61,084 nt of DNA from a virus, in the IMG/VR virus record IMGVR_UViG_3300032516_003835, positions 1 to 61,084 of that record; one strand, written 5' to 3'. Every line of letters starts with the position of its first letter. Within the stretch, counting starts at the first letter, position 1. A program made the position numbers and the translations under genes. This document shows positions 1 to 61,084 of this stretch, in pieces. The notes under the pieces were generated by a model. The model worked only from the letters and a program-made list of their open reading frames with translations, searched no databases and had not been told where the DNA came from.

Positions 1-141
1 CCCAACCCTCGGCGTCGTCAGCGCGCGGCCGGACGTCGAACGGCATGGCGGACATGACGGCCGGCCAGAGAGCGTCCGTGGCGGTTACCTCCCATCCGGG
101 CGGCCGGGGAGGAGCGCGAGGCCCCTCCCCGACTTAGCGGG
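1..141. repeat. Terminal direct overlap, left copy
   Basis: Bases 1-141 match 60944-61084 except for one position (C at 127, G at 61070). This is the overlap expected when a circular or terminally redundant genome is assembled as a linear contig, so the window closes on itself. The length equals a commonly used large assembly k-mer (141), which favours an assembly origin over a biological repeat. The FemAB-like gene ending at 60030 starts inside the right-hand copy. Confidence 0.9.
105..131. other. Stem-loop at the contig junction
   Basis: CGGGGAGG (105-112) pairs perfectly with CCTCCCCG (124-131) around an 11-base loop. In the right-hand copy of the terminal overlap the only mismatch falls in this stem and breaks one pair. 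On the minus strand there is no U-run after it, so it is not a convincing terminator. It lies between the gene at 147-620 and the FemAB-like gene. Confidence 0.5.
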
Positions 142-146
142 TTGTG

Positions 147-620
147 TTAAGTCGAGAACGTGGCTTCCGGCAGCTTGAAGGCATGGACCTGGATATCGCC
201 GAATCCGGCCGTCAGTGCGGCGCCGGTGGAGTTGCACAGAGACGAGCAGGAGACCGTCATCATGACGTCGAGGTAGTTCTCGCCGAGGGTCACCAGGCCG
301 GAGGACGTCGCGGCGATACCGAACCTGGCCATGTCGAACGGCCCGAAGAGCCAGTGGGACGCCCCCGAGGAACAGGTCTGGATCAGGAACGTCTCGCTGC
401 CGATACCCGAGCGCCAGAAATCGCCGGGCTGGACGGTCAGCCTCATGTAGCGAGCCTCGGCGACCTCGGAGGAGGCCACCCAACAAACCATGAACGCGAC
501 TCGGTCGTTGAGGTCGTACTCGAATGCGAAGCCGGAAGACGTGGTGAAGACGATGAAGCCCGTGGATTTGACATTGCTATCGCGCAGCATCTGCGCGACA
601 GAGACAGCCTGCACAGCCAT
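147..620 (-). CDS. Hypothetical virion protein, possible capsid decoration protein
   Basis: A 157-residue protein encoded directly downstream of the major capsid gene. The ATG at 620 is chosen because GAGGTGA lies 8 bases upstream; a GTG at 629 is an in-frame alternative. The sequence is rich in beta-branched, Ser, Thr and Gly residues, has no signal peptide and no membrane segment, and looks like an all-beta domain. Small beta-rich proteins in this position often decorate or cement capsids, but I recognise no specific family. It is the last head gene before the contig junction, and the FemAB-like gene follows it. Confidence 0.7.
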   Translation of the reverse strand: MAVQAVSVAQMLRDSNVKSTGFIVFTTSSGFAFEYDLNDRVAFMVCWVASSEVAEARYMRLTVQPGDFWRSGIGSETFLIQTCSSGASHWLFGPFDMARFGIAATSSGLVTLGENYLDVMMTVSCSSLCNSTGAALTAGFGDIQVHAFKLPEATFST

Positions 621-660
621 GCGGATCACCTCATAAGGAGCGGAACTCTGGAGCGGGAGC

Positions 661-1518
661 CTAGATGTTAATCTCCGTGGTGTAGACCGCGGTCATGCTG
701 ACCAGCTGACGCGGATCCATGACCTTGGCCCCGTAGACCAGCAGGCCCCTGACAACGTCGGAGAAGTTGTCGTGGGAGCGGTAAGCCTCATTCTCCAAGA
801 CCTGCTGGGCGAACGTGAGGGCGGGTTTGCGGCCGAACAGACAGTAGCTCGTATAGTCCGGCGCGGTGCCCGTGGTCACGACGTTGTTGCTCATGTAGAA
901 ATCCATCCCCAGGGTAGGCATGCTGCCGATGTAGCCGGTCTTGATGATGTCGACGTTGTCGGTCTTCTTCAGGATGTTGGCCAGAGTCAGGCTGAGTGCG
1001 AACCAGGGCGGGACGACGCCCCAGCGACCCTCATTCGGGACGTTGTTCTCGTTCATCAACTGGGCGACGTAGCCGATCAGGCCGATCACGTTGCCTGAGT
1101 TGACGGCGGTCGAGCCGTGGGACGTGATGCTCGCTCCGGCCTGGGTGTAGAGGTTGGCGACGTAACTGTCGATGACATGCCCGAGCCCGAAGGCGGCTCG
1201 GTCGGCCGCTTGTTCGAGGAGGTTCGGCGTTGACTGGACCTTGTCCACGTCCTCAACCCCAAAGGCGTAGTAGTGGCCCTGGTCAACGGTCAAGACGGTC
1301 TGGACGGACTTCAGGTGCTCCACGGTGATCGTGGTCTTGCCCGGAGCATAGGGACTGATCGTGATGTCGCCGATCTGGTTAACGTGGACCGTGTTGCCCT
1401 GGGCCGTGATCTCGCCCTCGTAGTCCGTGTTACAGAGGGCCTTAAAGACCAGGGCATCATCGAGATGTTCCATGAGACGGGCATCCCAGAGTTCCGGTAC
1501 GAAGTTCTTGGTGGACAT
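661..1518 (-). CDS. Major capsid protein (HK97-fold, P22 coat-like)
   Basis: A 285-residue protein forming the icosahedral shell. The N-terminus has the pattern of P22 coat-type capsid proteins: a short amphipathic start, a VHVNQIGDITISPY strand region and a helical stretch of Ala, Asp and Arg near residues 105-125. Length and position (scaffold upstream, connector genes downstream) fit. The ATG at 1518 has AAGGGGTG upstream. A perfect GC-rich hairpin (1547-1565) lies just ahead of the gene and may affect stability or level of the capsid message. The assignment rests on context and sequence pattern; a structure prediction would settle the fold. Confidence 0.85.
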   Translation of the reverse strand: MSTKNFVPELWDARLMEHLDDALVFKALCNTDYEGEITAQGNTVHVNQIGDITISPYAPGKTTITVEHLKSVQTVLTVDQGHYYAFGVEDVDKVQSTPNLLEQAADRAAFGLGHVIDSYVANLYTQAGASITSHGSTAVNSGNVIGLIGYVAQLMNENNVPNEGRWGVVPPWFALSLTLANILKKTDNVDIIKTGYIGSMPTLGMDFYMSNNVVTTGTAPDYTSYCLFGRKPALTFAQQVLENEAYRSHDNFSDVVRGLLVYGAKVMDPRQLVSMTAVYTTEINI

Positions 1519-1546
1519 TGGGAATCACACCCCTTGGAATCGAGAA

Positions 1547-1565
1547 GGCCCCGAATATCGGGGCC
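1547..1565 (-). terminator. Hairpin between scaffold and capsid genes
   Basis: GGCCCCGA pairs perfectly with TCGGGGCC across a 3-base loop (8-bp stem), followed on the minus strand by TTCTCGATT. The tail is only moderately T-rich, so it could be a leaky terminator, an attenuator or an mRNA-processing or stabilising stem that separates scaffold and capsid expression. Confidence 0.4.
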
Positions 1566-1590
1566 GGGCGAAGCGGGGCTGGCGGGTAGG

Positions 1591-2307
1591 CTAAGTCTTG
1601 CCGGCGAGGATGCCGTCGAGGTTGCCGGCTTTGTACTCCTTGTTGATCTGGTCCCTGGGCATCTTCTTGAGGGCCTCGCGGGTGATCGCCGTGCCCGTGT
1701 CCTTCGTGGGCGGCGGCGGTTTGGTTCCATCGGTCTTGAACCGGGCGTCCACGGCCTTGCCCAGGGCGCCCGCGAAGGCCTCCTCGAGGCGGCGCAGGTT
1801 GGCGTCCGTTGTCTCCTCGTCATGGCCGATCAGGTGATCGACGAGAGTCGACAATTCCGCCGGCAACGCCTTCTGCCCGATGTAGCCAAGGGCGCGGGTT
1901 TTGAGGGCCTCGCGGGCCCGGGCCGCTTTCTCGTTCACGAGTTCCTGCTCGATGGCCTCAATCCGCCTCTCGGGCTCGCTCTTGGGCGGGTTCAGCTTGA
2001 CGACTTCGGCCTGGACGAGGCCCGGCAAGGTCTTCTGCCGGTAGGTCTCCACGGCGTCGGTTACGCGCTTATCGGTCAGAGACTGGGCGAGCTTCTTGCC
2101 CTCGTCCGCGCTCTCCAGCCACCCTCTGACTCCGTCGGGCGTCATGAGTGCGGCTACGAGGGTCTGGGTTTCGGGCTTGTCCCTGCCGTCGGCGAGGAAC
2201 TTCTTGACCCCGTCAGCGGTTACCGGAACCAGGCTCGCGAGATGGGCCTGGACCTCCGGGTCGGCCTGGTGCTGTTCAAGCAACGCCTTAACCTCGGCTA
2301 GCGACAT
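1591..2307 (-). CDS. Capsid scaffolding protein (DUF4355-like)
   Basis: A 238-residue, highly charged, mostly helical protein directly upstream of the major capsid gene, the usual place for a scaffold. Residues around 115-145 have heptad-like spacing of Glu, Arg and Ala suggesting a coiled coil. The C-terminal part has a Pro-rich linker (KPPPPTKD) followed by a basic helical tail ending NLDGILAGKT, the sort of tail that contacts coat protein. ATG at 2307 is preferred over GTG at 2316 because AGAGGAG is well spaced from it. The family call is from pattern and position. Confidence 0.8.
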   Translation of the reverse strand: MSLAEVKALLEQHQADPEVQAHLASLVPVTADGVKKFLADGRDKPETQTLVAALMTPDGVRGWLESADEGKKLAQSLTDKRVTDAVETYRQKTLPGLVQAEVVKLNPPKSEPERRIEAIEQELVNEKAARAREALKTRALGYIGQKALPAELSTLVDHLIGHDEETTDANLRRLEEAFAGALGKAVDARFKTDGTKPPPPTKDTGTAITREALKKMPRDQINKEYKAGNLDGILAGKT

Positions 2308-2357
2308 GCGAGGCACTCTCCTCTGCCCTCCCCGGTGCGAGCCCGGGAAGTGCGTGG

Positions 2358-3650
2358 TTAGCGGATGCGGAACGAGCCGTCGAGGACCGGGACCCGGAGG
2401 GCCTCCGTTTCCCTACCCTCGAACTCTTTCAAGATAGCGAAAACTTTCCGGTAGACATAGAGGAGGAACTCGACCTCGTCGTCCCCATGAGCGTACTGCA
2501 TCGAGTGCTGCCCGAGGCAGAGGACGCCGCGGGCGAAAACCTCCTGGAGATAGAGCGTCTTCTGGGCCTGGTCACGGAACCGCAGGAACGACCAGGCGGG
2601 ATGCCCGGTGCAAGAAAGGTCGAGTTCGAGGCGCCCCGCGATCTCATTTGCGCCGACCAGGAGTTTGCGGCCGAACTCGGCGAGACGGTCCGGGACTTTC
2701 TCCCTCCGCAGCTTCAGCAGGGTGGCCTCCGCAGCCGCCAGGGAGAGGGTCTCGCCCGAGTAGGTGAACGAGCAGTGAACCCGCTCCATGAGGCTCATCA
2801 CGTCGTGCCGGCCGACAAGGGCGCTCAGCGGGTAGCCGTTGGCCAGGCCCTTGCCGAACGTCGCCAGGTCGGGCTCGACGCCGAAATGCTCCTGAGCCCC
2901 GCCCAACCCGAACCGGAAGCCGGTGATGACCTCGTCGAAGATCAGCAGGGCCCCGTTCTCGTGGCAGAGATCCCGGACACCCTCCAGGAAACCGGCCTCG
3001 GGATAAGCATGGTTCATCGGCTCCATAATGACGCAGGCTACCTGAGCCGGCCGGGCTTCGAAGATGCGCTCCAGGCTGGGCAGGTCGTTGTAGCGGAAGG
3101 CGTGCGTCAGATCCCTGACGGCCTGGGGAACTCCCAGGTTCCGGCCGCTGACTCCGACGGACCAATCCTGCCACCCATGGTACCCACAGGTAGCGACATG
3201 GTCTCTCCCCGTGTAGGCGCGGGCCAGGCGGATGGCCATGGAGGTGGCGTCAGAGCCATTTTTGCCGAAGCGGACGGACGCGGCGCAGGGAATCATCTCG
3301 ATCAGGAGCTCGGCGACCCGGATTTCCACCGGATGGGGCAGGCCGAAGAGGACTCCCGCCTTGCGCTGGGCATCGACCGCGGCCTCTACGTCCGGATCCC
3401 GGTAGCCGAGGAGGACGGCGGTCAGGACCGAGCCGAAGTCCAGGAACTCGTTCCCGTCAACGTCCCAGACCCGACAACCCTCGCCGCGCTCCAGGTACAG
3501 AGGGGAGACGCCGGGCGGGTAGGTAGTCCGCGACTTCGAGAATGTCCCCGTCCCGCCGGGGATGACGTCGAGGGCGCGGGCGAGCAGGGCCTCGGAGCGG
3601 GCGAAGCGGGTGTCTGCGCCAAGAAGCGCCTTCACGCCAGTGGCGAGCAT
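2358..3650 (-). CDS. Class-III PLP aminotransferase (glutamate-1-semialdehyde aminomutase-like)
   Basis: A 430-residue fold-type I PLP enzyme of the class-III aminotransferase/GSA-aminomutase group. The class signature is present: LIFDEVITGFRFG around residue 225, with the Asp that binds the PLP pyridine nitrogen, then DLATFGKGLANGYPLSALVG, whose Lys is the Schiff-base residue. Full length is kept. ATG at 3650 has AAGGAGGT upstream. It sits in an operon with a CMP-sugar synthetase, NeuB-like synthase and PseB-like dehydratase, so I infer it aminates a keto-sugar or a side-chain carbonyl in a nonulosonic-acid route rather than working in heme synthesis. The canonical Pse aminotransferase (PseC) is of the DegT/DnrJ family, so this is an unusual choice. 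Confidence 0.85.
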   Translation of the reverse strand: MLATGVKALLGADTRFARSEALLARALDVIPGGTGTFSKSRTTYPPGVSPLYLERGEGCRVWDVDGNEFLDFGSVLTAVLLGYRDPDVEAAVDAQRKAGVLFGLPHPVEIRVAELLIEMIPCAASVRFGKNGSDATSMAIRLARAYTGRDHVATCGYHGWQDWSVGVSGRNLGVPQAVRDLTHAFRYNDLPSLERIFEARPAQVACVIMEPMNHAYPEAGFLEGVRDLCHENGALLIFDEVITGFRFGLGGAQEHFGVEPDLATFGKGLANGYPLSALVGRHDVMSLMERVHCSFTYSGETLSLAAAEATLLKLRREKVPDRLAEFGRKLLVGANEIAGRLELDLSCTGHPAWSFLRFRDQAQKTLYLQEVFARGVLCLGQHSMQYAHGDDEVEFLLYVYRKVFAILKEFEGRETEALRVPVLDGSFRIR

Positions 3651-3847
3651 GCGGGAACCTCCTTCGTTTCGTGGAGGACGCAACCGAAGCTAGGATGGAC
3701 CCAACCGAAAGGCCACCATCCGCCCCCGGGCGGGTTCTTGGCGCACCATTTGAAGCCGACCTTGATGAGCAACTCAGTGAAAAAGGAAGGGGCCTCCGGG
3801 GACTCGACGTCACCCCAGAACTTGCAGACCTTGCACCTACCGTCCAC
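3632..3847 (-). CDS. Small cysteine-rich protein
   Basis: A 71-residue protein from a GTG at 3847 with GGGAGG seven bases upstream. It begins VDGRCKVCKFWGD and has two further Cys residues (FKWCAKN and SFGCVLHE), giving a CxxC plus two single Cys arrangement that could bind one metal. Trp and aromatic content is high. It resembles small CKxCKFW proteins common in Gram-positive phages, whose role is unknown. It overlaps the end of the CMP-sugar synthetase by 11 bases and the start of the aminotransferase by 19, so it is translated as part of the sugar operon. Confidence 0.6.
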   Translation of the reverse strand: MDGRCKVCKFWGDVESPEAPSFFTELLIKVGFKWCAKNPPGGGWWPFGWVHPSFGCVLHETKEVPACSPLA

Positions 3848-4535
3848 GCTGCGCCTCCCACTCCAGGATGTCCTCCATCCCGAACTCAGGCTTCGCCGGG
3901 TAGAGCGCCTCGAAGATGGCCCTGACCCGCTCGTAGTCCTCGGTCGTATCCACCGACCACTTGCGGGCCGAGAGGTCGGGCCCATGGCCGCAGTAGGTGA
4001 TCTCGTAGCGCTCCGGCTGCCGGCGCATGTAGCGAGTAACGTGCTCTCGGTCCTGCGGCCCGAATGTCCAGGTGTTGGCCTCGGCCAAAGCGGAACCCGT
4101 GAATGCCTCGACGTCGAAACCGTCCGGGTAGCCCGCCCCGGCCTGACCCGTATTGACGGTCAGGTCCGCCCCGAAGCGCAGATGATCCCCGATTACCAGG
4201 TCGATGACCTCCGGGTCAGACAGCGGGCAGTCGCCGGTGAGACGAACGATAGTGTCGGCCTTCCCGCTACCGTGGATGCGATGGGCCTCGCTAAACCGCC
4301 GGAGCACGTCGTCTCGCGGCCCCAGGCAGTAGGCCACCCCGAGCCGCTCGCAGAGGTCGGCAATGGCCTGGTCCTCGGGTTCCCCGGTCGTCGCGACGAC
4401 AAGCTTGTCGATAAGTTTGCTGCGGCGGACCCGCTCGATCTGCCGGGCCAGCATCGGTTCACCCAGGAGTGGGAGAAGGGCCTTGCCGGGCAGGCGGGTC
4501 GAGGCCATGCGGGCCTGGATGATGGCGAGGATCAT
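3837..4535 (-). CDS. CMP-nonulosonate (acylneuraminate) cytidylyltransferase, SpsF/PseF-like
   Basis: A 232-residue nucleotidyltransferase that would activate a nonulosonic acid with CTP to the CMP-sugar. It starts MILAIIQARMASTRLPGKAL, the nucleotide-binding signature of CMP-NeuAc/KDO synthetases and SpsF proteins (Arg and Lys contact the CTP phosphates). Further family motifs are VVATTGEPEDQAI, RGPRDDVLRRF-type (here GPRDDVLRRF), and VRLTGDCPLSDPEVID with the metal-binding Asp. ATG at 4535 has GGGAGGG upstream and overlaps the stop of the upstream membrane-protein gene (ATGA). Together with the NeuB-like gene it defines a nonulosonate pathway. Confidence 0.9.
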   Translation of the reverse strand: MILAIIQARMASTRLPGKALLPLLGEPMLARQIERVRRSKLIDKLVVATTGEPEDQAIADLCERLGVAYCLGPRDDVLRRFSEAHRIHGSGKADTIVRLTGDCPLSDPEVIDLVIGDHLRFGADLTVNTGQAGAGYPDGFDVEAFTGSALAEANTWTFGPQDREHVTRYMRRQPERYEITYCGHGPDLSARKWSVDTTEDYERVRAIFEALYPAKPEFGMEDILEWEAQRGR

Positions 4536-4747
4536 CCGCAGACCCTCCCTGCGACCCACTCCCAGAGTTCGGCGAGGGCCGCCCCGCCCAGGAGGCAGCA
4601 CAGTGCGAGGGCGAGAAAGCCCGCCACTCCCGCCAGGCACCACGCCGCAAAGAGTAGGAAATGCCCGCTCTCCAATCCCAGCGCGAGAATGAGGAGGAGC
4701 AGGCCGAGGGCGAACCACCGAGTCAGCGTGGTGTCCGGCGAGGGCAT
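4532..4747 (-). CDS. Small membrane protein
   Basis: A 71-residue protein with two or three hydrophobic helices (around residues 13-30 and 32-58) and no recognisable domain. Its ATG overlaps the TGA of the aldo/keto reductase (TGATG) and its own stop overlaps the ATG of the CMP-sugar synthetase, so it is translationally coupled inside the sugar operon. Possible roles are membrane anchoring of pathway enzymes or a small flippase-like or channel protein, but nothing in the sequence decides this. Confidence 0.65.
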   Translation of the reverse strand: MPSPDTTLTRWFALGLLLLILALGLESGHFLLFAAWCLAGVAGFLALALCCLLGGAALAELWEWVAGRVCG

Positions 4748-5541
4748 CACGCGAGCCACCTCCTGGGATCGAGCAAGACCTCGTCCACCGTCGGAAGGTC
4801 CGGCTCCCAATCCAGAGGCTCGACCGCGAGGACCTCCGCGAGCTGCGCGGCTGAGTTGACACCGACTACGGCGAGGTCGATGAAGTCGAGGCCCAGGACG
4901 TAGCCCAGTGCCCCCTGAAGTGGGGTCAGCCCCCGCCTGGCGCAGGCCCGGCGGAAGGCGCCCAGGGGCGCGGCCAAGCCCGCCAGGTGCGCGGGTAGTT
5001 CGGCGGGCGCCATGAGCAAGGATCCCTGCAGGAACACGCTCCGGGCCTGGATCTCGATTCCCCTGCCATGGATCTCGCGGAGGAGGTCGACGAGGCGGCG
5101 GTCAAGCATGCTTACCGGGGCCTGGATGACGTCGGGCTGGGGTAGGAGATCCATCGCCCGGCGGACGTCGGCCTCGGTGTAGCAGCTGACGCCGATCTTG
5201 TCTGCCCAACCGGCGGCGCGGAACCGGACCAATTCCGGCCAGGCGTCGAGGTTCTCTGGGTCGTGGAGCAGGATCGCATGGAGACTCCGGGTCCGGAGCT
5301 CCGTAAGGGTGTGGTAGGCGTCTCGGCCATCGGCGGTCTTTGTCGTGAGCCGGAACAGGCCGGGCGACATGTAGCGGCCGAGGAGACGTTGGCAGCCGTA
5401 GGCCGGGGCCGTGTCAATGTGGGCGATCCGGCCCTCGGCGGCGGCGATGATGGCGGCGACCTCGGACTCGGCCGGCCGGCCGTCGTTCGCGACGCCGTAT
5501 TCGGCGACGAAAGAAGCGGTGCCAAGGGACAGTGAAACCAT
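4747..5541 (-). CDS. Aldo/keto reductase
   Basis: A 264-residue TIM-barrel NAD(P)H oxidoreductase. The catalytic tetrad is visible: Asp in HIDTAPAYG, Tyr in the same motif, Lys in LTTKTAD and His in LLHDPENL. The C-terminal AVVGVNSAAQLAEVL matches the cofactor-binding end of the family. ATG at 5541 has AGGAGG upstream. In this operon it probably oxidises or reduces a sugar or side-chain carbonyl. Such reductases accompany SpsF- and NeuB-type genes in some bacterial surface-glycan clusters; the exact substrate is not readable from sequence. Confidence 0.85.
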   Translation of the reverse strand: MVSLSLGTASFVAEYGVANDGRPAESEVAAIIAAAEGRIAHIDTAPAYGCQRLLGRYMSPGLFRLTTKTADGRDAYHTLTELRTRSLHAILLHDPENLDAWPELVRFRAAGWADKIGVSCYTEADVRRAMDLLPQPDVIQAPVSMLDRRLVDLLREIHGRGIEIQARSVFLQGSLLMAPAELPAHLAGLAAPLGAFRRACARRGLTPLQGALGYVLGLDFIDLAVVGVNSAAQLAEVLAVEPLDWEPDLPTVDEVLLDPRRWLA

Positions 5542-5555
5542 GGGGCAACCTCCTA

Positions 5556-5936
5556 TCAGGCAGGACGGGGCGCGGTCATGCAACTCGTGTAGGTTCTGGG
5601 CGGCATCCGAACCTCAATGGCCCGGACGTAGTCCTCAAAGGTCATGCCCAGCAGGTCGAGGGCCTCGGCGAGTCTCGGATTCTCCTCGAAGTAGCCTTCG
5701 GCAATCTCCCGAGCGGTCGGGAACTCACCTGGGACGGTATTACAAAGAGGGACGATGACCCTGGAGCCTCCCTCGTGAAAAAAGACCGCTTCCTGGACAG
5801 GACCTGACTGCGGGGGCCCGGAATCTGGGGTGACGGAGAGCGCCGGGTCCCCCCTATCGTCCCGATCCGCCCAACAATGAAGCACCCCCGGAGATAACGG
5901 CTCCGAGGGTGCGGATGGAGGGGAGGGAGAACCCAC
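5556..5936 (-). CDS. Hypothetical protein with uncertain start
   Basis: The C-terminal ~75 residues read like a real helical protein (FPTAREIAEGYFEENPRLAEAL, then FEDYVRAIEVR), ending 14 bases upstream of the aldo/keto reductase. The N-terminal part is low-complexity and runs through a terminator-like hairpin (5882-5912), and no start has a convincing ribosome site. Candidates are ATG 5936 and GTG 5885; an atypical start nearer 5800 is possible. No family recognised. Confidence 0.45.
   Translation of the reverse strand: MGSPSPPSAPSEPLSPGVLHCWADRDDRGDPALSVTPDSGPPQSGPVQEAVFFHEGGSRVIVPLCNTVPGEFPTAREIAEGYFEENPRLAEALDLLGMTFEDYVRAIEVRMPPRTYTSCMTAPRPA
5882..5912 (-). terminator. Candidate terminator hairpin
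   Basis: GCACCC-C-CGGAG pairs with CTCCG-A-GGGTGC, about 11 pairs with one mismatch around a 7-base loop. On the minus strand it is followed by TTCATTGTTG, a weak U-rich tail. It would end or attenuate the PseB-NeuB-PGDYG unit before the aldo/keto reductase genes. Confidence 0.4.
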
Positions 5937-5938
5937 CC

Positions 5939-6046
5939 ATGCTAGCCTACGTTCTATGGGGCCTGCTTCTGGCCCTAGCTGTGAAAATCCTTCTATCCCT
6001 GAAGGACATCGACATCCATGGCCGCGTCAAGCTTCGACTGAAGTAG
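5939..6046 (+). CDS. Possible 35-residue membrane peptide on the opposite strand
   Basis: A plus-strand ORF starting MLAYVLWGLLLALAVKI and ending HGRVKLRLK: one transmembrane helix followed by a basic tail. GGAGGGAG lies upstream but about 12 bases away. It fills the otherwise empty stretch between the gene at 5556-5936 and the PGDYG-like gene and is divergent from both. Small single-helix peptides of this shape exist as toxins or regulators, but chance is not excluded. Confidence 0.3.
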   Translation: MLAYVLWGLLLALAVKILLSLKDIDIHGRVKLRLK

Positions 6047-6088
6047 CGTGACCGGGCCCGGCGCTCTCCGGGTCGTCCACGCATGGCC

Positions 6089-6490
6089 TCAATCTCTTCC
6101 CGCCCCAACTGCCTGCGGCGCGGGCAAGGGAGGTCGTGTCATCGGGTCTCCCAGTGCCTCATAGGTCTGCTCGAAGATGTCGGGTTCGCAGAAGTCGCGC
6201 TTGCCGTTGGCGTTCCTAATGATGTAAGCGCCGACGTTGACCCGACGCCATCCGTTATCGGCAGTCTCAATGATTAGTGCTTCCACGGGACGGGGAGTCT
6301 CGCGTAAACCGCCGCTCCGAATGGCGGCGACCAATCCTCCCATGGTGTCATCCCAAGGCTCCCGCGGAGCACTCCGCACTAACATGCCGTCAAGCGCGGC
6401 GGCTAGATAGACGGCGTTTTCTTCGGTCAACCGGATGGCCTCGACCTCAGTGGGACGCCTGCGGATCCGTAGCCAATTCACTTCGGACAC
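6089..6490 (-). CDS. PGDYG-motif-like phage protein
   Basis: A 133-residue protein resembling the small PGDYG-type proteins common in phages: a VEAIRLTEEN segment near the N-terminus, then VNVGAYIIRNANG in place of the usual PGDYII turn, and CEPDIFEQTYEAL at the end. Function is unknown in the family. The GTG at 6490 is preferred because AAGGAG is 9 bases upstream; it overlaps the end of the NeuB-like gene by 13 bases. A Pro-rich C-terminal tail follows the domain. Its presence inside the sugar block may be incidental. Confidence 0.65.
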   Translation of the reverse strand: MSEVNWLRIRRRPTEVEAIRLTEENAVYLAAALDGMLVRSAPREPWDDTMGGLVAAIRSGGLRETPRPVEALIIETADNGWRRVNVGAYIIRNANGKRDFCEPDIFEQTYEALGDPMTRPPLPAPQAVGAGRD

Positions 6491-7383
6491 GGTCTCAATC
6501 TCCTTCCTCCCCAATCCGCGCGCCGGGCGATGACTCGCCAGTCGCGCTCGTTCTCCTCTACGCGCTTGACCCCGTCGCCGAGGGCGAGTTCCAGTTGGCG
6601 AACCTCATCCACCATGACCTGAAAGTCGGCGGACTCCAGGGCGAAGTGATGGTCAGGACCGGGACGCTCGGGGTTGTCTGTGAAGTGCTTTTCGATGACC
6701 TTCGCGCCCAAGGCTACCGCGCCGAGAACGTCGAGAGAGCCGGGCGCGTGGCTGCTGAAACCGAGGACGGCCTTGGGAAGCGCCTCCGCGTAGGTCTGAA
6801 GCACCTTCAGGTTCAGGTGACGGTAGGCGTCGGGGCTGCCGTCGTAGTTGAGGTTGCACTGCATGAGAACATGCGGGACTCCCTCATCGGCCAGGATGCC
6901 CGCCACGCACTGGACCTCGTGCGCGGTGGCGGCCCCGGTCGAGACGATGAGGGGCTTCCCCTTCCGGGCGAGGTAGCCCAGGAAGCCGAGCTCGACAAGG
7001 TCGCCGGAACCGACCTTGTAGGCGTGGACGTAGGGTTCCAGGGCGTCCGCCGCCGCTTCGTCGTAGGGCGTCGAGAGGAAATCGACTCCGGCCTGTTTGC
7101 AGACTCCGGACAGTGTCGGAATCCAGTCGAGCGGCGTCTCGGCCTTCTCGTAGACCTCGTAAAGCTCAGGCCGGCCGATAGAGGCGAACCCTTCCCGGCT
7201 GGCCAGGGTTTCGGCCTTGAAGTGCTGGAACTTGACGGCGTTCGCGCCGGCGATGGCCGCCAAGCGAATGAGATCCGAGGCGCGGTTAAGGACACCGTTG
7301 TGATTCGCTCCGATGTCGGCGATGAAGTAGACGGGGTAGCCGGGGCCGACACGGTGAAGCCGGGAGAGTTGAACCTCGGTCAC
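6478..7383 (-). CDS. NeuB-family nonulosonate synthase lacking the SAF domain
   Basis: A 301-residue enzyme of the sialic/legionaminic/pseudaminic acid synthase family, which condenses phosphoenolpyruvate with a 6-carbon acetamido sugar to a 9-carbon acid. The TIM-barrel motifs are present: FIADIGANHNG (the usual AEIG Glu is Asp, as in some SpsE-like members), AVKFQHFKAETLA, FLSTPYD, YKVGSGDL, LIVSTGAA, FSSHAPG and VIEKHFT, the last two carrying the metal-binding His residues. The protein ends at RADWGGRRLRPCPK, where the C-terminal SAF (antifreeze-like) domain of ~340-350-residue NeuB proteins would begin. GTG at 7383 overlaps the stop of the PseB-like gene and has AAGGAGG upstream. Confidence 0.9.
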   Translation of the reverse strand: MTEVQLSRLHRVGPGYPVYFIADIGANHNGVLNRASDLIRLAAIAGANAVKFQHFKAETLASREGFASIGRPELYEVYEKAETPLDWIPTLSGVCKQAGVDFLSTPYDEAAADALEPYVHAYKVGSGDLVELGFLGYLARKGKPLIVSTGAATAHEVQCVAGILADEGVPHVLMQCNLNYDGSPDAYRHLNLKVLQTYAEALPKAVLGFSSHAPGSLDVLGAVALGAKVIEKHFTDNPERPGPDHHFALESADFQVMVDEVRQLELALGDGVKRVEENERDWRVIARRADWGGRRLRPCPK

Positions 7384-8366
7384 GAAACCATCCTCCTTAC
7401 CTCTTCGGCTGTCATGAGGTTCTCGGGCGAGTCGCTTGTGTAGCGCCAGCCGGGGGGCCGGATCTCCGGACGATCGGCGGTCGCCTTGGGCCCGTATCCC
7501 ACGACATGCCACGGGAACTGCGGCTCGATGACGTAGCGGGAGCCCCGGTCTGTCGTCCGCCGGGCCTCCTCCTCCGAGATCAGGCACTCGTGGAGCTTCT
7601 CGCCGGGCCGAATGCCGGTAACCCTGACCCAGGCCGCCGGCGCCACGACCCGGGCCAGGTCGGCGACAAAGCAGGACCGGAGTTTGGGGACGAATATCTC
7701 ACCGCCCTCGCCACTGAAGAGGGCCCCCAGAACAGCCGCGGCGGCGTCCGCCGGCGTCAACCAGAACCGGGTCATGCCCTCCGCCGTGAGGGTGACCTGC
7801 CCATCCGCGGCGGCCTGCCTCCGCCAGAGTTCCACGACCGATCCACGGCTCCCGAAGACATTGCCATAGCGAATGACACTGAAGCGCGTCCGGCGGTCTC
7901 CCGCGTAGGCGTTCGCCCCGATGAAAAGACGCTCGGCGCAAGCCTTGGTCGTCCCGTAGAGGTTTGCCGGCTCGACGGCCTTGTCTGTGCTCACGGCCAC
8001 CACCCGGCGCACATCCCGCTCCAGGGCGGCCTCGATCACGTTCTCGGCTCCGAAAACATTCGTCCGAACGGCCTCGAAGGAGTCGTACTCACAGGCTTCG
8101 ATCCGCTTCATGGCCGCCGCGTGGATGACGTAGTCCACTCCCCGGAAGGCCATGAGGAGGCGGTCCTTGTCGCGGACGTCGCCCAGGAAGAAGCGTAGGC
8201 GGTCGTCATCCTCGAACTCGGCTCTCATCTGGGCTTGCTTGTACTCATCGCGCGAGAGGATGACGATCCGGGCCGGGCAGTCTTCGCGGGGCAGGAGCTC
8301 CCGGACGAGGGCGTGACCCAGGGTGCCGGTGCCGCCGGTAATGAGCAGGGTCTTGTCGGTGAGCAT
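7380..8366 (-). CDS. UDP-GlcNAc 4,6-dehydratase, PseB-like SDR enzyme
   Basis: A 328-residue extended SDR of the PseB/FlaA1 type, which converts UDP-GlcNAc to the 4-keto-6-deoxy sugar (with C5 inversion in PseB). The NAD-binding LLITGGTGTLGHAL, FFLGDVRDKDRL, HAAAMKRIEACEY, TNVFGAENVIEAA, VSTDKAVEPANLYGTTKA and RYGNVFGSRGSVV motifs are all present; Tyr and Lys of the catalytic pair lie in YGTTK. GEKLHECLISEEE near the C-terminus is typical of this subgroup. It is the first gene of the sugar block, about 25 bases after a terminator hairpin, with GGGAGG before the ATG. Confidence 0.92.
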   Translation of the reverse strand: MLTDKTLLITGGTGTLGHALVRELLPREDCPARIVILSRDEYKQAQMRAEFEDDDRLRFFLGDVRDKDRLLMAFRGVDYVIHAAAMKRIEACEYDSFEAVRTNVFGAENVIEAALERDVRRVVAVSTDKAVEPANLYGTTKACAERLFIGANAYAGDRRTRFSVIRYGNVFGSRGSVVELWRRQAAADGQVTLTAEGMTRFWLTPADAAAAVLGALFSGEGGEIFVPKLRSCFVADLARVVAPAAWVRVTGIRPGEKLHECLISEEEARRTTDRGSRYVIEPQFPWHVVGYGPKATADRPEIRPPGWRYTSDSPENLMTAEEVRRMVS

Positions 8367-8390
8367 GGGGGCCTCCCGGTGATGGGCTGA

Positions 8391-8428
8391 AAACGAAACG
8401 ACCCCGGGGCGCTAGGCCACCAGGGTCG
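8391..8428 (-). terminator. Intrinsic terminator upstream of the sugar block
   Basis: CGACCCTGG pairs with CCGGGGTCG (one G-U pair) across a loop, followed on the minus strand by TTTCGTTTTC. It ends the MuF-HNH segment just before the PseB-like gene, so the sugar genes either need read-through or antitermination or have their own promoter, which I cannot identify in the ~25 bases left. Confidence 0.65.
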
Positions 8429-8447
8429 CTAAGGGTTGTTGCCGCCG

Positions 8448-8664
8448 CTACTCGCGGTCCTTACTCTTCAGGAACTCACCGATGTCGAGCCGCTTATGGT
8501 CGAGGACCAGGGACAGCATTGACCTGATCCGGAGCCGGAGACCGGGCGTGGCCTCCGGGTCCTGGTAGGCGTCCCGGATGACGTAGAGAAGGCGCCGGAC
8601 GAGCGAGATGTCAGAAAGGTCGAGCTTGACGACGTCAGGCGAGGGAGGTCACCCCCGAGGGCAT
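8448..8664 (-). pseudogene. Small gene interrupted by an apparent single-base frameshift
   Basis: An ATG at 8664 overlaps the TAA of the HNH gene (TAATG) and reads MPSGVTSLA before a TGA. One base out of phase, the sequence continues DVVKLDLSDISLVRRLL and on to DIGEFLKSKDRE, a plausible 60-residue helical protein that has no start codon of its own. Removing one T in GCCTGACGTC joins the two parts. The total length (217 bases) is 3n+1, consistent with a one-base insertion. It could be a broken gene, a sequencing error or a recoding site. Unknown function. Confidence 0.5.
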
Positions 8665-9290
8665 TATACCCCCTCGGATAAGGAGAGTGGAATCTGTCGG
8701 GCTGCACGGCTTCGGGTTGCGTGAAGTCTGCGGTGACACGACTGGCAGAGTCTCATAAGGTTGCCGATGGCGTTGTTGGCCTTATTGTTGTCGATGTGAT
8801 GGACCACGCCAGGCTTCCCGCCGCAAACCTCGCAGATGTCCGGCCGCCCGCTTTCCTCCCAGACCACCTGATGAACACGCTTCGTCGGATGCGCTGGATG
8901 CCTTGAGGAATATCGGATGTAGCCAGCATCGTCGGCCGCCATGTAGCCATTGAACATGGCATTCGCCGGACCCGAGTAGTGCTTGCCCCGGCACTCATTG
9001 GAGCAGTAGACATGAGCCCGGCTACTGCGCTGGAATTCCCGCCCGCAGACCGGGCACCGGATGGTGCGCTGCTTCCGGCGGTAGTCGAACATGCATCGCC
9101 TAGAACAGAACCGGCGGAGGCTTCTGTCTGGCACGAAAGACGTCCCACAATTTCCGCAGGTCTTAGGTGTGAGGCGCGGGCCGGCCAGCGCGGCCCCGTA
9201 ACACTCCCGCGAACAGTAAACCTGCCTTCGTTTGCTTCTGTCGATGGCCTCGAATGGTTTGCCGCACCGCCCGCAATGGAGAATGGCCAT
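8664..9290 (-). CDS. HNH endonuclease with N-terminal zinc-ribbon repeats
   Basis: A 208-residue protein. Three Cys-rich modules come first (CGRCGKPFEAI...YCSREC, CGNCGTSF...FCSRRC, CPVCGREF...YCSNEC), each able to hold one zinc and probably to contact DNA. A C-terminal HNH nuclease domain follows with CEVCGGKPGVVHHIDNNKAN and LCQSCHRRLH, containing the catalytic His pair and Asn. ATG at 9290 has GGAGGTG upstream. It is placed between the MuF gene and the sugar block and flanked by hairpins, the usual look of a free-standing homing endonuclease, which could have helped bring in the adjacent genes. Confidence 0.88.
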   Translation of the reverse strand: MAILHCGRCGKPFEAIDRSKRRQVYCSRECYGAALAGPRLTPKTCGNCGTSFVPDRSLRRFCSRRCMFDYRRKQRTIRCPVCGREFQRSSRAHVYCSNECRGKHYSGPANAMFNGYMAADDAGYIRYSSRHPAHPTKRVHQVVWEESGRPDICEVCGGKPGVVHHIDNNKANNAIGNLMRLCQSCHRRLHATRSRAARQIPLSLSEGV

Positions 9291-9329
9291 GGCCGCACCT
9301 CCGATAGTGTTTCCGAAGGGGTAGTGAGG

Positions 9330-9352
9330 AAGGGGGCTCGGATAACCCCCTT
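9330..9352 (-). terminator. Hairpin between MuF and HNH genes
   Basis: AAGGGGG and CCCCCTT pair around a 9-base loop. There is no clear U-run on either strand, so it may be an attenuator, processing site or simple stem rather than a strong terminator. Confidence 0.35.
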
Positions 9353-9395
9353 GTCGGGCTGCAGACCCTATCCTCACGAGAACATCATACCACTG

Positions 9396-10310
9396 CTAGC
9401 CCGAAACCCGGTTCGCCTTCCACTCCGCGTAGGTCATCCAAGGGATGACGCCTTCTCCCCTGGCCCGGCGGACCGTAGGTTCGTAGCCCGCGATCTTGCC
9501 ACGTAGCGCGCATCGGCAATTGCAGTCCTCTTCTGGCACCCCGAAACCGCCTGGGGCTTTGGCTTTCAACCCCCGGATTTCGAAGAACCCGTCCACCGGC
9601 ACCGTCTGGCCGTCGAGTTCCTGATGACTCAATCTGGTGCGTTCGTCCAAAGTTGCACTCCACGTTTTCATGGTCGGCACCCCGCGCCGCTCCGCCTGCT
9701 CCAGGGCCGCGAGTCTGCCCTCCTGCGTCACCCGATGGGCCTCGGTCTGCGCCACCCTGATCGCCTTGGCCGCGTCGCCGTCGAGAACCCCCTTGATCCG
9801 CCGGGCCATGTCGTCGTAACCCTCGCCCCGGATGAGGCCCTGGGTGATCTCGGATCGGATCCGGGTGACGACCTGGGCCCGGTTGGCCTGCAGACGCTCG
9901 GAGAGTTTCATGCCTGAGATCGGGTTCTGGACCGAGGCCGCGATCGTGGCCGGGTTCAGCAGCGTCCAGCCGAGCCGGGCCTGGGCCTGCCGCTCCAGGG
10001 CGTAGGCCGTCCGCCAGTAAGCCTCGGAGTAAGCGTTGCCGGAGCCGACCGTGACCGCCTTGCCGGCCTGGGCGTAGAGGCGGTTCATCTCGGCCCTAAC
10101 CGAGGCGGTCAGGCTTTCCAGGCGCCGGTACTTGGCGAGCTCGACATAACTCATCTTCCCGCCCACGGCGTAGCGGGCGGCGTAATCAGCGAGCGTGCCG
10201 CGCAGTTCGCGCAGCGTCCGGGCATAGGCGCGGAGGACCTCGCGTTGCGTGCCGGCGCTGAGGCGCTCGATGGCCCGCTCGCCCTGCAGGAGATCTCGCT
10301 CCAGACTCAC
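9396..10310 (-). CDS. Head morphogenesis protein, SPP1 gp7/MuF family
   Basis: A 304-residue minor head protein. The C-terminal MuF-like region holds the family pattern: AIRVAQTEAHRVTQEGRL, then TWSATLDERTRLSHQELDGQ and the Cys motif EEDCNCRCALRG. The N-terminal ~150 residues are helical. In SPP1 gp7 binds the portal and DNA and is packaged in the head. GTG at 10310 has AGGAGG upstream. The position after the portal gene is standard. Confidence 0.9.
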   Translation of the reverse strand: MSLERDLLQGERAIERLSAGTQREVLRAYARTLRELRGTLADYAARYAVGGKMSYVELAKYRRLESLTASVRAEMNRLYAQAGKAVTVGSGNAYSEAYWRTAYALERQAQARLGWTLLNPATIAASVQNPISGMKLSERLQANRAQVVTRIRSEITQGLIRGEGYDDMARRIKGVLDGDAAKAIRVAQTEAHRVTQEGRLAALEQAERRGVPTMKTWSATLDERTRLSHQELDGQTVPVDGFFEIRGLKAKAPGGFGVPEEDCNCRCALRGKIAGYEPTVRRARGEGVIPWMTYAEWKANRVSG

Positions 10311-10322
10311 GGCGCAGACCTC

Positions 10323-10715
10323 CTACCGCTGGCGCTTCAGACAGACGAGGACCCGAGCGAGGTCGTCAATAACTTGCTCTTGGAGCGCTTCTTCGAACGA
10401 GTCTTTCGCGGTTTGCCAGGTATGCAGTTTCGCGTGGAGGAGTTCGTGGACGACGTCGGCCTCCATGTCCTGCACGAAAACCTCAGCGCCCGTGCCGCAC
10501 TCGTCCGGGCAGTCGAGCGGACTCCTGACCTCCAGGAGACCCGTTTTCTTCTCCCATGTGTAGACGAGTGAGGCCGAACTGTCCGGGGTCATGTTCCGGG
10601 CCCGGCCGATGCGGACCGCGAACTGCCAATCTCCCAGCCCCAGCCGGTCCTGCCACTCCCGGACACACTTGGCCAGACCATCCTCGTCGAACACGACCGC
10701 CTTCGGCTCACTCAC
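10323..10715 (-). CDS. Small zinc metallopeptidase-like protein (minimal zincin)
   Basis: A 130-residue protein with the zinc-protease motif HELLHAKLH near residue 90 and a preceding Asp/Glu helix; the third ligand is probably a Glu in SFEEALQEQ. The Cys pair CPDECG is ~20 residues upstream of the motif. The layout resembles SprT/WSS1-like minimal zincins found in phages. GTG at 10715 overlaps the portal stop by 8 bases with GGAG upstream. Between portal and MuF it may act as a head-maturation protease, since no other prohead protease is visible here; that role is inference. Confidence 0.6.
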   Translation of the reverse strand: MSEPKAVVFDEDGLAKCVREWQDRLGLGDWQFAVRIGRARNMTPDSSASLVYTWEKKTGLLEVRSPLDCPDECGTGAEVFVQDMEADVVHELLHAKLHTWQTAKDSFEEALQEQVIDDLARVLVCLKRQR

Positions 10716-12273
10716 CGGCCGCTCCGCTCTGATCCGGGCTACCCTGGGGAGGCTCGTCGCCATCGTCGGTTGGTTCCTCCTTCTCGCCCTCGCCCTCAGC
10801 CGGCACTCGATCCAGGTCCACCCTGCCCTCAGCCGCCATGTCGCGAAGCTCCTTCTCCGAGTCGGTCACGAAGGACAGGAGGTCGAGGCGCGTCTTCTCG
10901 GACACCAATCCCTTGAGCAGGCCCGTGGTCTGGGCCTCATCGTTGAGGTTCAGAGGGAAGTTTCGGGTAAACTGCATCGTGACCGCCTTGTAGTCGATCG
11001 CCTGGCCGCGCTTCCGCCAGACCGTGGCCAGGACCTCGAACATGCGCCGGCTGGCGGCCGAGTGCTTGCGCTCGGTGGTGGCGCAGGAACTCTCCAGGTT
11101 AAAAAGTTTGAACTTCAGGGCTATACCGCTTACGGTGCCCCCGAACGCCTCGTCGTCGAAATTGACCGACTTCGCGAAACGAAGAATATTCCTGTCGAGC
11201 CTGTCAAGGTGGTGCTCAATGATCGCGTCATCGAGGGATTTGGTGAGGAACCTGATCTCGTGGGGCTGACCGCCGGCGGCCGTCGGGATGATGAGAATGC
11301 CGGTCTTCCGGGCCCGCTCGATAACGTCGTCCCCTAGATCGACGCCATAGGCGGCCATGTAGGCGAGCCGAAACTGCTCGATCTCGGAATTCACGTCGGA
11401 GACGGCTCGGTCGTAGGCGTCAATCAAAGCGACGACCCTGGAGGCGTCGCCCTGGCGCTCATCATTGTTCGGGAACGCAATCAGCGGGCACAGGTCGAAC
11501 AGGTGCGGCCGGGGATTCGCGGGCGCCCCGCTGTCGAGTTCGTAGTCTCCGCCCGAGCCCTGGACGTAGTAGTAGGCGTGGCTCGGGGTGTACCACTCGG
11601 CCCGCCAAACGTCTACCCACTCGCCGCCCCGGAAGAGCGGGGCCTCATAGTAGCGGAGGGCGTGCTCGGCCTCCCAGGCGTTGCCCGTGGTGACCGGGAT
11701 AACCTCCCAGGGCGGGATGGCCATGCAGTAGGGTAGACCGTCAGCCTGCGCGTCCCCGCCTCGCACATAGAGCAGGCGGGCGCCGTAGCCGCAGATCGCC
11801 TCCATCTTGCCGGTCTCGGCGTCCAGGTCGGCCAGGTTGGATCGCAAGACGAAGTCCTGCAAGGTCTTGTTGTGGTCGGCGTAAGCCGGGTTCTCGTCGG
11901 CCGTGATCTCACGGGGTCTCTGTCCGAGGAGGCGACCCATAAGACCGGGCTGGGTCTCGGTGACGTAACCGGTCTTATCTAAACCGTAGCTGACGGGCCG
12001 ACCCATGAAGTACCCTAACTTGGTGTCGATGATCGCGCCAAAAAAATCGTTGGCTAATTGGGCGTTCACTTTCGTCGTCGAATACTCGAAGGTGCGGCCA
12101 TAGATCGGCACCCCGTCCCGAGTCGCGCAGTAGCGGCGGTAGAGGGCGGCCATGGCGTCCCGGCTAGCTTGGTGGGCGGCGATGAGCGATCCCACCACGG
12201 CCGCGGTGGGCTGACCGCCATTCCCGGCGAGTTCCGCCTGGGCTTGCAGGATGGCTCGGGACAGACTGTCCAT
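10708..12273 (-). CDS. Portal protein (SPP1 gp6-like)
   Basis: A 521-residue portal forming the dodecameric DNA channel at one capsid vertex. Family signs are YYRRYC-like N-terminal helices, NAQLANDFFGAIIDTKLGYF followed by GRPVSYG, and a long acidic C-terminal tail (EGEGEKEEPTDDGDE). Length and position between terminase and MuF genes agree with Phage_prot_Gp6 portals. Confidence 0.9.
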   Translation of the reverse strand: MDSLSRAILQAQAELAGNGGQPTAAVVGSLIAAHQASRDAMAALYRRYCATRDGVPIYGRTFEYSTTKVNAQLANDFFGAIIDTKLGYFMGRPVSYGLDKTGYVTETQPGLMGRLLGQRPREITADENPAYADHNKTLQDFVLRSNLADLDAETGKMEAICGYGARLLYVRGGDAQADGLPYCMAIPPWEVIPVTTGNAWEAEHALRYYEAPLFRGGEWVDVWRAEWYTPSHAYYYVQGSGGDYELDSGAPANPRPHLFDLCPLIAFPNNDERQGDASRVVALIDAYDRAVSDVNSEIEQFRLAYMAAYGVDLGDDVIERARKTGILIIPTAAGGQPHEIRFLTKSLDDAIIEHHLDRLDRNILRFAKSVNFDDEAFGGTVSGIALKFKLFNLESSCATTERKHSAASRRMFEVLATVWRKRGQAIDYKAVTMQFTRNFPLNLNDEAQTTGLLKGLVSEKTRLDLLSFVTDSEKELRDMAAEGRVDLDRVPAEGEGEKEEPTDDGDEPPQGSPDQSGAAGE

Positions 12274-12285
12274 GCCGCACCTCGC

Positions 12286-13932
12286 CTAGTAGAGTGATCG
12301 CTTGCCCACTTCGACCTTCGGGAGTTCCGACCGGGTTAGGAGGCGCATCTGGTGGGCTATGCCCCAGGCGATGACCGAGTCGTCGAAGCAGCCGCCCTGG
12401 GAGCCCATGGAGCCATCCGCCTTGTGCTCGAAGGTCAACGCCTCGGAGACGAGGAGGCTGTTCGCTACGCGGAAACCCGGCGTCGAGATCAACTGGGCGA
12501 GGTAATCGACCAGGATGGGCTTCGTTTTGGCGCTCGTCAGCCAGCCCCAGCGGCGCTCAGACTGGCCGGTCAGGTGGTCGTAGTCCTGCCGGGCGTAGAG
12601 TTTCGGGTAACGCAGGACGTTGACCAGGGTATTAATTACCGAGTGGCCGTGGTTATTGTCCTCGACCCCGAGAGTGGCCGTGTTGTAGCGCCGACCCAGA
12701 GCGTCGAGTTTCGAGGCGAACACGTGATCGGGCCAGTGACCCCGAAGGCAAGCCACGTCGCTGCCGGTGGCGCGGTCGATGACCAAGCCGACGGACCAGT
12801 CGCCGTGAACCAGCCCCTCGGCCGTGTCCGCGCCGATCACGTAGTGGCCCTTGGGATCGGGCGGCTGCCAGATCAGTAGCTGACGCGAGTCCTCCGCCCC
12901 GGTCGGCTCGGCGCACCCGGCAAGCAGCCGCATGAGTGCCGCCTGATCGAACACCGGGCGGCCGCTGAGCAGGAAGCAACTGACGTCGTCCTCGGGATGC
13001 TCCTGCCAGAAGTCGCCCTTGAGGTCGAGGATTTTGGCTCTACGCCACTTCAGTTGTTCCGGGGCAAGACCGTGCTTTGACGCGAGTTCCCTCTCCTGGC
13101 GGCCCGTCTCGGACGACTCATCGAACTCCACGGTCTCCCCCGGATCGAGCGGCAGCCGGTGCTCCTCATGGGTCCACCACGGAAAAAAGTGCGGCTTCAA
13201 CCGCGAGGCCCCGCCCTTGGCCAGGCCATACTCACCGTGGAAGTAACCGCCGATACCCTTGGCGGTCGATTCCAGCCGGATACGCCCGCCAAGGGGCACG
13301 GCCTCGATAAGGCCCGTTGCCGTGGCCTCCGCGTCCCCCGGCCAGAAAGCGACTTCGGAGAGGTGGAGGTTGTTGATGGTCAAGGACCGGCCCGCGCCGG
13401 CCTCGCCCGCAGTGGCCACTCCGAACCAGGAGTCAATCCGGTCGAACTGGAGTTCGCGGCGGTTGTGGTACTGCGGCCGGGCCGGGTTCGCGCACAGGCG
13501 GCGCTTCTCGGCCTCAGGCAGGTTGTCGTAGAAGCGCCGCACGATCTTGAAGAGCGTTCTGGCGCTTTCGAGTTTATGAGCCACGACCATCGAGGTCGTG
13601 CCGGGGTGCCGGACGGTGTCCTCGAAAAACTCGGCCAGGATCAGGGTCGAGACCCCGCCTTGGCGATATTTGAGAATGAGGTCCCGGAGCGTCTTCGCGT
13701 CCCAGAACAATTCCTGGATCGCGTTGAAGCGCAGCGGGACGAGCCGTTTGAACTTATCCCGGATCCACAGGTTCTCCTCGATCCAAGAACGGGGCGACGG
13801 CGCTATAGCCTCCTCATCGAGATCGGCTAGCGCCCGGGCAATGCCGCGGTCAATCGCGGCGGGATCAATTCGGAGCCGAGTCGGGGGTGGCGCTGGCCTC
13901 GGCGAGTCGGGAACGGACAGTGGCAGCGACAT
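12286..13932 (-). CDS. Terminase large subunit
   Basis: A 548-residue packaging motor ATPase and nuclease. The Walker A is the variant form KYRQGGVST seen in many phage terminases. NLHLSEVAFW provides the Walker B-like acidic segment. The C-terminal RNase-H-like nuclease begins at YVIGADTAEGLVHGDWS with a catalytic Asp, followed by GVEDNNHG and the final acidic region near FDDSVIAWG. The start at 13932 overlaps the small-subunit gene by 68 bases; ribosome-site support is weak. Confidence 0.92.
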   Translation of the reverse strand: MSLPLSVPDSPRPAPPPTRLRIDPAAIDRGIARALADLDEEAIAPSPRSWIEENLWIRDKFKRLVPLRFNAIQELFWDAKTLRDLILKYRQGGVSTLILAEFFEDTVRHPGTTSMVVAHKLESARTLFKIVRRFYDNLPEAEKRRLCANPARPQYHNRRELQFDRIDSWFGVATAGEAGAGRSLTINNLHLSEVAFWPGDAEATATGLIEAVPLGGRIRLESTAKGIGGYFHGEYGLAKGGASRLKPHFFPWWTHEEHRLPLDPGETVEFDESSETGRQERELASKHGLAPEQLKWRRAKILDLKGDFWQEHPEDDVSCFLLSGRPVFDQAALMRLLAGCAEPTGAEDSRQLLIWQPPDPKGHYVIGADTAEGLVHGDWSVGLVIDRATGSDVACLRGHWPDHVFASKLDALGRRYNTATLGVEDNNHGHSVINTLVNVLRYPKLYARQDYDHLTGQSERRWGWLTSAKTKPILVDYLAQLISTPGFRVANSLLVSEALTFEHKADGSMGSQGGCFDDSVIAWGIAHQMRLLTRSELPKVEVGKRSLY

Positions 13933-14506
13933 CGGGGTTGACCTCGCTCACCACCCGGATCAGGCGTTTAGTGATGGTCATGGAGAGTTCTTCGATCATG
14001 TAGGCGGGTAGGGCGTCGCCTTCGCGAGGCGCCTTGCCGGTAAGGAGATGGGCTTTCTCCAGGCTTTGGGCGAGGACCCCGACCAAGAAGCGCCCCCAAG
14101 ACGCGCCGGCCTGATTGTGTTTCTCGGCACGCTTGCCCGCCGGGAGTTCGTCGGGGTCAGCCATGGCGATCGCGACCTTGTGGGCCGCCTTCTCGGCGAG
14201 TCCGTAGAGTTGGTCAGCCAGGGCGGTCACCCGACCGGTCAGGGTCTCAGCTACCCGCTCCGTAGCCAGAGCCACCGCCCGGTCCTGGACCTGCTGCCCC
14301 ATCTGCCGCAGCTTTTTGCCGGTACGGGGTACCGTTCCGGGCTTCGGGGGCGTTCCAACCGGAACAGCCGTTCCAACTCTGGCCCCGTACCATCGGTGGA
14401 GGGTCGTGAGCGGAACACCCGTCTGCCGGGCGGCCTCTCGCTGGGATGTGGCCTCGGCTAGAGCCAGGGCCTCGGTGATCCGCTGCTCGGTCCAGCGCTT
14501 GGCCAC
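13865..14506 (-). CDS. Terminase small subunit
   Basis: A 213-residue DNA-recognition subunit. An N-terminal helix-turn-helix (RITEALALAEATSQREAARQ then TTLHRWYG) would bind the packaging site, followed by a helical oligomerisation region. GTG at 14506 is preferred because a GGGGGA sequence lies upstream; TTG at 14545 is an alternative but sits against the terminator stem. It is the first gene of the late operon. Confidence 0.75.
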   Translation of the reverse strand: MAKRWTEQRITEALALAEATSQREAARQTGVPLTTLHRWYGARVGTAVPVGTPPKPGTVPRTGKKLRQMGQQVQDRAVALATERVAETLTGRVTALADQLYGLAEKAAHKVAIAMADPDELPAGKRAEKHNQAGASWGRFLVGVLAQSLEKAHLLTGKAPREGDALPAYMIEELSMTITKRLIRVVSEVNPDVAATVRSRLAEASATPDSAPN

Positions 14507-14543
14507 CGTTCCCGTCCCCCATCCCCTGCCCGTATTCGTCGCC

Positions 14544-14577
14544 AAATGAAAAGGGCACCCCTAGACCCCGGATGCCC
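14544..14577 (-). terminator. Intrinsic terminator upstream of terminase genes
   Basis: GGGCATCC pairs with GGGTGCCC (one G-U) and is followed on the minus strand by TTTTCATTT. It separates the early/middle unit ending with the sigma-like gene from the late operon. Read-through from upstream would need antitermination. Confidence 0.65.
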
Positions 14578-14607
14578 TGGGTTGTACGGTGAATCTGCCT
14601 TGCCCCG

Positions 14608-14636
14608 AGTTTAGCCCGAACCTACCCGCCGCGCAA
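14608..14636 (-). promoter_or_regulatory. Candidate late promoter
   Basis: On the minus strand TTGCGC and TAAACT are separated by 17 bases, in the 136-base gap between the sigma-like regulator and the terminase genes. The match is partial, as expected if an activator such as the 14714-15208 product is needed. The predicted start lies upstream of the terminator hairpin at 14544-14577, which counts against it. Confidence 0.25.
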
Positions 14637-14713
14637 GGCCGAAACGGCCCAAAATCCTACCCATTTCCTACCGCGCCAAAGGGCACTACCCTGGGCGGAT
14701 GGCGATTCCGTTT

Positions 14714-15208
14714 TTAGCGCGAAGCGGGTTTTTCGCGAAGGCCCTTTTCCGGCGCCTCACGCCCGGTGGGACAGAGGCGCTTGGCCAGTTGGCACAGGCT
14801 GGTCCTGTCCTCCCGCCGCATGCGCCGGAGGCAGCCGATGACCCGGCCGCGGATGATGGCCAGGCGCTTATCCACCGTGCTGACATGGCAGCTCATGGCG
14901 CCCGAGATCTCATCCCGCGTGAGATCCTCCCGGTAATAGAGACGGTAGACCCTCCGGACATGGGGAGGCAGGCGCCTCAGGACGCCACGGATTATGGCGA
15001 GGGACCGGAGCCAGCGGAAGCGCTGGAGAACGAACGCCTCGACCGGGTTTCCGGGAGGGCCATCCACCGGGCGGGGCCGGTTGTCGAGCAGGTCCCTGAC
15101 CGGCAGCCCGACCACGCGAGGTTCCATGAGACGCACCTCAGCCCACCAGAAATGCAGGTTGCAGAGGATAATCTCGGCCCTCTCCTCCATGGGGTCCCGG
15201 CAACTCAT
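14714..15208 (-). CDS. Sigma-factor/ArpU-like late transcription regulator
   Basis: A 164-residue protein with the fold pattern of sigma-70 region 4: LRSLAIIRGVLRRLPPHVRR, then VYRLYYREDLTRDEISGAM followed by the recognition helix SCHVSTVDKRLAIIRGRV. Phages of Gram-positive hosts use such ArpU/RinA/sigma-like proteins to switch on late genes, and this gene lies immediately upstream of the terminase operon. ATG at 15208 has GGGGGAGG upstream and overlaps the stop of the preceding small gene (ATGA). Confidence 0.75.
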   Translation of the reverse strand: MSCRDPMEERAEIILCNLHFWWAEVRLMEPRVVGLPVRDLLDNRPRPVDGPPGNPVEAFVLQRFRWLRSLAIIRGVLRRLPPHVRRVYRLYYREDLTRDEISGAMSCHVSTVDKRLAIIRGRVIGCLRRMRREDRTSLCQLAKRLCPTGREAPEKGLREKPASR

Positions 15209-15399
15209 CTCGGCAGCCTCCCCCCTCTGGGCCCGGCGGGGGACATGAGGGCCCGGACGTCGCCGATCTCGACGGGGACCTCGGCTGGGGGCGCGGGCTC
15301 CTGGCCCCGGAGCCAGACCCAGAACGCCTCGAGGTCGAGCAGCCCCCGGCGGGCGAGGAGGTAGACTGTGTAGCCGTCCAGGTGCTCGTAGATCAGCAT
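15205..15399 (-). CDS. Hypothetical protein
   Basis: A 64-residue protein starting MLIYEHLDGYTVYLLARRGL, with TTGGAGG five bases before the ATG. No family recognised. Its stop overlaps the start of the sigma-like regulator, and a terminator stem (15418-15443) sits directly upstream, so the pair may be expressed separately from the genes above. Confidence 0.6.
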   Translation of the reverse strand: MLIYEHLDGYTVYLLARRGLLDLEAFWVWLRGQEPAPPAEVPVEIGDVRALMSPAGPRGGRLPR

Positions 15400-15410
15400 G
15401 GATGCCTCCA

Positions 15411-15443
15411 AGGAAAAGGCCGACCCAGTTCCCCAGGTCGGCC
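15411..15443 (-). terminator. Intrinsic terminator or attenuator before the late regulator
   Basis: GGCCGACC pairs with GGTCGGCC (8-9 bp) followed on the minus strand by TTTTCCTT. The U-run merges with the ribosome site of the 15205-15399 gene, so this could be an attenuator controlling the late regulator. The 96 bases between it and the gene at 15540 hold no gene I can support. Confidence 0.65.
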
Positions 15444-15539
15444 TCCGGTTGTCCGGTCAGCCTGTCATGCTTTACAGAACCGATCCGATTCGCGCCTTCG
15501 CTTACATCGCTTGCCTCCGTAAGTAATGAGTGGGCCTGC

Positions 15540-15701
15540 CTAGCCCTTCTTCGCCAGGTCTTCGATGCTCCAGACCGTGCCGCACCTGGCGCAGACAGCC
15601 TCGACCGTGTCACCGTTGATCTGGAGCCGGAATTTGGTGCCGTAGCAGTGGTACGCGCTGGAACTCCGGACCTCAATCGCCCTGCACTGAAGCTCCCTCA
15701 T
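15540..15701 (-). CDS. Small zinc-ribbon-like protein
   Basis: A 53-residue protein with CYGTKF and VCARCGTVWSIEDL, resembling a small zinc ribbon. AAGGAGG precedes the ATG at 15701. Its ATG overlaps the stop of the gene at 15698-15871. Function unknown. Confidence 0.65.
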   Translation of the reverse strand: MRELQCRAIEVRSSSAYHCYGTKFRLQINGDTVEAVCARCGTVWSIEDLAKKG

Positions 15702-15871
15702 CGCCGTTCCTCCTTCCTCGGTTCCCACTTCTCGCGCTCCAGGAACCGCCGCTTCTCCTCCGGCCCCATCCGGTGGAACTCCCGGACCCGCCGCTCGAAC
15801 TCCTCGACGGTCAGGGTGTAGGACCTGCCGTCCGCTTCCACCGTGATCGCCGTGCCGCTAGGCTTGGGCAT
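15698..15871 (-). CDS. Hypothetical small basic protein
   Basis: A 57-residue protein starting MPKPSGTAITVEADGR and ending EKWEPRKEERR, with a charged helical second half. Its TGA overlaps the ATG of the next gene (ATGA), and its start overlaps the end of the upstream gene. No family recognised. Confidence 0.6.
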   Translation of the reverse strand: MPKPSGTAITVEADGRSYTLTVEEFERRVREFHRMGPEEKRRFLEREKWEPRKEERR

Positions 15872-16109
15872 CGGGGGCGGCCTCCGTCCCGGCGGCCGCC
15901 GGTTCCTCGCGCATGAGCCACTCGATGTCCTCCCGCATGAGCCATTCGATGATGCACTCCTCGCACTCGTCCACGTCGCAGCCGCCCGCGGGCTTGCTCC
16001 AGCCTCGTCTGTTGAGAGCCTCCACGTATTTTTCCGGGCAGAACCCCTGAACGACGAACTCCTCTGCCGCGCGACCGACGGCGAGTCTCAGGAACTCGAT
16101 CTCATCCAC
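15858..16109 (-). CDS. Hypothetical acidic protein with an internal repeat
   Basis: An 83-residue protein. Residues around 50-68 repeat IEWLMRE twice in tandem, and CDVDECEEC could bind a metal. It overlaps both neighbours by a few bases in the small-gene operon. Function unknown. Confidence 0.6.
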   Translation of the reverse strand: MDEIEFLRLAVGRAAEEFVVQGFCPEKYVEALNRRGWSKPAGGCDVDECEECIIEWLMREDIEWLMREEPAAAGTEAAPDAQA

Positions 16110-16398
16110 GTTTGCTCATCTCCATTCCGCCAGGCATCAGATCGAAGACCGCGTCCCTCTCATCATCGGAGTCCGCCAGTAATCGAACGATGCCTCGCGA
16201 CTGCATGGCCCAGATTTTTTCGCGTAGCCGTAGCCCCTCAACCGCTAGCCAGCCACGCCAGTTCCCGGCGTCCAGGTGTCGGCGTTGCTCCATCCGGTGG
16301 AGCTGGTCCGTGTGCAGCCAGCATGGGCCTTCGTGGGTGATGCAGGCGCAGTCCTTGATGAGGGACACGACCCGCCCATCCGTCAGTTCGGCTCTCAC
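16102..16398 (-). CDS. Hypothetical protein
   Basis: A 98-residue protein from GTG 16398, which overlaps the stop of the preceding gene. CACITHEGPCWLHTDQLH holds Cys and His residues suited to metal binding. No family recognised. Confidence 0.55.
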   Translation of the reverse strand: MRAELTDGRVVSLIKDCACITHEGPCWLHTDQLHRMEQRRHLDAGNWRGWLAVEGLRLREKIWAMQSRGIVRLLADSDDERDAVFDLMPGGMEMSKRG

Positions 16399-16574
16399 TG
16401 GCCGGTACCGCCCTTGTCGAACCTGACTTTCCCCTTGACCTCATCGGCCCCCACCGGCAGCCCGTCGGCCACGATAAGCCGTTCCAGGCAGCCGTGGCCC
16501 AGGCGGCGGAGGTAGATGATGAGGGCCACCTCGTTCGGGTGGAGCTGCATGGCCACGGTCGGGCGCTCAGGCAC
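16395..16574 (-). CDS. Hypothetical small protein
   Basis: A 59-residue protein from GTG 16574 (MPERPTVAMQLHPNEVALII...). It keeps the operon's stop-start overlaps on both sides (GTGA at 16395-16398). The start resembles small phage proteins of unknown role. Confidence 0.55.
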   Translation of the reverse strand: MPERPTVAMQLHPNEVALIIYLRRLGHGCLERLIVADGLPVGADEVKGKVRFDKGGTGQ

Positions 16575-16776
16575 GGGTGGCCTCCTTACGGAAGGTCAGT
16601 TGGGGCACCGGCACGAAAGTCACTCGGCCCAACGGCGCATCTTCCGCGGTCGCCCACTTGACCACGATGGCGGCCCCCCAGCCGTACATCTGTTCGAGTA
16701 TCTCCCTGTCAGCCTCGTTCTCGGGCTCCAGGGCCACCTGGGGTTTCGGCCCCTCGCGCAGAATGAGCGCCTTCAT
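16567..16776 (-). CDS. Hypothetical protein
   Basis: A 69-residue protein from ATG 16776, with GGAGGAGGAG upstream, overlapping both neighbours. It has a compact alpha/beta look (PENEADREILEQMYGWGAAI). No family recognised. Confidence 0.6.
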   Translation of the reverse strand: MKALILREGPKPQVALEPENEADREILEQMYGWGAAIVVKWATAEDAPLGRVTFVPVPQLTFRKEATRA

Positions 16777-17639
16777 GGCGACTCCTCCTCCGGCGTGATC
16801 TCGATCCTTGCCCGCCAATGCCCGGCGGCGTGAACCGTTTCGCCCAGGGCATGGAGCAGGACCGCTAGGGTATCCCCGGGCCAGTTGTCCAAGCGCAGAG
16901 CAATGCCAACCGGGGCCGGAGCGGGACTCTTGGCCCTCGGCCCCATCTCGCCGGGCGCCAGCCCATAGAGAATCTCCCAGGCGCGGGCTTCGGCGGCGGG
17001 CGTGAGAGGCTCGGCCGCCTCCGTGGTCCCCTCGCCCGCCAGGGCCTGCCTCAACCCCGCGGCGGAGCGGTCGAGCCCGGCCAGGGTCTGCCTCAGCCCG
17101 GCCACGGCGCGGTCGAACCGCTCCTTATCGCCGCCGGCGGCGAACCTGCGCACCTCGCTCCGGAGGTAGCCCAGACTGGCTGTTCGCTTCTTGGCCGCCT
17201 GCCTGTCCTCCGCGCTGGCGTAGCGGGCCCCGTGGGGCATCCGGGTGCTCAGCAGGGCCAGCGTCTCGGCGTCCAGGACGATGGGCCCCTGCTGGGGCGC
17301 GGTCGGCGCCCAGGGCGAGGGCGCAAGCGCCAGGACCCCGGAAACCGCTCGCGGGATGACGATCTCGCCGGCGAGGTAGGGCCGCGTCGCCGAACAGCGG
17401 CGCTCCACCCGTTCGCAATCCAGACACCTCTGGCGCTCGACGATCTGGCCATTGGGGCAAGCCAGCCGCGCCGGCAGCAATGCCTCGATCTCGGCTCTGT
17501 GTCTGGTCCTCTCTCCCACGACCCTCACCACTCCTTCCGGCTGTTCCGGGCCGGCAAACGACGCCTCGCCGGACAGACCGCGGATGCGGTCCCCGAACTC
17601 GGCCAGCCGGTCCCTACGCTCCCGCTGGGGTCTGTTCAC
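16773..17639 (-). CDS. Hypothetical protein with a Cys cluster
   Basis: A 288-residue protein from GTG 17639 with GGAGGGG upstream. Four Cys residues in CPNGQIVERQRCLDCERVERRC could bind zinc. A later helical part contains two similar turns, GLRQTLAGLD and GLRQALAGEG. No recognised domain. It begins the tightly overlapped small-gene run that leads to the late regulator. Confidence 0.6.
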   Translation of the reverse strand: MNRPQRERRDRLAEFGDRIRGLSGEASFAGPEQPEGVVRVVGERTRHRAEIEALLPARLACPNGQIVERQRCLDCERVERRCSATRPYLAGEIVIPRAVSGVLALAPSPWAPTAPQQGPIVLDAETLALLSTRMPHGARYASAEDRQAAKKRTASLGYLRSEVRRFAAGGDKERFDRAVAGLRQTLAGLDRSAAGLRQALAGEGTTEAAEPLTPAAEARAWEILYGLAPGEMGPRAKSPAPAPVGIALRLDNWPGDTLAVLLHALGETVHAAGHWRARIEITPEEESP

Positions 17640-17938
17640 CCTAACCCCTCCGAGCCGCCCGTGAGCCCAGCGGCTTCCCGCGCCTGCTCGGCGTCGAGGT
17701 CGGCGGCCTCAAGGCGGGCCCTAAGACGCGAGAGCCTGGCGACCGCCCTCTCGACCCGACCCTTGAACGTCGCGCCGAAAAGGCGGGCCAGCGGACCCGG
17801 CGCGTAGACGCGCCAGTCGGGGACCTCGCGTTCGCACACGAAGTCGTAGCCGAAATGGTACTTCCGCAGGACCTCGTAGCCGTCGAGCCAGATAACCAAG
17901 CAGCCCTGAGCTGCCTTTGAGCGCACCTCGTAGGCCAT
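17636..17938 (-). CDS. Hypothetical protein
   Basis: A 100-residue protein with an aromatic beta-rich N-terminal half (VIWLDGYEVLRKYHFGYDF) and a charged helical C-terminal half. GAGGAGG precedes the ATG. No family recognised. Confidence 0.6.
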   Translation of the reverse strand: MAYEVRSKAAQGCLVIWLDGYEVLRKYHFGYDFVCEREVPDWRVYAPGPLARLFGATFKGRVERAVARLSRLRARLEAADLDAEQAREAAGLTGGSEGLG

Positions 17939-17953
17939 GATCCCGCCTCCTCC

Positions 17954-18250
17954 TCAGAACGGTAGTCCGGTCTCCTTCTTGGCCGGAGGCGCCGGGCTTT
18001 CCACCACTCCGGCAGCCGTCGGTCGGCGCAAGCCCGCCTCCTCCTCGCGTCGCCGGGCCTTGGCCTGGACCACTGCCCGGCTGACCTGGTCCTCCAGTTC
18101 TATCCGCAGACCCGCGATGGCCCCCGGAATCGACTCCGCCTCGCTAAGCGGGATGCTGGCGATGGCCTCGAACTCAACCGAACAGTACTGGGCCGTAGCC
18201 TCAAGCCGCCGGTACCTCACCGTGATCCGCCTGTCCGTATCTTCTGTCAT
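17954..18250 (-). CDS. Hypothetical protein
   Basis: A 98-residue protein with a beta-like N-terminus and a Pro-rich tail ending KKETGLPF. A C-terminal acidic or hydrophobic peptide after a flexible linker is reminiscent of single-strand-binding or partner-binding proteins, but there is no domain evidence. Confidence 0.55.
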   Translation of the reverse strand: MTEDTDRRITVRYRRLEATAQYCSVEFEAIASIPLSEAESIPGAIAGLRIELEDQVSRAVVQAKARRREEEAGLRRPTAAGVVESPAPPAKKETGLPF

Positions 18251-18272
18251 CGCTCACCCATCCTCTCCCTGG

Positions 18273-19049
18273 CTACCCGGCCGCCTGACCGGGGTCGTCG
18301 TCGTCCGCTTCGTCGTCCCCGGTCGGAGTCTCGGCGGGCGGCAGACTGGCGAACCATGCGCCGGCTTGCCCCACCGGGTCGGTCAGGAGCTTACCGGCCT
18401 CCTCACGAGTCATGAGGCGAACCGCGACTGAGGCGTGCGCCCATTCGCGGTCGTTGTCGGGCTTGAGATCGAGGAGGATGGCCCGGATTTCCGGGCGGTC
18501 GATCTCCATCTCCGGCTCGGCCGCCAACCACGCTGACCGAAGAGCGTCCAGCGCCGCCTCAACGTCGCTTGTGTAAACGTCATCCTCGCCACTGAGGCAG
18601 CGGTAGACCCGGACCTTGCCGTCCTCGACCGGGGCAGTCCGCCCTCCAAGCAGTTCCCGGACCTCGGCCAGGACGGACGCGGCGAGGGCCCGATGGGCGA
18701 GGCAAGCCGAGCAGGAAGCGGCCGCGCCGTCTCCGGTCGGAGCGGGCCCCGGATCGCCCCCGATGCCCTTCAGAACGCCCTCGTAGATGGTGAGGGCCCC
18801 CGCCAGTTTCGCGACCCGGTCACCGACCGAGTCACCGGAGGCAGTCTCGTAGTTGAAGCTCATCTGGGCCGGGGGGCAGATCCCGACCAGGACCTCGACC
18901 GTGGTGCCGTCCTCGCCGGTGTTCTGGAGCGCCCGGAGCTGGGGCAGACTCTCATCACCGATGAAGACCTCGTTGAAGGCGACCTGGGCCTCGCTCGCCC
19001 CTTTGAGAACGACTTTCTCGACCCGACCGCTGAACCTAACCTCTGGCAC
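18273..19049 (-). CDS. Hypothetical protein
   Basis: A 258-residue protein with a beta-rich first ~70 residues, CSACLAHRALAAS near the middle (possible metal pair) and an acidic tail (DDEADDDDPGQ). No family recognised. It lies between the replication-accessory genes and the small-gene run. Confidence 0.6.
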   Translation of the reverse strand: MPEVRFSGRVEKVVLKGASEAQVAFNEVFIGDESLPQLRALQNTGEDGTTVEVLVGICPPAQMSFNYETASGDSVGDRVAKLAGALTIYEGVLKGIGGDPGPAPTGDGAAASCSACLAHRALAASVLAEVRELLGGRTAPVEDGKVRVYRCLSGEDDVYTSDVEAALDALRSAWLAAEPEMEIDRPEIRAILLDLKPDNDREWAHASVAVRLMTREEAGKLLTDPVGQAGAWFASLPPAETPTGDDEADDDDPGQAAG

Positions 19050-19374
19050 CGTCTATGACCCCCTTCGTGAGTCTGGGTTTCCGCCGTTCCCGTCGCTCTG
19101 CCTGAAGCCGACTGGCGAGCCACTTCTCGGCCTCAAGTTTGACTCTCCATATCCCGCCGTCGCGGCACACCCCATGGCCGACATTGCGCAATCTCCCCGG
19201 AGTGAGCTCCCGGGTGTCGTACACGGACCAAAGACCATCCTGAAGGCCGTGGATGTCCTCGCGGACGAACGCCTCATAGGAGTCGGCCCGGCCGAGGCTT
19301 GTAAATGTTACGTGGCTTCGAACTACGGGCCCATCGGTCCAGGTGAAGAGCGAACCGACGAGAGGGGTAATCAT
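19036..19374 (-). CDS. Hypothetical protein
   Basis: A 112-residue protein overlapping both neighbours by a few bases. The C-terminal third is strongly basic (RLQAERRERRKPRLTKG). No domain recognised. Confidence 0.55.
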   Translation of the reverse strand: MITPLVGSLFTWTDGPVVRSHVTFTSLGRADSYEAFVREDIHGLQDGLWSVYDTRELTPGRLRNVGHGVCRDGGIWRVKLEAEKWLASRLQAERRERRKPRLTKGVIDGARG

Positions 19375-19883
19375 CGTCCGGCATCCGCGTCGGGCACAAC
19401 CCTAAGGCTTATCGCTTCATTACTAGCTACGGCCAGATAAACCCAGGCTTGCCGCTCCTCGTCGCGGAAGATGGTGATCCACACCCGAGCCGCCCCGGTC
19501 TCCACAACCTGCGAGGCCACCTCGACCAGGCCGGCCGGTTGGTCGGTCTGGGCCCGTGCGCTTACCCCGCACCCCGCCAGAGTCGTGACCAGGACCACCG
19601 CGACGACCGAAAGCGCGAAGGCGGCCATGCTGATGCCGCGCCTCCAGACGCGCGCCCGACCGCCACAGAGAGTGGCGTCGGCGCAACCCAGGACCCGGAG
19701 CATTCGCCCCGCGCCGCAGCAGGCGTACGCCGTGCCGGCTAGGCCGAGGCAGGACAGCCGATCCCTGGGCCTCAGCGTTTTCCTGATCACGCTCCACACC
19801 ATGCCTCCGATGAATCGCCCCGCGAACGCGCAGACGAGGGTCGCTACCGGGATCTGCCAGAGCAGGTGCCAGTACATTCTCAC
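19371..19883 (-). CDS. Membrane protein with an internal lipoprotein-like segment
   Basis: A 170-residue reading frame. It starts with a hydrophobic helix (HLLWQIPVATLVCAFAGRF) and then, near residue 86, contains MAAFALSVVAVVLVTTLAGC, a good lipoprotein signal with the LAGC lipobox. GGAGG lies about 12 bases before that internal ATG. So this may be one two-helix membrane protein or two nested products, the shorter an 85-residue lipoprotein. Short overlap with the gene downstream. No family recognised. Confidence 0.5.
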   Translation of the reverse strand: MRMYWHLLWQIPVATLVCAFAGRFIGGMVWSVIRKTLRPRDRLSCLGLAGTAYACCGAGRMLRVLGCADATLCGGRARVWRRGISMAAFALSVVAVVLVTTLAGCGVSARAQTDQPAGLVEVASQVVETGAARVWITIFRDEERQAWVYLAVASNEAISLRVVPDADAGR

Positions 19884-19891
19884 GCGCCTCC

Positions 19892-20341
19892 TTAGTTGGC
19901 CCGCTTCAGTAGGGCCATATCGACATCGAAGAGCTTCTGGCGGCCGGGGCAGGGCACAAACGGGAGCGGCCGGGCGTCCTCAAGACACCAGCCGAAGCGG
20001 CTACCGACGGCGAACCAGGGGCTCATCCAGTAGTCCAGCCAGCGGGCATCATACCGCTCTGGTCCGGCCGCCCTGTCCAGGACCATCACCAGGTTCGCCT
20101 GGCCGACGATCCCGCCGCGCGGCAGGGCCGACAGTTCGGGTATCCGGATCCCGAACTCGCGCCACACCTCGCGCCGGATCTGCTCGAACCCAGGATAGGG
20201 CTGGAGACCGGCGTGGATGAGTAACTCGCCCCGGTAGGGCGTGGACCAGTCGCGGTTCTCCACGGGCTTGCCCTGGCCGCGTAGGTCCCGGCCCTCGCAG
20301 ATGAGCCAGGCCCACGGCTGGCGGATAGAGATGGTCAGCAT
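19892..20341 (-). CDS. ASCH-domain protein
   Basis: A 149-residue protein whose N-terminus, SIRQPWAWLI and later GKPVENRDW and YRGELLIHAG, matches ASCH-fold (PUA-like) proteins. These bind RNA or modified nucleosides; some phage members act in DNA or RNA modification pathways. ATG at 20341 has GAGGAGG upstream and directly follows the RusA gene. The specific substrate is unknown. Confidence 0.75.
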   Translation of the reverse strand: MLTISIRQPWAWLICEGRDLRGQGKPVENRDWSTPYRGELLIHAGLQPYPGFEQIRREVWREFGIRIPELSALPRGGIVGQANLVMVLDRAAGPERYDARWLDYWMSPWFAVGSRFGWCLEDARPLPFVPCPGRQKLFDVDMALLKRAN

Positions 20342-20342
20342 C

Positions 20343-20846
20343 CTAGCTCGCCTCCTCGATCTCAACCTGTGCCCCGATCCCCTGGAGTTCGCCGATCAGC
20401 GCGGCCACGCGGGCCCGCAGCCCCTCCGGCACGTCCGGCGGTAGCGCGATCCGGACGGAGAGGCCGGAGGGCGGACCCTCCTCCAGGGGCCGGAGCAGGG
20501 GCCGGACCTCAACCTCCGCCCGCTCGTTCGGGCTGTACCACATGTCCGCCCGCAAACTCTTTACCAACACGTCGTCGCGGTAGGCGATCGTGTTCAAGCC
20601 GTCCTCGATCGCCTTGGTGATGTTCAGGAGGTCAGGCACCTGGCCGCGCCGCTCCAGGAACGCCCTCAGAACCAACTGCACCGGGGTGAGGAGCGGCTCC
20701 CGGCAGTGCGGCCGGGCGCACCAGCCGACCGTCTCCTCGTAGTCCCGCGTCTTCCGGGGCGTGTAGACCCTCGCCGATCGGCCCTCGACAGCCACGCGCG
20801 GGCGGGCCTTGGGGACCGGCCGGCCGGGAACCGTGAAGGAGGTCAC
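20343..20846 (-). CDS. RusA-like Holliday junction resolvase
   Basis: A 167-residue protein beginning FTVPGRPVPKARPRV, the standard RusA N-terminus. VPDLLNITKAIEDGLNTIAY followed by RDD gives the acidic catalytic residues of RusA endonucleases. It resolves branched DNA during replication and recombination before packaging. It overlaps the stop of the methyltransferase gene. Confidence 0.88.
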   Translation of the reverse strand: MTSFTVPGRPVPKARPRVAVEGRSARVYTPRKTRDYEETVGWCARPHCREPLLTPVQLVLRAFLERRGQVPDLLNITKAIEDGLNTIAYRDDVLVKSLRADMWYSPNERAEVEVRPLLRPLEEGPPSGLSVRIALPPDVPEGLRARVAALIGELQGIGAQVEIEEAS

Positions 20847-21640
20847 GACCCCACCTCCTCAAAGAGCCCGGCCTGGACGGGTTCGCCGAGCCGTCTCTTG
20901 CGCGACTTCTCGACAGGGTCGCCCCGCAGCGCGGCGCCCGCCCCGGCCGTCGCGAGCAGGCTCCGCTTCAGAGCCTCGACCGTTCCGAAGCCCCCGTCCT
21001 GGAGGACCCGGCACAACTCGTCCACTACCGGCAGGCCCTCCGGCGTGACCATGGAGAGGATGCCGGGAACGTTCTCCATGACCATCGTCTTGGGCCTCAT
21101 CTCCAGGACCAGGCGGGCGAACTCGAAGACCAGGCTGTTCCGGGGGTCCATGACGTCCTGCTTGCCCGAGATAGAGAACCCCTGGCAGGGCGGGCCGCCG
21201 CAGACGCAGTCGAGCTCGCCCACCTCCAGGCCCAGGGCGTCCAGAATCTCGGCGCCCGTTACCTTGCGGACGTCGCCGAGCCAGAAGTGACCGACGCCGG
21301 GAACATCCGGGTTGTGGCTGATCCAGCCCTGACCCGCCCGGGTGCCGTCGGCGTGCTTCTGGGCGACCTTGTTCGCGCGCTCCCCGTCCTCCGGTGTCAC
21401 GTAGTGGATCTCGCACGGGTAACTGCCGAGGTTCAGCAGATAGGTCAGCATCGAGTAGGGGTCGTTATCCACCCCGGCCAGGACCTCGAAGCCGCCCTGG
21501 ATCATGCCGAGGGTGAATCCGCCCGCCCCGCAGAAGAGGTCTACGCACGTCGGCCGGTGGGCCACCCGCTCGGGGAGCCAGAGGCCCTTGGCGCTCCGCG
21601 CGAACCCGCCGGCGGGGTCGATCATCGGCTCGCCGCTCAT
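20843..21640 (-). CDS. DNA cytosine-C5 methyltransferase, C-terminally short
   Basis: A 265-residue enzyme with AdoMet motif I DLFCGAGGFTLG, motif IV GGPPCQGFSISG with the catalytic Cys, and motif VI MENVPG. The usual motif VIII (QxRxR), the target-recognition region and motifs IX-X are not visible; the protein ends EPVQAGLFEEVGS about 90 residues after motif VI. Typical members are 320-400 residues. It may be a minimal phage form, need a partner, or be inactive. ATG at 21640 has GGAGGTG upstream; it overlaps the M23 gene end by 4 bases. Confidence 0.85.
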   Translation of the reverse strand: MSGEPMIDPAGGFARSAKGLWLPERVAHRPTCVDLFCGAGGFTLGMIQGGFEVLAGVDNDPYSMLTYLLNLGSYPCEIHYVTPEDGERANKVAQKHADGTRAGQGWISHNPDVPGVGHFWLGDVRKVTGAEILDALGLEVGELDCVCGGPPCQGFSISGKQDVMDPRNSLVFEFARLVLEMRPKTMVMENVPGILSMVTPEGLPVVDELCRVLQDGGFGTVEALKRSLLATAGAGAALRGDPVEKSRKRRLGEPVQAGLFEEVGS

Positions 21641-22662
21641 GGTCCCACCTCCGCCACGAACCGCAGGGGGTTTTCGGGGATTCCCGAAACGCGGCACTCC
21701 CAGTGGACATGAGGGCCGTTCGTTCGACCGGTCATCCCGACCCAGCCGATGATGTCGCCCTGGCGCACGGCCCGGCCCATTCCGGGGATGACCACCCCGA
21801 CCCCCTCGTTGACGGAGCCGAGGTGGCCGTAGATCGTTTCGAGGATGGCTGGCTCGCCGAGCGTCTCGGCCGGAATGTGGACTAGACGGAGATTGAGCCC
21901 GAGAATCGCGTCGTGGGCCGAGGACACGATCACCCCGTCAACCGGGGCGACGATCGGCGTGCCCTCCGGGGCCGCTATGTCGATCCCCCGATGGGGGCCT
22001 AACGGCCCGCCATACCGTTGGCTCATCCGGCCGATGATGGGCAGGGACCAGTCGGCGACGATGGTCCTCTCCCCCGCCGCGGTCGCGAGCGTGGCCGGCT
22101 CCAGATAGCCGTCGAGGCCAAGCACCGGGACGAGGACCTCCACCCCCGCCGGCATGACTCCCGGGCCCAGGGCGTTGGCGGACATGAGTTCGGCGAGGGT
22201 GACGTCATGTCCGGGCCCCGGCAGGCCAAGGTAGGCGCCGGCGCGCTCGGCGGTCCAGTAGTCCGCGAGTTCGCGCAGGGTCTCCCCGCCACGAGGTTGA
22301 TAGATGGCCAGCTCGGCGCCCGGCTCGGGCGCCCGCACGATTGCCCCGTCAGCGAGCGCCAGGCCGGGGTTCAGCACCCGCAGGCAGCGGGTCGTGGCCC
22401 GCGCGGTCTCCGCCACCGAGGCCCAGGTGTCGCGCGGGCCCACCTCGTAGGTTAGCACCCGCACCGCGGCCTCCGCCGGCGTCTCGGGTTCCCGATCGGG
22501 GACCGTCCTTGTCAGAACGCCCTCCTGCCGGGTAGCGAAGGCGGGGAATTCGCCGTAGGGCAGGGCGATCAGGAGCGCGCCGAGAAGCAGGGCTCCGATG
22601 AGGGCCCGGGCCGGCGCGAAGCGGAACCTGATCTCGACCTGGCGTGATAGTAGTCTCGACAA
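21637..22662 (-). CDS. Membrane-anchored LysM-M23 peptidase
   Basis: A 341-residue protein from a TTG at 22662 with GGGAGG eight bases upstream. An N-terminal hydrophobic helix (RALIGALLLGALLIALPYG) is followed by two LysM-like segments (VGPRDTWASVAETARATTRC and a second near GGETLRELADYW). The C-terminal M23 zinc endopeptidase domain has HRGIDIAAPEGTPI, GHLGSVNEG and GPHVHWE carrying the metal ligands. It would cut peptidoglycan peptides outside the membrane. Its place in the early/middle operon next to a methyltransferase, far from the lysis genes, is odd. Possible roles are superinfection exclusion or cell-wall remodelling. Confidence 0.8.
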   Translation of the reverse strand: MSRLLSRQVEIRFRFAPARALIGALLLGALLIALPYGEFPAFATRQEGVLTRTVPDREPETPAEAAVRVLTYEVGPRDTWASVAETARATTRCLRVLNPGLALADGAIVRAPEPGAELAIYQPRGGETLRELADYWTAERAGAYLGLPGPGHDVTLAELMSANALGPGVMPAGVEVLVPVLGLDGYLEPATLATAAGERTIVADWSLPIIGRMSQRYGGPLGPHRGIDIAAPEGTPIVAPVDGVIVSSAHDAILGLNLRLVHIPAETLGEPAILETIYGHLGSVNEGVGVVIPGMGRAVRQGDIIGWVGMTGRTNGPHVHWECRVSGIPENPLRFVAEVGP

Positions 22663-22691
22663 TCTCCCCGCCTCCCTCGTCGGTCTCGGCG

Positions 22692-23036
22692 TTAGGACGC
22701 CAGCGCCACAAGCCGGCTCAGGGCCTGGTCGCAGGAGAGTTGAGCCTGGAGCGTGGCCAGTACCGCCCGAACCGCCTCGTACCCGTCCCGGGCATCCGCC
22801 ACCGCGATTCTCTCCGTGGCCGTCGCCGCCCGGAGTTCGGCCGCCCGGACCTCCGCGTTTTTCCCCACGATGCGGTCCGGGGTCAGCAGTAGTGCTGCTT
22901 CGGTATCCCTCAGCCGGTTCTCGGCGGCCTCCACCTGCGTCGCCCGGTGGAGGACCGCCCTCTCTGCCGCGTCGATGTGATCCGGCAGACCCACCAACCG
23001 TCCGATGAGGTCCGCTCTTTCCTGGGTCACGTCCAT
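22692..23036 (-). CDS. Hypothetical coiled-coil protein, paralogue of the 33301-33636 product
   Basis: A 114-residue helical protein. It shares with the product of 33301-33636 the pattern IGRL-x-x-LP, AER-x-VL, DRI-x-GKNAE and RAA-x-LR in the same order and a final LAS. Both begin MD. Function unknown; both lie next to DNA-metabolism genes, so a role as a recombination or replication accessory protein is possible. Confidence 0.7.
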   Translation of the reverse strand: MDVTQERADLIGRLVGLPDHIDAAERAVLHRATQVEAAENRLRDTEAALLLTPDRIVGKNAEVRAAELRAATATERIAVADARDGYEAVRAVLATLQAQLSCDQALSRLVALAS

Positions 23037-23039
23037 CGT

Positions 23040-25892
23040 CTACTCGACTCCCTTCTGGGCCGCCGTCTGGCAGCCGGTCTTCTTGTCGCAGACCGGGCAC
23101 CGGAACGGGGCCTGGCCCGAGATCACATGGGGGCAACACTCCTGGCCCGAGGTCTGCCGCTCCTCGTTGCAGGTCCGGCACTCCGCCTCGGTCACCGGTT
23201 TCCCGTCCCTCGCCGGGCAGGGGCCGCACGTCGCCCCCACCTCGGTCACGAAAGGGACGGCTTCCTCCTTGGGGGCGGGGACAGTGGCTTCGGGGCAGGC
23301 CGCCGGGCCAGGGCAGCGGTACGGGCCATGGCCGGCGAGGACCCGGACGCAGCAACCCGATTCGGGCCGATTGCCGGTGCAGCAGGTCTTGCACTCCGCT
23401 TCGGTCGTCGCGTCCTTGCTCGCGGGGCAGACGGTGATCGGGGCTGGTTCGGCATCCGACTCCCCGCCGACCGCCGTCGGGCAGATGTCGAGGCCGCCTG
23501 GGCAGTGGAACGGGGCGGTGTCAGACGTGACCCGGTAACAGCACGCTGCCCGCCGTCCCTTGGCGACCCGGTTGCCTCGGCAGCAGGCCAGGCATTGTTC
23601 CGGGGTCGTCAGAGTCTCGCCCTTGGAGCGGAGTGGGCACTTGGTTACCGCCGGATTCGGGCCGTAGCTCGCCTTCTCGACGGACAGCGGGGCGAGCTCG
23701 GGCTGGTCGGCAACGGTAGGCCCGCCCTCCTCGAACTCGGGATGGCTCCGCACCGCGTGGCTGGGATGGATGTCGCAGTGTTTCTGGTCGCAGCGCTTGC
23801 GGTCTCCCTTGCAGTTCCTGGCGGCCTTGGACGATTTGGACTCGGCAGCCTGGGACGGATTGGCCCGGAGGTCGATGGCCTCGGCCTCGAACGCGGCGAG
23901 TAGCGTCCCAGTTAGGGGCTCCGCTCCCGTGTCAAGGGATTCGGGCGTTTCGTCAATGGCCTCGGTCGGAGCGCGGTCTAGCTTGCACGCGTCGCAGTCG
24001 CAGTCAAGATCGTGGGGCTGCCGTTGATGCGCGCGCAGGCACGGCACTAGCTTGCAGTCGGCGCAGTTCCGCTCGTCGCAGCCGCCGTCCTCCGAGGGGC
24101 CAGGGGTAAGGGACGCCCCCTCTTGGTCCGCGGCGTCCGCGTCCGGATCATGGTTCGGGTCCGCCGGCGATTCCGGGTCCGTCTGGGGGTCTGTTTCCTC
24201 CTCCCCCGCCGGGTTCACCAGGCGAGAGGCGTCGAGTGTCACCCCGTCCTCCGGCTCCGGGGCCAGGCCGATGTTGATCGCGATGGTGTTCGCCAGGACG
24301 CATCCCGGATCGGACAGGTAGCCGTCGGCCCCGAGGAGGAGGTATCCCACCGCCAGGGTGGTCAGGGTCCGGGTCGAGAGGCCCAGGAGGGCCTCGGAGT
24401 AGTTCTCGGCCGTGGAGGCGTGGTGCTGGCATTCCAGGAACACGCCACCGAGGACCGCCGCGACATAGTCAAGGCCCGACTCACCCTCCAGGAGGGCAAG
24501 ACTCACCAGGCGCATCTCCGGATGGGAGAAGCCCTTCTGGTTACTCGCGATCCGGTGCCGGAGGTAACTTTCCACCCGGCCGAGGTGCCGCGCCCGGATC
24601 TCGGCTCGCATGGCCTCCTCGACCCTGGAACGCTCCTCGGATTCGGCCAGTTCCCTCACGGCGGCGGCCTGGGTCTCTCGGACCTGGGTCTTGCGGCAGT
24701 CGGACTTCGGTTTCCCGCACAGGCCATCCTTGATGTCGGGACAGGCGGCCGGGCATGTCCGGAGGGGCCGGGGCAGGTAGCCCACGGCAGGCGGGGCGTC
24801 GGCAACCGGCGAGGGTTCCGCGGCCTTCGGGTCCGGCTGGGCCGGGGCGGTTCGCTTGGGTCGCTCCGCAGCGGCCTTGCCTCCGGCCTCCTTCTTCGCG
24901 AGCCAACAGGGCCGGTCCATGCACAGGTTCCGCTCGTAGACCCGCTCCTTCTGGTCGCATTTCCTGCACTCGGGGAACGTCTCGACCCCATCCAGGACGC
25001 GGCCGTTAGCCCAGAGGACCGTCTGGACACGATCCCGGACGATCGCGACGGATACCGATACCGGCTCCTCGGCCGGAGCCGAACCGGGCTGGGGCTCCAA
25101 TTCCCTGGCCACCCGGGCCGCCAGGTCGGGGTAACGTATCAGTCTGTGAGTTTCCAGGGCCGCGCTGGCCGAGAGTATTCCGCAACGAATGAGGTCCTGG
25201 ATCGGATCGGGTAGGGTCAGGAGGCGGCCGCGGTTACTGACCCACTCCTGGCTCTTGCCCCGGATTCGGGCGATCTCGCTCTGTTTCAGCCCGTGGGTCT
25301 CGGCGAGGTCCTTCATGGCCCGCGCTTCCTCCAGAGGGCTCAGGTCCTCGCGGTGGATGTTCTCGACGAACCGGAATTCGGCGATCTGCCGGGGCGTGAG
25401 GTCCCTAACCTGGCAGGGAACTCTCTCCAGCCCGGCCTCCTGCGCGCCAAGTAGCCTTCTGTGACCGGCCACCAGGTACAGGGGTTTCTCGGCCGCCGGG
25501 CCGGTAAGCGTGACGATCAGGGGCTCGATGACGCCGTGGTCTTTGATGGAGGCCACGAACTCCGGCTTGACGGTAGTCGCCTCGCGGATGTTTTGGTCAA
25601 CCTCGATGTCGGTTATCAAGGCATCCTCCGTCCCGACAGTGCGGGGCGCTGGCATGTCAGTCACTCCCTTCTCTGGCTCGCCGACCGCTTTCCAGCCCTT
25701 GAACTTGGCCCGGTCGTCTAGGTCCATCTGGGCCTTGCCCTGGGTCGGCTGCATCGGGAGGGCGGGCGAGCAGACCCTCTGCAGTGATCCGGAGGGCTTG
25801 CGCCGGAACGTCCCCCAGGACCGCCCGCCGGAGATACCGTCATGGACGAACATCTCCCGGCCGTCCGTGTCGAGGTAGGTCCGGGCGCTCAT
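23040..25892 (-). CDS. Large ParB-like protein with tandem cysteine-rich C-terminal repeats
   Basis: A 950-residue protein if started at ATG 25892 (GGAGG upstream); 871 residues if started at ATG 25655 (AAGGGAG upstream). Order of parts: (1) ~70 residues resembling a stand-alone small phage protein (MFVHDGISGGRSWGTF); (2) a ParB/Srx-type N-terminal domain with LYLVAGHRRLLGAQEAGL and FRFVENIHREDLSPLEEA, then a helix-turn-helix; (3) CRKCDQK...CMDRPCW, a Cys segment often seen in phage ParB-like proteins; (4) a helical region and a long acidic linker; (5) several Cys clusters and three tandem repeats of the type CP..T..EC..CC.GNR...CC.RV...P..CPG..CP. It probably binds DNA and several zinc ions. 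Specific function unknown. Confidence 0.8.
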   Translation of the reverse strand: MSARTYLDTDGREMFVHDGISGGRSWGTFRRKPSGSLQRVCSPALPMQPTQGKAQMDLDDRAKFKGWKAVGEPEKGVTDMPAPRTVGTEDALITDIEVDQNIREATTVKPEFVASIKDHGVIEPLIVTLTGPAAEKPLYLVAGHRRLLGAQEAGLERVPCQVRDLTPRQIAEFRFVENIHREDLSPLEEARAMKDLAETHGLKQSEIARIRGKSQEWVSNRGRLLTLPDPIQDLIRCGILSASAALETHRLIRYPDLAARVARELEPQPGSAPAEEPVSVSVAIVRDRVQTVLWANGRVLDGVETFPECRKCDQKERVYERNLCMDRPCWLAKKEAGGKAAAERPKRTAPAQPDPKAAEPSPVADAPPAVGYLPRPLRTCPAACPDIKDGLCGKPKSDCRKTQVRETQAAAVRELAESEERSRVEEAMRAEIRARHLGRVESYLRHRIASNQKGFSHPEMRLVSLALLEGESGLDYVAAVLGGVFLECQHHASTAENYSEALLGLSTRTLTTLAVGYLLLGADGYLSDPGCVLANTIAINIGLAPEPEDGVTLDASRLVNPAGEEETDPQTDPESPADPNHDPDADAADQEGASLTPGPSEDGGCDERNCADCKLVPCLRAHQRQPHDLDCDCDACKLDRAPTEAIDETPESLDTGAEPLTGTLLAAFEAEAIDLRANPSQAAESKSSKAARNCKGDRKRCDQKHCDIHPSHAVRSHPEFEEGGPTVADQPELAPLSVEKASYGPNPAVTKCPLRSKGETLTTPEQCLACCRGNRVAKGRRAACCYRVTSDTAPFHCPGGLDICPTAVGGESDAEPAPITVCPASKDATTEAECKTCCTGNRPESGCCVRVLAGHGPYRCPGPAACPEATVPAPKEEAVPFVTEVGATCGPCPARDGKPVTEAECRTCNEERQTSGQECCPHVISGQAPFRCPVCDKKTGCQTAAQKGVE

Positions 25893-26275
25893 CGGCGGGC
25901 CTCCGTCCGGGCCTGAATGTCCAGGACGACCTTCTGGAGTTCGCGGGCGGCCTTGGCCAGGCGGATGATGTCGCCGAGGTTCCGGCCGCCCCGCATGTAG
26001 AGGGTCGGGTCGAGGAACGGGGCGACGGCCTCCGCGTGATCGGCCTTCCGGATGAACGCCTCCAGGGGCATCTCGGCCACCAGGGTGCCGAGAAGCAGCA
26101 GCTGCTGTTGGGTCACTTCGTACTCGGCGGCGGAGAGGGGAACGATCAGGTCCTCGGGGCTCGGTGGCTCCGGACACGGAGTAACCGCCACGGGCAGGTC
26201 GGACGGTTTCGCCGTTGGGTGGCGCCTGCGGATCTCGGCGTCGAGTTTGGGGTCGAATGTGCGCTCATCAGCCAT
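25889..26275 (-). CDS. Hypothetical protein
   Basis: A 128-residue helical protein; its stop overlaps the start of the ParB-like gene. No family recognised. Confidence 0.6.
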   Translation of the reverse strand: MADERTFDPKLDAEIRRRHPTAKPSDLPVAVTPCPEPPSPEDLIVPLSAAEYEVTQQQLLLLGTLVAEMPLEAFIRKADHAEAVAPFLDPTLYMRGGRNLGDIIRLAKAARELQKVVLDIQARTEARR

Positions 26276-26462
26276 TGCGGCCCACCGCCTTGTCGTAGGC
26301 GGCGGTCTTCCTGCCGCACCTGGCGGCCTCCGCCATGAGTTCCTGGTCGCCGACGACGCCGGCCACGTGCCACCGTGCGGCGCTGCGTAGGTCTCGGGCC
26401 GCGTCGATGGCTTTCTTGGCCAGTCTCAACCTGGCGACTAGTCCGCTTGGGGTGTCAGGCAT
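26268..26462 (-). CDS. Hypothetical protein
   Basis: A 64-residue helical protein starting MPDTPSGLVARLRLAKKAID and ending DKAVGRNG. The last codons match those of the upstream gene (DKAVGRDA), reflecting a short DNA repeat shared by the two gene ends. Confidence 0.55.
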   Translation of the reverse strand: MPDTPSGLVARLRLAKKAIDAARDLRSAARWHVAGVVGDQELMAEAARCGRKTAAYDKAVGRNG

Positions 26463-26877
26463 CCCGGCCCACCGCCTTGTCCCAGGCCGCCAGGGCCTTG
26501 CGCGCTGCGATGACGACTGGCTGCTGCTCGGGATCGAAGTAGCCCATGTCGCCCGAGTCGGCCAGGTCGTAGTGGTCCTTGATGAAGCCCTTGAGGGCAT
26601 CCGCCAACCCCTCCATCGCCTTCAACCTCTCGACGACTCCCTGGCCGGGGTCGGGGGAAGCGAGGAGATCGCCCATGAACCTCCGGACCCAGGACAAGAG
26701 GTCGTCGCTCAACGTGGGGTTTGTGTCCCGGCAGGCTCCGGCGTAGGCCAGAAGCGCCTCGCGAGCCGCCGGATCCTTGTCCACGCGGAGGACGAAATAC
26801 TCCGCCGCAGGGTCAACCGGACGACCGCTGACTTTCTCGATGACGTACTTGCGATAGAGTCCGCGCTGCGCAGCCAT
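26455..26877 (-). CDS. Phage hypothetical protein (conserved YFVLRxDxDP type)
   Basis: A 140-residue protein containing YVIEKVSGRPVDPAAEYFVL then RVDKDPAAREALLAYA, a pattern I associate with conserved phage proteins of unknown function, here extended by a C-terminal helical domain. ATG at 26877 overlaps the upstream stop (TGATG). Confidence 0.65.
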   Translation of the reverse strand: MAAQRGLYRKYVIEKVSGRPVDPAAEYFVLRVDKDPAAREALLAYAGACRDTNPTLSDDLLSWVRRFMGDLLASPDPGQGVVERLKAMEGLADALKGFIKDHYDLADSGDMGYFDPEQQPVVIAARKALAAWDKAVGRDA

Positions 26878-27140
26878 CAATTCCACCGTCCCTTCGGGTT
26901 ACTGACCGGGGCCGATTGGCGGGACGCCTCCGGCGGAGCCAGACTGACCAGCCGGCCGGCCTCGTCCCACCGGGCCAGAACCACCCGCTCCGTCCGGGGG
27001 CAGTGGATCTCGCCCCAGGTCGGGAGGATCCGCCTAGCGGGCCCGGCCGCGAGCCTCTGTCCCATCGCCTCAGCCAGGGACCGCAGCGACGGGCAACCCG
27101 CCCCGTCCCAGGTGCAGGTGTCGATTACGGAGCAAGCCAT
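26877..27140 (-). CDS. Hypothetical protein
   Basis: An 87-residue protein starting MACSVIDTCTWDGAGCPSL with three Cys in the first 16 residues. Coupled to the downstream gene by a TGATG overlap. No family recognised. Confidence 0.55.
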   Translation of the reverse strand: MACSVIDTCTWDGAGCPSLRSLAEAMGQRLAAGPARRILPTWGEIHCPRTERVVLARWDEAGRLVSLAPPEASRQSAPVSNPKGRWN

Positions 27141-27271
27141 CGGACCAACCTCCCAACCTCGACCACTACGGGCGGGCCGGAGCCCAAGAGCAACAGATGA
27201 CCGGTGAAGTAGAGCCAGGCCGCGACAAGGAGAGACCGGATCGCCGCTCGCTCGGACCCTCTTCCCGCCAT
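27125..27271 (-). CDS. Small membrane protein
   Basis: A 48-residue protein with one hydrophobic helix (SLLVAAWLYFTGHLLLLGSG) followed by a short amphipathic tail. Its ATG lies two bases after the upstream stop and its end overlaps the next gene, so it fits the operon even though it is small. Confidence 0.5.
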   Translation of the reverse strand: MAGRGSERAAIRSLLVAAWLYFTGHLLLLGSGPPVVVEVGRLVRWLAP

Positions 27272-27273
27272 GG

Positions 27274-27471
27274 TCACGACGACCACGGGACGAGAAACAG
27301 AATGGCGATGATGGCCAGGACGACGCCCGCCGCGACTAGGCCGCGCTTTACCTGCCGGTCGATCGGGATCACCGTCCCCGGATAGCAATCGACGAGCAAC
27401 GCGCACCGCAGACACTCGGCGACGTTTCCTACCTCGAACACCGCCCGAGGACACTGTCGGCAAACGGTCAT
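27274..27471 (-). CDS. Small zinc-ribbon membrane protein
   Basis: A 65-residue protein with two Cys pairs (CRQC and CLRC) in the first 25 residues and a C-terminal transmembrane helix (GLVAAGVVLAIIAILFLV). It overlaps the end of the DnaB gene by four bases. Function unknown. Confidence 0.6.
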   Translation of the reverse strand: MTVCRQCPRAVFEVGNVAECLRCALLVDCYPGTVIPIDRQVKRGLVAAGVVLAIIAILFLVPWSS

Positions 27472-28760
27472 TCCGTCCTCCTCCTTTCCAGATCGGCAAA
27501 TCTCGTGTGTTTCGCGTCCCAGAAAAGTTCGATCGAGAAACCTGCCGGGCCGTTACGTTGCTTGGCGATTTTGACCCGGACGATGTTCTCGTTCTCGGGA
27601 TCGCGCCAGAGCATGAGGTCCGCGTCCGTGTCCTGCTCGATGTGGCCGGAGTCGCGGAGATCCGACAGGTGTGGCTCCCCGCCGCGCTTCTCGATCTCCC
27701 GGTTCAACTGGGCCAAGAGGAGCAGAGGAACCCGCAGTTCGCGAGCCGTGCCCTTCAGGTGCCGGGCCATCCGCCCGACATGGTTCGCGTAGGTCTCGCC
27801 CTCCGTGGGCCGATCCTGGAGAAGGCCGAGATAGTCAACGACAATGAGCCCGAGCTCCTTGACCGGGCGTGACTCGGCCAGAACGTCGGCCGTCGTGATG
27901 CCCCCGCGGTCCTCGATCCAGAGGGGCAGCGGGCCGATCCCATGGATGGCCTCGTGCATGGCCTTGTCCCACTCGTAGTCCGACAGAGAGCGCGTCCGGA
28001 CAGCCAGGTTATCGACGCCGGCGGCCATGCATACAAGGCGCTCGGCGATCTGCGTGGCGGAGGTCTCCAGCGAGAAAAAGGCGACGGGCGTTCCCTGCCG
28101 GGCCACGTTCGCGGCGATGGCCAGGGCGAGTGAGGATTTGCCCATAGATGGCCGGCCGGCCAGGACGATGAGATCCCCCGCCGGGAAACCGCCGAGAACG
28201 CCGTCGAGGGCCTGGAACCCCGTTTGTAGGCCAAGGACGTTCGGCTCGTGCCGCGTCTCCTCGAGGTAGCGCCAGTGGTCGATCGCGACCTGACCCAGGT
28301 TCGTGAGGCGTCCCCCGTGGGCGGAGCGCATCGTCGCGTCATTCACCAGCCGCTGAGCCTCGGCAATCAGACCGTCCGCGTCGAGGGTCGCCTCGTACGC
28401 CTGGGCGACGATCCGTGTTCCGGCCTGGATGAGTTCGCGGCGGGCCGCCCTCTCGCGGACGATCCGGGCGTAGTACATGGCGTTGGCGGCCGTGGGGACG
28501 GAGCGGGCCAGATGCGAAAGGTAGGTGGCGCCGCCGATTCTGTCCGCCTGACCGTCGGCCCGAAGCTGGTCCATCAGGGTGACTGCATCCACCGGCCGGC
28601 CGCCCTCGCGCATGGCCAAGAGCGCCGTCCAGATAATCTGGTGGGTGTCCTGGTAGAAATCCTCCGGCTGGAGAATCGCGGCCATCTCATCGAGGGCATC
28701 CCGGCTGAGGAGCGCGGAGCCGAGGACCGACTGCTCGGCCTCCGTGTCCTGTGGGGGCAA
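27468..28760 (-). CDS. dnaB: Replicative DNA helicase, DnaB-like
   Basis: A 430-residue hexameric helicase. The N-terminal domain starts PPQDTEAEQSVLGSALL, as in host DnaB. The RecA-like core has Walker A LAGRPSMGKSSLALAIA, FFSLETSATQIAERLV, Walker B LIVVDYLGLLQ and the Arg-finger region near RDSGHIEQDTDADLMLWRD. The probable start is TTG 28760 without a strong ribosome site, so it may depend on translation of the upstream initiator gene. It would be loaded at the origin by the DnaD-like protein. Confidence 0.95.
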   Translation of the reverse strand: MPPQDTEAEQSVLGSALLSRDALDEMAAILQPEDFYQDTHQIIWTALLAMREGGRPVDAVTLMDQLRADGQADRIGGATYLSHLARSVPTAANAMYYARIVRERAARRELIQAGTRIVAQAYEATLDADGLIAEAQRLVNDATMRSAHGGRLTNLGQVAIDHWRYLEETRHEPNVLGLQTGFQALDGVLGGFPAGDLIVLAGRPSMGKSSLALAIAANVARQGTPVAFFSLETSATQIAERLVCMAAGVDNLAVRTRSLSDYEWDKAMHEAIHGIGPLPLWIEDRGGITTADVLAESRPVKELGLIVVDYLGLLQDRPTEGETYANHVGRMARHLKGTARELRVPLLLLAQLNREIEKRGGEPHLSDLRDSGHIEQDTDADLMLWRDPENENIVRVKIAKQRNGPAGFSIELFWDAKHTRFADLERRRTE

Positions 28761-28777
28761 CCGGTCGCAGGGGACGC

Positions 28778-29701
28778 TCAGGTGGGTTCACCGCCCTTGG
28801 CGATCAGGGCCTCGGCGGACTCGGGCCCGTCCGGCTTGTGGGCGGGAGGCGCCTCGCCGTAGATGTGCCGGACCCGATCCATGGCCGCCAGGGTCTCTGG
28901 GGAGGGGATGGGTGGGCCGGACGGGTGAGACGGCGGCGATGATGGTTTGCGCGTCTCACGCTCGTTTCGGATCTCCTCCGATTTCTCGAACCAGTTCCTG
29001 ACCCGGAGGCGCCAGTTGCCCTTCCCTTTCTTGTCGGCCCACCAGGTCACGCACTTGTCGATCTCCGTTAGCAGATCGGCTTGGGGGAATCTCACCAGCC
29101 AGCCGCGCACGAACTTGAGGTCGGTCAGAACGTCGTAGGGGTAGTTGTCGATGTTGATGAGGGCGTGGAGGATCTCCCGCTCCTGAGTCGTCATGTCGGG
29201 AGGGGGCGGGGCTAGGTCTTTCTCCTCTCCTCTTATCTCTTCTAATCTAATCTCTTCTAATCTACTCTTATCTGTCGCGTTACCTGAGCGCTTCACTTCC
29301 CCGGCCCCCGCGTTACCGGGGCGTTCCATCAGTGTTTCACCAACGTTACCATGGCGTTCCCGGTGGCGTTTCACACGCTCGCGAACCTTGCCGGGTTGAT
29401 CGCTGGGCTTGTCCTTTTGCCGCTCGGAGAAATGGATCACCCGAATCGAGTCCTCCGTTAGAGCGACCATCCCGAAACGCTCGCTCTCAAAAAGCTCCAG
29501 ACTGAGGCGGAACTCATCGACCGGGCGCCTCACCCTCCAGGCCGCCTCCTCCGCGGACATGGCGATGAGGCCCGGCTCCTCGGCCTCCCGGGCCATGGCC
29601 AGGACGTAGACCCAGTCCCGGAATTGGTCGCCGCTGAGCCTCGCCATTTTCGGGTCGTCGAGGATCTCCGTGTAGGCTCGGAACCAGGGCAACTTAGGCA
29701 T
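28778..29701 (-). CDS. Replication initiator / replisome organiser (DnaD-like)
   Basis: A 307-residue protein of the phage replisome-organiser type. The N-terminal winged-helix region starts MPKLPWFRAYTEILDDPKM with LSGDQFRDWVYVLAMARE. The middle is a charged stretch with repeated RLEEI units encoded by AT-rich DNA repeats, and the C-terminal half looks DnaD-like (WWADKKGKGNWRLRVRNWFE). It sits just upstream of DnaB, as expected for an origin-binding helicase loader. ATG at 29701 has GGGGAGG. Confidence 0.85.
   Translation of the reverse strand: MPKLPWFRAYTEILDDPKMARLSGDQFRDWVYVLAMAREAEEPGLIAMSAEEAAWRVRRPVDEFRLSLELFESERFGMVALTEDSIRVIHFSERQKDKPSDQPGKVRERVKRHRERHGNVGETLMERPGNAGAGEVKRSGNATDKSRLEEIRLEEIRGEEKDLAPPPPDMTTQEREILHALINIDNYPYDVLTDLKFVRGWLVRFPQADLLTEIDKCVTWWADKKGKGNWRLRVRNWFEKSEEIRNERETRKPSSPPSHPSGPPIPSPETLAAMDRVRHIYGEAPPAHKPDGPESAEALIAKGGEPT
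29219..29276. other. Probable origin of replication (iteron-like repeats inside the initiator gene)
   Basis: A short stretch much richer in A and T than its surroundings, with TCTCTTCTAATCTA at 29236-29249 and again at 29251-29264 (15-base period) plus degenerate copies on both sides. In frame it encodes repeated RLEEI. Many phages place the origin inside the initiator gene as iterons next to an easily melted segment. Confidence 0.55.
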
Positions 29702-29725
29702 GGCTGACCTCCCCTAGCGACGGCT

Positions 29726-30487
29726 TCATCGGCCGATCACCAGCCCTTCGGGGCGCTCCCTCGGCCTCGGTTCGGGCCAGACGAGGTTATCTTTGAAGAA
29801 AACCTTGGCGCCTTCGTCCCCCATTTGGTCCCTGGCGTCGAGCAGATCCCGGATCCACTCGGGCCTGGGAGCCACCGCTCCGGATCCGCTCTGGGCGCCC
29901 ACGACTATCCATCGGATATAGCCGCCGGCCCACATGCGCGGGTATGGTCCCAGGGATGGCTCGTAGCTCACCCAGAGGTTCGGGTGGGTCGTCAGCGGTA
30001 GGTCCCAGATGCGCCGCTCATCGGCCGGGCCGGTGTAGGTCGTTCCCGCCCAGCAGTTCTCGGGCAGGCTGAACTCGCCGTAGCGCCGGGAATTCTTGGT
30101 GAGGAGGAGAAAGGAGTGCCACGGGCAGTCGCGGATGACCTGGAGCACCTGGTCAATCCACTCGGACGGCACCCACTCGCCGAAGAGGTCGCCCATGTCG
30201 GAGACGAAGATGACCTCGCTTTTCCGCCGCCGGCCGGGTTCTCCGAGTCTATGGCTGTGGAACGTGGGCTCGAAACCGTAGCGGTAGCTGTCGGCCGCCG
30301 CGCCGCGCCTATAGCGAATCTCATGGAGACCGCCGCCCGGCTGGGTGCAGTCGTCGCCGAGGGTCGCCCGCCTCTGGAGGTTCTGGGCAATTCGCCTGGC
30401 GTAGCAGTAGGGGCACCCGTGGCGGCAACCCGTGATGACGTTCCACGACTCGTCCGCGTAGCCGATGGTGTCTCGGATGGGGTTCAT
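29726..30487 (-). CDS. DUF5131 family protein
   Basis: A 253-residue protein of the phage DUF5131 (Gp37/Gp68-like) family. The signature is near the N-terminus: WNVITGCRHGCPYCYARRIA, a CxxxCxYC cluster like that of radical-SAM enzymes. FVSDMGDLFGEWVP and a closing GAKVFFKDNL are also typical. A metal cluster is likely, but the reaction is unknown. ATG at 30487 has GGGGAGG. Confidence 0.88.
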   Translation of the reverse strand: MNPIRDTIGYADESWNVITGCRHGCPYCYARRIAQNLQRRATLGDDCTQPGGGLHEIRYRRGAAADSYRYGFEPTFHSHRLGEPGRRRKSEVIFVSDMGDLFGEWVPSEWIDQVLQVIRDCPWHSFLLLTKNSRRYGEFSLPENCWAGTTYTGPADERRIWDLPLTTHPNLWVSYEPSLGPYPRMWAGGYIRWIVVGAQSGSGAVAPRPEWIRDLLDARDQMGDEGAKVFFKDNLVWPEPRPRERPEGLVIGR

Positions 30488-30729
30488 CGGGCGCCTCCCC
30501 TCAGCGTCGCGATCTCCCGCAGGGCGTCCCGCACGGCCAGGACCCGGAACCAGCGGGAGCCTCTCCGTAGGAAGGAGTAGACCGATATGCTGCCGTCGGC
30601 GCTCCAGGCGTGCCAACCCCACCAATGACCGAAGGTCATGCGGTAGACCTCGACGTGGAACCCGTCCACGTCGGTAACCCGGCAGTCCGGGTCCGAAACG
30701 TCTCGCCTCCAGACGGGTCGTCCGCTCAT
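30484..30729 (-). CDS. Hypothetical protein
   Basis: An 81-residue, Trp- and Arg-rich protein (MTFGHWWGWHAW). It begins MSGRP at one of the repeated gene junctions of this region (ATGAGCG after a GRT-stop). No family recognised. Confidence 0.55.
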   Translation of the reverse strand: MSGRPVWRRDVSDPDCRVTDVDGFHVEVYRMTFGHWWGWHAWSADGSISVYSFLRRGSRWFRVLAVRDALREIATLRGGAR

Positions 30730-30983
30730 GTCCGCCCCTTCTGGACCGGGTGGGCCCCCCTAACGACAACGAGTTCATGGCGGCTGAACATCCGCTCCTC
30801 GCCGTCGTCAAACCGAATGGTGATGCCATCGCGGCTCCGTTCGAACGCGCTCGGGGTGACTCTGACCGCGAGTCCCCGGCGACCGACGTAGTCCCGATCG
30901 CAGTAGAGGCTCCCGTCGGTTTTGATGATCCTGACCCGGCGGCCGATGACGTTATCGCCGATGACGGAGATCGCGCCGCTCAT
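30726..30983 (-). CDS. Hypothetical protein
   Basis: An 85-residue beta-rich protein; ends in KGRT before the next ATGAGC junction and itself begins MSGAI at another copy of that junction. No family recognised. Confidence 0.55.
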   Translation of the reverse strand: MSGAISVIGDNVIGRRVRIIKTDGSLYCDRDYVGRRGLAVRVTPSAFERSRDGITIRFDDGEERMFSRHELVVVRGAHPVQKGRT

Positions 30984-31234
30984 GTCCGCCCTCCTGCCTG
31001 GGCCGCCCTGCGCTCACGGTCCGCGATGTACGCCCTCGCAATCGCCGGAGTGATAATCAGGTCTGGTCCCTCATCGCGCTTCCCGATGCACTCCACGCAC
31101 AACCTCCGGGGCGGATCCCCCACTGTGTGGATCTCCTGGCCGCACCCGCCCTCGCAGGGCCCGTGATACTCCCGCTGGCCCCTGGTAAGGTTCGGCGGCC
31201 GCTTCCGCTGAATCGCTCCGCGAGCGTAGCTCAC
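30980..31234 (-). CDS. Small zinc-finger-like protein
   Basis: An 84-residue protein from GTG 31234 with AAGGAGG upstream. CEGGCGQEIHTVGDPPRRLC followed by VEC gives a four-Cys pattern. It ends AQAGGRT, as the product of 31536-31712 ends AQVGGRT. Confidence 0.6.
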   Translation of the reverse strand: MSYARGAIQRKRPPNLTRGQREYHGPCEGGCGQEIHTVGDPPRRLCVECIGKRDEGPDLIITPAIARAYIADRERRAAQAGGRT

Positions 31235-31518
31235 TGGTCCGCCGCCTCCTTCGCCCGGACGGCCTTGAGGGCAGCCCGGCAACCCGTCTCAAGAAATGCC
31301 GACCCCGGATCCCCGCGAAGCGCCATGCGAAGGCCCAACGCACCCATCCGGTCCACCACGCACCCGAAGTCGGACCAGGAGGAAAGGGGTTGCCAGTCAT
31401 AGCGGGGCAACTCATCGGGGAGCCAGTAGTGTCCGCCATCCGACAGTCGCCACCCCATGACCTCAACGGCCACGGCGTCCGCGAGGGCCTGGCCTTGCAG
31501 GGTGTCAACGTCCGTCAC
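31231..31518 (-). CDS. Phage ABA-sandwich-like protein
   Basis: A 95-residue protein from GTG 31518 (GGAGGGG upstream; ATG 31539 is an alternative). ALADAVAVEVMGW, then HYWLPDELPRYDWQPLSSW and a helix, follow the pattern of small ABA-sandwich (BC1872-like) phage proteins of unknown function. Its first 21 codons are duplicated almost exactly in the short gene at 32139-32261. Confidence 0.65.
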   Translation of the reverse strand: MTDVDTLQGQALADAVAVEVMGWRLSDGGHYWLPDELPRYDWQPLSSWSDFGCVVDRMGALGLRMALRGDPGSAFLETGCRAALKAVRAKEAADQ

Positions 31519-31519
31519 G
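31454..31519. repeat. 66-bp direct repeat, copy 1
   Basis: Matches 32197-32262 at 64 of 66 positions. It covers the start codon and first ~21 codons of the ABA-sandwich-like gene. Confidence 0.9.
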
Positions 31520-31535
31520 GTTTCCCCTCCGTCGC

Positions 31536-31712
31536 TCATGTCCGCCCTCCGACCTGGGCCGCCTTGCGTTCCTCGCGTCGGACCCTGCGCCAGTAGAGGT
31601 GACTCCCGATGCCCTGGGCGACAACGTAGCCCAGCCTCACCAGGGCCACCAGGGTGCCTACGCCGAGCCAGAAGACGCAGAGCCATATCAGGATTGACTC
31701 GCCGATACTCAT
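31536..31712 (-). CDS. Small membrane protein
   Basis: A 58-residue protein with one long hydrophobic helix (ILIWLCVFWLGVGTLVALV) and a basic C-terminal tail. AGGAGGGG precedes the ATG. It shares its junction sequence with 30980-31234. Confidence 0.6.
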   Translation of the reverse strand: MSIGESILIWLCVFWLGVGTLVALVRLGYVVAQGIGSHLYWRRVRREERKAAQVGGRT

Positions 31713-31969
31713 CCCCGGTTCCCCCTCCTCGGCTTGCCCCACAGTTCCCACGGGTACGACAGTTCCCACGGGTACGACTGTTCCCAGGCGCTGCCCTCGC
31801 GGTCCGGGACTGTCGGGACAAAAGCGGTCAGAATGTGACCCCGGTACTCCTGGCCGAGTGAGCACGCCCAGGGCGGTCGGTTGCCCACGCCAAGGTAGAC
31901 ATTGCCGCCAAGGGTGAGCAGGAGGCGACGGAACTCAAAGGCGACCCGGTGAAAATAGAAGGACCTCAT
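31709..31969 (-). CDS. Hypothetical protein with a short tandem repeat
   Basis: An 86-residue protein. Near the C-terminus SYPWEL occurs twice in tandem, encoded by an 18-bp direct repeat (31743-31778). The final RRGNRG also ends the protein encoded at 31966-32142. No family recognised. Confidence 0.5.
   Translation of the reverse strand: MRSFYFHRVAFEFRRLLLTLGGNVYLGVGNRPPWACSLGQEYRGHILTAFVPTVPDREGSAWEQSYPWELSYPWELWGKPRRGNRG
31743..31786. repeat. 18-bp tandem repeat
   Basis: AGTTCCCACGGGTACGAC occurs at 31743-31760 and 31761-31778, followed by a partial third copy. It is in frame within the gene at 31709-31969 and adds whole SYPWEL units, so copy number could vary without a frameshift. Confidence 0.85.
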
Positions 31970-32142
31970 CCCCGATTCCCCCTCCTCGCCATGGCCGCCG
32001 CGTTCCGCTTGGCCCGCCGCCTAGCGAGCCGGTTCGCCCGACCCCGCTTGTCGTCCAGGGTCAAGGGGTCCGGCCGCCTCCCCCGCCTGTCCTTCCGGGA
32101 AGGCTTGTCCACCTTTGCGGCAGCGGTAGACTCGGTGGTCAC
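31966..32142 (-). CDS. Small, highly basic protein
   Basis: A 58-residue protein from GTG 32142, coupled to the stop of the truncated ABA-sandwich-like gene (GTGA). Arg and Lys make up about a third of residues, clustered in DKRGRANRLARRRAKRNAAA. Nucleic-acid binding is likely. Confidence 0.5.
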   Translation of the reverse strand: MTTESTAAAKVDKPSRKDRRGRRPDPLTLDDKRGRANRLARRRAKRNAAAMARRGNRG

Positions 32143-32261
32143 AACGCCACCCCAGCGGGCAGGCCGAGCCAGTACCCCCAGGTATCCCATTCCCAGCCCA
32201 TGACCTCCACGGCCACGGCGTCCGCGAGGGCCTGGCCTTCCAGGGTGTCAACGTCCGTCAC
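32139..32261 (-). CDS. Truncated duplicate of the ABA-sandwich-like gene
   Basis: A 40-residue product from GTG 32261. Its first 21 residues are nearly identical to the start of the 31231-31518 product, after which it diverges (WEWDTWGYWLGLPAGVAL) and stops. It looks like a partial duplication fused to other sequence, or a short domain remnant. Confidence 0.5.
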   Translation of the reverse strand: MTDVDTLEGQALADAVAVEVMGWEWDTWGYWLGLPAGVAL

Positions 32262-32262
32262 G
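32197..32262. repeat. 66-bp direct repeat, copy 2
   Basis: Second copy of 31454-31519 with two substitutions, covering the start of the truncated gene. Confidence 0.9.
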
Positions 32263-32371
32263 ATCTCTCCGCCCTTCCCGTTCGGGGCCTCTGTCGGCCC
32301 TCCAACCGCGCCGGCCCTCCCCCAAGGACCGGCTATAAGAACCGTCCGCTTTTGCGTCCGCTGTCTCGCGT

Positions 32372-32611
32372 TTAGGCCGGTTCGATCCAGTGCCAGGTAC
32401 CCGCCAGCGCCTCCTCGGCCTGGAGGACACTTGTCTGCCACTCAGTCAACCGCGGCTCGCCCCCGGTCTCCAGGTCGTTTGTCCCGTCCAGGAAGACCAC
32501 CAGATTGGCGCAGCCGTCCTCGCTGTCCCCGGCTCTGACGATGATGGCCGGACGGTGCTCGCCGCTCGGCATGACGTAGTGCACAATCCGTCCCTCGGTG
32601 AACCCCTTCAA
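32372..32611 (-). CDS. Conserved phage hypothetical protein
   Basis: A 79-residue protein from TTG 32611 with GGGGAGGTGAGG upstream. VHYVMPSGEHRPAIIVRAGD, LVVFLDGTND and GTWHWIEPA follow a pattern of small phage proteins of unknown role. Confidence 0.65.
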   Translation of the reverse strand: MKGFTEGRIVHYVMPSGEHRPAIIVRAGDSEDGCANLVVFLDGTNDLETGGEPRLTEWQTSVLQAEEALAGTWHWIEPA

Positions 32612-32692
32612 GACCTCACCTCCCCTCTCCGTCCCACCCAGGCGGCCCGGTCCCAGCGACCCCTGACGATTGGGCCGCCCGGTGTGGTCATG

Positions 32693-32782
32693 CTGGCTGG
32701 CGGGGGCCGCTGCCCTTTGCAGCACGGCGCGTCCGTCGCACAGACGGTGGGCTGCTGTCTACTCGCACGCCCCGCCAGCCAG
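32693..32782. ncRNA. Candidate structured RNA
   Basis: A perfect 13-bp outer stem, CTGGCTGGCGGGG (32693-32705) with CCCCGCCAGCCAG (32770-32782), encloses GCTGC-CCTTT-GCAGC and CCGTC-GCACA-GACGG hairpins. GCAGCA can instead pair with a downstream TGCTG(T), so two exclusive inner folds exist. The strand is not determined. It matches no RNA class I recognise. It could be a small RNA or a cis-acting switch. Confidence 0.5.
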
Positions 32783-32922
32783 ACTCGTCGATGGCGCGTC
32801 TCCGGCTACCCTCCCGTTACGGTTTTGGGCACACTGGGCCTTATCCAGCCCGCTTTAGCGTAGTGATGTTGGCCGGATGCGCTACGCCTGGTCGCTGCCA
32901 TCGACGAAACTGTGAAGTTGTC

Positions 32923-32946
32923 AGGTTCTCAAAGGTTCTCAAAGGT
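32923..32946. repeat. 10-bp tandem repeat
   Basis: AGGTTCTCAA occurs twice in tandem (32923-32942) followed by AGGT. The 10-base period puts both copies on one helix face, as in protein-binding repeats. Confidence 0.6.
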
Positions 32947-33008
32947 CCGGCGGGTGAACTGGGCTGCCCTCCCGCCGGCAGGGTGTTGCCGTCGTGCCCG
33001 ATCAGGTG

Positions 33009-33239
33009 CTAGTCACCCGACGTCGTGTTGGGCGCTCCGTCGTCCTCATCCGTCTCGTCCTCGTCGGCGTCCTCTTTCCCCTCAGCCAGGCGCACCTCGG
33101 AAGCCAAGTCCTCCAGCGCGTCCGCGACGTTGTCGCCGCCGCCCGCCAGGACGGTCCTCGGCTCGTCGCAGACCACCATCTCCGCGCCCCAGTCGCCGTT
33201 GTCGTAGAGCAGCGTCACCGTCTTCGGCTTTGTATCCAC
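33009..33239 (-). CDS. Small acidic protein
   Basis: A 76-residue protein with a beta-type N-terminus (TVTLLYDNGDWGAEMVV) and a very acidic tail (EGKEDADEDETDEDD). No family recognised; acidic tails of this kind occur in DNA-mimic or partner-binding proteins. Confidence 0.6.
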   Translation of the reverse strand: MDTKPKTVTLLYDNGDWGAEMVVCDEPRTVLAGGGDNVADALEDLASEVRLAEGKEDADEDETDEDDGAPNTTSGD

Positions 33240-33268
33240 TCGCTCACCCCCTCTCGTTTGCGTTCCCG

Positions 33269-33292
33269 GACCCGCTCAGGGGAGGGCGGGTC
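33269..33292. other. Hairpin
   Basis: GACCCGC and GCGGGTC pair around a 10-base loop between the genes at 33301 and 33239. No U-run follows, so it is not a clear terminator. Confidence 0.35.
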
Positions 33293-33300
33293 TGGGGTCT

Positions 33301-33636
33301 CTAGCTAGCCAGCAGCCCCGCGACTGACCGCAGGGCGTCGAGCTCCGTCCGGAGGATCGTCAGGCGGGACATAGCCGCGGCGCGAGATAGCCGCGCCTCC
33401 CAGTCGGCCTGTTGTTCGTTCTGCGTCATCTGCCGTAACTGCGCCGCCCGGAGTTCTGCGTTCTTGCCGTCGATCCGATCGGTGAGGTATGCCTGGTCCG
33501 AAGCCGCGGTCAGTTCACACTCCATCTCGGCCAGGCGCTCGTTCTGAGCCAGAACGTCGCGCTCCGCGCCCGCTATCTCGGCGGGCAGAGCCAGAAGTCG
33601 GCCGATGACAGCCTCCTTTGTGCTGGGAATGTCCAT
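33301..33636 (-). CDS. Hypothetical coiled-coil protein, paralogue of the 22692-23036 product
   Basis: A 111-residue helical protein from ATG 33636 with AGGGGAGG upstream. It shares IGRL-x-x-LP, AER-x-VL, DRI-x-GKNAE and RAA-x-LR with the product of 22692-23036. It follows the SbcC-like gene. Function unknown. Confidence 0.7.
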   Translation of the reverse strand: MDIPSTKEAVIGRLLALPAEIAGAERDVLAQNERLAEMECELTAASDQAYLTDRIDGKNAELRAAQLRQMTQNEQQADWEARLSRAAAMSRLTILRTELDALRSVAGLLAS

Positions 33637-33662
33637 CGTTTTCACCTCCCCTGTCGTCTGGG

Positions 33663-35819
33663 TCATGCGAGCACCCTCACTTCCGAACCACCAGGCCCCT
33701 TGGTTACCTCGATCCGCTGGGGCAGGGCCTCGGCGAGCTCGGCTATGTGCGAGATGATGAGCACCTGGGCGAAATCGGCTCCCAGGGCCCGCGCGGCCTC
33801 CAGGAACCGCTGCCGTCCGCCGGGGTCCAAGCTCCCCAGTCCCTCGTCGATCACCAGGAGTTCGATCCGTCTCCCGGCGCGGCGGGCGAGGAGCTTGCTG
33901 ATCGCGACCCTCAACGACAAATCCACCTCGAACTTCTCGGCGCCGCTCCAGCACTCATAGGGTCGGCTGCCAAGTTCATCGGTGATGATGATGTCGAGGG
34001 TTTCAGCCATGGTGTGTTTCCCGGTCTCCCGCTGGGTGCTGAGTTGGAGGGACATCCTCCCGGCGGTCATGCGGCCCAGGAGTTCGTTCGCCCGGGCCTC
34101 GATCTCGGGGATGGCGGAGTCGATCAGAAGGGCCTGGACGCCGTTCCTGCTCCAGCAGGTGGCGAGTTTACCCCACGCGCCGGCCTCGGTCTCGGTCTGG
34201 GCCAGCGTGGCCCGGAGACCGGCCTGGCGTTCGGTAAGCGCGGCCAGGGCCTGGAGGCGGCCCTCGATGTGGCCGAGATCCCGTTGGAGAACACCCAGGG
34301 CCTGGCGGCAGCGCTCAGCCTCACCGGCGGCCGCCTCCCGGACGACAAGCGCCTGCGTCATGGCGGCCCGCTTCTCCTCGACTTCCTGGAGGCCGGCCGC
34401 GGCGGCGGCCTTCTCGCCCTCAAGCCGGGAGAGGTTCTCGGTAAACCTCCTCGATTGCTCGGCGAGTTCGGCGAGCGCCTGCTCGGCAAGGTCGGATTCG
34501 GCCCGGAAGCGGGCCTTGTTGGCGACGTCGGTGAGCTCGTTCCGGAGGGCCTGGTGGTGGCTGGGGTCGTAACCCAGAGCGGCGATCGCGGCTTCGATGG
34601 CCGAGATGCGCTCGGCCGCCGGCGGGATAGTCTGGCCCTCCAGCCGGCTTACCTCCGCCTGGAGATCTCCGATCCGGTCGGCAGCCCCCCTCGCGCTGGC
34701 CAGGAGTTTGCAGGTGGTCCGGTCCTCGCCGGCGCACGGCACCTCTCCTAGAAGCGCCGCGCGGTCCCTGGCGTCCCGCAGTTGGCTTGAGGCAACCGCG
34801 ATGGCCCGGCCCTTTTCTCCCTGCCACTGGCCCAGGATCTCCCGGGCCGCAGCGAGGTCAGCCGAGAAATCTCGTTCCCGGCCAACCGTGGCGTCGAGTG
34901 CAGCGATCTCCGCTTTCAGGGCCGCCTCCCGCTCGCAAGCGGCGAGGATGGTTGGCCGGTTGGCGAGGAGCTTCTGGGCTCGCTCGCGCTTCGGATCCAC
35001 GCTCGACAGGTCCAGCCGGGCCAGCGTGATCTGATTGCCCAGGGTAGACACCCGGTCGGACATCTCCTGGTAGCGGCCGGCCGCGGTCTGTAGTTCTCCG
35101 GCCCGCTGGGCGGCAGCCTCGAGGGCCGCGCCCGTAGCCTTAACCGCCTCCTCCGCCGGGGTGATTTGGCGTCGAATGTCCCCGGCCCGCTCTTCCAGCG
35201 CCGGCCGGTCCGCCAGTTGGGTCTCGATACTGGCGAGGTCTCGGCTGGCCGCGTCGGCTTCGGCCTGCTGGTCCCTACCCCGGCCCTTAGCGTCCTCCTG
35301 GAGCCGGTCGTAGAGGCCGAGTCCCAGGATGGAACCAAGGACCTGTTTCCGCTCGCCGGGGGTTTTGCGGGTGAACTCGTCCGCCCGGCCCTGGAGGATC
35401 ATGGAGGCCGAGACGAACGTGTCGTAGTCCAGGCCCAGGATTTCGACGATCCTGGCCTCCGTCGCCCGGATGGAGTCTCCGGTGAGCGGGGTCCAGATCT
35501 CACCGTCGAGCCGGGCGAGTTCTAGACCGCTCTTGCCCCCGCCCTGGAGACCTCGGGTGCGGATAACCCGGTAGGTGGCGCCTCCGAGGTCGAAGGCGAC
35601 CTCGACCGAACACTCCCGCGCACCCTGGCGGATCACGCCATCGACCTGGGGGGCGCGGCACTGGCCGAAGAGCGGCCAGAGGAGGGCATCGGTGCAGAGC
35701 GCGCTCTTGCCGCTGCCGTTCTCCCCGGTGACCGCGGCAAGTGCGATCTGGGAGAAATCCACCTCCGCCGCCTCGCCGTAAGCCAGGAAGTTATTGAGCG
35801 TGACCTTGCCGAGCCTCAT
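33663..35819 (-). CDS. SbcC/Rad50-like SMC ATPase
   Basis: A 718-residue ATPase that with the SbcD-like nuclease would process DNA ends and hairpins. Walker A is AAVTGENGSGKSAL near residue 35. Two coiled-coil arms flank a hinge with Cys residues (VPCAGEDRTTCKLL), possibly a zinc hook although not the standard CxxC. The C-terminal signature is in CWSGAEKFEVDLSLRVAISK, and Walker B is LLVIDEGLGSLDPGG. Its start overlaps the stop of the gene upstream by four bases. Confidence 0.9.
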   Translation of the reverse strand: MRLGKVTLNNFLAYGEAAEVDFSQIALAAVTGENGSGKSALCTDALLWPLFGQCRAPQVDGVIRQGARECSVEVAFDLGGATYRVIRTRGLQGGGKSGLELARLDGEIWTPLTGDSIRATEARIVEILGLDYDTFVSASMILQGRADEFTRKTPGERKQVLGSILGLGLYDRLQEDAKGRGRDQQAEADAASRDLASIETQLADRPALEERAGDIRRQITPAEEAVKATGAALEAAAQRAGELQTAAGRYQEMSDRVSTLGNQITLARLDLSSVDPKRERAQKLLANRPTILAACEREAALKAEIAALDATVGRERDFSADLAAAREILGQWQGEKGRAIAVASSQLRDARDRAALLGEVPCAGEDRTTCKLLASARGAADRIGDLQAEVSRLEGQTIPPAAERISAIEAAIAALGYDPSHHQALRNELTDVANKARFRAESDLAEQALAELAEQSRRFTENLSRLEGEKAAAAAGLQEVEEKRAAMTQALVVREAAAGEAERCRQALGVLQRDLGHIEGRLQALAALTERQAGLRATLAQTETEAGAWGKLATCWSRNGVQALLIDSAIPEIEARANELLGRMTAGRMSLQLSTQRETGKHTMAETLDIIITDELGSRPYECWSGAEKFEVDLSLRVAISKLLARRAGRRIELLVIDEGLGSLDPGGRQRFLEAARALGADFAQVLIISHIAELAEALPQRIEVTKGPGGSEVRVLA

Positions 35820-36352
35820 CGGGGGTCACCGCCCTCGTTCTCGTGCAGTAGGAGTTCCTGGGCCTTTCCGCACAACTCACAGGGGCAAGCCTGCTCGCCG
35901 GGGTTGGCAGCGGCTACTCCGGCGTCGTGCTCCTCGACGTAGCTGCCCAGCAGATCACACGCAGCCCTGAACTTGGCCCGAAGCCCCTTGACCCCGACCT
36001 CGCTGCTCGGCTCCGGCCGCAGCGCATCGACGCAGCCCTGGAGGTAGTCCAGGGTTGCGTCGCGCTTGGCCTCGAAAGCGTCCAATTCGGCGTTGGCCTC
36101 GACCCAGATCTTGCTGCTGCCATCGCCCCGGTACTTGCGCGTCACGATGGAGCCCGGGGCGGCCAGGCGGTCCAGCATGTAGGGGTAGAGCACCTGGCCT
36201 CGCCCTAGCGCCGCTTCCAGGTGGGTAAGCGCGTGGGGAGACTTGGGCGCTACCTGCTGCTCCCCGATGTCGATGTCGCCGACCAACGCCTCCAAGAGCG
36301 CCTCGGCCTGCTTCTCTGTCGGCCTGTCCCTCACGGTCTTGTCAGCCACCAC
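35816..36352 (-). CDS. Hypothetical protein with a C-terminal Cys cluster
   Basis: A 178-residue, mostly helical protein ending with CPCELCGKAQELLLHE, a likely zinc knuckle. It lies between the SbcD- and SbcC-like genes, overlapping both neighbours, so it may belong to the same nuclease system. GTG at 36352 or 36349. Confidence 0.6.
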   Translation of the reverse strand: MVADKTVRDRPTEKQAEALLEALVGDIDIGEQQVAPKSPHALTHLEAALGRGQVLYPYMLDRLAAPGSIVTRKYRGDGSSKIWVEANAELDAFEAKRDATLDYLQGCVDALRPEPSSEVGVKGLRAKFRAACDLLGSYVEEHDAGVAAANPGEQACPCELCGKAQELLLHENEGGDPR

Positions 36353-36512
36353 TGGCCACCCCCTTCTCCTTGCGCAGGCAGGTCAAACAGACGAACCCTT
36401 CCCGCGTGTCCCTCCCGACCTCGCGCCGGTACCCGAACCACTCAATGGTTAGGCGGCAGCGCACGCAGGTAGCCACATGAGGCCGGTCGATACCAGCCCA
36501 GGCCCTAACCAT
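36342..36512 (-). CDS. Small zinc-ribbon protein
   Basis: A 56-residue protein starting MVRAWAGIDRPHVATCVRC, with a second pair CLTC, giving a CxxC...CxxC ribbon. AAGGGG is 9 bases upstream of the ATG. It overlaps both neighbours by 8-11 bases. Function unknown. Confidence 0.6.
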   Translation of the reverse strand: MVRAWAGIDRPHVATCVRCRLTIEWFGYRREVGRDTREGFVCLTCLRKEKGVASGG

Positions 36513-37710
36513 CTCCGGCCACCCCTTCCTGGGTGCGGGCCCGGACGAGGAGGCCGTCTCGGTCTTGGGCCAGGGCTGGGGTGGCCTCGATATAGGCCCC
36601 CAGCGCTTGCAGGGGTCCCATGGCGGTCGAGATCCCGTCTCCTCGGGTCCGGGTGATCCGCTCGACCTCGACGATGGGCGGGCACCAGTGGAGGATGGCC
36701 CCGAGCTCGCGGGCGTGGTCCTCGATGAGGGGCCAGTCCATGAGCCTGGCCTGTTGCTCTGTCAGGCGGGCACGGACCCGGACAATGCCGCCGGCAGTGT
36801 GCCGGAAGGAGAGATCGACCGCGTCGCAGATGCTGACTGCGGGTGCCGCCTCGGCGCGGGCGTCAACCTCCACCGTGACCAGGTTCGTGGCCGGCAGGGT
36901 GTGAAACTCGGTCTCAGCCACCTGTCCGGCCTGGAGGTCCAGGACCCAGAACCCGCGGTCGTCCTTCTCCTCGCCCCAGTTGGCGCGGAGGAAACTTCCC
37001 GGGTAGCCGATCCAGGGGCCGCAAGGACCGTACTGGATGACCTGCGGCTTGTGAATGTGACCGAGGCAGACGGCCTGGAACACGTCCGGGAACGAATCCC
37101 GGGCCAGGACCGGCTCGGAGGTCATGCGGATCGACTCATCAGAGGAGGCGACACAGCCGTCTACGGACAGATGCCCGACTAGGATGGCCGGGAGGTTATG
37201 CTGGGCCGCCTCCGCCGCCAGGCCCCGGATGACGTCCGCGAGCCTCGCCGACATGGCCTGATGGAGGGCCACCGGACTCGCGCCCCGACCCTCCTCGGTG
37301 TTGGCGAGCCAGGATTTCGAGGCGCCGGGAATGCCGGCGATGGTGAGGCCGGGGAGAGTGACGACCAGGGGGCTGCAGATGACGCCGACCCTGGGGATGT
37401 CGATGGCGGAGAGGATCCCGGTAGGCCCCAGGCGGTCAGGTCCGTCGCCATCATGGCTCGGGGTGCCGGGGATACAGACGACCTGAGCCACGCAGCCCAG
37501 GAGCGTCAGTAGTTCGACAACGTCCTTGATCTCGGCCGGGCTGGGGCGACTGCGGTCCCAGAGGTCGCCGGCCACGACGATCACGTCGGGGTGGATCTCC
37601 CTGGCCCGCTCGGCGAGGGACTGGGCGACGTCGCGCCACTCCCTGGCCCGATCGAGGCCGGAGAGCGGCGGAGGGCAGCAGTGCCAATCCGCCGTCAGGA
37701 GAATCCGCAT
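36505..37710 (-). CDS. SbcD/Mre11-like exonuclease
   Basis: A 401-residue calcineurin-type phosphoesterase, partner of the SbcC-like ATPase. Metal-binding motifs are TADWHCC at the N-terminus, VVAGDLWDRS, IPGTPSHDGDG (in place of the usual GNHD), LVGHLSVDG and CLGHIHKPQ. The ATG at 37710 overlaps the upstream stop. Confidence 0.88.
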   Translation of the reverse strand: MRILLTADWHCCPPPLSGLDRAREWRDVAQSLAERAREIHPDVIVVAGDLWDRSRPSPAEIKDVVELLTLLGCVAQVVCIPGTPSHDGDGPDRLGPTGILSAIDIPRVGVICSPLVVTLPGLTIAGIPGASKSWLANTEEGRGASPVALHQAMSARLADVIRGLAAEAAQHNLPAILVGHLSVDGCVASSDESIRMTSEPVLARDSFPDVFQAVCLGHIHKPQVIQYGPCGPWIGYPGSFLRANWGEEKDDRGFWVLDLQAGQVAETEFHTLPATNLVTVEVDARAEAAPAVSICDAVDLSFRHTAGGIVRVRARLTEQQARLMDWPLIEDHARELGAILHWCPPIVEVERITRTRGDGISTAMGPLQALGAYIEATPALAQDRDGLLVRARTQEGVAGDG

Positions 37711-38684
37711 TAGAGCATCCTCCCCTGCCCGGCGGACTGGCACTTGGCGCAGAGGACCTTGCCCCACTTACCGAGGCAGTAGGTCTCGACCTCGGTCACC
37801 GTGCGGCCCTTGCCGGGGCGGAGTTTGCCGGCGCAGCCAGGAGTCTGGCACTGGATCCACTCGCCCTGCCCGTCCGTCCCGCGAGTAGCGGGAAGAGGCA
37901 TCGCCGACTCGGCGGGAGACTCATCGTCAAAGGGAAGGTCGCTGCCAAACTCCTCCGGCAGACCGCTATCCGCCCCCGCCGCCACGTCGAGACTGATTGC
38001 CGCTCCTACCGTGCTCGGGACGGGTCCGGGCCCGATGGCCGGACGCAATGCGGTCGCCGGACCGAAGATGTTGGCCTGAGCCTCGAGCGCGCGGGCGGTA
38101 ACCATCCTGCGGACCTCGGGGTCGCTGAAGTCTAGGGCCAGGATCACTCGCGTCACGACGAACGGCTTCTTGAGTTCCTCGGCCGTGTAGGACGGCTTGA
38201 GGCCCAGGGCGGCCGTGGCCAAGCGCGACCAGGCGCCCGTCTCGGCGCGCTCATAGCGATATTGCCAAATGCTCTGAAGCCTTTCCGGGCTCATCTTGGG
38301 CTGCTTCTGGAGGTCCTCTAGGGCCAGGGTCTTTGTGGCCGTGACCGACCTCCATTGGCCCGCGGCGTCCTGTACGGCTCCGACGGCGAGGTATCTCACC
38401 TTCGCCGGAGTGTCCTCGATAATGCCGGACTCGCGCCAGTTCTCCGCGATGCCCGCGACGGCGGCCAGTTTGCGGCGGGACGAAGCGGCCAGGTAAAGTT
38501 TGCCGCCCTGCATCGGAAAGACTTCGCTGGCGCCGGGGTCGGGGTTGATCTTGACGACCTGCGCCCGCACCTGGTGGAGCGGCGAGGTCTCATCGACTAC
38601 CAGGACCGGCGTCAGAATGTTGTACTCGTTCGGGTTATAGGCATCCAGCGGATTCGCCACTCTCGTCGCTGGCAGAGACATCAT
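37710..38684 (-). CDS. Unknown recombination-region protein with C-terminal zinc ribbon
   Basis: A 324-residue protein. The first ~200 residues form one domain containing YRYERAETGAWSRLATAALG, a conserved-looking helical segment that recalls the ETKAxxRAL helix of some single-strand annealing proteins. The C-terminus is a Cys4 ribbon (CQTPGC...CAKC). Located just upstream of the SbcD/SbcC genes, where an annealing protein would be expected, but the match is too weak to name. AAGGAGG before the ATG. Confidence 0.65.
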   Translation of the reverse strand: MMSLPATRVANPLDAYNPNEYNILTPVLVVDETSPLHQVRAQVVKINPDPGASEVFPMQGGKLYLAASSRRKLAAVAGIAENWRESGIIEDTPAKVRYLAVGAVQDAAGQWRSVTATKTLALEDLQKQPKMSPERLQSIWQYRYERAETGAWSRLATAALGLKPSYTAEELKKPFVVTRVILALDFSDPEVRRMVTARALEAQANIFGPATALRPAIGPGPVPSTVGAAISLDVAAGADSGLPEEFGSDLPFDDESPAESAMPLPATRGTDGQGEWIQCQTPGCAGKLRPGKGRTVTEVETYCLGKWGKVLCAKCQSAGQGRML

Positions 38685-38760
38685 CGTTAGCCTCCTTGGC
38701 CTTCCTCATCTTCCAGGGGGCCCGGCTAGCCCGGGTGGACCGCCGAGCCCCCGTGTCTCA

Positions 38761-39234
38761 CTACCCGGCCCGGGCGAGATCCCGATCCACGAGCCACTCC
38801 GCGAGAGCCGTCCGGGTTTCGTCCGTCGCTTCGGAGAGGGCCCGGGAACCGTTCATCCGGAGCCAATCGACGACGATCTCAACCGGCAGGAGGAACCGCT
38901 CTCGGGGGAAGTGGGCGACAAACATCCGAGCAAAGGTCGAGAGTAATTCCCCTACGAGCACGGCCAACCGCCCGACGGGTATCCCCTGGAGCAGACCGCA
39001 GAGCAGCGCGCAGCCGGTGTCGTCAATGGCGTCCATTGGCGAGCCCCAGGGAGGGACGGTCGTATCCGCGTAGTCGGCCGGCGTCTCGCGCCGGACATGG
39101 CCGCTTCCGTCCACCGTGACGATCAGATAGCCCTCGGGCGCTCGCCAGCCCACCCAGGCCGGGCCGGTCTCCTCGATCTCGCCCTGAAGGACAGGCACGT
39201 CGATGGTCTTGCCGTTCTGGTCAATGAGGATCAC
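38761..39234 (-). CDS. Hypothetical protein
   Basis: A 157-residue protein beginning MILIDQNGKTIDVPVLQGEI; the second half is helical. No family recognised. The stretch before the next gene holds a GC-rich hairpin without a U-run. Confidence 0.6.
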   Translation of the reverse strand: MILIDQNGKTIDVPVLQGEIEETGPAWVGWRAPEGYLIVTVDGSGHVRRETPADYADTTVPPWGSPMDAIDDTGCALLCGLLQGIPVGRLAVLVGELLSTFARMFVAHFPRERFLLPVEIVVDWLRMNGSRALSEATDETRTALAEWLVDRDLARAG

Positions 39235-39527
39235 GCCGCCTCGCCCGCTTCCCGAAGCATCACGGCATTCAGGCGCCTCTGAAGCTTGAAGGCCGCGCTG
39301 AGCACCAGGCCCTGCATGGCCGCCCGGCGGATCTCCGGTAGGGCATTGTCACGGAGACCCTTCACCGTGCCGTGGTAGCCGATTCTGACCGGGCCCCGCT
39401 TGAACAGCTCCCGGGCCCTGGCGAGATTCCTGGCGAGCCGGGCCTCGCAGCCCTTGCACAGCCTGCCGACGGTTATCGTCCGCCGACACACCTCACAGCG
39501 ACCGATCTTCTTACGCGCTTTTCGCAT
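39231..39527 (-). CDS. Small zinc-finger protein
   Basis: A 98-residue basic protein with CEVCRRTITVGRLCKGCEAR near the N-terminus, a four-Cys zinc site, followed by a helical region rich in Arg. It overlaps the upstream HTH gene by 17 bases. DNA or RNA binding is likely. Confidence 0.6.
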   Translation of the reverse strand: MRKARKKIGRCEVCRRTITVGRLCKGCEARLARNLARARELFKRGPVRIGYHGTVKGLRDNALPEIRRAAMQGLVLSAAFKLQRRLNAVMLREAGEAA

Positions 39528-40065
39528 TCTCCCGACCCGCCTTCCCCACCAGATAACCGCCGGCGACGAGCTCCTCCCGGCGGTGGATCCACACGTCCGC
39601 GAGACTCCTGCCGCCCCAGAGACAGAGATCTCCGAGGGCGTTCCAGCCCTGGTCCACCACGTCGGCCAACTGGTCGAGGGCGACGTCGAACTGCCTGTCT
39701 CCCTCCGCGCCAAGCTGGTCCGGCTCCACGGACTCGATCAGGGCCCCGAACCGCTCTAGCGCGGCGCGGGCATGGCCGATCTCCCGGAGAGCCCGGTCTC
39801 GGGCCGTCAGGCGGTGGTGGTCGGCGCGGGGCCCGTCGTGCCACATGGGGCCGACCCCGCCGTTGGCGCATAGCGCGGCCGCCGCATACGTAGCCGGGTG
39901 ATCCAGCGCGAGACAGAGCGGGGCGAGTAGGGCTAGTGGGGGATTCGTGTCGCCCCGCTCCATGGCCGAGATCATGCCGTCAGTGACGAAGATTTTTCGA
40001 GCCAGGCGCTCCTGCGACAGCCCCCGATCGCGGCGGGCGGCCATGAGCGCTTGTGGAAAGTCCAT
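39511..40065 (-). CDS. XRE-family helix-turn-helix regulator
   Basis: A 184-residue protein with an N-terminal XRE HTH (MAARRDRGLSQERLARKIFV then DGMISAMERGDTNPP). The remainder is a helical domain of unknown role. Third gene of the early minus-strand operon after the Cro-like and Xis-like genes. Confidence 0.75.
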   Translation of the reverse strand: MDFPQALMAARRDRGLSQERLARKIFVTDGMISAMERGDTNPPLALLAPLCLALDHPATYAAAALCANGGVGPMWHDGPRADHHRLTARDRALREIGHARAALERFGALIESVEPDQLGAEGDRQFDVALDQLADVVDQGWNALGDLCLWGGRSLADVWIHRREELVAGGYLVGKAGRENAKSA

Positions 40066-40107
40066 CCTTTTTCCCTCCCTTCCACTGGGCCGTGGGTGGC
40101 TGGCTAT

Positions 40108-40389
40108 CTACCGCCCGGCAGCCATAGACTGGGTACCTGATCGCCGGGGCGCGGCTGGAGGTAGGCGGCGATGGAGAGGGACGGAGAGAGGGTCGGTGGT
40201 GTGGGTATGCTGAGGTGGAGCGCCCCGGCGAAGCTCGTCGCGGTCGATGCGAATCGCTCGGCCGTAGTGATCGTGGGGGATCACGTGCTCCCGAACGAGG
40301 TCGTAAACCGTGTTCCGGGACAGTCGCCGGATCCGGCAGACGTCCTCGACAGTCAGGGTGAGGGGCTCGGCGTCCCAGTTGATGGTCAT
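40108..40389 (-). CDS. Excisionase-like MerR/Xis-type HTH protein
   Basis: A 93-residue protein whose first 60 residues form a winged helix (LTVEDVCRIRRLSRNTVYDL, then GRAIRIDRDELRR), as in helix-turn-helix_17/excisionase proteins. It would guide the integrase to excision or act as an early regulator. A Pro- and Arg-rich tail follows. It overlaps the Cro-like gene by four bases. Confidence 0.72.
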   Translation of the reverse strand: MTINWDAEPLTLTVEDVCRIRRLSRNTVYDLVREHVIPHDHYGRAIRIDRDELRRGAPPQHTHTTDPLSVPLHRRLPPAAPRRSGTQSMAAGR

Positions 40390-40610
40390 GGGGCGGCCGT
40401 CTCAGAGGTAGACTGGTCGGGGAGGAAGATCGCGTCGGGCGTCGTGCCGAATTGCGAGGCGACGGCGACGGCCATCTCGTAGCTGAGCCTGACGTTTCCG
40501 CGCTCAAGTTCGGAGAGCCACTGTTTCGTCCGCCCGAGCCTCTGCGCGAGTTGAGTTTGAGTGAGGTCTTTCTGCTCCCTGATCTGGCGGATGCGCTGTC
40601 CGGGACTCAT
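40386..40610 (-). CDS. Cro-like XRE repressor
   Basis: A 74-residue XRE HTH protein (QIREQKDLTQTQLAQRLGRT with KQWLSELERGNVRLSY), first gene after the minus-strand early promoter and divergent from the CI-like repressor. Expected to favour the lytic state. Confidence 0.82.
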   Translation of the reverse strand: MSPGQRIRQIREQKDLTQTQLAQRLGRTKQWLSELERGNVRLSYEMAVAVASQFGTTPDAIFLPDQSTSETAAP

Positions 40611-40629
40611 TGTCTCACCGTCCAGGTTT

Positions 40630-40652
40630 CTTTGACCCCAGTATAGTCAAAG
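40630..40652. promoter_or_regulatory. Operator O1 of the genetic switch
   Basis: CTTTGAC and GTCAAAG form a perfect 7-bp inverted repeat with a 9-base spacer that covers the -10 of the early promoter. A repressor bound here would shut off the lytic genes. Confidence 0.7.
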
Positions 40653-40669
40653 GTTCCCGGACGTGTCAA
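40640..40669 (-). promoter_or_regulatory. Early minus-strand promoter
   Basis: On the minus strand TTGACA (40664-40669) and TATACT (40640-40645) are separated by 18 bases. It is the best promoter match I see and points at the Cro-like gene. Its -10 lies inside operator O1. Confidence 0.8.
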
Positions 40670-40686
40670 GCGATGCGACGCGGATT

Positions 40687-40711
40687 CCTTGACAATCCTT
40701 TTGCGTCAAGG
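40687..40711. promoter_or_regulatory. Operator O2 and repressor promoter region
   Basis: CCTTGAC and GTCAAGG form a second 7-bp inverted repeat with an 11-base spacer, sharing the TTGAC half-site with O1. A plus-strand -10 (TAGAAT, 40722-40727) follows without a good -35 at the right distance, so the repressor promoter is weak or activator-dependent. Confidence 0.6.
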
Positions 40712-40753
40712 ATTTCTGGACTAGAATTCAGGGGAGGACGGGAGTGGACTGCG

Positions 40754-41137
40754 ATATCGGACACACTCGGGGCACGCCTACGGGCGCTGAGGATTGAACG
40801 GGGACTGAGCCAACCGGATCTCGGCCGTCGCTTCAACGTCGCTAAGCAGACGATCTCCAACTACGAGACGGGCGCGACATCACCCACGCCTGACCAGGTC
40901 CGCGCCTTTGCTGACTTCTTCGGGGTGTCAACTGACTACCTCCTCGGCCGGGCAAGCGACCGGGGGCCCATCACCGATCCCCCGCCAGGCAGACTTGCCG
41001 AGGAGACGATCTTCTACCGTGCCACCCAGGACCTAACCCCCGTTCAACGAGAGAAACTCTTGGGCTTCATCGACGCCATGAAGGATGAGCACAAGCGGAA
41101 GGGCCTGCGGCCGGCAAGGAACAGAGGGGAGCAGTGA
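40754..41137 (+). CDS. CI-like XRE repressor
   Basis: A 127-residue repressor: XRE HTH (LRALRIERGLSQPDLGRRF with TISNYETGATSPTPDQVRAF, then FGVSTDYLLGRA) and a helical C-terminal part (LTPVQREKLLGFIDAMKDEH) without a peptidase domain. The natural N-terminus SDTLGARLRALR is preceded by ATA, not ATG, with GGGAG nine bases upstream. The next in-frame ATG is at 40673, upstream of the predicted promoter -10. So either ATA (or another rare start) is used, or a longer form is made. Confidence 0.8.
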   Translation: MSDTLGARLRALRIERGLSQPDLGRRFNVAKQTISNYETGATSPTPDQVRAFADFFGVSTDYLLGRASDRGPITDPPPGRLAEETIFYRATQDLTPVQREKLLGFIDAMKDEHKRKGLRPARNRGEQ

Positions 41138-41141
41138 GGAC

Positions 41142-41768
41142 ATGACCGGAAACCAGGGGTTTTTCGGCAGCGTCGCGGAGGCGGCCAAGCTGATGAAGGC
41201 CGGAGCCCTGCAACTCACTTACCTCGGTGGCCATCCCGATCTTGCCCACCAGTCTCAGGCACTAGTCTCTGCGGACGGGGACTGCCTGCGCGTTTTCTCG
41301 CTTGCTGGGGCCGGGCGCTCGATCTCGATCCGCCGGGAAGACATCCTCGGCCTTTCCCTCGTGCCAGCCTCAACCGCAACGCTCGGACGGACGGCCGCCG
41401 GGGCCTTGGCGGGAGCGGCGCTCGCTGGTGGGTTCGGCCTTCTGGCCGGAGCCGCTCTCGGAGGCCGGGCCCGGGATGCGAGCCTGATTCGCTTGATCCT
41501 CAAACGCGGGCCGCTGACAGTGGAGGTCTTCTTCGGCGGGAAGGACGCGGCAAAACAATATGCCGCATTCGCCGGTCTCCTGGCTACCCCATCGGCCGAA
41601 CCCGAAAGCCCGGCGGCAGCCATTCCGGAACGGAGCGCCTTCCTTGCGGAGATGGACCGCCTGGCCGAACGCAGGAGGGCGGGCGAGATTTCGGCCGACG
41701 AGTTCGCAGACGCGAAGAGGGCGCTCATTGAGTCGGCCAAGGCGGAGCAGGCGGGAGAGGGGAAGTGA
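41142..41768 (+). CDS. SHOCT-domain protein with a glycine-rich hydrophobic segment
   Basis: A 208-residue protein. A beta-rich N-terminal domain is followed by a glycine-zipper-like hydrophobic stretch (GALAGAALAGGFGLLAGAAL) and a C-terminal SHOCT-like helix pair (LAERRRAGEISADEFADAKR). Expressed with the repressor, so it is probably made in the lysogen; a membrane-associated superinfection or stress role is possible. Confidence 0.65.
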   Translation: MTGNQGFFGSVAEAAKLMKAGALQLTYLGGHPDLAHQSQALVSADGDCLRVFSLAGAGRSISIRREDILGLSLVPASTATLGRTAAGALAGAALAGGFGLLAGAALGGRARDASLIRLILKRGPLTVEVFFGGKDAAKQYAAFAGLLATPSAEPESPAAAIPERSAFLAEMDRLAERRRAGEISADEFADAKRALIESAKAEQAGEGK

Positions 41769-41772
41769 GGTC

Positions 41773-42306
41773 GTGGGCGACCTCCCCTTCATCAAGCCCG
41801 ATGTTTCGCTGATTCCCGAAGCCATTCTCACCGACGAAATCCGCGGCCTACTCGCGGGTCCTCTCGCATCTCCCTACCAGCAGTTCGGCGGTGAGCGGTT
41901 CTACCTGACCGACGATTACTTGGTCCTGTGCCGGGCACACAAGAACTACTTCGCGCTCGACTATGCCCTCGCCAGGCTCGGGGCGGCACACTTTCGGGTC
42001 GGCGATCTCGACACGGCAGAACGCGTCCACAAGACAACCGTCATGATGGGTTCCTGGCACCCCCAGGTCTTCGATGAGTTGTTCAGCGTCTATGTCGAAC
42101 AGAACAACCTCAACGGCGCGTTCTGGCTTCTCAGCGTAGCCCAGGAGCGCATAAACTCCACCGGTCCCGATTACCACTATGCCAAAGCCAAGTTCTTCAA
42201 GCTTCTTGTGAGAGCCACGACTTACGAGTGGGACGCGAAGGGCGTGGCCCACAAGATAAGGCGGAAGCGGGCCAAGTCATCCGAAGTGGCGGCCGCCAAG
42301 GAGTAG
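41773..42306 (+). CDS. Hypothetical lysogeny-region protein
   Basis: A 177-residue protein from GTG 41773. Central helices (FALDYALARLGAAHFRVGDL, then DTAERVHKTTV) have a TPR-like look, and the tail is basic. No family recognised. Located in the repressor transcript. About 195 bases with no gene follow it. Confidence 0.6.
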   Translation: MGDLPFIKPDVSLIPEAILTDEIRGLLAGPLASPYQQFGGERFYLTDDYLVLCRAHKNYFALDYALARLGAAHFRVGDLDTAERVHKTTVMMGSWHPQVFDELFSVYVEQNNLNGAFWLLSVAQERINSTGPDYHYAKAKFFKLLVRATTYEWDAKGVAHKIRRKRAKSSEVAAAKE

Positions 42307-42502
42307 GGCCGCCTTCAACCATCCCTGCCCACAACCGCCCACCGCATACCGGCCCGCCCCCCTCATCCCCGCTAACGCCCAGCATACCCACCAATTTCAC
42401 CCAGTGGCAGGAACTCCCGCCTGCTCGCCGAACGCTACCACTCCCCGGTATTCGTCGCCGAAAGTCTCTACCGCACCCCTGGGGGCAGGAGGGGTGATAT
42501 GG

Positions 42503-42997
42503 GTGAAGACGGATCCCGTTTCCCTGGCCCGGCGCATTCTCGCCGAGGCCGGCCATTTCGAGGTTTGCCGCCTGCGGCCCCAGGTCAATCTCGGCTGGCT
42601 CCTCCGCCACCTGGGTCTCGACTGGAGGCGCTGGAGCCTCGGCGGTCTCGCCGGGGCCCTGGTCCAGATCGAGGGCCGCTGGTACGTGGTCACCGACTCG
42701 CGGCAGGCGGCCGGCCGTCAGCGGTTCACTGCCGCGCACGAGCTCAAGCACTTCCTCGCCGACCGGCCGCAAATCCATGTCTTCCCCCCGCGGGCCAGTG
42801 CGGATACCCAGATCGAGCGGGAGGCCGACGTTTTCGCCCGCGAGCTCCTCATGCCCGATGAGTCGGTCTCCTGGCTCTGGCGGCAGGGGCTCCGCTCCCC
42901 GGTCGAGATCGCGCGGGCCTTGGGGGTGAGTTCGGAGGCGGCCGGGATCAGGTTGGCGGAACTGGGCCTAGGAGAACGGAGGCTTTGGTCGAACTAG
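42503..42997 (+). CDS. ImmA/IrrE-family metallopeptidase
   Basis: A 164-residue M78-type peptidase with the motif FTAAHELKHFLADRP and downstream EREADVFARELLMP, giving HExxH and the third Glu ligand. In ICEBs1-type systems such proteases cleave the XRE repressor to trigger induction. Here it lies in the same arm as the CI-like gene. GTG at 42503 with AGGAGG upstream. Confidence 0.85.
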   Translation: MKTDPVSLARRILAEAGHFEVCRLRPQVNLGWLLRHLGLDWRRWSLGGLAGALVQIEGRWYVVTDSRQAAGRQRFTAAHELKHFLADRPQIHVFPPRASADTQIEREADVFARELLMPDESVSWLWRQGLRSPVEIARALGVSSEAAGIRLAELGLGERRLWSN

Positions 42998-43039
42998 GGG
43001 CGACGCGCCCCTTGAGGGTGGAGGGCGGAGGTGGGGCCG

Positions 43040-44221
43040 ATGGTCACCGGGCACGTCGAGAAGCGCGGTAAGCGGGGCTGGTCGAGTTTGCTGATCGACT
43101 ACGGCTATGGGCCGGACGGCAAGCGCCGAAGGCGCAGGGTAGCGGTGAAGCGCCCGGACGGTAAGCCCGTGACCAAGGGCCAGGCCGAGACGGAACTCCG
43201 CAAGACCTTGGCCGAGATCGATGCAGGGACTTACGTCGAGCCGTCGGCCCTCCGCTATGGCCAGTGGCTCGAGGACTGGCTCACGCTGACCCGCCGTGAG
43301 CCGGGCACGCGCCGGGCCTACGGGAGTCTAATCCGGTGTCACGTCCTCCCGGCCCTCGGCGATATTGCCCTCCAGGAACTCAAACCCCTCGACATCCAGC
43401 GACTATCGGCGGCGCTGGAGGCCAAGGGCCTGGCGCCGGCGACACAGCACACAATCCGCGCTATCATCGTGGGCAGCCTGGGCCAGGCGGAGCGGCTGGA
43501 GATGATCTCTCGGAATCCCACTCGAAAGGTGACCTGGCCGTCGGCGCCACGCTTGGAGGTCGTGGCCCTCGACCGCGCGCAGACGCGGACCCTGCTCGAT
43601 CGCGCTCGGGCCTGGGAGCACTACTCGGCCTTGGCTTTGGCCCTGTGGTCGGGCCTCCGAATCGGAGAGCTCCTCGGACTGCGCTGGGCGGACGTCGATC
43701 TTGAGGGCCGCCTCCTCCACGTGCGCCACCAGCTCAAGAGGGCGCGGCCGGAGCCGGCATGGAAACCGCCCAAGACCGTGGCCGGCCTCCGCGACGTCCC
43801 GTTTGGCGCGACGGCTACCGCCCTCCTGCGCGGCCAGCGCAAGCGACAGGTCCAGAGTCGCCTGGCGCTCGGCCCCGCTTATCACCCCCACGATCTGGTG
43901 ATATCGTGCGCGGACGGGAGAGCTCTCCCGGATTACGCGCTCCGGGAGGCATTCGCCGGCCTGATGGCCACCGAGGGGCGGGCCGGCTTCCCGTGGCACG
44001 GCTTGCGCCATACCTACGCCACTTTGCTCCTGGCCGAAGGCGTCGAACTCCACGTCGTTTCCCGGCTCCTCGGCCACTCGAATCCGTCGATCACCCTCCG
44101 CTACTACGCGGCTTATCTGCCGTCGAGCCGGGCGGCCGCGGCCGAGAGGCTGGAGCGGGCCATCGGCGGGCACCAAGCGGGCACCGGCGGCGGCTCAGAC
44201 GGAGGCGGCTCCGACTCATAA
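43040..44221 (+). CDS. int: Tyrosine-family integrase
   Basis: A 393-residue site-specific recombinase. The N-terminal arm-binding segment is basic (GPDGKRRRRRVAV), then the SAM-like core-binding domain (YGQWLEDWLTLTRREPGTRR), and the catalytic domain with Arg in LWSGLRIGELLGLRW, HGLRHTYATLLL and LLGHSNPSITLRYYAAY (Arg, His-x-x-Arg, His and Tyr). ATG at 43040 has GGAGGTG upstream. A Gly- and Ser-rich tail ends the protein. Confidence 0.95.
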   Translation: MVTGHVEKRGKRGWSSLLIDYGYGPDGKRRRRRVAVKRPDGKPVTKGQAETELRKTLAEIDAGTYVEPSALRYGQWLEDWLTLTRREPGTRRAYGSLIRCHVLPALGDIALQELKPLDIQRLSAALEAKGLAPATQHTIRAIIVGSLGQAERLEMISRNPTRKVTWPSAPRLEVVALDRAQTRTLLDRARAWEHYSALALALWSGLRIGELLGLRWADVDLEGRLLHVRHQLKRARPEPAWKPPKTVAGLRDVPFGATATALLRGQRKRQVQSRLALGPAYHPHDLVISCADGRALPDYALREAFAGLMATEGRAGFPWHGLRHTYATLLLAEGVELHVVSRLLGHSNPSITLRYYAAYLPSSRAAAAERLERAIGGHQAGTGGGSDGGGSDS

Positions 44222-44606
44222 GGCCAGCTACAGGGCCATTAGCGACACCTGACGCCTCTTAACACTCTGTTAAACGCGCCCGCGTCACGGACCTGCGATG
44301 TTGCCTCCCGAGGCGCGGTCTACCTGCGGCTACGTGAGTCTTCGTCTCTTCTCGTCCTGCCCCGTCCTCCTGATTTGGGCACCGGTTCGGGCACCCCCTC
44401 CCGGCCTTCGCTTCGCCTCCCGAACCGATTTCGCGCTAGGAAGCCCCAGGACGAACTGAACTCCCCGAATCGGCCCATGGTCTGTCTGGGGGCCTGATCG
44501 CGCCAGGACGCCCCCGGTTAGGCGGCACGGCGGGGCGGTGTAGGGGTGGGGTCCGGGATACGAAGAAGGGCCGGCCCCGGAGGACCGGCCCGAGAGATTT
44601 GAACGC
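44222..44606. other. Non-coding region after the integrase, probable attP
   Basis: About 385 bases with no gene. Contains TTAACACTCTGTTAA (44259-44273), a 9-bp inverted repeat CGGTTCGGG/CCCGAACCG (44383-44391, 44419-44427), and paired GGGCACC direct repeats (44377-44383, 44389-44395). Another GGGCACC pair lies in the integrase 3' end (44168-44185). The position suits attP with Int arm sites, but the core cannot be fixed without the attB sequence. I see no tRNA. Confidence 0.45.
44561..44591 (-). terminator. Terminator of the 44.6-46.2 kb unit
   Basis: GGGCCGG and CCGGCCC pair (7 bp) around a 10-base loop, followed on the minus strand by TTCTTCG. It lies 16 bases after the stop of the gene at 44607. 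Confidence 0.6.
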
Positions 44607-45797
44607 CTACTCGTGCATTCCCAGAACTGCCCGAACGCGCTGCTCAAGGTCAGCGTTGAGGTAGTCCCTGACGGCGGCTCGGGCGATGGTCCGCTGGGCA
44701 TCTCCTGACGTGCAGGCCCACTCGGCGGCACTCGCTGCGGAGCCGGCGGCGACTATGGCGCACCCCACAGGGCCACCAGACGCCGCTGCCGCTGCCGCAC
44801 ACATGGCCGCCGTTTCGGCGCTGCGCGAGAGGGGCAGGCAGGGGATGTCTCGGCTGATGGTCTGCTTGGCGATCTCGCACTCACTGTCCGTCGCTTCGCC
44901 GCGCAGCCATGCCCGCCTGATTCGCACAGCCTCCAAGCTCGCGGGATCGGGTTGTACCCGTATGGCCAGGGCGACTCCCCACAGGGCTAGTTCCGCCCAG
45001 TCGCAGGCGGCCTCATGGAGTGTGGTGGCAATGTCCTGTGGGTCACAGAGGGCGGTGATGTCTGTCTTGCAGAACCGGGCGTCCTGCGAGACATCCCTTC
45101 GGGTGAACTCTACCCAGACGACGACGGGACTAGGCGCGCCCTTGAGCGCGTCCAGAATGCGGGGCGCACCGCGAAAGCACTCGCCGTGCAGAGTCAGGGT
45201 TTCGCCCTGCCTGATCACATGGCTGTCGTGCTCCGTTAGGCATCCCTCGGCGGTCGCAAAGTGCCACGCCTCCATCCGTCCTCTCGCTTGGCGCGCCGCG
45301 GCCTCGCCGGCCAGCTTCTCCTTGAACGCCTGGACCTGGTCATGGGTCCAGACCGGCCCGCAGGCCAGTTCAAACTCCGGGGTCGGAACCTTGCCCCGGC
45401 CGCGTTCCACGGAGAGGCGGCGCGGGTCCATGCCGACGGCCTGCGCGAACTCCTGGAGGCCGTAGCGCTTCTCGACATACCAGTTGCCGTCCTCGAAAAC
45501 CCTGGACAGTATGGCGTCGAGGCCGTCTTTCTCGGCCTCGGCCTGCTGGAAGGACTCGGGGTCTTCGCCGGCGGGGACGACCTCGGTGCGCCCGCCGGAA
45601 CCCTGGACATTGGGGCTGTCGTAGGTCACCTGGATGTCGGCCCCGGGATAGTTCTCCACCAGGGCCTCCCGACAGAGTTCGGCATAGCGACGGACGCTAC
45701 CCTCGCGGTCGATGCCCTCCTCGCCCTCGCCGCCGAACAGGTTGCCGCCGAGGAAGTGATGCCGGATTACCCAACCCTCGTAAGCCCTCTCGGACAT
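44607..45797 (-). CDS. Hypothetical accessory protein, possible DNA-binding regulator
   Basis: A 396-residue protein from ATG 45797 with AGGAGAGG upstream. Residues ~100-145 look like a helix-turn-helix (LQEFAQAVGMDPRRLSVERG). The central part is beta-rich with several Cys. The C-terminal ~90 residues include an Ala- and Gly-rich hydrophobic stretch (TAAMCAAAAAASGGPVGCAI). I recognise no family. It shares a promoter with the gene upstream and could bind the three palindromes ahead of that promoter. Being outside the lytic operons, it may be a lysogenic-conversion gene. Confidence 0.6.
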   Translation of the reverse strand: MSERAYEGWVIRHHFLGGNLFGGEGEEGIDREGSVRRYAELCREALVENYPGADIQVTYDSPNVQGSGGRTEVVPAGEDPESFQQAEAEKDGLDAILSRVFEDGNWYVEKRYGLQEFAQAVGMDPRRLSVERGRGKVPTPEFELACGPVWTHDQVQAFKEKLAGEAAARQARGRMEAWHFATAEGCLTEHDSHVIRQGETLTLHGECFRGAPRILDALKGAPSPVVVWVEFTRRDVSQDARFCKTDITALCDPQDIATTLHEAACDWAELALWGVALAIRVQPDPASLEAVRIRRAWLRGEATDSECEIAKQTISRDIPCLPLSRSAETAAMCAAAAAASGGPVGCAIVAAGSAASAAEWACTSGDAQRTIARAAVRDYLNADLEQRVRAVLGMHE

Positions 45798-45876
45798 TCT
45801 CAGCCTCTCCTCTCCTCCCCGGCCCTGTTTGGGTCGGGGCCTTGCCACCCCCACTCGCGTGGGGAGATGCGCCGGG

Positions 45877-46248
45877 CTAGAACGTCAGCGACTTCTTCTG
45901 GTCTACCATGTCATGCATGGTAAGGCCCGCGAAGGCGGCCACGAACTCGGCGGCGTTGTCCTGCGTGACCAGGCCCCGCAGAAGGAGCCGAGCGTTCATG
46001 GCGGCGTCCTCCGTATCGTGGAGGTCCTCCAGCCATACCGCCCCGAGGGAGACGAGACCCCGCATGGCGTCCGCGACGGCGGCGAAGGCGTCAATCGGGA
46101 ACCGCTTACACCAGGCGCGAGCCATCGGGTCGAACTTGTAGCCGTCCGCCTTCAGGGTATCCTTGATGCTGTACGAGTCATCGACAACGACCTGCAGGTG
46201 TCGCGGACGGGCGTATACGATCACCTGGCCGATGCGGACATTCAGCAT
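45877..46248 (-). CDS. Hypothetical accessory protein
   Basis: A 123-residue protein starting MLNVRIGQVIVYARPRHLQV, first gene of a two-gene unit with a strong promoter and GAGGAGG ribosome site. The middle contains YKFDPMARAWCKRFPIDAFA. No family recognised. A short GC hairpin with a GCGA loop lies between it and the next gene. Confidence 0.6.
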   Translation of the reverse strand: MLNVRIGQVIVYARPRHLQVVVDDSYSIKDTLKADGYKFDPMARAWCKRFPIDAFAAVADAMRGLVSLGAVWLEDLHDTEDAAMNARLLLRGLVTQDNAAEFVAAFAGLTMHDMVDQKKSLTF

Positions 46249-46265
46249 TTCAGTTTCCTCCTCGG

Positions 46266-46282
46266 TGTTGATATCGTCAACT
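46266..46282. promoter_or_regulatory. Palindromic operator, promoter-proximal copy
   Basis: TGTTGATATCGTCAACT, an imperfect copy of the shared 17-bp palindrome, overlapping the predicted transcript start. Confidence 0.65.
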
Positions 46283-46292
46283 GCCTAACCTC

Positions 46293-46320
46293 ATTCTATC
46301 ATATGTGTTGACGCTGTCAA
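46293..46320 (-). promoter_or_regulatory. Promoter of the accessory two-gene unit
   Basis: On the minus strand TTGACA (46315-46320) and TAGAAT (46293-46298) are separated by 16 bases, about 40 bases before the ATG at 46248. The -35 lies inside a palindromic operator. Confidence 0.75.
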
Positions 46321-46322
46321 CA
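46306..46322. promoter_or_regulatory. Palindromic operator over the -35
   Basis: TGTTGACGCTGTCAACA, a perfect inverted repeat covering the -35 element. Confidence 0.7.
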
Positions 46323-46376
46323 ACATTCGGCGAGGAGTCCAGCGGGATCGACCTCCTGAGCGACCCCAGGACAGGC

Positions 46377-46393
46377 TGTTGATAGTGTCAACA
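46377..46393. promoter_or_regulatory. Palindromic operator, upstream copy
   Basis: TGTTGATAGTGTCAACA, a third copy about 55 bases upstream of the second. Three sites on one regulatory region suggest cooperative or looping repression. Confidence 0.65.
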
Positions 46394-46451
46394 GGTATTC
46401 ATAAAGGGCCCTGTTTTCCAGCGCGTCCTGGAGCCTCCTGGCGCGACGTTT

Positions 46452-46531
46452 ACCAGGGCTTTTGTCAATCGCGTCAGTAATGAGTAGTTATGCGTCGAGG
46501 GGGAAGAAGGGCGAAAGACAAACGCCCTGGT
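46452..46531. other. Large inverted repeat in the intergenic region
   Basis: ACCAGGGCTTTTGTC (46452-46466) and GACAAACGCCCTGGT (46517-46531) pair at 14 of 15 positions around a 50-base loop. It is the main feature of the ~180 gene-free bases between the upstream operator and the late terminator. It could be a small RNA, a protein-binding site or part of att. Confidence 0.5.
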
Positions 46532-46573
46532 AGATGAGGTTTGGTGGAAGCGGGAGGGGCGTGCCGGGAATCG

Positions 46574-46604
46574 AAAAAGGCCCCCACCGGTTAGGGTGGG
46601 GGCC
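46574..46604 (-). terminator. Strong late-operon terminator
   Basis: GGCCCCCACC and GGTGGGGGCC form a perfect 10-bp stem with a 6-base loop, followed on the minus strand by TTTTTCGATT. It ends the late operon after the holin-like gene. Confidence 0.9.
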
Positions 46605-46650
46605 AGGGTGACTCTCGGGGATCGGACTCTCGGTGATGCGCTCAGTGTAG

Positions 46651-47085
46651 TTAGCCCCGAGGAGAGAGTTTGCCGAGATGCGTAGCGGAGGCGTCGCTCA
46701 GGGAGCGGGTCGGAGCGGCCAGGGAGACGATGCCCGAAGCGGGCCCGCCCCCATTGGCCGGCATGGGGTTCAGCATAGCGAGAATCCGCTCCTTGAATTT
46801 CTCCCAACCCATGATGGCGGCGAAGGCGACGGCGGCCGCGTTGACGAAGGCCAGGACGGCGGCCCAAGCGTCGAAGCCGCCGGCGTGGATGGCCACCAGA
46901 AACGCGAAGACCAGAGCCCAGAGGTAGGCGAGGGTCTGCGTCTTTAGGGTCGGGACTGGCTTCCGTTTCCGGAAGACCCAGGCGACGAGGTTGTCGAACA
47001 GGTCCTTAGTGACCTCGGTTAGGAGGATTACGGTCAGGACCGCCCCGAAGGGCGAGCCGATGAAGCTCCATCCCCAGAATTCCAC
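46651..47085 (-). CDS. Holin-like membrane protein
   Basis: A 144-residue protein from GTG 47085 with AAGGGAGG upstream. Three hydrophobic segments are visible (SPFGAVLTVILLTEVTK, LAYLWALVFAFLVAIHAGG and WAAVLAFVNAAAVAFAAIM), followed by a polar tail. Last gene of the late operon, next to the endolysin, fitting a holin that releases or activates it. Confidence 0.7.
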   Translation of the reverse strand: MEFWGWSFIGSPFGAVLTVILLTEVTKDLFDNLVAWVFRKRKPVPTLKTQTLAYLWALVFAFLVAIHAGGFDAWAAVLAFVNAAAVAFAAIMGWEKFKERILAMLNPMPANGGGPASGIVSLAAPTRSLSDASATHLGKLSPRG

Positions 47086-47122
47086 GGTGTTCACCTCCCT
47101 TGCTAAAGTCATGGTGAGCGGC

Positions 47123-47767
47123 CTACTTCCGGAGCAGGCCCCAGAACCGCCAGAGCACGGTCAGGAGCCAGATTCGCGTCACCGGCGCCTCGCGGGGCAG
47201 CTCGCCGCCCTGGCCGGCGACCAGAGCCGGCCCCTTGTTGCCCAGGGGGTCCTTCGCCCAGCAGGCGGCGTCATACCCGTAGTGCTCCGGCCCGATGTCA
47301 GCGAACGGCGTAGCCGCGAAGGGCCGGGGGTCGATCCGGTTGTCCGCGGCCGGGCCCGGGCCCCGGACCGTGAGATGGAGATGGGGGCCGGTGGTGTTTG
47401 TCCCGCTATCCCCGGAAAGGCAGACGACGTCTCCAGCGGTGACGGTCTGGCCGGCCTTCGCGGAGGCCGCGGAGGCATAGACCTCGGACAGGTGGTGGTA
47501 GCCGGAGTGGTAGCCCCCGCCGTGGCCGAGCCAGAGGTACAGGCCCCCGCGTATGGTGGAGGATACCTCCCGGACTACCCCGTCAGCGATGGCCCGGACC
47601 GGGGTTCCGACAGGCACTTCGAAGTCTAAGCCCTTGTGTTGCCCCTTGCCCTTGTGCGGACCCGACGTCGCCTTGGGTTCCCAGTGATCGCCCCAGGCAT
47701 CGAACGCGGCCGAGAGTTTGGTCTCAGGGGCTACCGGGCTGATGAAGGGCGGTCTTAGCGCAGCCAT
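47123..47767 (-). CDS. Endolysin, M23-family peptidase
   Basis: A 214-residue zinc endopeptidase cutting peptidoglycan cross-links. QHKGLDFEVPVGTPV holds the first His and Asp ligands, YHHLSEV the middle His, and GPHLHLTV the last His. No signal peptide, so release depends on the holin. The C-terminal ~70 residues may bind the wall, and the end is hydrophobic (IWLLTVLWRFWGLL). ATG at 47767 overlaps the upstream small gene. Confidence 0.85.
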   Translation of the reverse strand: MAALRPPFISPVAPETKLSAAFDAWGDHWEPKATSGPHKGKGQHKGLDFEVPVGTPVRAIADGVVREVSSTIRGGLYLWLGHGGGYHSGYHHLSEVYASAASAKAGQTVTAGDVVCLSGDSGTNTTGPHLHLTVRGPGPAADNRIDPRPFAATPFADIGPEHYGYDAACWAKDPLGNKGPALVAGQGGELPREAPVTRIWLLTVLWRFWGLLRK

Positions 47768-47982
47768 AGCCGCACCCCCAGGTCTACGACTACGCCGCAG
47801 AGGAGCAGGATCACGGCCACCAGGGTCGAGCCTACCTGCCTCCGCACGGCTCCGACCTCGTTCCGGAGTTCCCTGAGCGTGCCGTTTTGATCGGCCTGCC
47901 ACCGCTGCAGGTCCGTGATGGCCTGTCCATGCGCCCCGCACATAGCGAGGTCGAGCTTAGGCCGAACTTCGGCCGCCGTCAC
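47755..47982 (-). CDS. Small lysis-region membrane protein (XhlA-like)
   Basis: A 75-residue protein from GTG 47982 with GGAGGTG upstream. An amphipathic N-terminal part (LQRWQADQNGTLRELRNEVG) precedes one C-terminal transmembrane helix (TLVAVILLLCGVVVDLGV), the layout of XhlA-type or other lysis accessory proteins. Overlaps the endolysin start. Confidence 0.6.
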   Translation of the reverse strand: MTAAEVRPKLDLAMCGAHGQAITDLQRWQADQNGTLRELRNEVGAVRRQVGSTLVAVILLLCGVVVDLGVRLWLR

Positions 47983-48053
47983 TCGCGCCACCTCCGAGAA
48001 TCAGTGAGGGCCCCAAGCGGGGCCCATTTGTTGGCGAATACTCCTGGCTCACG

Positions 48054-49604
48054 CTACTTCAGCTTGTTCAGTGCGTCAGCGATGATCTGCTCGTCCGACG
48101 GCACCGGATCTCCGGCGTCGATCCTGGTCGTCCCGGCGTCCACGTCATGCTCAATCGCGGTCACGGGGAGGTTAGCGGTCTCCCGGAGGGGGTAGGTCCG
48201 AACCCCGGCCGACCACGTCTGCTCGTACCAGTAGAGCGGCAGAGCCTCGCCGAACCCGATTAGCGCGTTCAGCAAGACCGGCCCGGCGACCCGGAGCGGG
48301 TTCTGGGCGTAGGCGGCCAGGCGGGCGTCGGCCACGGCCTGGGCCTGAACCGCCGTGGTATCGACCGCGACTGAGATTGGCGGACCGTCGATGGCCGCGT
48401 TCGCCGCTGGCGCGCCCGCCGTCTTCACCGTGGTAGTCCCCTCGATCAGGACCCGGACGCGGTTGGGCCGGGGTCCGACCTGGGCCTCCCAAGCGGGCGT
48501 CGCGACGAAGCGGAAATGGGGGCTGACGCCGTAGACGACTTGGAGGTCTCGGCCGTAGCCCCTCCCGCTGAGGTCGAAGCGGACGTCGAGGTCCCGGCCG
48601 ATGACGGCTCCGGCGGCGTAGCGGATCTCAAGGTCCCGGCCGATGACGGCTCCGGCGGCGTAGCGGATCTCAAGGTCCCGGCCGACCACGCCGCCAGCAC
48701 CATAGCGGACGTCCAGGTCCCGTCCGACGTCGAGAACGTAGCTGACATCCAACTTGGGCCGGTAGGGCGCCGTCGAGTTGTCGGCGGAGCCAATATTGAA
48801 CATCATGTCGCCGCTGGGAGTGTGCGGGGCCGCGTCGTAGTGGCCCTTGACTCCGAAGCGGCTCACGACGGTCTTCGAGATGTCGGTGAAGGCGGTCAGG
48901 GTGATCGTCTTGGCCCCGGTCGTAGTGCAACCGGTTTCTCCGCGAACCGTGGTACCGATCTGGTCGAAATCGTCCTCCACCATGGGATTGCTGCCGGTAT
49001 AGGGTCCGACTATGGAAATGCTGTCGCCGTTCGCGTAAACCGTGGTCACGTAAACGTGAACGTGCGCCAGGGTGATCCGGCAGGTGTCCGGCAGGCCCGT
49101 GGCATCGAAGGGAATCATGCCACGGTAGACATAATAGGTCGAACTGGAGTAATCGACTCCAATGATCAGAGCCGCGTAGTCGATGTTGTGCGTGAAAGTG
49201 CCCGTCGTGGCGGCCCTCGCCGTGGCGTAGACGGCATGGCTAGCCCAGACGTGCCTGTCGTTCGTCCCGGCGGTGATCTGGGCGAGGTCCGTCGCCGCCA
49301 TGAGCGGGGCGGGCAGGAGGCCCAGGCCGAATCTGAGCGGAGGAGGCGCGGAGCACCGCTGCCGGAAGCGGCCCGGCGAGACTTTCTCCACCTTGACCCA
49401 GTTGCCAGTCAGGGTATGAATGTAGGCCCCGTCGATGTAGCCAGCGGCGTTCTTCTCGCTGTGCGCGTAGACGCGGGGAAGACGGAGAAGACCGAAGGAA
49501 CCCAGGCGGACAAGGCGAGCCAGAAGCCGCACGGCCCGGTAAGGCGCGGTCTCAGGCCAGTGGCCCCGCCTCCATGTCTCGGCTAGCGCGGCTAGGGGTC
49601 TCAC
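48054..49604 (-). CDS. Tail fibre / receptor-binding candidate with 14-residue repeats
   Basis: A 516-residue protein from GTG 49604. After ~100 polar residues a beta-rich module (YVYRGMIPFDATGLPDTC, ITLAHVHVYVTTVYANGD) resembles carbohydrate-binding or fibre domains. It is followed by five or six tandem GRDLEIRYAAGAVI-type repeats (~residues 320-395) and a C-terminal helical and beta domain. Last structural gene before lysis, the usual place for a receptor-binding or tip protein. Its repeats are nearly identical at DNA level. Confidence 0.7.
   Translation of the reverse strand: MRPLAALAETWRRGHWPETAPYRAVRLLARLVRLGSFGLLRLPRVYAHSEKNAAGYIDGAYIHTLTGNWVKVEKVSPGRFRQRCSAPPPLRFGLGLLPAPLMAATDLAQITAGTNDRHVWASHAVYATARAATTGTFTHNIDYAALIIGVDYSSSTYYVYRGMIPFDATGLPDTCRITLAHVHVYVTTVYANGDSISIVGPYTGSNPMVEDDFDQIGTTVRGETGCTTTGAKTITLTAFTDISKTVVSRFGVKGHYDAAPHTPSGDMMFNIGSADNSTAPYRPKLDVSYVLDVGRDLDVRYGAGGVVGRDLEIRYAAGAVIGRDLEIRYAAGAVIGRDLDVRFDLSGRGYGRDLQVVYGVSPHFRFVATPAWEAQVGPRPNRVRVLIEGTTTVKTAGAPAANAAIDGPPISVAVDTTAVQAQAVADARLAAYAQNPLRVAGPVLLNALIGFGEALPLYWYEQTWSAGVRTYPLRETANLPVTAIEHDVDAGTTRIDAGDPVPSDEQIIADALNKLK
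48601..48726. repeat. 42-bp tandem repeat in the tail-fibre gene
   Basis: An exact 42-bp unit occurs at 48601-48642 and 48643-48684, with a degenerate third copy to 48726 and partial copies at either side. Each unit encodes 14 residues. Confidence 0.9.
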
Positions 49605-50107
49605 GCGTCGGATCCGCCTTCGAACGCGATGACGAAGGAATCCGTCGAGAACCCCGTGCAACCGGCCGTGACGGTAAGCTCGGTCCAGACGCAGTACCAC
49701 TGGGTTGTCGGGACATCCAGCATGGTGAGCGGGGCGGCCGAACTCGGCAGGCTGAAGGTGACTCCCGACGGGGCGCAGGTCTCATCTAGGATGGTGGTTC
49801 CCGTGGAGTAGAGCCCGACGGGGTCGAGACCCATCTTGGCGTTGGTCCCAGCCGAAGGCGTGTTCGTTCTGATCCAGGTATTGGGAGTCTGCCACGGGTA
49901 GCCGGTCGAGGCGTTCTGGACGTAGAAGGCCCTGTACTTGACGCACCCGGCCAGGGCCTCGGCCCCGGTGATGTCGTCGTAGAGTTCCGTCGCCGAGGCG
50001 GAGATTATGGCATGGGATGAGATCGTGCCGCCCAGCGATAGGTCGGGGTTAGCGTTCGCCGCGCCACCGGACAGGTGAAAATGGATCTCGGTATCTATGA
50101 TGGGCAT
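49601..50107 (-). CDS. Hypothetical tail/tip protein
   Basis: A 168-residue beta-rich protein (HFHLSGGAANANPDLSLGGT near the N-terminus) with several Cys and Trp. Its start and end touch neighbouring tail genes. Probably a structural tip or fibre component. Confidence 0.65.
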   Translation of the reverse strand: MPIIDTEIHFHLSGGAANANPDLSLGGTISSHAIISASATELYDDITGAEALAGCVKYRAFYVQNASTGYPWQTPNTWIRTNTPSAGTNAKMGLDPVGLYSTGTTILDETCAPSGVTFSLPSSAAPLTMLDVPTTQWYCVWTELTVTAGCTGFSTDSFVIAFEGGSDA

Positions 50108-50124
50108 CGTAGGACCTCCCTCGA

Positions 50125-51762
50125 TCAGGGGGCCACCTGGCCCCGGATGGCGCAGTAACTGGAGACGGGCATGTCTGTGGTTTTCATCATCCAGGTTTTC
50201 GGTGGGTCGGTGTCGGCGGCCACCCAGAACATGGCGTGGACCAGTGGCCTCACGAACTTGAAGGCATCCATCAGGGTCTTCCCGAGGACGTCCATGGGTC
50301 CGGCCAGACCGAGGGAGACATTGATCCCGGACGGGTCGAGGTCGGTGGCGTAGAGGCTGACCAGGTCGTAAAGATGCTGCCCGTAATCCTGGGAGCAGGT
50401 GGCCGTCGTCACGATCATGCGGTGAACCAATTTCGCGTCCGGCAGGTAGCAGTCGTAGGCGAACACGTTGGCGTCGATCCTCGCCGGGTCACCCTCGACC
50501 CAGCCGGTGAACTGCTTCTGGTTTCCGTCGCCGTCCCGGATCGCGAGAGTCATTTCCTCGCCGCGCATGGGCATTTCGCTGGAGGCGACGTCGGCCAGGC
50601 TGAACCGCATCCAGCCAAGTTCCCCGTTGGTGGTCTGCCTGGTCTTCACCCCGAAGGCATTCGCCGTCCAATCGGTGGCCGCGGAATCCACGAGGGCGAA
50701 CCGCTGGGCCACGGAGAGGATGACGCGGAGTTGCCGGGTGGCTGACCAGTCGCCGTAGTCGGCTATGTCGGCGTCCCAGGAGCAGGCCCGCCAGTAAAAC
50801 CACCTGGTGGCCCAGGCGCCGGGAACCGGCGAGACGTAGCGGCAGCGGGCGGTGACGGGAGCCCCACCTACGGGCAGGGCTACCCAGGCCGCGCCGTTCC
50901 AATAGGTCCAGCCGGCCTGATCGAGCTTCGAGTTCAGATCGAACTCCGGCGAGGTCCAGACGTTGGTCCGGTTGGCCTGGATCCGTGGGAACCAGACCGT
51001 ATCCGTGCAGCCCGCGTCCTGGACCGGGTCGAGCTCGAAGGCCAGGGCCGACCGGGCCTTGGTGTCGAGGTTGATCGGCGTGACCTGCTCGGCCCCGAGG
51101 GCGGCGGTGACGATGATTTCGACATAGACGTCTACCGCGTCAGGGGCCCCAACGAGGGACCCATCCACGTTGATCGTAAGGGTAACCGTCGAGTCCGGCG
51201 AGACGGAGGCGGCGATGTCGTACCAGCCGGTTTCGACCCCGTTGTTGAGGTCGCCGGTATAGCCGTACTGGGAGGCGCCGATGTGGACGTGGGGGTCATG
51301 GGTTTGGGAGGTAAGGAGCTTGCGCCACTGCGTGGATATAGAGAAGGCATACGTGTAGGCGGTGACATGCAGGGCCGAATGCTGCGATGAGGTCGCCGAG
51401 ACGAACGCGTTTGCGGTGACCGTCGCGCCGGTGCCCGATCCCGACTGAGAGGCGACTGCCCCGCCAATGCTTGCGGACACAGAGTAAGTATCAGAGCCGC
51501 CCGAGGAGACAGTTGACGTAGCCAATCCCGAAAGGAACGTGTACCCAGTAGGATAGCTGACCATCAGGCCCATGGAGGTCGTTATCCCCGGGCTACCACT
51601 TCCCGACTCTGAGTCACTCGTGGTTTGGTAGTCATAGAACGACACGGCCTTGCCCCGGAATTTGACTCGCGCCGACACAAGGGTTCCCTTGGGCAGCACG
51701 TAGGAGAGGGTGGAGTTATTGGTCTTGGTGACGTAGCCGCCCGAGCCGTAGGTCGTAGACAT
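50125..51762 (-). CDS. Minor tail / baseplate protein
   Basis: A 545-residue beta-rich protein from ATG 51762 with TTTGGAGG upstream. The N-terminal ~200 residues are Ser-, Thr- and Gly-rich; the middle (YVSPVPGAWATRWFYWRACS, then WSATRQLRVIL) looks like fibronectin-type beta domains; the end is an alpha/beta domain. Located after the distal-tail-like gene, as expected for a tail-tip or hub protein. Confidence 0.65.
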   Translation of the reverse strand: MSTTYGSGGYVTKTNNSTLSYVLPKGTLVSARVKFRGKAVSFYDYQTTSDSESGSGSPGITTSMGLMVSYPTGYTFLSGLATSTVSSGGSDTYSVSASIGGAVASQSGSGTGATVTANAFVSATSSQHSALHVTAYTYAFSISTQWRKLLTSQTHDPHVHIGASQYGYTGDLNNGVETGWYDIAASVSPDSTVTLTINVDGSLVGAPDAVDVYVEIIVTAALGAEQVTPINLDTKARSALAFELDPVQDAGCTDTVWFPRIQANRTNVWTSPEFDLNSKLDQAGWTYWNGAAWVALPVGGAPVTARCRYVSPVPGAWATRWFYWRACSWDADIADYGDWSATRQLRVILSVAQRFALVDSAATDWTANAFGVKTRQTTNGELGWMRFSLADVASSEMPMRGEEMTLAIRDGDGNQKQFTGWVEGDPARIDANVFAYDCYLPDAKLVHRMIVTTATCSQDYGQHLYDLVSLYATDLDPSGINVSLGLAGPMDVLGKTLMDAFKFVRPLVHAMFWVAADTDPPKTWMMKTTDMPVSSYCAIRGQVAP

Positions 51763-51770
51763 GGGACCTC

Positions 51771-51803
51771 CAAAGAGAAGACCCCGCCTCAATGGGCGGG
51801 GTC
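51771..51803 (-). terminator. Terminator within the tail operon
   Basis: GACCCCGCC and GGCGGGGTC pair perfectly (9 bp) with a 6-base loop, followed on the minus strand by TTCTCTTT. It closes the secreted-protein gene unit just upstream of the tail-tip gene. Confidence 0.7.
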
Positions 51804-51829
51804 AGGGGAACAACGCGGGAGCGGAACGC

Positions 51830-52243
51830 TTAAGGCATGGCCCAGGAGCCAAGGGTGATCGTGACCGGAAGGTTCGTCTCGTAGTTGAGCCAACAACAGG
51901 TCAATGATACCTCGCCCGCATAGTGGCCATCGGCAAAGCGGAGAATGCGGTCCTCACCGGGCAGAAGGGTGCGGAATGCGCCCCACCACTGAGGCGGGGG
52001 ACCGTAGCCGTGCCAGTTCAGTGTAGGAGAGGGGCCAGTGACGTCGATGGGACGGTCTAAGCCATTATGAACCACGTAGTAGAGGGCATCTCCGCCGGGG
52101 GTCTTGACTACGGACAGCAGCGTAGCGGAAACGCCGCAGGAGTCGGCGCTTCCCCCAAATCGAGAGAGCGTCGAAGCCGACACCGGAGCCGCCAGCAGCG
52201 CGACGGCCAGGACGACGGCTAGGATGAGAGCGAATCTTCTCAC
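51830..52243 (-). CDS. Secreted protein, probable moron gene
   Basis: A 137-residue protein from GTG 52243 with AGGAGGG seven bases upstream. A signal peptide (RRFALILAVVLAVALLAAPV then SAS) is followed by a small beta-type domain with three Cys and a WHGYGPPPQWWGAF segment. It has its own promoter with a 10-bp inverted repeat and its own terminator, and lies inside the tail operon, the layout of a moron expressed from the prophage. No family recognised. Confidence 0.7.
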   Translation of the reverse strand: MRRFALILAVVLAVALLAAPVSASTLSRFGGSADSCGVSATLLSVVKTPGGDALYYVVHNGLDRPIDVTGPSPTLNWHGYGPPPQWWGAFRTLLPGEDRILRFADGHYAGEVSLTCCWLNYETNLPVTITLGSWAMP

Positions 52244-52254
52244 GCGCTTTCCCT

Positions 52255-52305
52255 CCTCTGGGAATCTCTGCGACCCCATCATACCAGTTTCCCAGAGGAA
52301 TGCCA
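52255..52305 (-). promoter_or_regulatory. Moron promoter with a 10-bp inverted repeat
   Basis: On the minus strand an extended -10 TGGTATGAT (TATGAT at 52278-52283) with a weak -35 TGGCAT (52300-52305) 16 bases upstream. CCTCTGGGAA and TTCCCAGAGG (52255-52264, 52289-52298) flank the -10 as a perfect inverted repeat whose proximal arm abuts the ribosome site. Confidence 0.65.
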
Positions 52306-52321
52306 CAGCCTCCAGCCCCGA

Positions 52322-52714
52322 CTAGAACACCGTCAGCCAGTCGCTATCCCAGGTGGGCCTCGGATCAGGGCAGACTATCTCCAGCCTGCATTTCCGATGG
52401 CCCGGCCCCGCCGGACCCCAGACCGGCCGCTGGATGCGAGCGCAGGTGTAGACCTCGTAGTCGTCGTAGCAGGGCACGACGAGGTCTCCCGTAACCCCGG
52501 AGTTGAAGAGCTGTTGGTAGGCGACGTACTGCGCTTTCGTGCTTGGCTCCACGGTCACGGAGAAGGTCATGGGGCGGCGGGAGTCGTCCACTGATAGCTC
52601 CCCGTCCACCCCAGGAGGGCGGAACGCGTTGACGTCGTAGCCGCCCTCGAAACTCCAGTCGGGGCAGACCAGGAGGGTAACGCCGTTGAAGGACCACTCC
52701 ATCATGGCGGCCAT
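52322..52714 (-). CDS. Distal-tail-like protein
   Basis: A 130-residue beta-rich protein starting MAAMMEWSFNGVTLLVCPDW, directly downstream of the tape measure (start overlaps its TAA). Size and position suggest a distal tail adaptor. No specific family motif seen. Confidence 0.6.
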   Translation of the reverse strand: MAAMMEWSFNGVTLLVCPDWSFEGGYDVNAFRPPGVDGELSVDDSRRPMTFSVTVEPSTKAQYVAYQQLFNSGVTGDLVVPCYDDYEVYTCARIQRPVWGPAGPGHRKCRLEIVCPDPRPTWDSDWLTVF

Positions 52715-54840
52715 TAGGACACCCCCGGAACCATGTTCGCCTTGAGAGTGCGGGCCAGGCCCCGACCCCACCGCGCGCCGACTTCCTCAGCCTCAGAGGC
52801 CCTGACGTTGGGAAAGCTCGGGTTGATCGTAACGTGCTGAACAACCCCGCCCAGGCCCATGCCGGGCTTCACGGGAATGACCATCTCATCATAGAGACCC
52901 TCGCCCAGGTTGTAGAGTCTGCCGCCGGGCGTCCGGGGGACGTAGGCCCCATCCGCCGCGCCGGGAATGCCGGTCTCCGTGCGGAGTGCGGACAGGTCGG
53001 GAATCATGGTCTGCATGAACGTCTCGGCCTGCTCCCGCGTGACCGGGGTTCCGAGGGCGGCCATGCGCTCCATGTAGTGCCCGACGGCCTCCTCGTACCT
53101 GGCGGCCCAGTCGCTACCCTCGGCCGTGGTCCTGAGCATGAGTCCGCCCTGGCCTGCGGCAACCTCGGCGGGGTCGGGGGCCAGGGCGTCGAGGGCCTTC
53201 TTCGTCTCCTCCGCCTGAACCTGGAGGCTGAGCAGTTCCTCCCTGACGGCCCGCGTGACCTCGGCGTCCTTGCCCTTGGTCTTGACGAGGTTCTCCCAGA
53301 CCGCCTGAACCTCGGTGATCTGCTTTGTGAGCGAGTCATACTCTTCGGTAAGGTGGGCCGTCTCGGCGGCCTGGAACTCGGCCGAGCCCTCGGTGCCCCG
53401 GAAGCGGTTCTGCCAGAGAGTCCAGGTCTGATCGAGGAATCTCAGGTCCTGGGCCAGGACGGCAAAGCGTTTGGTGAGGGTTTCAAGGAGGTTGTCGGGT
53501 TCGCCTCCGCCGGGTGGAGGTGTCTCGACCTTCGGCTTCGTCCAGGAGCCCATGGCGCGAAGTGGCGGCTTTAGCCCGGCGACCTTGCTCCATTCGATAT
53601 TCATCTTGGTCAGGTAGGTCATGTGCGTGAACGTCAGGCGGGAAACGGCCGCATTGGCGGCAGCCGCTTCCTCGGCCGTCTCCTTCAACGCGGCGGCTAC
53701 GCGAAGCTGGGCCGCCTCTCCTCCCCGAGCGCTGGCCGTGGCGTCGTCCAGCACCTCGGTGTATTGCGCGACCTCGGAGGATGCGCCCCCCCATGCGTCG
53801 CCGGCGAGAGCCAGGGCTCCGAGTAGGGCGATGGCGATTCCCAGGGGCCCCATGGCGACCCTTACGGCCGTCCCGAGGACGGTAGCCCCCGCCGCGGCGG
53901 CCGTCATTCCGGTGGCTGCCGTGAGTCCCGATGCCCCCAGGCCAGTGACGAGGAGAGTCGCCTGGGCGAGGACCTGGGCGAGAGCGCCGGAGGCGTTGGT
54001 CACGAACATCAGGATCGCCCCGGTGGCCCTGATCGCGAAAGTGGTGACGATGATGGTTCCCAGGACCTTGAAAGCCGTCCCGATCTCCGGCAGGTGGCCG
54101 AGGGTCCATTCGAGGAACCGCTGCGCGGGCGGGAGAAGGCCGCCAAGGATGGCCTGGCCTGTGGCCATGGCCACAGACCTCACCGTCTCCAGCGTGTCCC
54201 TGAATTTATCATTGGCCTGGATCGTCTCGTCCGAGAGCACCAGACCGAGTTCATGGGCCCGGGCGGACAACTCGGCGATGCCATCTGCGCCCTGATTGAG
54301 GAGCGGCAGGAGCTCCGAGGCGCCCCGGCCAAACACTTTCATGGCCAGACCGTCGCGGAGCGCCCCGGGCTCCATGGCGGCAAGCTGAGCCAGCGTCTCG
54401 TCGAAAATGTCCTGGGTGGCCCGGAGTTCGCCGCCGACATCATAGATCGAGACACCCAGGCGGTCGAACGCCTCCTTCTGAGCCTCGCCCCCGAGCTCCG
54501 CCCCCAGCATCATGCGGGTCATGGCCGACACGGCGGAACCGAGGGACTCCACAGCCACGTCGGATTGCTCCGCCGCGAACTTGAGTTCCTGGAGGCGAGT
54601 CCGGGAGATGCCCGTCCGCTGAGACATGACGTCGATGGCCTCCGAGGCGGCGGTGAACCGGCCGACAAGGGCCACGATCCCGTAGGCGCCCAGGAGCCCG
54701 CCGGCCCAGCGGGCGGCGGTCTTAATCATCGCCCCGAGCCGCTGATCTACGCCGGCGGCCCTGCGGTCGAGCCGGTCCAGGCTGGTGCCGGCGGCGGAGT
54801 CATCGACCAGGACCTTGCCCCACAGTCTGAAAATCTCCAA
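52714..54840 (-). CDS. Tape measure protein
   Basis: A 708-residue protein. N-terminal region has tail tape-measure features (SQRTGISRTRLQELKFAAEQ, then KVFGRGASELLPLLN), followed by hydrophobic segments (GTIIVTTFAIRATGAILMF, and Gly- and Ala-rich helices around 320-360) that may enter the membrane on ejection, and a long coiled-coil part. At roughly 0.15 nm per residue the tail would be about 100 nm. Confidence 0.92.
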   Translation of the reverse strand: MEIFRLWGKVLVDDSAAGTSLDRLDRRAAGVDQRLGAMIKTAARWAGGLLGAYGIVALVGRFTAASEAIDVMSQRTGISRTRLQELKFAAEQSDVAVESLGSAVSAMTRMMLGAELGGEAQKEAFDRLGVSIYDVGGELRATQDIFDETLAQLAAMEPGALRDGLAMKVFGRGASELLPLLNQGADGIAELSARAHELGLVLSDETIQANDKFRDTLETVRSVAMATGQAILGGLLPPAQRFLEWTLGHLPEIGTAFKVLGTIIVTTFAIRATGAILMFVTNASGALAQVLAQATLLVTGLGASGLTAATGMTAAAAGATVLGTAVRVAMGPLGIAIALLGALALAGDAWGGASSEVAQYTEVLDDATASARGGEAAQLRVAAALKETAEEAAAANAAVSRLTFTHMTYLTKMNIEWSKVAGLKPPLRAMGSWTKPKVETPPPGGGEPDNLLETLTKRFAVLAQDLRFLDQTWTLWQNRFRGTEGSAEFQAAETAHLTEEYDSLTKQITEVQAVWENLVKTKGKDAEVTRAVREELLSLQVQAEETKKALDALAPDPAEVAAGQGGLMLRTTAEGSDWAARYEEAVGHYMERMAALGTPVTREQAETFMQTMIPDLSALRTETGIPGAADGAYVPRTPGGRLYNLGEGLYDEMVIPVKPGMGLGGVVQHVTINPSFPNVRASEAEEVGARWGRGLARTLKANMVPGVS

Positions 54841-54843
54841 GGT

Positions 54844-55517
54844 CTACGCCTCCCCCCGCGCGGCTTCGGCCGCGGCCCGCTTGCGCTCGATCTTCTCCCG
54901 GATCAGCCGGGCCTTCGCTAGGAGCTCGGCCTCCGGTGTCCGGGAGATCGAAGGCAGCCGGCCCGTAATCCGCCGGCGAAACTCCTCGTAGCCGATATGG
55001 TCCTTCTTGTCGGTAACGCGCTGGAGCCGGATGAGGTAGAGGTCCCAGGTCCGCTCCTCGGTCTGCCCCTCCTCCCCGGCCGTCATGGCGCGGGAGATGA
55101 GAGGCAGGCCCTCGCTGAGAGGTAGGTCTAGGACGTAGGCGGGGTTCGGGTAGCGCCGGCAGATGGCGTCGAGGAGGCCCGTATCGTCGGCCGCGGCAGC
55201 AGTTCTAAAAAACCCTGGAGGCCCTTGCTCCGCGCCACCGCCCGGACGATGGGCAGGGCCTTCTCAAGCTCCAGGTCGGCGAACTCGGCCCCGGTCATCC
55301 CGGCGAGACCCCCGATGAGACCGGTGATCTCGGCCTCGGCGTCGCCCAGGCGCGTGATGACCTGGGTCATGAGGTCGGCCCCGACTTCCTCGACCGTCAC
55401 CTTGCCGCGAAGGTCCACTTTCAGCCCCATGGCTTTCAGGGCTCGCGACGCGGCGAACAGATCGGAGGTCTTGAGGGGCCGGATGAGTTCCAGTTTCGGC
55501 TTCGGCTTTTTGCTCAC
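54844..55517 (-). CDS. Tail assembly chaperone, frameshifted long form (G-T)
   Basis: The T part (54844 to about 55200) joins the G gene by a -1 shift at TTTTTTA (55206-55212). After the shift the reading is FFRTAAAADDTGLLDAICRR, continuing without stop through MTAGEEGQTEERTWDLYLIR to ARGEA, about 224 residues in total. This is the conserved G/G-T arrangement of long-tailed phages; both forms bind the tape measure during tail assembly. An internal ATG at 55086 could also give an 80-residue product. Confidence 0.85.
55128..55517 (-). CDS. Tail assembly chaperone, short form (G)
   Basis: A 129-residue zero-frame product. It starts MSKKPKPKLELIRPLKTSDL; after the slippery site it has a ~25-residue Pro- and Thr-rich tail ending PPTS. 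Located between tail tube and tape measure genes. Confidence 0.85.
   Translation of the reverse strand: MSKKPKPKLELIRPLKTSDLFAASRALKAMGLKVDLRGKVTVEEVGADLMTQVITRLGDAEAEITGLIGGLAGMTGAEFADLELEKALPIVRAVARSKGLQGFLELLPRPTIRASSTPSAGATRTPPTS
55206..55212 (-). promoter_or_regulatory. Slippery heptamer for -1 frameshifting
   Basis: On the minus strand T-TTT-TTA in the zero frame (GGT TTT TTA), the classic X-XXY-YYZ type, shifting to TTT TTT AGA. The downstream sequence is very GC-rich and likely to fold. Confidence 0.85.
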
Positions 55518-55528
55518 GCTTGGACCTC

Positions 55529-56041
55529 CTAGGACGTAGTGAAGGCCACCGACCAGGGCGGCGTCGTGCGATCGGACGACGTATAGCAGCCGAGGAAGTC
55601 GATTTTCGGGACGACCTCGCTTTTGTCCGCGAAGGGGAGACTGATCGGCTCGAGGTTCACCGCGTTGAAGATGGTAATCACGCAGCCAGTGCCGTCCATC
55701 TGCTCACCGGTGAAATAAACCGCGGCTAGATAATGGCTCGTCGTGAGATCGGCGAGCGGCGTCCAGGCCGTCGAGTTCGCGGTGGTCATCGCGGTGCCGG
55801 AGAACAGGTGGGCCAGGTCCGCCGTGGGGAGTTCAAGGCTGTTCAAGACGAGATGCGGCTCCTCGCCCACTTTCCGGATCCGGCCGACGACCGCGCCTCG
55901 GTCACCGTCGGCGACAACCCGCCGGAACTCGCGATCGACCCGGAACTCCCCGCCTCCACGGCAGAGGAGGTCAACCGGCGTCGCGCCGGAACTGGACAGG
56001 ATCGTGAAAACGCCTTCGCCGAGCAGAATATTGTCGGGCAT
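55529..56041 (-). CDS. Major tail (tube) protein
   Basis: A 170-residue beta-rich protein (LLGEGVFTILSSSGATPVDL at the N-terminus). Size, composition and place between connector genes and tail chaperones fit the tail tube subunit. Confidence 0.8.
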   Translation of the reverse strand: MPDNILLGEGVFTILSSSGATPVDLLCRGGGEFRVDREFRRVVADGDRGAVVGRIRKVGEEPHLVLNSLELPTADLAHLFSGTAMTTANSTAWTPLADLTTSHYLAAVYFTGEQMDGTGCVITIFNAVNLEPISLPFADKSEVVPKIDFLGCYTSSDRTTPPWSVAFTTS

Positions 56042-56045
56042 TGGA

Positions 56046-56477
56046 TCACCCCCGAGTGAGATAGAGCAGGACGCGGTACCTGAGTTGCCGGCGCCTCAGG
56101 ACCGGATCGGGATCCGGGATCGAGAGCCGGGCCATGCGATAGAACCGGGCGGCTATGGCGTCTTGCTGGTAGATACTCCAGCGGTGGAGGCCGGTCGGGG
56201 CGAAGAGGTCCCCGTCCCCGTCTATGGCGTCGGTGAGGCGCTCCAGGGCCGCCGTCGTGGGCTTGCAGTCCCAGATGTCCACCTCGAGCAAGCCGTCGTC
56301 GCGAGCTTCGGACTCGGTGAGACTGGGAATCCGGAACTCTACGTAGGGGAACGCGGGCGGTTTCCTGGTGACCGGGTCGATGTCCGGCACCCGGCCATGG
56401 TAGACCCTCGCCGTCCCCGAGAGTTCCCTGATCCGGGCGGCGGTGGCCTCGATGACCATGGCGACGGTTCCGCTCAA
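56046..56477 (-). CDS. Tail terminator / tail-completion protein
   Basis: A 143-residue protein of the type that follows the gp10-like gene (MVIEATAARIRELSGTARVY, FPYVEFRIPS, YRVLLYLTRG). Probably closes the tail tube at the head end. TTG 56477 or ATG 56459 as start. Confidence 0.65.
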   Translation of the reverse strand: MSGTVAMVIEATAARIRELSGTARVYHGRVPDIDPVTRKPPAFPYVEFRIPSLTESEARDDGLLEVDIWDCKPTTAALERLTDAIDGDGDLFAPTGLHRWSIYQQDAIAARFYRMARLSIPDPDPVLRRRQLRYRVLLYLTRG

Positions 56478-56917
56478 GTCGAGCCACCCCCGACGCCGAT
56501 CTCGTAGCCCGGCCCCTCGCCGGAGAGAGTCCCGAGGTGCTCCTCCAGAATGCCGCGGATCGCGTCCCGATTTTCGTAGGCGGGCGTGAGGTAGGGCTGA
56601 GCCACCATGCCGGGCTTACCCCCGTACTGGTAGCCCTCTGGCGGTGTCACTCCGGATCCGGCTCCGCGCTGGCCGGTGCCGAATTCCACGAAGGGGCCGT
56701 ACTCGACGTTCGTGCCGTTGGTCACGGACTTCTCCGCCGGGTCCACGCGGTGGGTGAGGCTGCCCTTCAGGTTCCCACCGACCCGGCCATCGTCGTACTG
56801 GCCCACCTTGCAGCGCTCTTTCGCGTCCCCGTCGATGTGGACCCCCACGGCCTCCAGCCCAGCCAGTTCCGCTCGCGTAATGGCGGCCTTGACCTCGCGG
56901 ACGTTGGATTTATACAT
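56474..56917 (-). CDS. HK97 gp10-like tail-component protein
   Basis: A 147-residue protein with the gp10 pattern: LKGSLTHRV, then VEYGPFVEFGTGQRG and QPYLTPAYENRDAI. Functions in head-tail joining or tail completion. Confidence 0.85.
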   Translation of the reverse strand: MYKSNVREVKAAITRAELAGLEAVGVHIDGDAKERCKVGQYDDGRVGGNLKGSLTHRVDPAEKSVTNGTNVEYGPFVEFGTGQRGAGSGVTPPEGYQYGGKPGMVAQPYLTPAYENRDAIRGILEEHLGTLSGEGPGYEIGVGGGST

Positions 56918-57248
56918 GGCTCGGCTCCTTCACGTCAACCTGCAGGAACTCGCCGCGCAGCATGGGGTCCACGGGATTTGTCACCAAATAAACCACGCCG
57001 GCGATGGTGAGGCGGTCACCCCTGGCGACGTCCGTCCCGACCGGGCAGTAGAACCGGTGAGTCGCGATCTTGGTCAGCCGGTCAGCGGAGAGGCCCTCGT
57101 TGGCCCCGAGCTCCCGGAAGGCGCCCCGGACCGTGGCCACCTGGACGGGGGTCTCCTCCGTCTCGGCCATGTCGGTTTCCCGGCCGATCATCCGCTCGAT
57201 GGTGGCCTCGACGTTGAATTGCCGGGCGATGCTCGTGGCGAGGCTCAT
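56910..57248 (-). CDS. Head-tail joining protein
   Basis: A 112-residue protein from ATG 57248; beta-rich second half (RGDRLTIAGVVYLVTNPVDP). Position and size fit a head-closure or stopper protein. Confidence 0.65.
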   Translation of the reverse strand: MSLATSIARQFNVEATIERMIGRETDMAETEETPVQVATVRGAFRELGANEGLSADRLTKIATHRFYCPVGTDVARGDRLTIAGVVYLVTNPVDPMLRGEFLQVDVKEPSHV

Positions 57249-57535
57249 GCCAGCCTCACCCGGTAGGAGCCCCTGAGGAGGTCGGAGATCTCGGGCGGTT
57301 CCCCGGCGACTCGGGAAACTGAGTAGTCGCCGAGGGACTCTCCGGTGACGCCCGCTTCGGCATCGCACAGCCACCGCGCTTTCTTGGCGACATAGAGCCT
57401 CATGCCGGCGGTCATGCCCGGATTGCCCGTCCGGTCCATAACCTCTTCCTCCAGGAGCGGCAGGAGGGCCTCGAACTGGGCGTCGTACTGGGTCGAGTTG
57501 ATCCCCAGAAACCCCTTGGCCTCGGCCGGCGTCAT
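57245..57535 (-). CDS. Head-tail connector (gp6-like adaptor)
   Basis: A 96-residue helical protein (FEALLPLLEEEVMDRTGNPG, then AKKARWLCDAEAGVTGESLG) resembling HK97 gp6/SPP1 gp15-type adaptors that sit under the portal. Overlaps both neighbours by four bases. Confidence 0.75.
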   Translation of the reverse strand: MTPAEAKGFLGINSTQYDAQFEALLPLLEEEVMDRTGNPGMTAGMRLYVAKKARWLCDAEAGVTGESLGDYSVSRVAGEPPEISDLLRGSYRVRLA

Positions 57536-57948
57536 GGCGCCGTCACCACCCAGAAGGTGAGTTCGGACGACTGAGCGGCCGTCAGGGGCGTGTAGTCCGC
57601 CTCCGAACTCGCCGTCGTCGCCATGTCGAGGTAGAGTTTGCCGACGTCCGTCCCTGACAACTGGTTATAGATGCTCGGCCTGAAGGGGCCTAGAATGGCC
57701 TCCCAGTCCTCGGACGAGCAGGCCAGCCCCAGGATGATGGACCGGTCGGCTACCTCCAGGCTGTCGCCATCGACGAGCTGGGCCGCCCCGATGACGAGGC
57801 GCCGCCCTCCGGAGGAGGCGGCATTCGTAATCCCGAGGAAGGACCGGCCGTTGTTCGTGAACATGAGCCCGCCCGTGGAAGAGGATGATGGGTCGAGCAG
57901 GCTCCCGCCCATGGTGCTGGTTACGACTGTCAGTTCCCGACGAGCCAC
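57532..57948 (-). CDS. Hypothetical virion protein
   Basis: A 138-residue beta-rich, Ser- and Thr-rich protein between the acetyltransferase segment and the connector genes. No family recognised; a minor capsid or decoration role is possible. Confidence 0.6.
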   Translation of the reverse strand: MARRELTVVTSTMGGSLLDPSSSSTGGLMFTNNGRSFLGITNAASSGGRRLVIGAAQLVDGDSLEVADRSIILGLACSSEDWEAILGPFRPSIYNQLSGTDVGKLYLDMATTASSEADYTPLTAAQSSELTFWVVTAP

Positions 57949-57971
57949 GGCCGGTCACTCCCTTTGGTCGC

Positions 57972-58463
57972 CTAGATGAACTCGATCAGCCTGACCGTGA
58001 CGTCGAAGTGGGACGTGGCCGTCCCGATGTAGTCGGTGGAGCCGACGTCGTTTCGCATGACGATCTTGAGATCGCCGCCGCCGAACAGAGCCCTGGCGAT
58101 GTCGTAGCGGACCACGTCGTAGCTCGTGGGAGTGCAGACAGCCATGGTCGTCCCAAACGAAAGCAGATACGCGTTACGGTCGGCCGCCGCGAGAGACGAC
58201 GTGACCGTGAACAAGTCGAACGTCAGCGAGGTCACGGTAGACGGGTTGTGCACAAAAAATTGGTACCCGTCGCGCGACTTGATCGGCTTCGTGACGGTCT
58301 GCGTCACGGGCGTTCCCGAGGAGGTTGTATCGACGTGGAACGTGAGGTCGGCTCCGACCTTCGCGCCAGAGATGTAGCGGAGAGAGTCGAGGCCGGTCGT
58401 GAGGTCGGTCAGTTGTGTGGACAGAAAATCAAGCGAGCTTCTTACGTGCTGAGTCTCTACCAT
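57972..58463 (-). CDS. Hypothetical virion protein
   Basis: A 163-residue beta-rich protein (LTFHVDTTSSGTPVTQTVTK in the middle). With 57532-57948 and 147-620 it forms a group of three small beta-rich proteins around the capsid genes. No family recognised. Confidence 0.6.
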   Translation of the reverse strand: MVETQHVRSSLDFLSTQLTDLTTGLDSLRYISGAKVGADLTFHVDTTSSGTPVTQTVTKPIKSRDGYQFFVHNPSTVTSLTFDLFTVTSSLAAADRNAYLLSFGTTMAVCTPTSYDVVRYDIARALFGGGDLKIVMRNDVGSTDYIGTATSHFDVTVRLIEFI

Positions 58464-58469
58464 ATCTGG

Positions 58470-58964
58470 TCACCCCCGAGCAAACGAGAAATGCAGGGCG
58501 TCCCAGAGCCGTCCCGCCCACCGTTTCCGGCGAGGCAGCCTAGCGATGATCGCTCCGCGTCGTGCGCATTCCCTCTGCCAGAAAGCAATTGCCGGGTTAC
58601 ACTCGTAGCACTCGCCCCAGACTGTCAGCAGGCCCATCCGGTCGAATGCCTCCTCCAGGACGAGGTCCAGCGCCGCCTTTCCGTGTCCCCGCCGCCGGAG
58701 GGCGGGGTCGATCATCAGTGAGATCTCGGCCAGGCCGTTCTCCCACTGGATGTCTACAAGGCCGATCATGCCTACGAGAGTTCCGCCGCCATCCACTGCC
58801 CAGAACCGGGCCCGAGCCGAGCGATCGCAGACAACCTCGCGGTACCAGGCGGCCTGCATCTCGGCGGTCAGGGGAAACGGGGTTCGAAGGGCCTCGGGGT
58901 GCCGGTTCCGCCAGGCGACTACCTGGAGAGCGTCCTCCAGGCTCAGGGCCCGAAGCGCGATCAC
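58470..58964 (-). CDS. GNAT acetyltransferase (PseH/RimJ-like)
   Basis: A 164-residue N-acetyltransferase. LRALSLEDALQVVAWRNRHP at the N-terminus and FPLTAEMQAAWYREVVCD are typical of PseH/RimJ-type GNATs; the acetyl-CoA loop is RRRGHGKAALDLVL. In pseudaminic acid synthesis PseH acetylates the 4-amino sugar nucleotide, which would complement the PseB-, NeuB- and CMP-transferase-like genes. GTG at 58964 with GGAGG upstream; it overlaps the upstream stop. Confidence 0.82.
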   Translation of the reverse strand: MIALRALSLEDALQVVAWRNRHPEALRTPFPLTAEMQAAWYREVVCDRSARARFWAVDGGGTLVGMIGLVDIQWENGLAEISLMIDPALRRRGHGKAALDLVLEEAFDRMGLLTVWGECYECNPAIAFWQRECARRGAIIARLPRRKRWAGRLWDALHFSFARG

Positions 58965-60019
58965 GTGCACTCCCTCCAGGTCTTCCGCATCTCGGTGACC
59001 GCCTGGCGGGCGCCGGCGTTCATATGTTTCATCGTCCGCGCCTTCTCGCGTTCGGCGGCCGCCTCCCCGAAGCGCTTGGTGACGCCCTCCAGGACGGATG
59101 TCACTTTCGCGCCGACCTCGTTACGGAGGGCGTTGAGCAGAGACGCGGCCGCGGGCCTCGCCTCGGCCGGGCAGGCGTGCCGGTCGAGGGCCCCGGCCGG
59201 ATCGAGGATTTGAACGATCGTGGAGCCAGCTTCGCGGAGCGCGTGTTCGGCGCCCTGATATTTCAGGCAGACCTCCGTCAGTTGGCGCTCGGCCTGCTCC
59301 GCCGTGTCGTGGCGACCCCCGACGATCTTCAGCGTGGCGTCGCATTTGGCGTCGAAGCCGGCGGCCGCAGCGGCCTGGAGGCCATAACGGAACCGGGTTT
59401 TCAGTAGATCCGACCCCGGCGGGATGACGACCTTGATCCCCCGGCCGACGGCGAGGCCGAGGAAATACTCGCAGGACGGCCGCTGCGATTCGTACTCGCT
59501 TCCCACCGCCATGTCCACGCCGTAGACGTGGATCTCGCGGTAGCCCTCGGCGATGGCCAGGGCGATCATGTAGGAGATCGTGTTCGTGAAATAGTCGCTG
59601 ATCGACCCACCCAGGCGAGCGATGACCCGCGCCAGCGGGTAGGCGACCGAGTTCGGCAGTTCCGGCCAGGTCTCCCCCATGATGATGGGGCAGGTGAGTT
59701 CCCGGAGCCGCTCCGGATGGGGCTTCCCCTCGGTCCGGGTCGTGTGGGTTTCGACCTCGCCGCGCTGGTGAACCTGGAACAGGCGGTCGCAGCGCGGGAT
59801 GACCTCGAAAATGTCATTGAGGCCCCATATCTCCATGTCGGGGTCGGCGTAGGGCGCGTCGCCGCGCGTACCGGAAAACCCCACGATGCAGACCCGCTTG
59901 GACTTCGGGAACCCCGCCAGCGGGGCGGGAGGCGTCGGGCCCCAGAGCCGGCGGAAGGCTTTGGGCGGGAGCATCGGGGTCGGCACTTGGGCCTCTGTGG
60001 AAAGCGCGATATCGGTCAT
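58961..60019 (-). CDS. DUF115/Maf-like protein, candidate nonulosonate transferase
   Basis: A 352-residue protein from ATG 60019 with AGGAGG upstream. The core (~40-240) is Rossmann-like: RVCIVGFSGTRGDAPYADP, MEIWGLNDIFEVIPRCDRLF, YFTNTISYMIALAIAEGY, EIHVYGVDMAVGSEYESQRP. This pattern recalls the DUF115/Maf family, some members of which transfer nonulosonic acids to flagellin. The remaining ~110 residues are helical. Its neighbours (GNAT, FemAB-like) and the sugar block support a glycan role, but the family assignment is not secure; related proteins occur in other phages without known function. Confidence 0.6.
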   Translation of the reverse strand: MTDIALSTEAQVPTPMLPPKAFRRLWGPTPPAPLAGFPKSKRVCIVGFSGTRGDAPYADPDMEIWGLNDIFEVIPRCDRLFQVHQRGEVETHTTRTEGKPHPERLRELTCPIIMGETWPELPNSVAYPLARVIARLGGSISDYFTNTISYMIALAIAEGYREIHVYGVDMAVGSEYESQRPSCEYFLGLAVGRGIKVVIPPGSDLLKTRFRYGLQAAAAAGFDAKCDATLKIVGGRHDTAEQAERQLTEVCLKYQGAEHALREAGSTIVQILDPAGALDRHACPAEARPAAASLLNALRNEVGAKVTSVLEGVTKRFGEAAAEREKARTMKHMNAGARQAVTEMRKTWRECT

Positions 60020-60029
60020 GGCGAACCTC

Positions 60030-60998
60030 CTAGACGGGAGTCTCGGTGCGAAACCTCGGAAACATATGGGTGGCAAAGCCTTCCTTGAACAGGCTGATCG
60101 TCGCCTCTTTGCCTGGCCCGTAAACCCGCTCGCCCAGCCTCAATGACCGGAGCCCCAGGCCCTTGGCGTGCTCGATGGCCCGCCACAAGGAGACGTGCCC
60201 GAGGGGCAACCCCTGGGCCTCCAGCCCGCGGTCGTAGGCCGCGCTGGCATAGAGGGCCTCATGCCGGGAGTGGTGGAACAGGGCGTAGCCAATGAGCATA
60301 TCCTCGGCCTCCCGCAGAGTCACCACGAATCCCTCTCCGGCCGAGATGGCGCGGAACTGCAGGTCCCAGGTCTCGCGGGGCCTGGTAGTCCGCCCGGCGA
60401 CCATGCGATGGAGTTCCCGGCACTCATCCCAGGTCTCGGGAGCGAGTTCCGGGCCCAGAACCTCGACCCGCCAGAGGTCGGCCTTGCCGAGGAGGGGGCG
60501 GTAGGACTTCCGGACATTGAGCCGGAGGGCGTCGAGCCGCCAAGAGAGATCCGCGAAGAGTTCGTAGCCGACAGTGACTGCGGCCGCCCGCTCGGCAAGG
60601 CGCCGATGCCAGAGCGAGAGCCCGCCCGGGCCGACGATCTCCTCGCCGGTCCATGACGGCCGGCCCAGGGTGGCGCACAGGAGGGCCAGAGTGTCGAGGC
60701 AGGCGTCGATGACCCTCTTCCGGCTTCGCTCCTGGGCCGCGGTCACGAACAGTGGCGGCCCCGCCGGTGCTCCGCTTGAGACTGGGACCCCCTCCCCGAC
60801 CCCCAGAACCCAGGCCCCGACCAGTGAGCCCCCGTCGCGGATCGTCATCGACAGATCGGTGAGGCCATGGTAGGCGGCCTGGTAGTCGATCATGGTGGAA
60901 GCGTAGGCCGCCGGCGCGTGGCCGGAGGACGCCAGGACGGAGGCCCAACCCTCGGCGTCGTCAGCGCGCGGCCGGACGTCGAACGGCATGGCGGACAT
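60030..60998 (-). CDS. FemAB/GNAT-fold acyltransferase-like protein
   Basis: A 322-residue protein with a FemAB-type double-GNAT look: LRLNVRKSYRPLLGKADLWR in the middle (basic, like the FemX/FemAB helix), AEDMLIGYALFHHSRHEALY, and the closing GLGLRSLRLGERVYGPGKEA plus SLFKEGFATHMFPR. Such enzymes transfer amino acids or acyl groups, including N-acyl groups in surface-sugar clusters. ATG at 60998 lacks a good ribosome site; GGGAGG lies before an in-frame ACG 24 bases upstream. Read across the contig junction. Confidence 0.72.
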   Translation of the reverse strand: MSAMPFDVRPRADDAEGWASVLASSGHAPAAYASTMIDYQAAYHGLTDLSMTIRDGGSLVGAWVLGVGEGVPVSSGAPAGPPLFVTAAQERSRKRVIDACLDTLALLCATLGRPSWTGEEIVGPGGLSLWHRRLAERAAAVTVGYELFADLSWRLDALRLNVRKSYRPLLGKADLWRVEVLGPELAPETWDECRELHRMVAGRTTRPRETWDLQFRAISAGEGFVVTLREAEDMLIGYALFHHSRHEALYASAAYDRGLEAQGLPLGHVSLWRAIEHAKGLGLRSLRLGERVYGPGKEATISLFKEGFATHMFPRFRTETPV

Positions 60999-61084
60999 GA
61001 CGGCCGGCCAGAGAGCGTCCGTGGCGGTTACCTCCCATCCGGGCGGCCGGGGAGGAGCGCGAGGCCCCTGCCCGACTTAGCGGG
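60944..61084. repeat. Terminal direct overlap, right copy
   Basis: Right-hand copy of bases 1-141, differing only at 61070. Joining the copies places the minus-strand gene at 147-620 about 90 bases upstream of the FemAB-like gene that starts at 60998, so the late head operon is continuous across the contig ends. Confidence 0.9.

Follow-up and report, generated by a model that had tools for sequence, protein, structure and literature searches.

Introduction

Bacterial loci for nonulosonic acids (NulOs) carry together most of the enzymes considered here. In two bacterial flagellar-type pseudaminic-acid islands (L275 and L276), PseB, PseC, an aldo/keto reductase (AKR), a CMP-sugar cytidylyltransferase, a class-III aminotransferase, PseG and NeuB follow one another consecutively. 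The sps genes of Bacillus subtilis form a legionaminic acid pathway for the spore crust, and a Legionella O-antigen cluster has a GSA-type aminotransferase alongside NeuB and PseG, according to the available parts of the respective reports (PMC7439481; PMC3694923). Prophage epaA and epaB (PMC12053666) and phage O-acetyltransferases (PMC6586298) act on NulO of the host capsule; as far as the available parts of these reports describe them, they modify a sugar made by the host and provide neither its synthesis nor its transfer. Mycobacteriophages encode putative capsid glycosyltransferases (PMC11256854), a case that shares the idea of virion glycosylation and in whose abstract no NulO synthesis is mentioned. 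Sugar terms had no match in the text of a further paper (PMC9599517). The literature searched held no published description of a phage-encoded NulO synthesis module in the head region, in agreement with the first-pass annotation of the DNA studied here, whose author knew of no description of such a set.

Here, we describe a module of this kind in a window of 61,084 nucleotides, the whole of the IMG/VR record IMGVR_UViG_3300032516_003835. We propose that a NulO module of the flagellin-glycosylation type has been reused by a temperate tailed phage and that the CMP-NulO is put on a protein, most likely a virion protein, a reading to which we give an even chance.

Results

The two ends of the record share an overlap of 141 bp with one mismatch, i.e. 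the genome is permuted, and because of this overlap the minus-strand head genes run on into three more genes (58470-60998). The NulO-type module, likewise on the minus strand, is split in two pieces flanking the scaffold and capsid genes. The piece at 2358-8366 lies downstream of the gene for a MuF head protein (9396..10310, identified by family match) and upstream of those for the scaffolding protein (phrog_172, 1591..2316) and the major head protein (phrog_267, 661..1518), all on the minus strand, so that its placement in the head gene region between MuF and scaffold was recognized correctly in the first-pass annotation. GC3 is 0.80-0.86 in the head genes from TerL to g147, except for an HNH gene (0.69), and 0.82-0.85 in the NulO genes, which match the phage's own codon composition. 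An assembly chimera or bacterial contamination might be considered, as the virus is uncultured and its record, held in a public collection, is known from sequence alone; head genes on both flanks, the overlapping ends and similar arrangements in other contigs make it extremely improbable. Relatives of the phage backbone were few (one each with the MuF and TerL queries, none with DnaB), and in the TerL relative (L263) TerL was the sole match within 13.4 kb. None of the 80 best of 102 capsid-related loci had NeuB, PseB, aminotransferase, cytidylyltransferase or AKR matches at 1e-6. Beyond the first-pass annotation, the analysis brought up the truncation of NeuB, a transferase-fold protein and, on the far side of the capsid gene, genes of PseH-like and FemAB-like type; it also showed that other phages have such cassettes.

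The main rival to virion decoration is that the module alters the surface of the host, be it flagellin, LPS or capsule, excluding other phages or changing the lysogen, with the transferase acting on a host acceptor. In its favor, the phage is temperate, with an integrase (43031-44221) and a repressor (40610-41137) on the plus strand, and the phage NulO genes already known target the host capsule (PMC12053666 and PMC6586298, in their available parts). A terminator-like hairpin (12 pairs, 9 of them G-C; 5912-5882, minus strand; z -3.0, a consensus match only) divides the two halves of the block, and together with a second one upstream of PseB (z -1.9) it could mark a separate unit. Set against this are the interleaving of the NulO genes with head genes on one strand, their 4-bp overlaps and their distance of at least 14 kb from the integrase and repressor genes on the circular map. 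A search of the minus strand of positions 1-15000 for sigma-70-like promoters gave none, and no O-antigen flippase or polymerase was recognized among the window ORFs scanned. Taken with the gene orders in other phages described below, we judge a host-surface role rather unlikely.

All products that the first-pass annotation had named are present on the minus strand (start positions were chosen in this analysis). The PseB-like UDP-GlcNAc 4,6-dehydratase (7380..8366, 328 aa; PF02719, 295 bits) has the SDR motifs TGGTGTLG and YGTTK, and its top NCBIfam match is PseB (TIGR03589, 380 bits, under the cut-off of 407.75). It is followed by the NeuB/PseI-type synthase (6478..7383, 301 aa; PF03102, 212 bits, cut-off 22) and by a small phage protein resembling phrog_419 (6089..6481), which probably stands outside the NulO pathway. 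Beyond the hairpin lie an AKR (4747..5541; PF00248, 49 bits) of the type adjoining SpsF-type cytidylyltransferases in bacterial NulO clusters, a short hydrophobic, membrane-like ORF of 72 aa that has no family match (4532..4750), and a cytidylyltransferase of 232 aa (3837..4535; PF02348, 98 bits), a candidate CMP-NulO synthetase. The latter is of the CTP_transf_3 kind, which we take to be the SpsF type; the PseF profile (TIGR03584) gave 39 bits against a cut-off of 206. A possible small Cys-containing ORF, read from the sequence, comes next (3632..3846), and the block ends with a class-III (GSA-type) PLP aminotransferase (2358..3650, 430 aa; PF00202, 175 bits; motif TFGKGLANG). The overlapping genes reported earlier were confirmed as 4-bp overlaps at four junctions (PseB/NeuB, NeuB/phrog_419-like, AKR/membrane ORF and membrane ORF/cytidylyltransferase), though the block is not contiguous, being interrupted by the phrog_419-like gene, the hairpin and short ORFs. 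The profile search that had been suggested returned Pfam family matches, while no window enzyme reached an NCBIfam cut-off among the matches listed.

NeuB lacks its SAF domain, PF08666 having no match in the whole record. After the KHF motif the phage protein has 70 residues, compared to at least 110 in all 80 loci of bacterial relatives; such relatives are widespread (119 found by pattern, of which the best 80 were kept). The tail RRLRPCPK retains the residue aligned with the essential Arg314 of Neisseria NeuB, and LRPCPK is the sole vestige of the SAF domain. The TIM barrel retains the equivalents of K53, Q55, T110, K129, S132, Y186, S213, H215, E234, H236 and D247, with substitutions at E25 and E134 (both to D), F112 (Y), N74 (R), N184 (L) and F288 (I). 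Of twelve contact residues in the N-terminal domain (list from PMC6795526), seven are retained in the barrel, in addition to the Arg314 equivalent of the tail. The active site, whose loss had been named as a possible refutation, keeps its catalytic motifs; some contact residues are substituted and the SAF domain is absent. Scores were 189 bits for PseI (TIGR03586, cut-off 340) and 223 bits for NnaB (TIGR03569, cut-off 400). The truncation could be read as decay, i.e. as host-captured genes hitch-hiking while they lose function (SAF, PseC and PseG lost), and other phages do have still shorter NeuB-like proteins (193-201 aa). These, however, retain the K-x-Q, S-x-H and E-x-H residues, and the one that was modelled (from L176) has a predicted fold like NeuB/PseI. 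A second viral contig carries a NeuB truncated likewise with the Arg314 equivalent kept, the two sequences being 48% alike. All five enzyme frames of the window are open with intact motifs and phage-like codon use, and a single clade unites aminotransferases from several phages. We therefore regard decay as highly improbable.

The three genes across the join encode a FemAB-like acyltransferase (60030..60998, minus strand, 322 aa; PF13480; TIGR04421, 192 bits, cut-off 250), a protein of 352 aa (58961..60019, minus) and a PseH-like GNAT acetyltransferase (58470..58970, minus, 166 aa). The top NCBIfam match of the GNAT is PseH (TIGR03585, 30 bits, cut-off 93), and it matches the GNATs of the phage NulO cassettes L168-L171 at 44-47%. 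Residues ~35-211 of the 352-aa protein have a predicted GT42/Maf fold, and the C-terminal part is helical. In Foldseek all 12 matches of the predicted fold at E <= 0.001 were the sialyltransferases CstI/CstII (E 3e-6 versus CstII), members of family GT42, and a second structure aligner gave Z 11.0 to CstI and 10.9 to Maf (PDB 5mu5). Maf itself has been studied in an E. coli laboratory strain in which CMP-Neu5Ac accumulates (PMC11339370). The fold is common to pyrophosphokinases as well, with Z 10.4 versus an MptE-type HPPK and 9.2 versus thiamin pyrophosphokinase. The likeness to CstI/CstII and Maf comes without a significant sequence match: PF01973 (MptE/Maf domain) had no match in the window record, and a sequence link to Maf-like proteins was rejected, since hhalign gave a probability of 0.3% when three such rows were compared. 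On the strength of the model, the protein is a candidate CMP-NulO-dependent transferase, and its sialyltransferase-like predicted fold, together with the synthesis enzymes, suggests that the phage may coat a protein with sugar, perhaps one belonging to its own particle.

The first-pass annotation had the phage make a CMP-activated NulO de novo or top up a host pathway. A NulO-type module is indeed present; PseC (DegT-type, PF01041; control positive in 14/14 genomes) and PseG (TIGR03590; controls positive in 2/2 bacterial genomes) had no match in the record, and PseG had none in 21 viral records. Their place is either taken by the class-III aminotransferase and some other enzyme, or these two steps come from the host. 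The aminotransferase as a simple substitute for PseC is unproven, since a bacterial locus (L275) and a phage (L181) carry both types. A top-up of a host pathway, with limiting enzymes from the phage, PseC and PseG from the host and no need for a phage transferase, would fit these absences and the many bacteria with NeuB relatives. Five enzymes and a GNAT exceed a bottleneck gene, however, and a transferase-fold gene (profile A2 of the 352-aa family, or PF01973) occurs in 14 of 21 NulO records, a count that includes the near-copies L170, L171 and L179 and three A2 matches that are profile rows; we consider a mere top-up improbable.

Of 22 viral records searched, eight had the A2 family (five of them are not profile rows); it was further found in 1 of 50,697 phage records and in none of 398 genomes of a betaproteobacterium's phylum (E <= 1e-15, a search run without a positive control). 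Among the 21 NulO records, six others had PF01973 matches above its cut-off, and in the L170 type this gene sits between aminotransferase and portal genes. A Microcystis phage with a 352-aa relative has no annotated NulO synthesis gene in a stretch of 15.1 kb. NeuB lay in the available flanks of 9 of 80 transferase-family loci (best 80 of 184) and was not seen in those of the other 71, compared to 0/80 for the capsid relatives (Fisher p 0.003, with capsid loci longer, mean 12.2 versus 9.8 kb, and the two sets chosen differently).

Looking for the gene set in other phages, as had been proposed, yielded similar cassettes beside terminase, portal or capsid genes. The uncultured phages L168, L169-L172, L176, L177 and L182 have their NulO cassettes together with genes for terminase, portal, protease or head proteins. 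In L168, L170, L176 and L182 the cassette adjoins packaging or head genes on the same strand, which argues against a host-surface role. In L177 and contigs like it, the terminase gene is divergent from the cassette, on the opposite strand; a shared late operon is therefore not general, and this arrangement favors the host surface.

An aminotransferase of this broad class alone is not telling: such enzymes occur in 66 of 50,697 phage records (12 over 80% of the query), and the cytidylyltransferase query matched four of these records, none over 80% of its length. A first tree (35 rows) that set phage aminotransferases apart from bacteria was discarded, its bacterial rows having been drawn from NeuB relatives. 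In the 398 genomes of one phylum, aminotransferases were up to 59% identical over the matched part, the best phage one being 52%, and tblastn on four bacterial aminotransferase loci gave 55-57%. In a new tree (42 rows, including the near-copies L170, L171 and L179, with the long row L066 dropped), the window and seven other phage rows group together (100/99) within a set that also has bacterial rows, and another clade (100/97) is made up of eight further phage rows.

Compared to L275 and L276, the phage shares a PseB-like enzyme, AKR, SpsF-type cytidylyltransferase, class-III aminotransferase and NeuB/PseI type; L275 further holds a PseH-type domain, a FemAB-like gene whose product is at 31% to that of the phage, and a gene resembling PseD/Maf (62 bits against a cut-off of 670), to which the PseH-like, FemAB-like and Maf-fold proteins of the phage would correspond. 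The phage differs in its absent PseC and PseG, its SAF-less NeuB, its phage-type transferase-fold protein and the placement of the genes around capsid genes. Another bacterial cassette (PseB, AKR, cytidylyltransferase, class-III aminotransferase, RmlD-like SDR and NeuB; L021, L051, L069 and L080) has five enzymes in common with the phage and no PseC or PseG among the genes read by eye; unlike the phage, it has the RmlD-like SDR, a long-tailed NeuB of ~356 aa and aminotransferases in a distant clade. The B. subtilis sps genes share the SpsE (NeuB) and SpsF (cytidylyltransferase) types and, unlike the phage, include SpsC, SpsD, SpsG and SpsM, as given in the available part of PMC7439481.

Discussion

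In the proposed mechanism, PseB, the class-III aminotransferase, the PseH-like GNAT, the SAF-less NeuB, the SpsF-type cytidylyltransferase and the AKR would make or complete a CMP-activated sugar resembling pseudaminic or legionaminic acid. Its production would be timed to the late, head-making phase, and the GT42/Maf-fold protein would move the sugar onto a protein in the cytoplasm, in the way Maf modifies flagellin; the acceptor would most likely be a component of the virion. More generally, several groups of tailed phages may own a NulO synthesis in the head region, with a miniaturised SAF-less NeuB and a largely phage-specific GT42/Maf-fold transferase, decorating their own capsid or tail proteins; we hold this tentatively, at somewhat less than even odds.

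Because the phage NeuB has lost SAF and retains the essential arginine in a short tail, it offers a natural test of the role of this domain. Phage genes modifying host-made NulO were known; new, within the literature searched, is a head region with most of NulO synthesis and a sialyltransferase-fold protein. If the virion is indeed the target, phages would have a surface chemistry that is new for them, affecting adsorption and particle charge.

Genome organization and life style

The window is an IMG/VR virus record of 61,084 bp (66.5% G+C) whose two ends (1-141 and 60944-61084) are direct copies of each other over 141 bp apart from one mismatch; it therefore most likely represents a whole genome in circularly permuted form. 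Its genes for terminase, portal, MuF, scaffold, major head protein, head-closure, neck, tape measure and DnaB are, by their predicted products, those of a tailed phage, which we classify as temperate because an integrase (phrog_1, 43031-44221) and a repressor-like regulator (phrog_8, 40610-41137) are encoded on the plus strand, opposite to the head genes. The minus strand also contains an ORF with a match to sigma-70 region 4 (14714-15676), a possible late regulator just upstream of the terminase genes, an ORF of 1045 residues with a ParB-like stretch at 195-327 (23040-26177), an SbcC- and SbcD-like pair (33663-35819 and 36505-37767), a DUF5131 protein (PF07505, 29726-30829) and two ORFs with metallo-endopeptidase/endolysin-type domains (21637-23394 and 47123-47941).

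A nonulosonate gene set around the head genes

The first-pass annotation had proposed a one-strand set of nonulosonate (NulO) biosynthesis genes with overlapping frames, and this arrangement was confirmed: flanked by MuF/HNH on one side and the scaffold gene on the other, the minus strand encodes from 8366 to 2358 a PseB-like dehydratase, NeuB, a phrog_419 protein, an aldo/keto reductase (AKR), a short hydrophobic ORF, an SpsF-type cytidylyltransferase (CMP) and a class-III aminotransferase (AT3), with 4-bp overlaps at four junctions. A terminator-like hairpin, by consensus match only, lies inside the block at 5912-5882. The GC3 of the five NulO enzymes (0.82-0.85) is like that of the head genes from TerL to g147 (0.80-0.86, except 0.69 for the HNH gene; TerS 0.76), so that they do not look freshly imported.

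The minus-strand genes run on past the head gene (661-1518) and g147 (147-629) across the genome join and, judging from predicted products, the NulO gene set extends beyond the block first reported into 60998-58470. This region encodes a FemAB-like protein (60030-60998; TIGR04421, 192 bits at a cut-off of 250), a 352-residue candidate transferase assigned by predicted fold (58961-60019) and a GNAT whose best NCBIfam match is PseH (58470-58970). The latter is 44-47% identical to GNATs within NulO cassettes of the viral loci L168-L171 and 26-34% identical to those following NeuB in 18 of 80 cellular-genome loci.

Profile searches of the window record gave no match for the DegT-type aminotransferase PseC or the hydrolase PseG, so that on the features tested the phage falls outside the classical Pse pathway, whatever its working resembles. 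PseG was absent from 21/21 viral records, several of them fragmentary, and was detected in both bacterial controls (2/2). AT3 need not substitute for PseC, since a DegT-like gene accompanies it in the viral loci L005, L173, L178 and L181 (by profile in L181, by reading in the others).

A NeuB without SAF domain

The phage NeuB ends at 301 residues, 70 residues from KHF, and a domain search found no SAF domain anywhere in the window record; of the 21 viral records, eight encode one. Bacterial relatives have about 356 residues, with a C-terminal extension that contains the SAF domain in those aligned; their tail after KHF comprises at least 110 residues in 80/80 cases, and the RR...RP motif is matched in 78 of the 80. 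The alignment places the phage tail 'RRADWGGRRLRPCPK' opposite 'RRA...LRPCP' of the bacterial relatives and its Arg opposite Arg314 of Neisseria NeuB, which PMC6795526 describes as the sole SAF residue reaching the active site and as important for catalysis. A 48% identical NeuB on viral contig L004 shows the same kind of truncation and ends in 'LRPAL' (by eye). With five or six residues behind it, the tail match could partly be a chance effect, which is less likely given that two sequences show it.

Of the 12 contact residues given in PMC6795526, the phage barrel shares seven (Q55, T110, K129, Y186, S213, H215, E234); E25 is replaced by D, as in bacterial AT3-type relatives, and N74, F112, N184 and F288 differ. 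Still shorter proteins of 193-201 residues, candidate mini-NeuBs of L170- and L176-type phages, retain the lysine and glutamine as well as the S-x-H and E-x-H positions. The best 12 structure matches of the predicted L176 model (pLDDT 78) are NeuB, PseI and SpsE.

The transferase-fold protein

Searches of PHROGs, Pfam and NCBIfam returned no match for the 352-residue ORF. Its AlphaFold2 model, built from an alignment with 54 relatives, has a mean pLDDT of 83 (82-97 per ten-residue block in residues 41-200), and 12/12 Foldseek hits to solved structures at E <= 0.001 are CstI/CstII sialyltransferases. These enzymes belong to family GT42 and use CMP-NeuAc. With a second aligner, CstI scored Z 11.0 and Maf from Magnetospirillum 10.9; PMC11339370 describes the Maf PF01973 domain as similar to Cst-II. 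The predicted fold fits a NulO transferase without proving one, because an MptE-type pyrophosphokinase (Z 10.4) and thiamin pyrophosphokinase (9.2) also score high.

A sequence link to Maf-like proteins was rejected (probability 0.3% in a profile comparison with three Maf-like rows). An intein-like insert splits the family member of L176 (12696-14456) right after the conserved GVDMA motif, as read from the alignment. Another relative, annotated as type 11 methyltransferase, lies directly before the terminase genes of a Microcystis phage (PP496355.1, L264, 8905-9708).

NulO cassettes in other phages

In 50,697 named phage records, NeuB (3, all below 32% identity), PseB (6 at 1e-20), CMP (4) and the transferase family (1) are very rare, and class-III aminotransferases (66) less so. 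IMG/VR scans yielded 5 loci by NeuB, 14 by AT3 and 1 by CMP, several being NulO cassettes within packaging/head regions. The gene order is TerL-AKR-CMP-AT3-GNAT-NeuB-PseB-portal-MuF-protease in L168, TerL-GNAT-mini-NeuB-PseB-AKR-CMP-AT3-Maf-like-portal in L169-L172 (L172 begins within the cassette), protease-head-GNAT-PseB-amidotransferase-AKR-CMP-AT3-mini-NeuB-transferase family in L176 and TerL-CMP-NeuB-portal in L182. In L177 the terminase gene runs opposite to the cassette; L005, L173, L178 and L181 resemble it, with terminases identified by eye.

A transferase-fold gene, sometimes away from the cassette, occurs in 14 of 21 NulO records (PF01973 over cut-off, or the A2 profile of the 352-residue protein's family, three of whose eight matches are themselves profile rows); the records were chosen by similarity to the window, and L170, L171 and L179 are near-copies. 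In a tree of AT3 sequences, the window and seven phage rows that differ from it in G+C content form a group (100/99) within thinly sampled bacterial rows, which suggests exchange among phages. The amidotransferase of L176 (6220-7287) is of the N-acetyl sugar type (TIGR03573, above cut-off). CMP and AT3 share one long open frame (673-775 residues) in the viral loci L005, L173, L174, L175, L177, L178 and L181; several bacterial loci likewise have them in one frame.

Bacterial counterparts

Among the 80 cellular-genome loci found by NeuB (best 80 of 119, of differing length, two from one contig), PseB occurs in 56, CMP in 33, AKR in 22, AT3 in 19 and all five in 11; a compact cassette reads PseB-AKR-CMP-AT3-(RmlD-like SDR)-NeuB. 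Closer AT3 relatives (up to 59%) came from a search of 398 genomes from the phylum of a betaproteobacterium, 14 of which had matches at E <= 1e-90. Two of the seven loci taken from this set, L275 and L276, read PseB-PseC-AKR-CMP-AT3-PseG-NeuB. NCBIfam cut-offs are passed by PseC and PseI of L275 and by PseG of both; PseC of L276 was assigned by eye. PseB-like, AKR, CMP, AT3 and NeuB genes are common to these loci and the window, in which PseC and PseG were not found. L275 also has a FemAB-like gene, 31% identical to that of the phage, and a PseD/Maf-like gene (62 bits). In locus L274, AKR and AT3 stand beside genes reading by eye as flagellar rod/hook proteins. In B. subtilis the transfer of legionaminic acid requires SpsF (PMC7439481), and a Vibrio NulO cluster without NeuA has an SpsF-like cytidylyltransferase fused to AKR (PMC7371886). 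On the basis of these counterparts and the SpsF reports, the phage module may be termed flagellin-glycosylation-like by analogy; our reading is that L275 and L276 would serve flagella.

Proposed mechanism

Known phage genes that act on NulO include epaA/epaB (PMC12053666) and O-acetyltransferases (PMC6586298); for mycobacteriophages, PMC11256854 suggests capsid glycosylation. Phage-borne NulO synthesis plus transfer in the head gene region was not found in the literature searched (mostly open papers, few subscription or bioRxiv).

Beyond gene identity, we infer as the most likely mechanism that PseB dehydrates UDP-GlcNAc, AT3 or host PseC adds an amino group and GNAT acetylates the amino sugar; after UDP removal by a host or other enzyme, NeuB would add PEP, the SpsF-type enzyme would charge the sugar with CMP, and the GT42/Maf-fold protein would transfer it, with AKR and the FemAB-like protein possibly tailoring the sugar. 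The main rival, conversion of the host surface by the module, is kept plausible by the temperate life style of the phage. The placement of the NulO genes around the scaffold and head genes points to late expression and an acceptor on the virion.

Follow-up and report, generated by a model that had tools for sequence, protein, structure and literature searches.

A ParB-like protein of a temperate siphophage with a Cys4 cluster and a tail of tandem cysteine repeats

Results

The ParB-like gene and its surroundings

The window (the whole stretch of DNA analysed, 61,084 bases) is a single virus record of the temperate siphovirus type, in which an SPP1-type portal, terminase, head genes, tape measure, integrase and repressor were present. 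Among 50,697 phage records, none was a near relative in DNA of the stretch 9000-33000. The ParB-like gene belongs to an early module on the minus strand. A helicase loader and DnaB flank it on one side; on the other lie a small phage gene that is conserved (22692-23036), an M23 peptidase (21637-22662), a C5 cytosine methylase and RusA. This position, between the DnaB and the RusA/cytosine methylase genes, suggests a role in early regulation or in replication/recombination rather than in partition. The coordinates, strand and frame proposed from the sequence alone were correct: 23040-25892 on the minus strand translates without stops to 950 residues. The features of the gene were as follows.

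23040..25892, minus strand: ParB-like gene, 950 residues with 48 Cys, starting MSARTYLD; stop-free frame with coding composition throughout
25683..25892, minus strand: N-terminal extension, residues 1-70, weak match to phrog_31924
25353..25562, minus strand: ParB_N/CTPase-fold domain, residues 111-180, with GHRR and ENIHRED (PF02195, TIGR00180, PDB ParB/Spo0J/Noc)
25158..25349, minus strand: ParB helix-turn-helix, residues 182-245 (Pfam PF17762, KorB PF08535)
24894..24968, minus strand: Cys4 cluster CRKC...C-MDRP-CWLAK, residues 309-333 (alignments with relatives; family profile 111-341)
24696..24755, minus strand: second small Cys cluster CPAACPDIKDGLCGKPKSDC, residues 380-399, four Cys (sequence)
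24258..24692, minus strand: helical region, residues 401-545, two Cys (AlphaFold2; weak profile match)
23985..24080, minus strand: Cys cluster CDERNCADCKLVPC...CDCDAC, residues 605-636, CxxxxC-type (sequence)
23775..23813, minus strand: Cys cluster CKGDRKRCDQKHC, residues 694-706, CxxxxC-type (sequence)
23475..23642, minus strand: Cys repeat 1, residues 751-806, eight Cys (pairwise alignments; profile E 2e-26 on the window)
23289..23432, minus strand: Cys repeat 2, residues 821-868, eight Cys (pairwise alignments; repeat profile)
23064..23234, minus strand: Cys repeat 3, residues 887-943, first CC replaced by a single C, with extra CxxC pairs (pairwise alignments)

The concentration of more than 40 Cys in the last part of the protein, reported in the sequence-only reading, was borne out: 45 of the 48 lie after residue 300, 35 in residues 561-950 and 25 in residues 751-950. 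An acidic linker, bearing the clusters at 605-636 and 694-706, joins the helical stretch (401-545) to the three repeats. The open frame, coding to its end, led us to set aside a frameshift or misassembly; GC3 was 0.86 in residues 741-950, the same as in the remaining gene. A disulphide-rich secreted protein was set aside too, this being a ParB with a helix-turn-helix (HTH) encoded inside a replication module.

Several other genes of the window deserve mention. The small genes 22692-23036 and 33301-33666, both on the minus strand, are paralogues belonging to the uncharacterised phage family phrog_31827 (E 7e-12 and 1.5e-19); the former lies directly downstream of the ParB-like gene and the latter directly downstream of SbcC. 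This SbcC-like gene (33663-35819), whose best-covering phage counterpart was the SbcC of Moorella phage MTATph1 (31% identity), forms a pair with an SbcD-like gene at 36505-37710 (minus strand; phrog_77 and phrog_100). The C5 cytosine methylase homologue (20843-21640, minus strand) is only 265 residues long, its family matches end in the N-terminal half of the profiles, and it is possibly a truncated or short variant. Two neighbouring minus-strand frames have 36-base ends that are 83% identical (26268-26303 and 26455-26490), both encoding a shared C-terminal A-x-DKAVGR-x-x peptide. A DUF5131/phrog_2045 protein (29726-30487, minus strand) matched the PADLOC candidate-defence models PDC-M41B and PDC-M30B. 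Genes for a class-III aminotransferase, a cytidylyltransferase, an aldo/keto reductase, NeuB and a Polysacc_synt_2 dehydratase (2358-8366, minus strand) have the major head protein (661-1518) on one side and the minor head/portal genes (9396-12273) on the other; they look like a nonulosonic-acid pathway, an unusual cargo within a head-gene cluster.

The ParB part

The front of the protein is a normal ParB-HTH, as the sequence-only reading had it: ParB_N (PF02195) scored 43 bits against a cut-off of 26.3 (E 4e-11), HTH_ParB (PF17762) 54 bits against 22.6 (E 2e-14), and NCBIfam TIGR00180 101 bits against 58. Solved ParB, Spo0J, Noc and KorB chains in the PDB were matched by sequence and fold over residues 111-262, and a PRTRC ParB profile matched the ParB_N-HTH part only. 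The residues of the nucleotide motifs were present (AGHRR and ENIHREDL), with G143, R145, R146 and N178 invariant across 47 sequences. AlphaFold2 was confident over ParB_N-HTH (residues 111-245, pLDDT mostly 77-97) and predicted helices at 401-450, 457-484 and 495-540 (pLDDT about 50-85); residues 401-545 gave a weak profile match to the C-terminal helical region of relatives (E 0.026 in 1,000 sequences). Residues 6-70 were co-linear with positions 7-69 of the 77 in the phrog_31924 profile (E 0.0067), and residues 1-70 are possibly a small fused phage domain, judging by this match.

The protein has the NTP motifs and HTH in common with the canonical ParB, Spo0J and Noc clamps; it differs from them in having 700 extra residues and in that neither the ParA-binding motif nor the C-terminal dimerisation domain was detected. 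The latter was missing among its Pfam matches, a Pfam search found no nuclease domain in it, and the ParA-binding motif [LFI]G[KR]G[LFI] was absent from its sequence. A motif search of the six frames of the window, whose record may be incomplete, returned no ParA-type Walker motif (KGGxGK[ST]). Palindromes in the window were no commoner than expected by chance and none was repeated, in a comparison that would miss a single or imperfect parS-like site.

The Cys4 cluster and its relatives

The Cys4 at residues 309-333 has the spacing C-x2-C-x11-C-x4-C-W-x2-K-K. Relatives were collected by a scan with a four-sequence alignment whose search patterns were drawn from the ParB part rather than the Cys4; this gave 212 viral relatives, of which 80 were kept. 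The Cys4 (C-x2-C ... C-x4-C-[FW]-x2-K behind the HTH) was present in 54 of them. The rows of the Cys4-family alignment were picked for carrying the motif, so the invariance of its Cys4 columns is partly due to selection; the protein of the window was not picked in this way, and the family profile hit its residues 111-341 as a single match (E 4e-42). A viral ParB of 538 residues aligned over the whole 560-residue family model (E 1e-13). Plasmid proteins shared the cluster as well: it was in register in a Comamonas plasmid protein and in the plasmid ParBs of Myxococcus (pYRE) and Hymenobacter (BRD128), which carry the same Cys4 as the ParB-like protein, the plasmid ParBs at 25-30% identity overall. 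KorB, PRTRC ParB and plasmid ParB have ParB_N and HTH in common with the ParB-like protein and lack its Cys-rich tail, and the first phage ParBs obtained by tblastn were mostly of the chromosomal type, without Cys clusters.

Among phages, Acidovorax phage Aval gp06c, Variovorax phage VarioGold VG_p35 and the viral loci L071-L150 share ParB_N, HTH and Cys4 (CxxC...CxDxxC[FW]xxK) with the ParB-like protein, and have long tails and a helical region to which its own may correspond. None of these carries the CC repeat, and no parA is annotated next door in Aval and VarioGold. VG_p35 is listed as a ParB-like protein, without mention of zinc (PMC9658991). The arrangement ParB_N-HTH-Cys4-helical region is a widespread architecture of phage and plasmid ParBs. 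The Cys4 of one relative (L076), scanned alone, had no Pfam match. Relatives also show a C...C....C..H set near the place of the second cluster (380-399), a likeness of position.

The relatives were poorer in Cys. The 54 Cys4 relatives had a median of 8.5 Cys per protein and a maximum of 21, against 48 here; their densest 200 residues held at most 14 Cys, against 25 in the ParB-like protein. A CxxC[GR]C...C...C[SA]W...CxxC module forms the C-terminal end of five of the 80 relatives. The long ParB-like gene of L076 (5836-8600) has a tail with several different Cys/His modules, including the CxxCxC...CxxC end module and PF24623 (Phage_zn_bind_8), a putative DNA-binding phage zinc finger. In being a small Cys/His module placed C-terminally in a ParB-like protein of a phage, this last is comparable with the CC repeats, to which it gave no match. 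The L076 tail is a parallel case of tail growth, and these relatives indicate that small C-terminal Cys modules are a recurrent habit of the family.

Three diverged cysteine repeats

The repeat region (residues 751-943) consists of three diverged copies of about 50 residues each, confirming the three similar terminal repeats noted in the sequence-only reading. Pairwise local alignment scores were 100, 68 and 97, against means of 31-36 for shuffled sequences; they exceeded shuffles of the same composition by about 6-11 standard deviations, and none of 2,000 shuffles scored as high. Fourteen columns were invariant across the repeats, seven of them Cys, and an eighth Cys was found in repeats 1 and 2 only. 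Each pair of repeats kept all of its 7-8 aligned Cys, an outcome with a probability of 0.0005-0.003 given the overall identity. The repeat motif, a pattern derived from these same copies, was counted three times in the window, where shuffles gave an expectation of 0.00. Since the DNA identity of the copies is only 54-65% and every aligned Cys is kept, recent slippage is disfavoured, and from the sequence the repeats look like an old duplication with the Cys held by selection. The AlphaFold2 model of one repeat was poor (pLDDT 48).

Searches for the repeat unit elsewhere

The repeat unit had no match in Pfam (PF24623 included), PHROGs, NCBIfam or the PDB, where the best results were short sub-threshold pieces; a match to a known zinc-finger family, which the sequence-only reading had named in advance as the result that would overturn it, was looked for here and not obtained. 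Profile searches likewise found no family for the clusters at 605-636 and 694-706. Homology of the repeats to the C-terminal CxxCxC...CxxC module of relatives was rejected, direct comparison having given no match. In tblastn searches the tail had two chance matches in cultured phages (E 9) and none in plasmids. Every match of two repeat-specific DNA patterns in all viral contigs translated to unrelated short frames, and one such pattern run on 84,980 species genomes also matched only unrelated short frames. The repeat profile, which recovered the window itself as a positive control (E 2e-26), found nothing in the 50 whole records of viral relatives and only chance-level matches in about 1,530 genomes from five phyla (Planctomycetota, Myxococcota, Actinomycetota and the phyla of a Clostridiales and an Armatimonadetes genome). 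Protein scans of viral contigs with the whole protein, the tail, the middle or the ParB part returned nothing; they were considered insensitive and given no weight, because a DnaB control query returned nothing either. A scan of genome contigs with the repeat alignment relied on a single short pattern and was weak. The repeat is an orphan within the scope of the collections searched, in which exact patterns miss diverged copies, records very near that of the window may be left out and metagenome contigs lie outside the scans.

Discussion

What is ordinary in this protein is the Cys4 cluster, and what is unusual is the size of the tail and the repeat unit. The Cys-rich part is not a single uniform block, being made up of the Cys4, a second cluster, a helical stretch, an acidic linker, CxxxxC-type clusters and the repeats. 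The proposal that no such architecture had been described holds for the repeat unit, which remained unmatched in the collections searched, but not for the ParB_N-HTH-Cys4-helical plan, widespread in phages and plasmids; nor did we find support for the view that no phage protein is built in this manner, as several relatives carry C-terminal zinc-finger-like modules, one of them PF24623. Of the functions offered at the outset, a zinc-rich binding scaffold is still the best reading, its zinc being suggested by the CxxC pairs and conserved Cys.

Our preferred interpretation, to which we give a probability of roughly 55%, is that the protein is an orphan (ParA-less) ParB of the Cys4 group, which is common in phages and plasmids and whose Cys4, behind the HTH, resembles a zinc knuckle; it would be one belonging to a temperate siphophage and acting as a CTP-switched clamp whose multi-zinc tail grips nucleic acid or a partner. 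As its sequence shows, it joins a ParB fold having the NTP-motif residues to an HTH, a Cys4 and three Cys repeats; metal binding and function we infer. Speaking against this interpretation are the poor AlphaFold2 model of a repeat, the adjacent CC pairs, which are atypical for classical zinc fingers, and the lack of a Pfam match to the canonical dimerisation domain of ParB. Somewhat more doubtful than even, in our estimation, is the further proposal that the repeats form an undescribed metal-binding domain family (CC...CC, eight Cys in about 50 residues), added in tandem to a CTP-switched DNA clamp.

ParB, Noc and KorB are CTP-binding proteins that use the HTH to load at a site and then become closed, sliding clamps. 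KorB in particular, as a CTP sliding clamp, exerts long-range repression (PMC11790492). By analogy with these proteins, the N-terminal part would take up CTP and, once loaded by its HTH at a specific DNA site, close and slide. The Cys4 and each cluster of the tail may hold zinc, as their CxxC pairs and conserved Cys suggest, and the 45 Cys after residue 300 would suffice for some 11 sites of four Cys, with no more than two in each repeat. The tail would then be a flexible chain of small zinc modules carried by an acidic linker, holding DNA or RNA non-specifically or recruiting a partner wherever the clamp sits. Binding of nucleic acid by the tail is putative, and what the tail binds is the least certain step. 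The gene neighbourhood would place the protein in early regulation or replication/recombination and not in partition.

A different use of the tail is possible, albeit with clearly lower probability: a hub for protein interaction or host targeting, in which the zinc modules would be structural knobs binding proteins of host or phage (anti-defence, RNA polymerase or replisome), with the ParB part serving only to bring the tail to DNA. Anti-defence or phage-host roles have been suggested for phage ParB fusions by Kaljevic et al. (PMC12704722), the tails of relatives differ widely, as expected of fast-changing interaction surfaces, and the repeat was seen only in this ParB-like protein; nevertheless, no partner or defence association was seen (PADLOC gave a weak match to the ParB part only), and a tail module of a relative is annotated as DNA-binding. 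An NTP-regulated DNase or nickase of the ParB/sulfiredoxin nuclease type, with zinc modules binding its target during the processing of phage DNA or the degradation of host DNA, seems improbable to us. ParB-like domains of polyvalent phage proteins and Osa have been reported or proposed as DNases (PMC5512222) and recombination genes adjoin the locus, but the closest matches were HTH-bearing sliding clamps (ParB, Noc, KorB) and not the DdrB/nuclease type, and the Pfam search of the protein revealed no nuclease domain.

A shade more improbable is an ordinary plasmid-type partition protein, segregating a phage that is extrachromosomal for part of its life. This would agree with the ParB_N and HTH domains and the TIGR00180 match; against it stand the integrase and repressor, and the failure to find a ParA-like Walker motif (in a single motif search of a record that may be incomplete), a ParA-binding motif or repeated parS-like palindromes. 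The idea of a metal store or redox buffer, similar to a metallothionein, draws on the Cys density (25 in 200 residues) and is very improbable indeed: a store needs no fusion to a DNA-binding protein, and the conservation of non-Cys residues (P, T, R, G, V) and of the repeat order points to a folded unit.

ParB-like proteins occur commonly in phages, and for most of them an explanation is still wanting. To these, the present work adds a Cys4 motif found in the majority of the long relatives sampled from phages and plasmids, and an extreme tail that has gathered small putative zinc modules. Should this tail bind nucleic acid, the protein would offer a testable picture of an orphan ParB clamp working without ParA.
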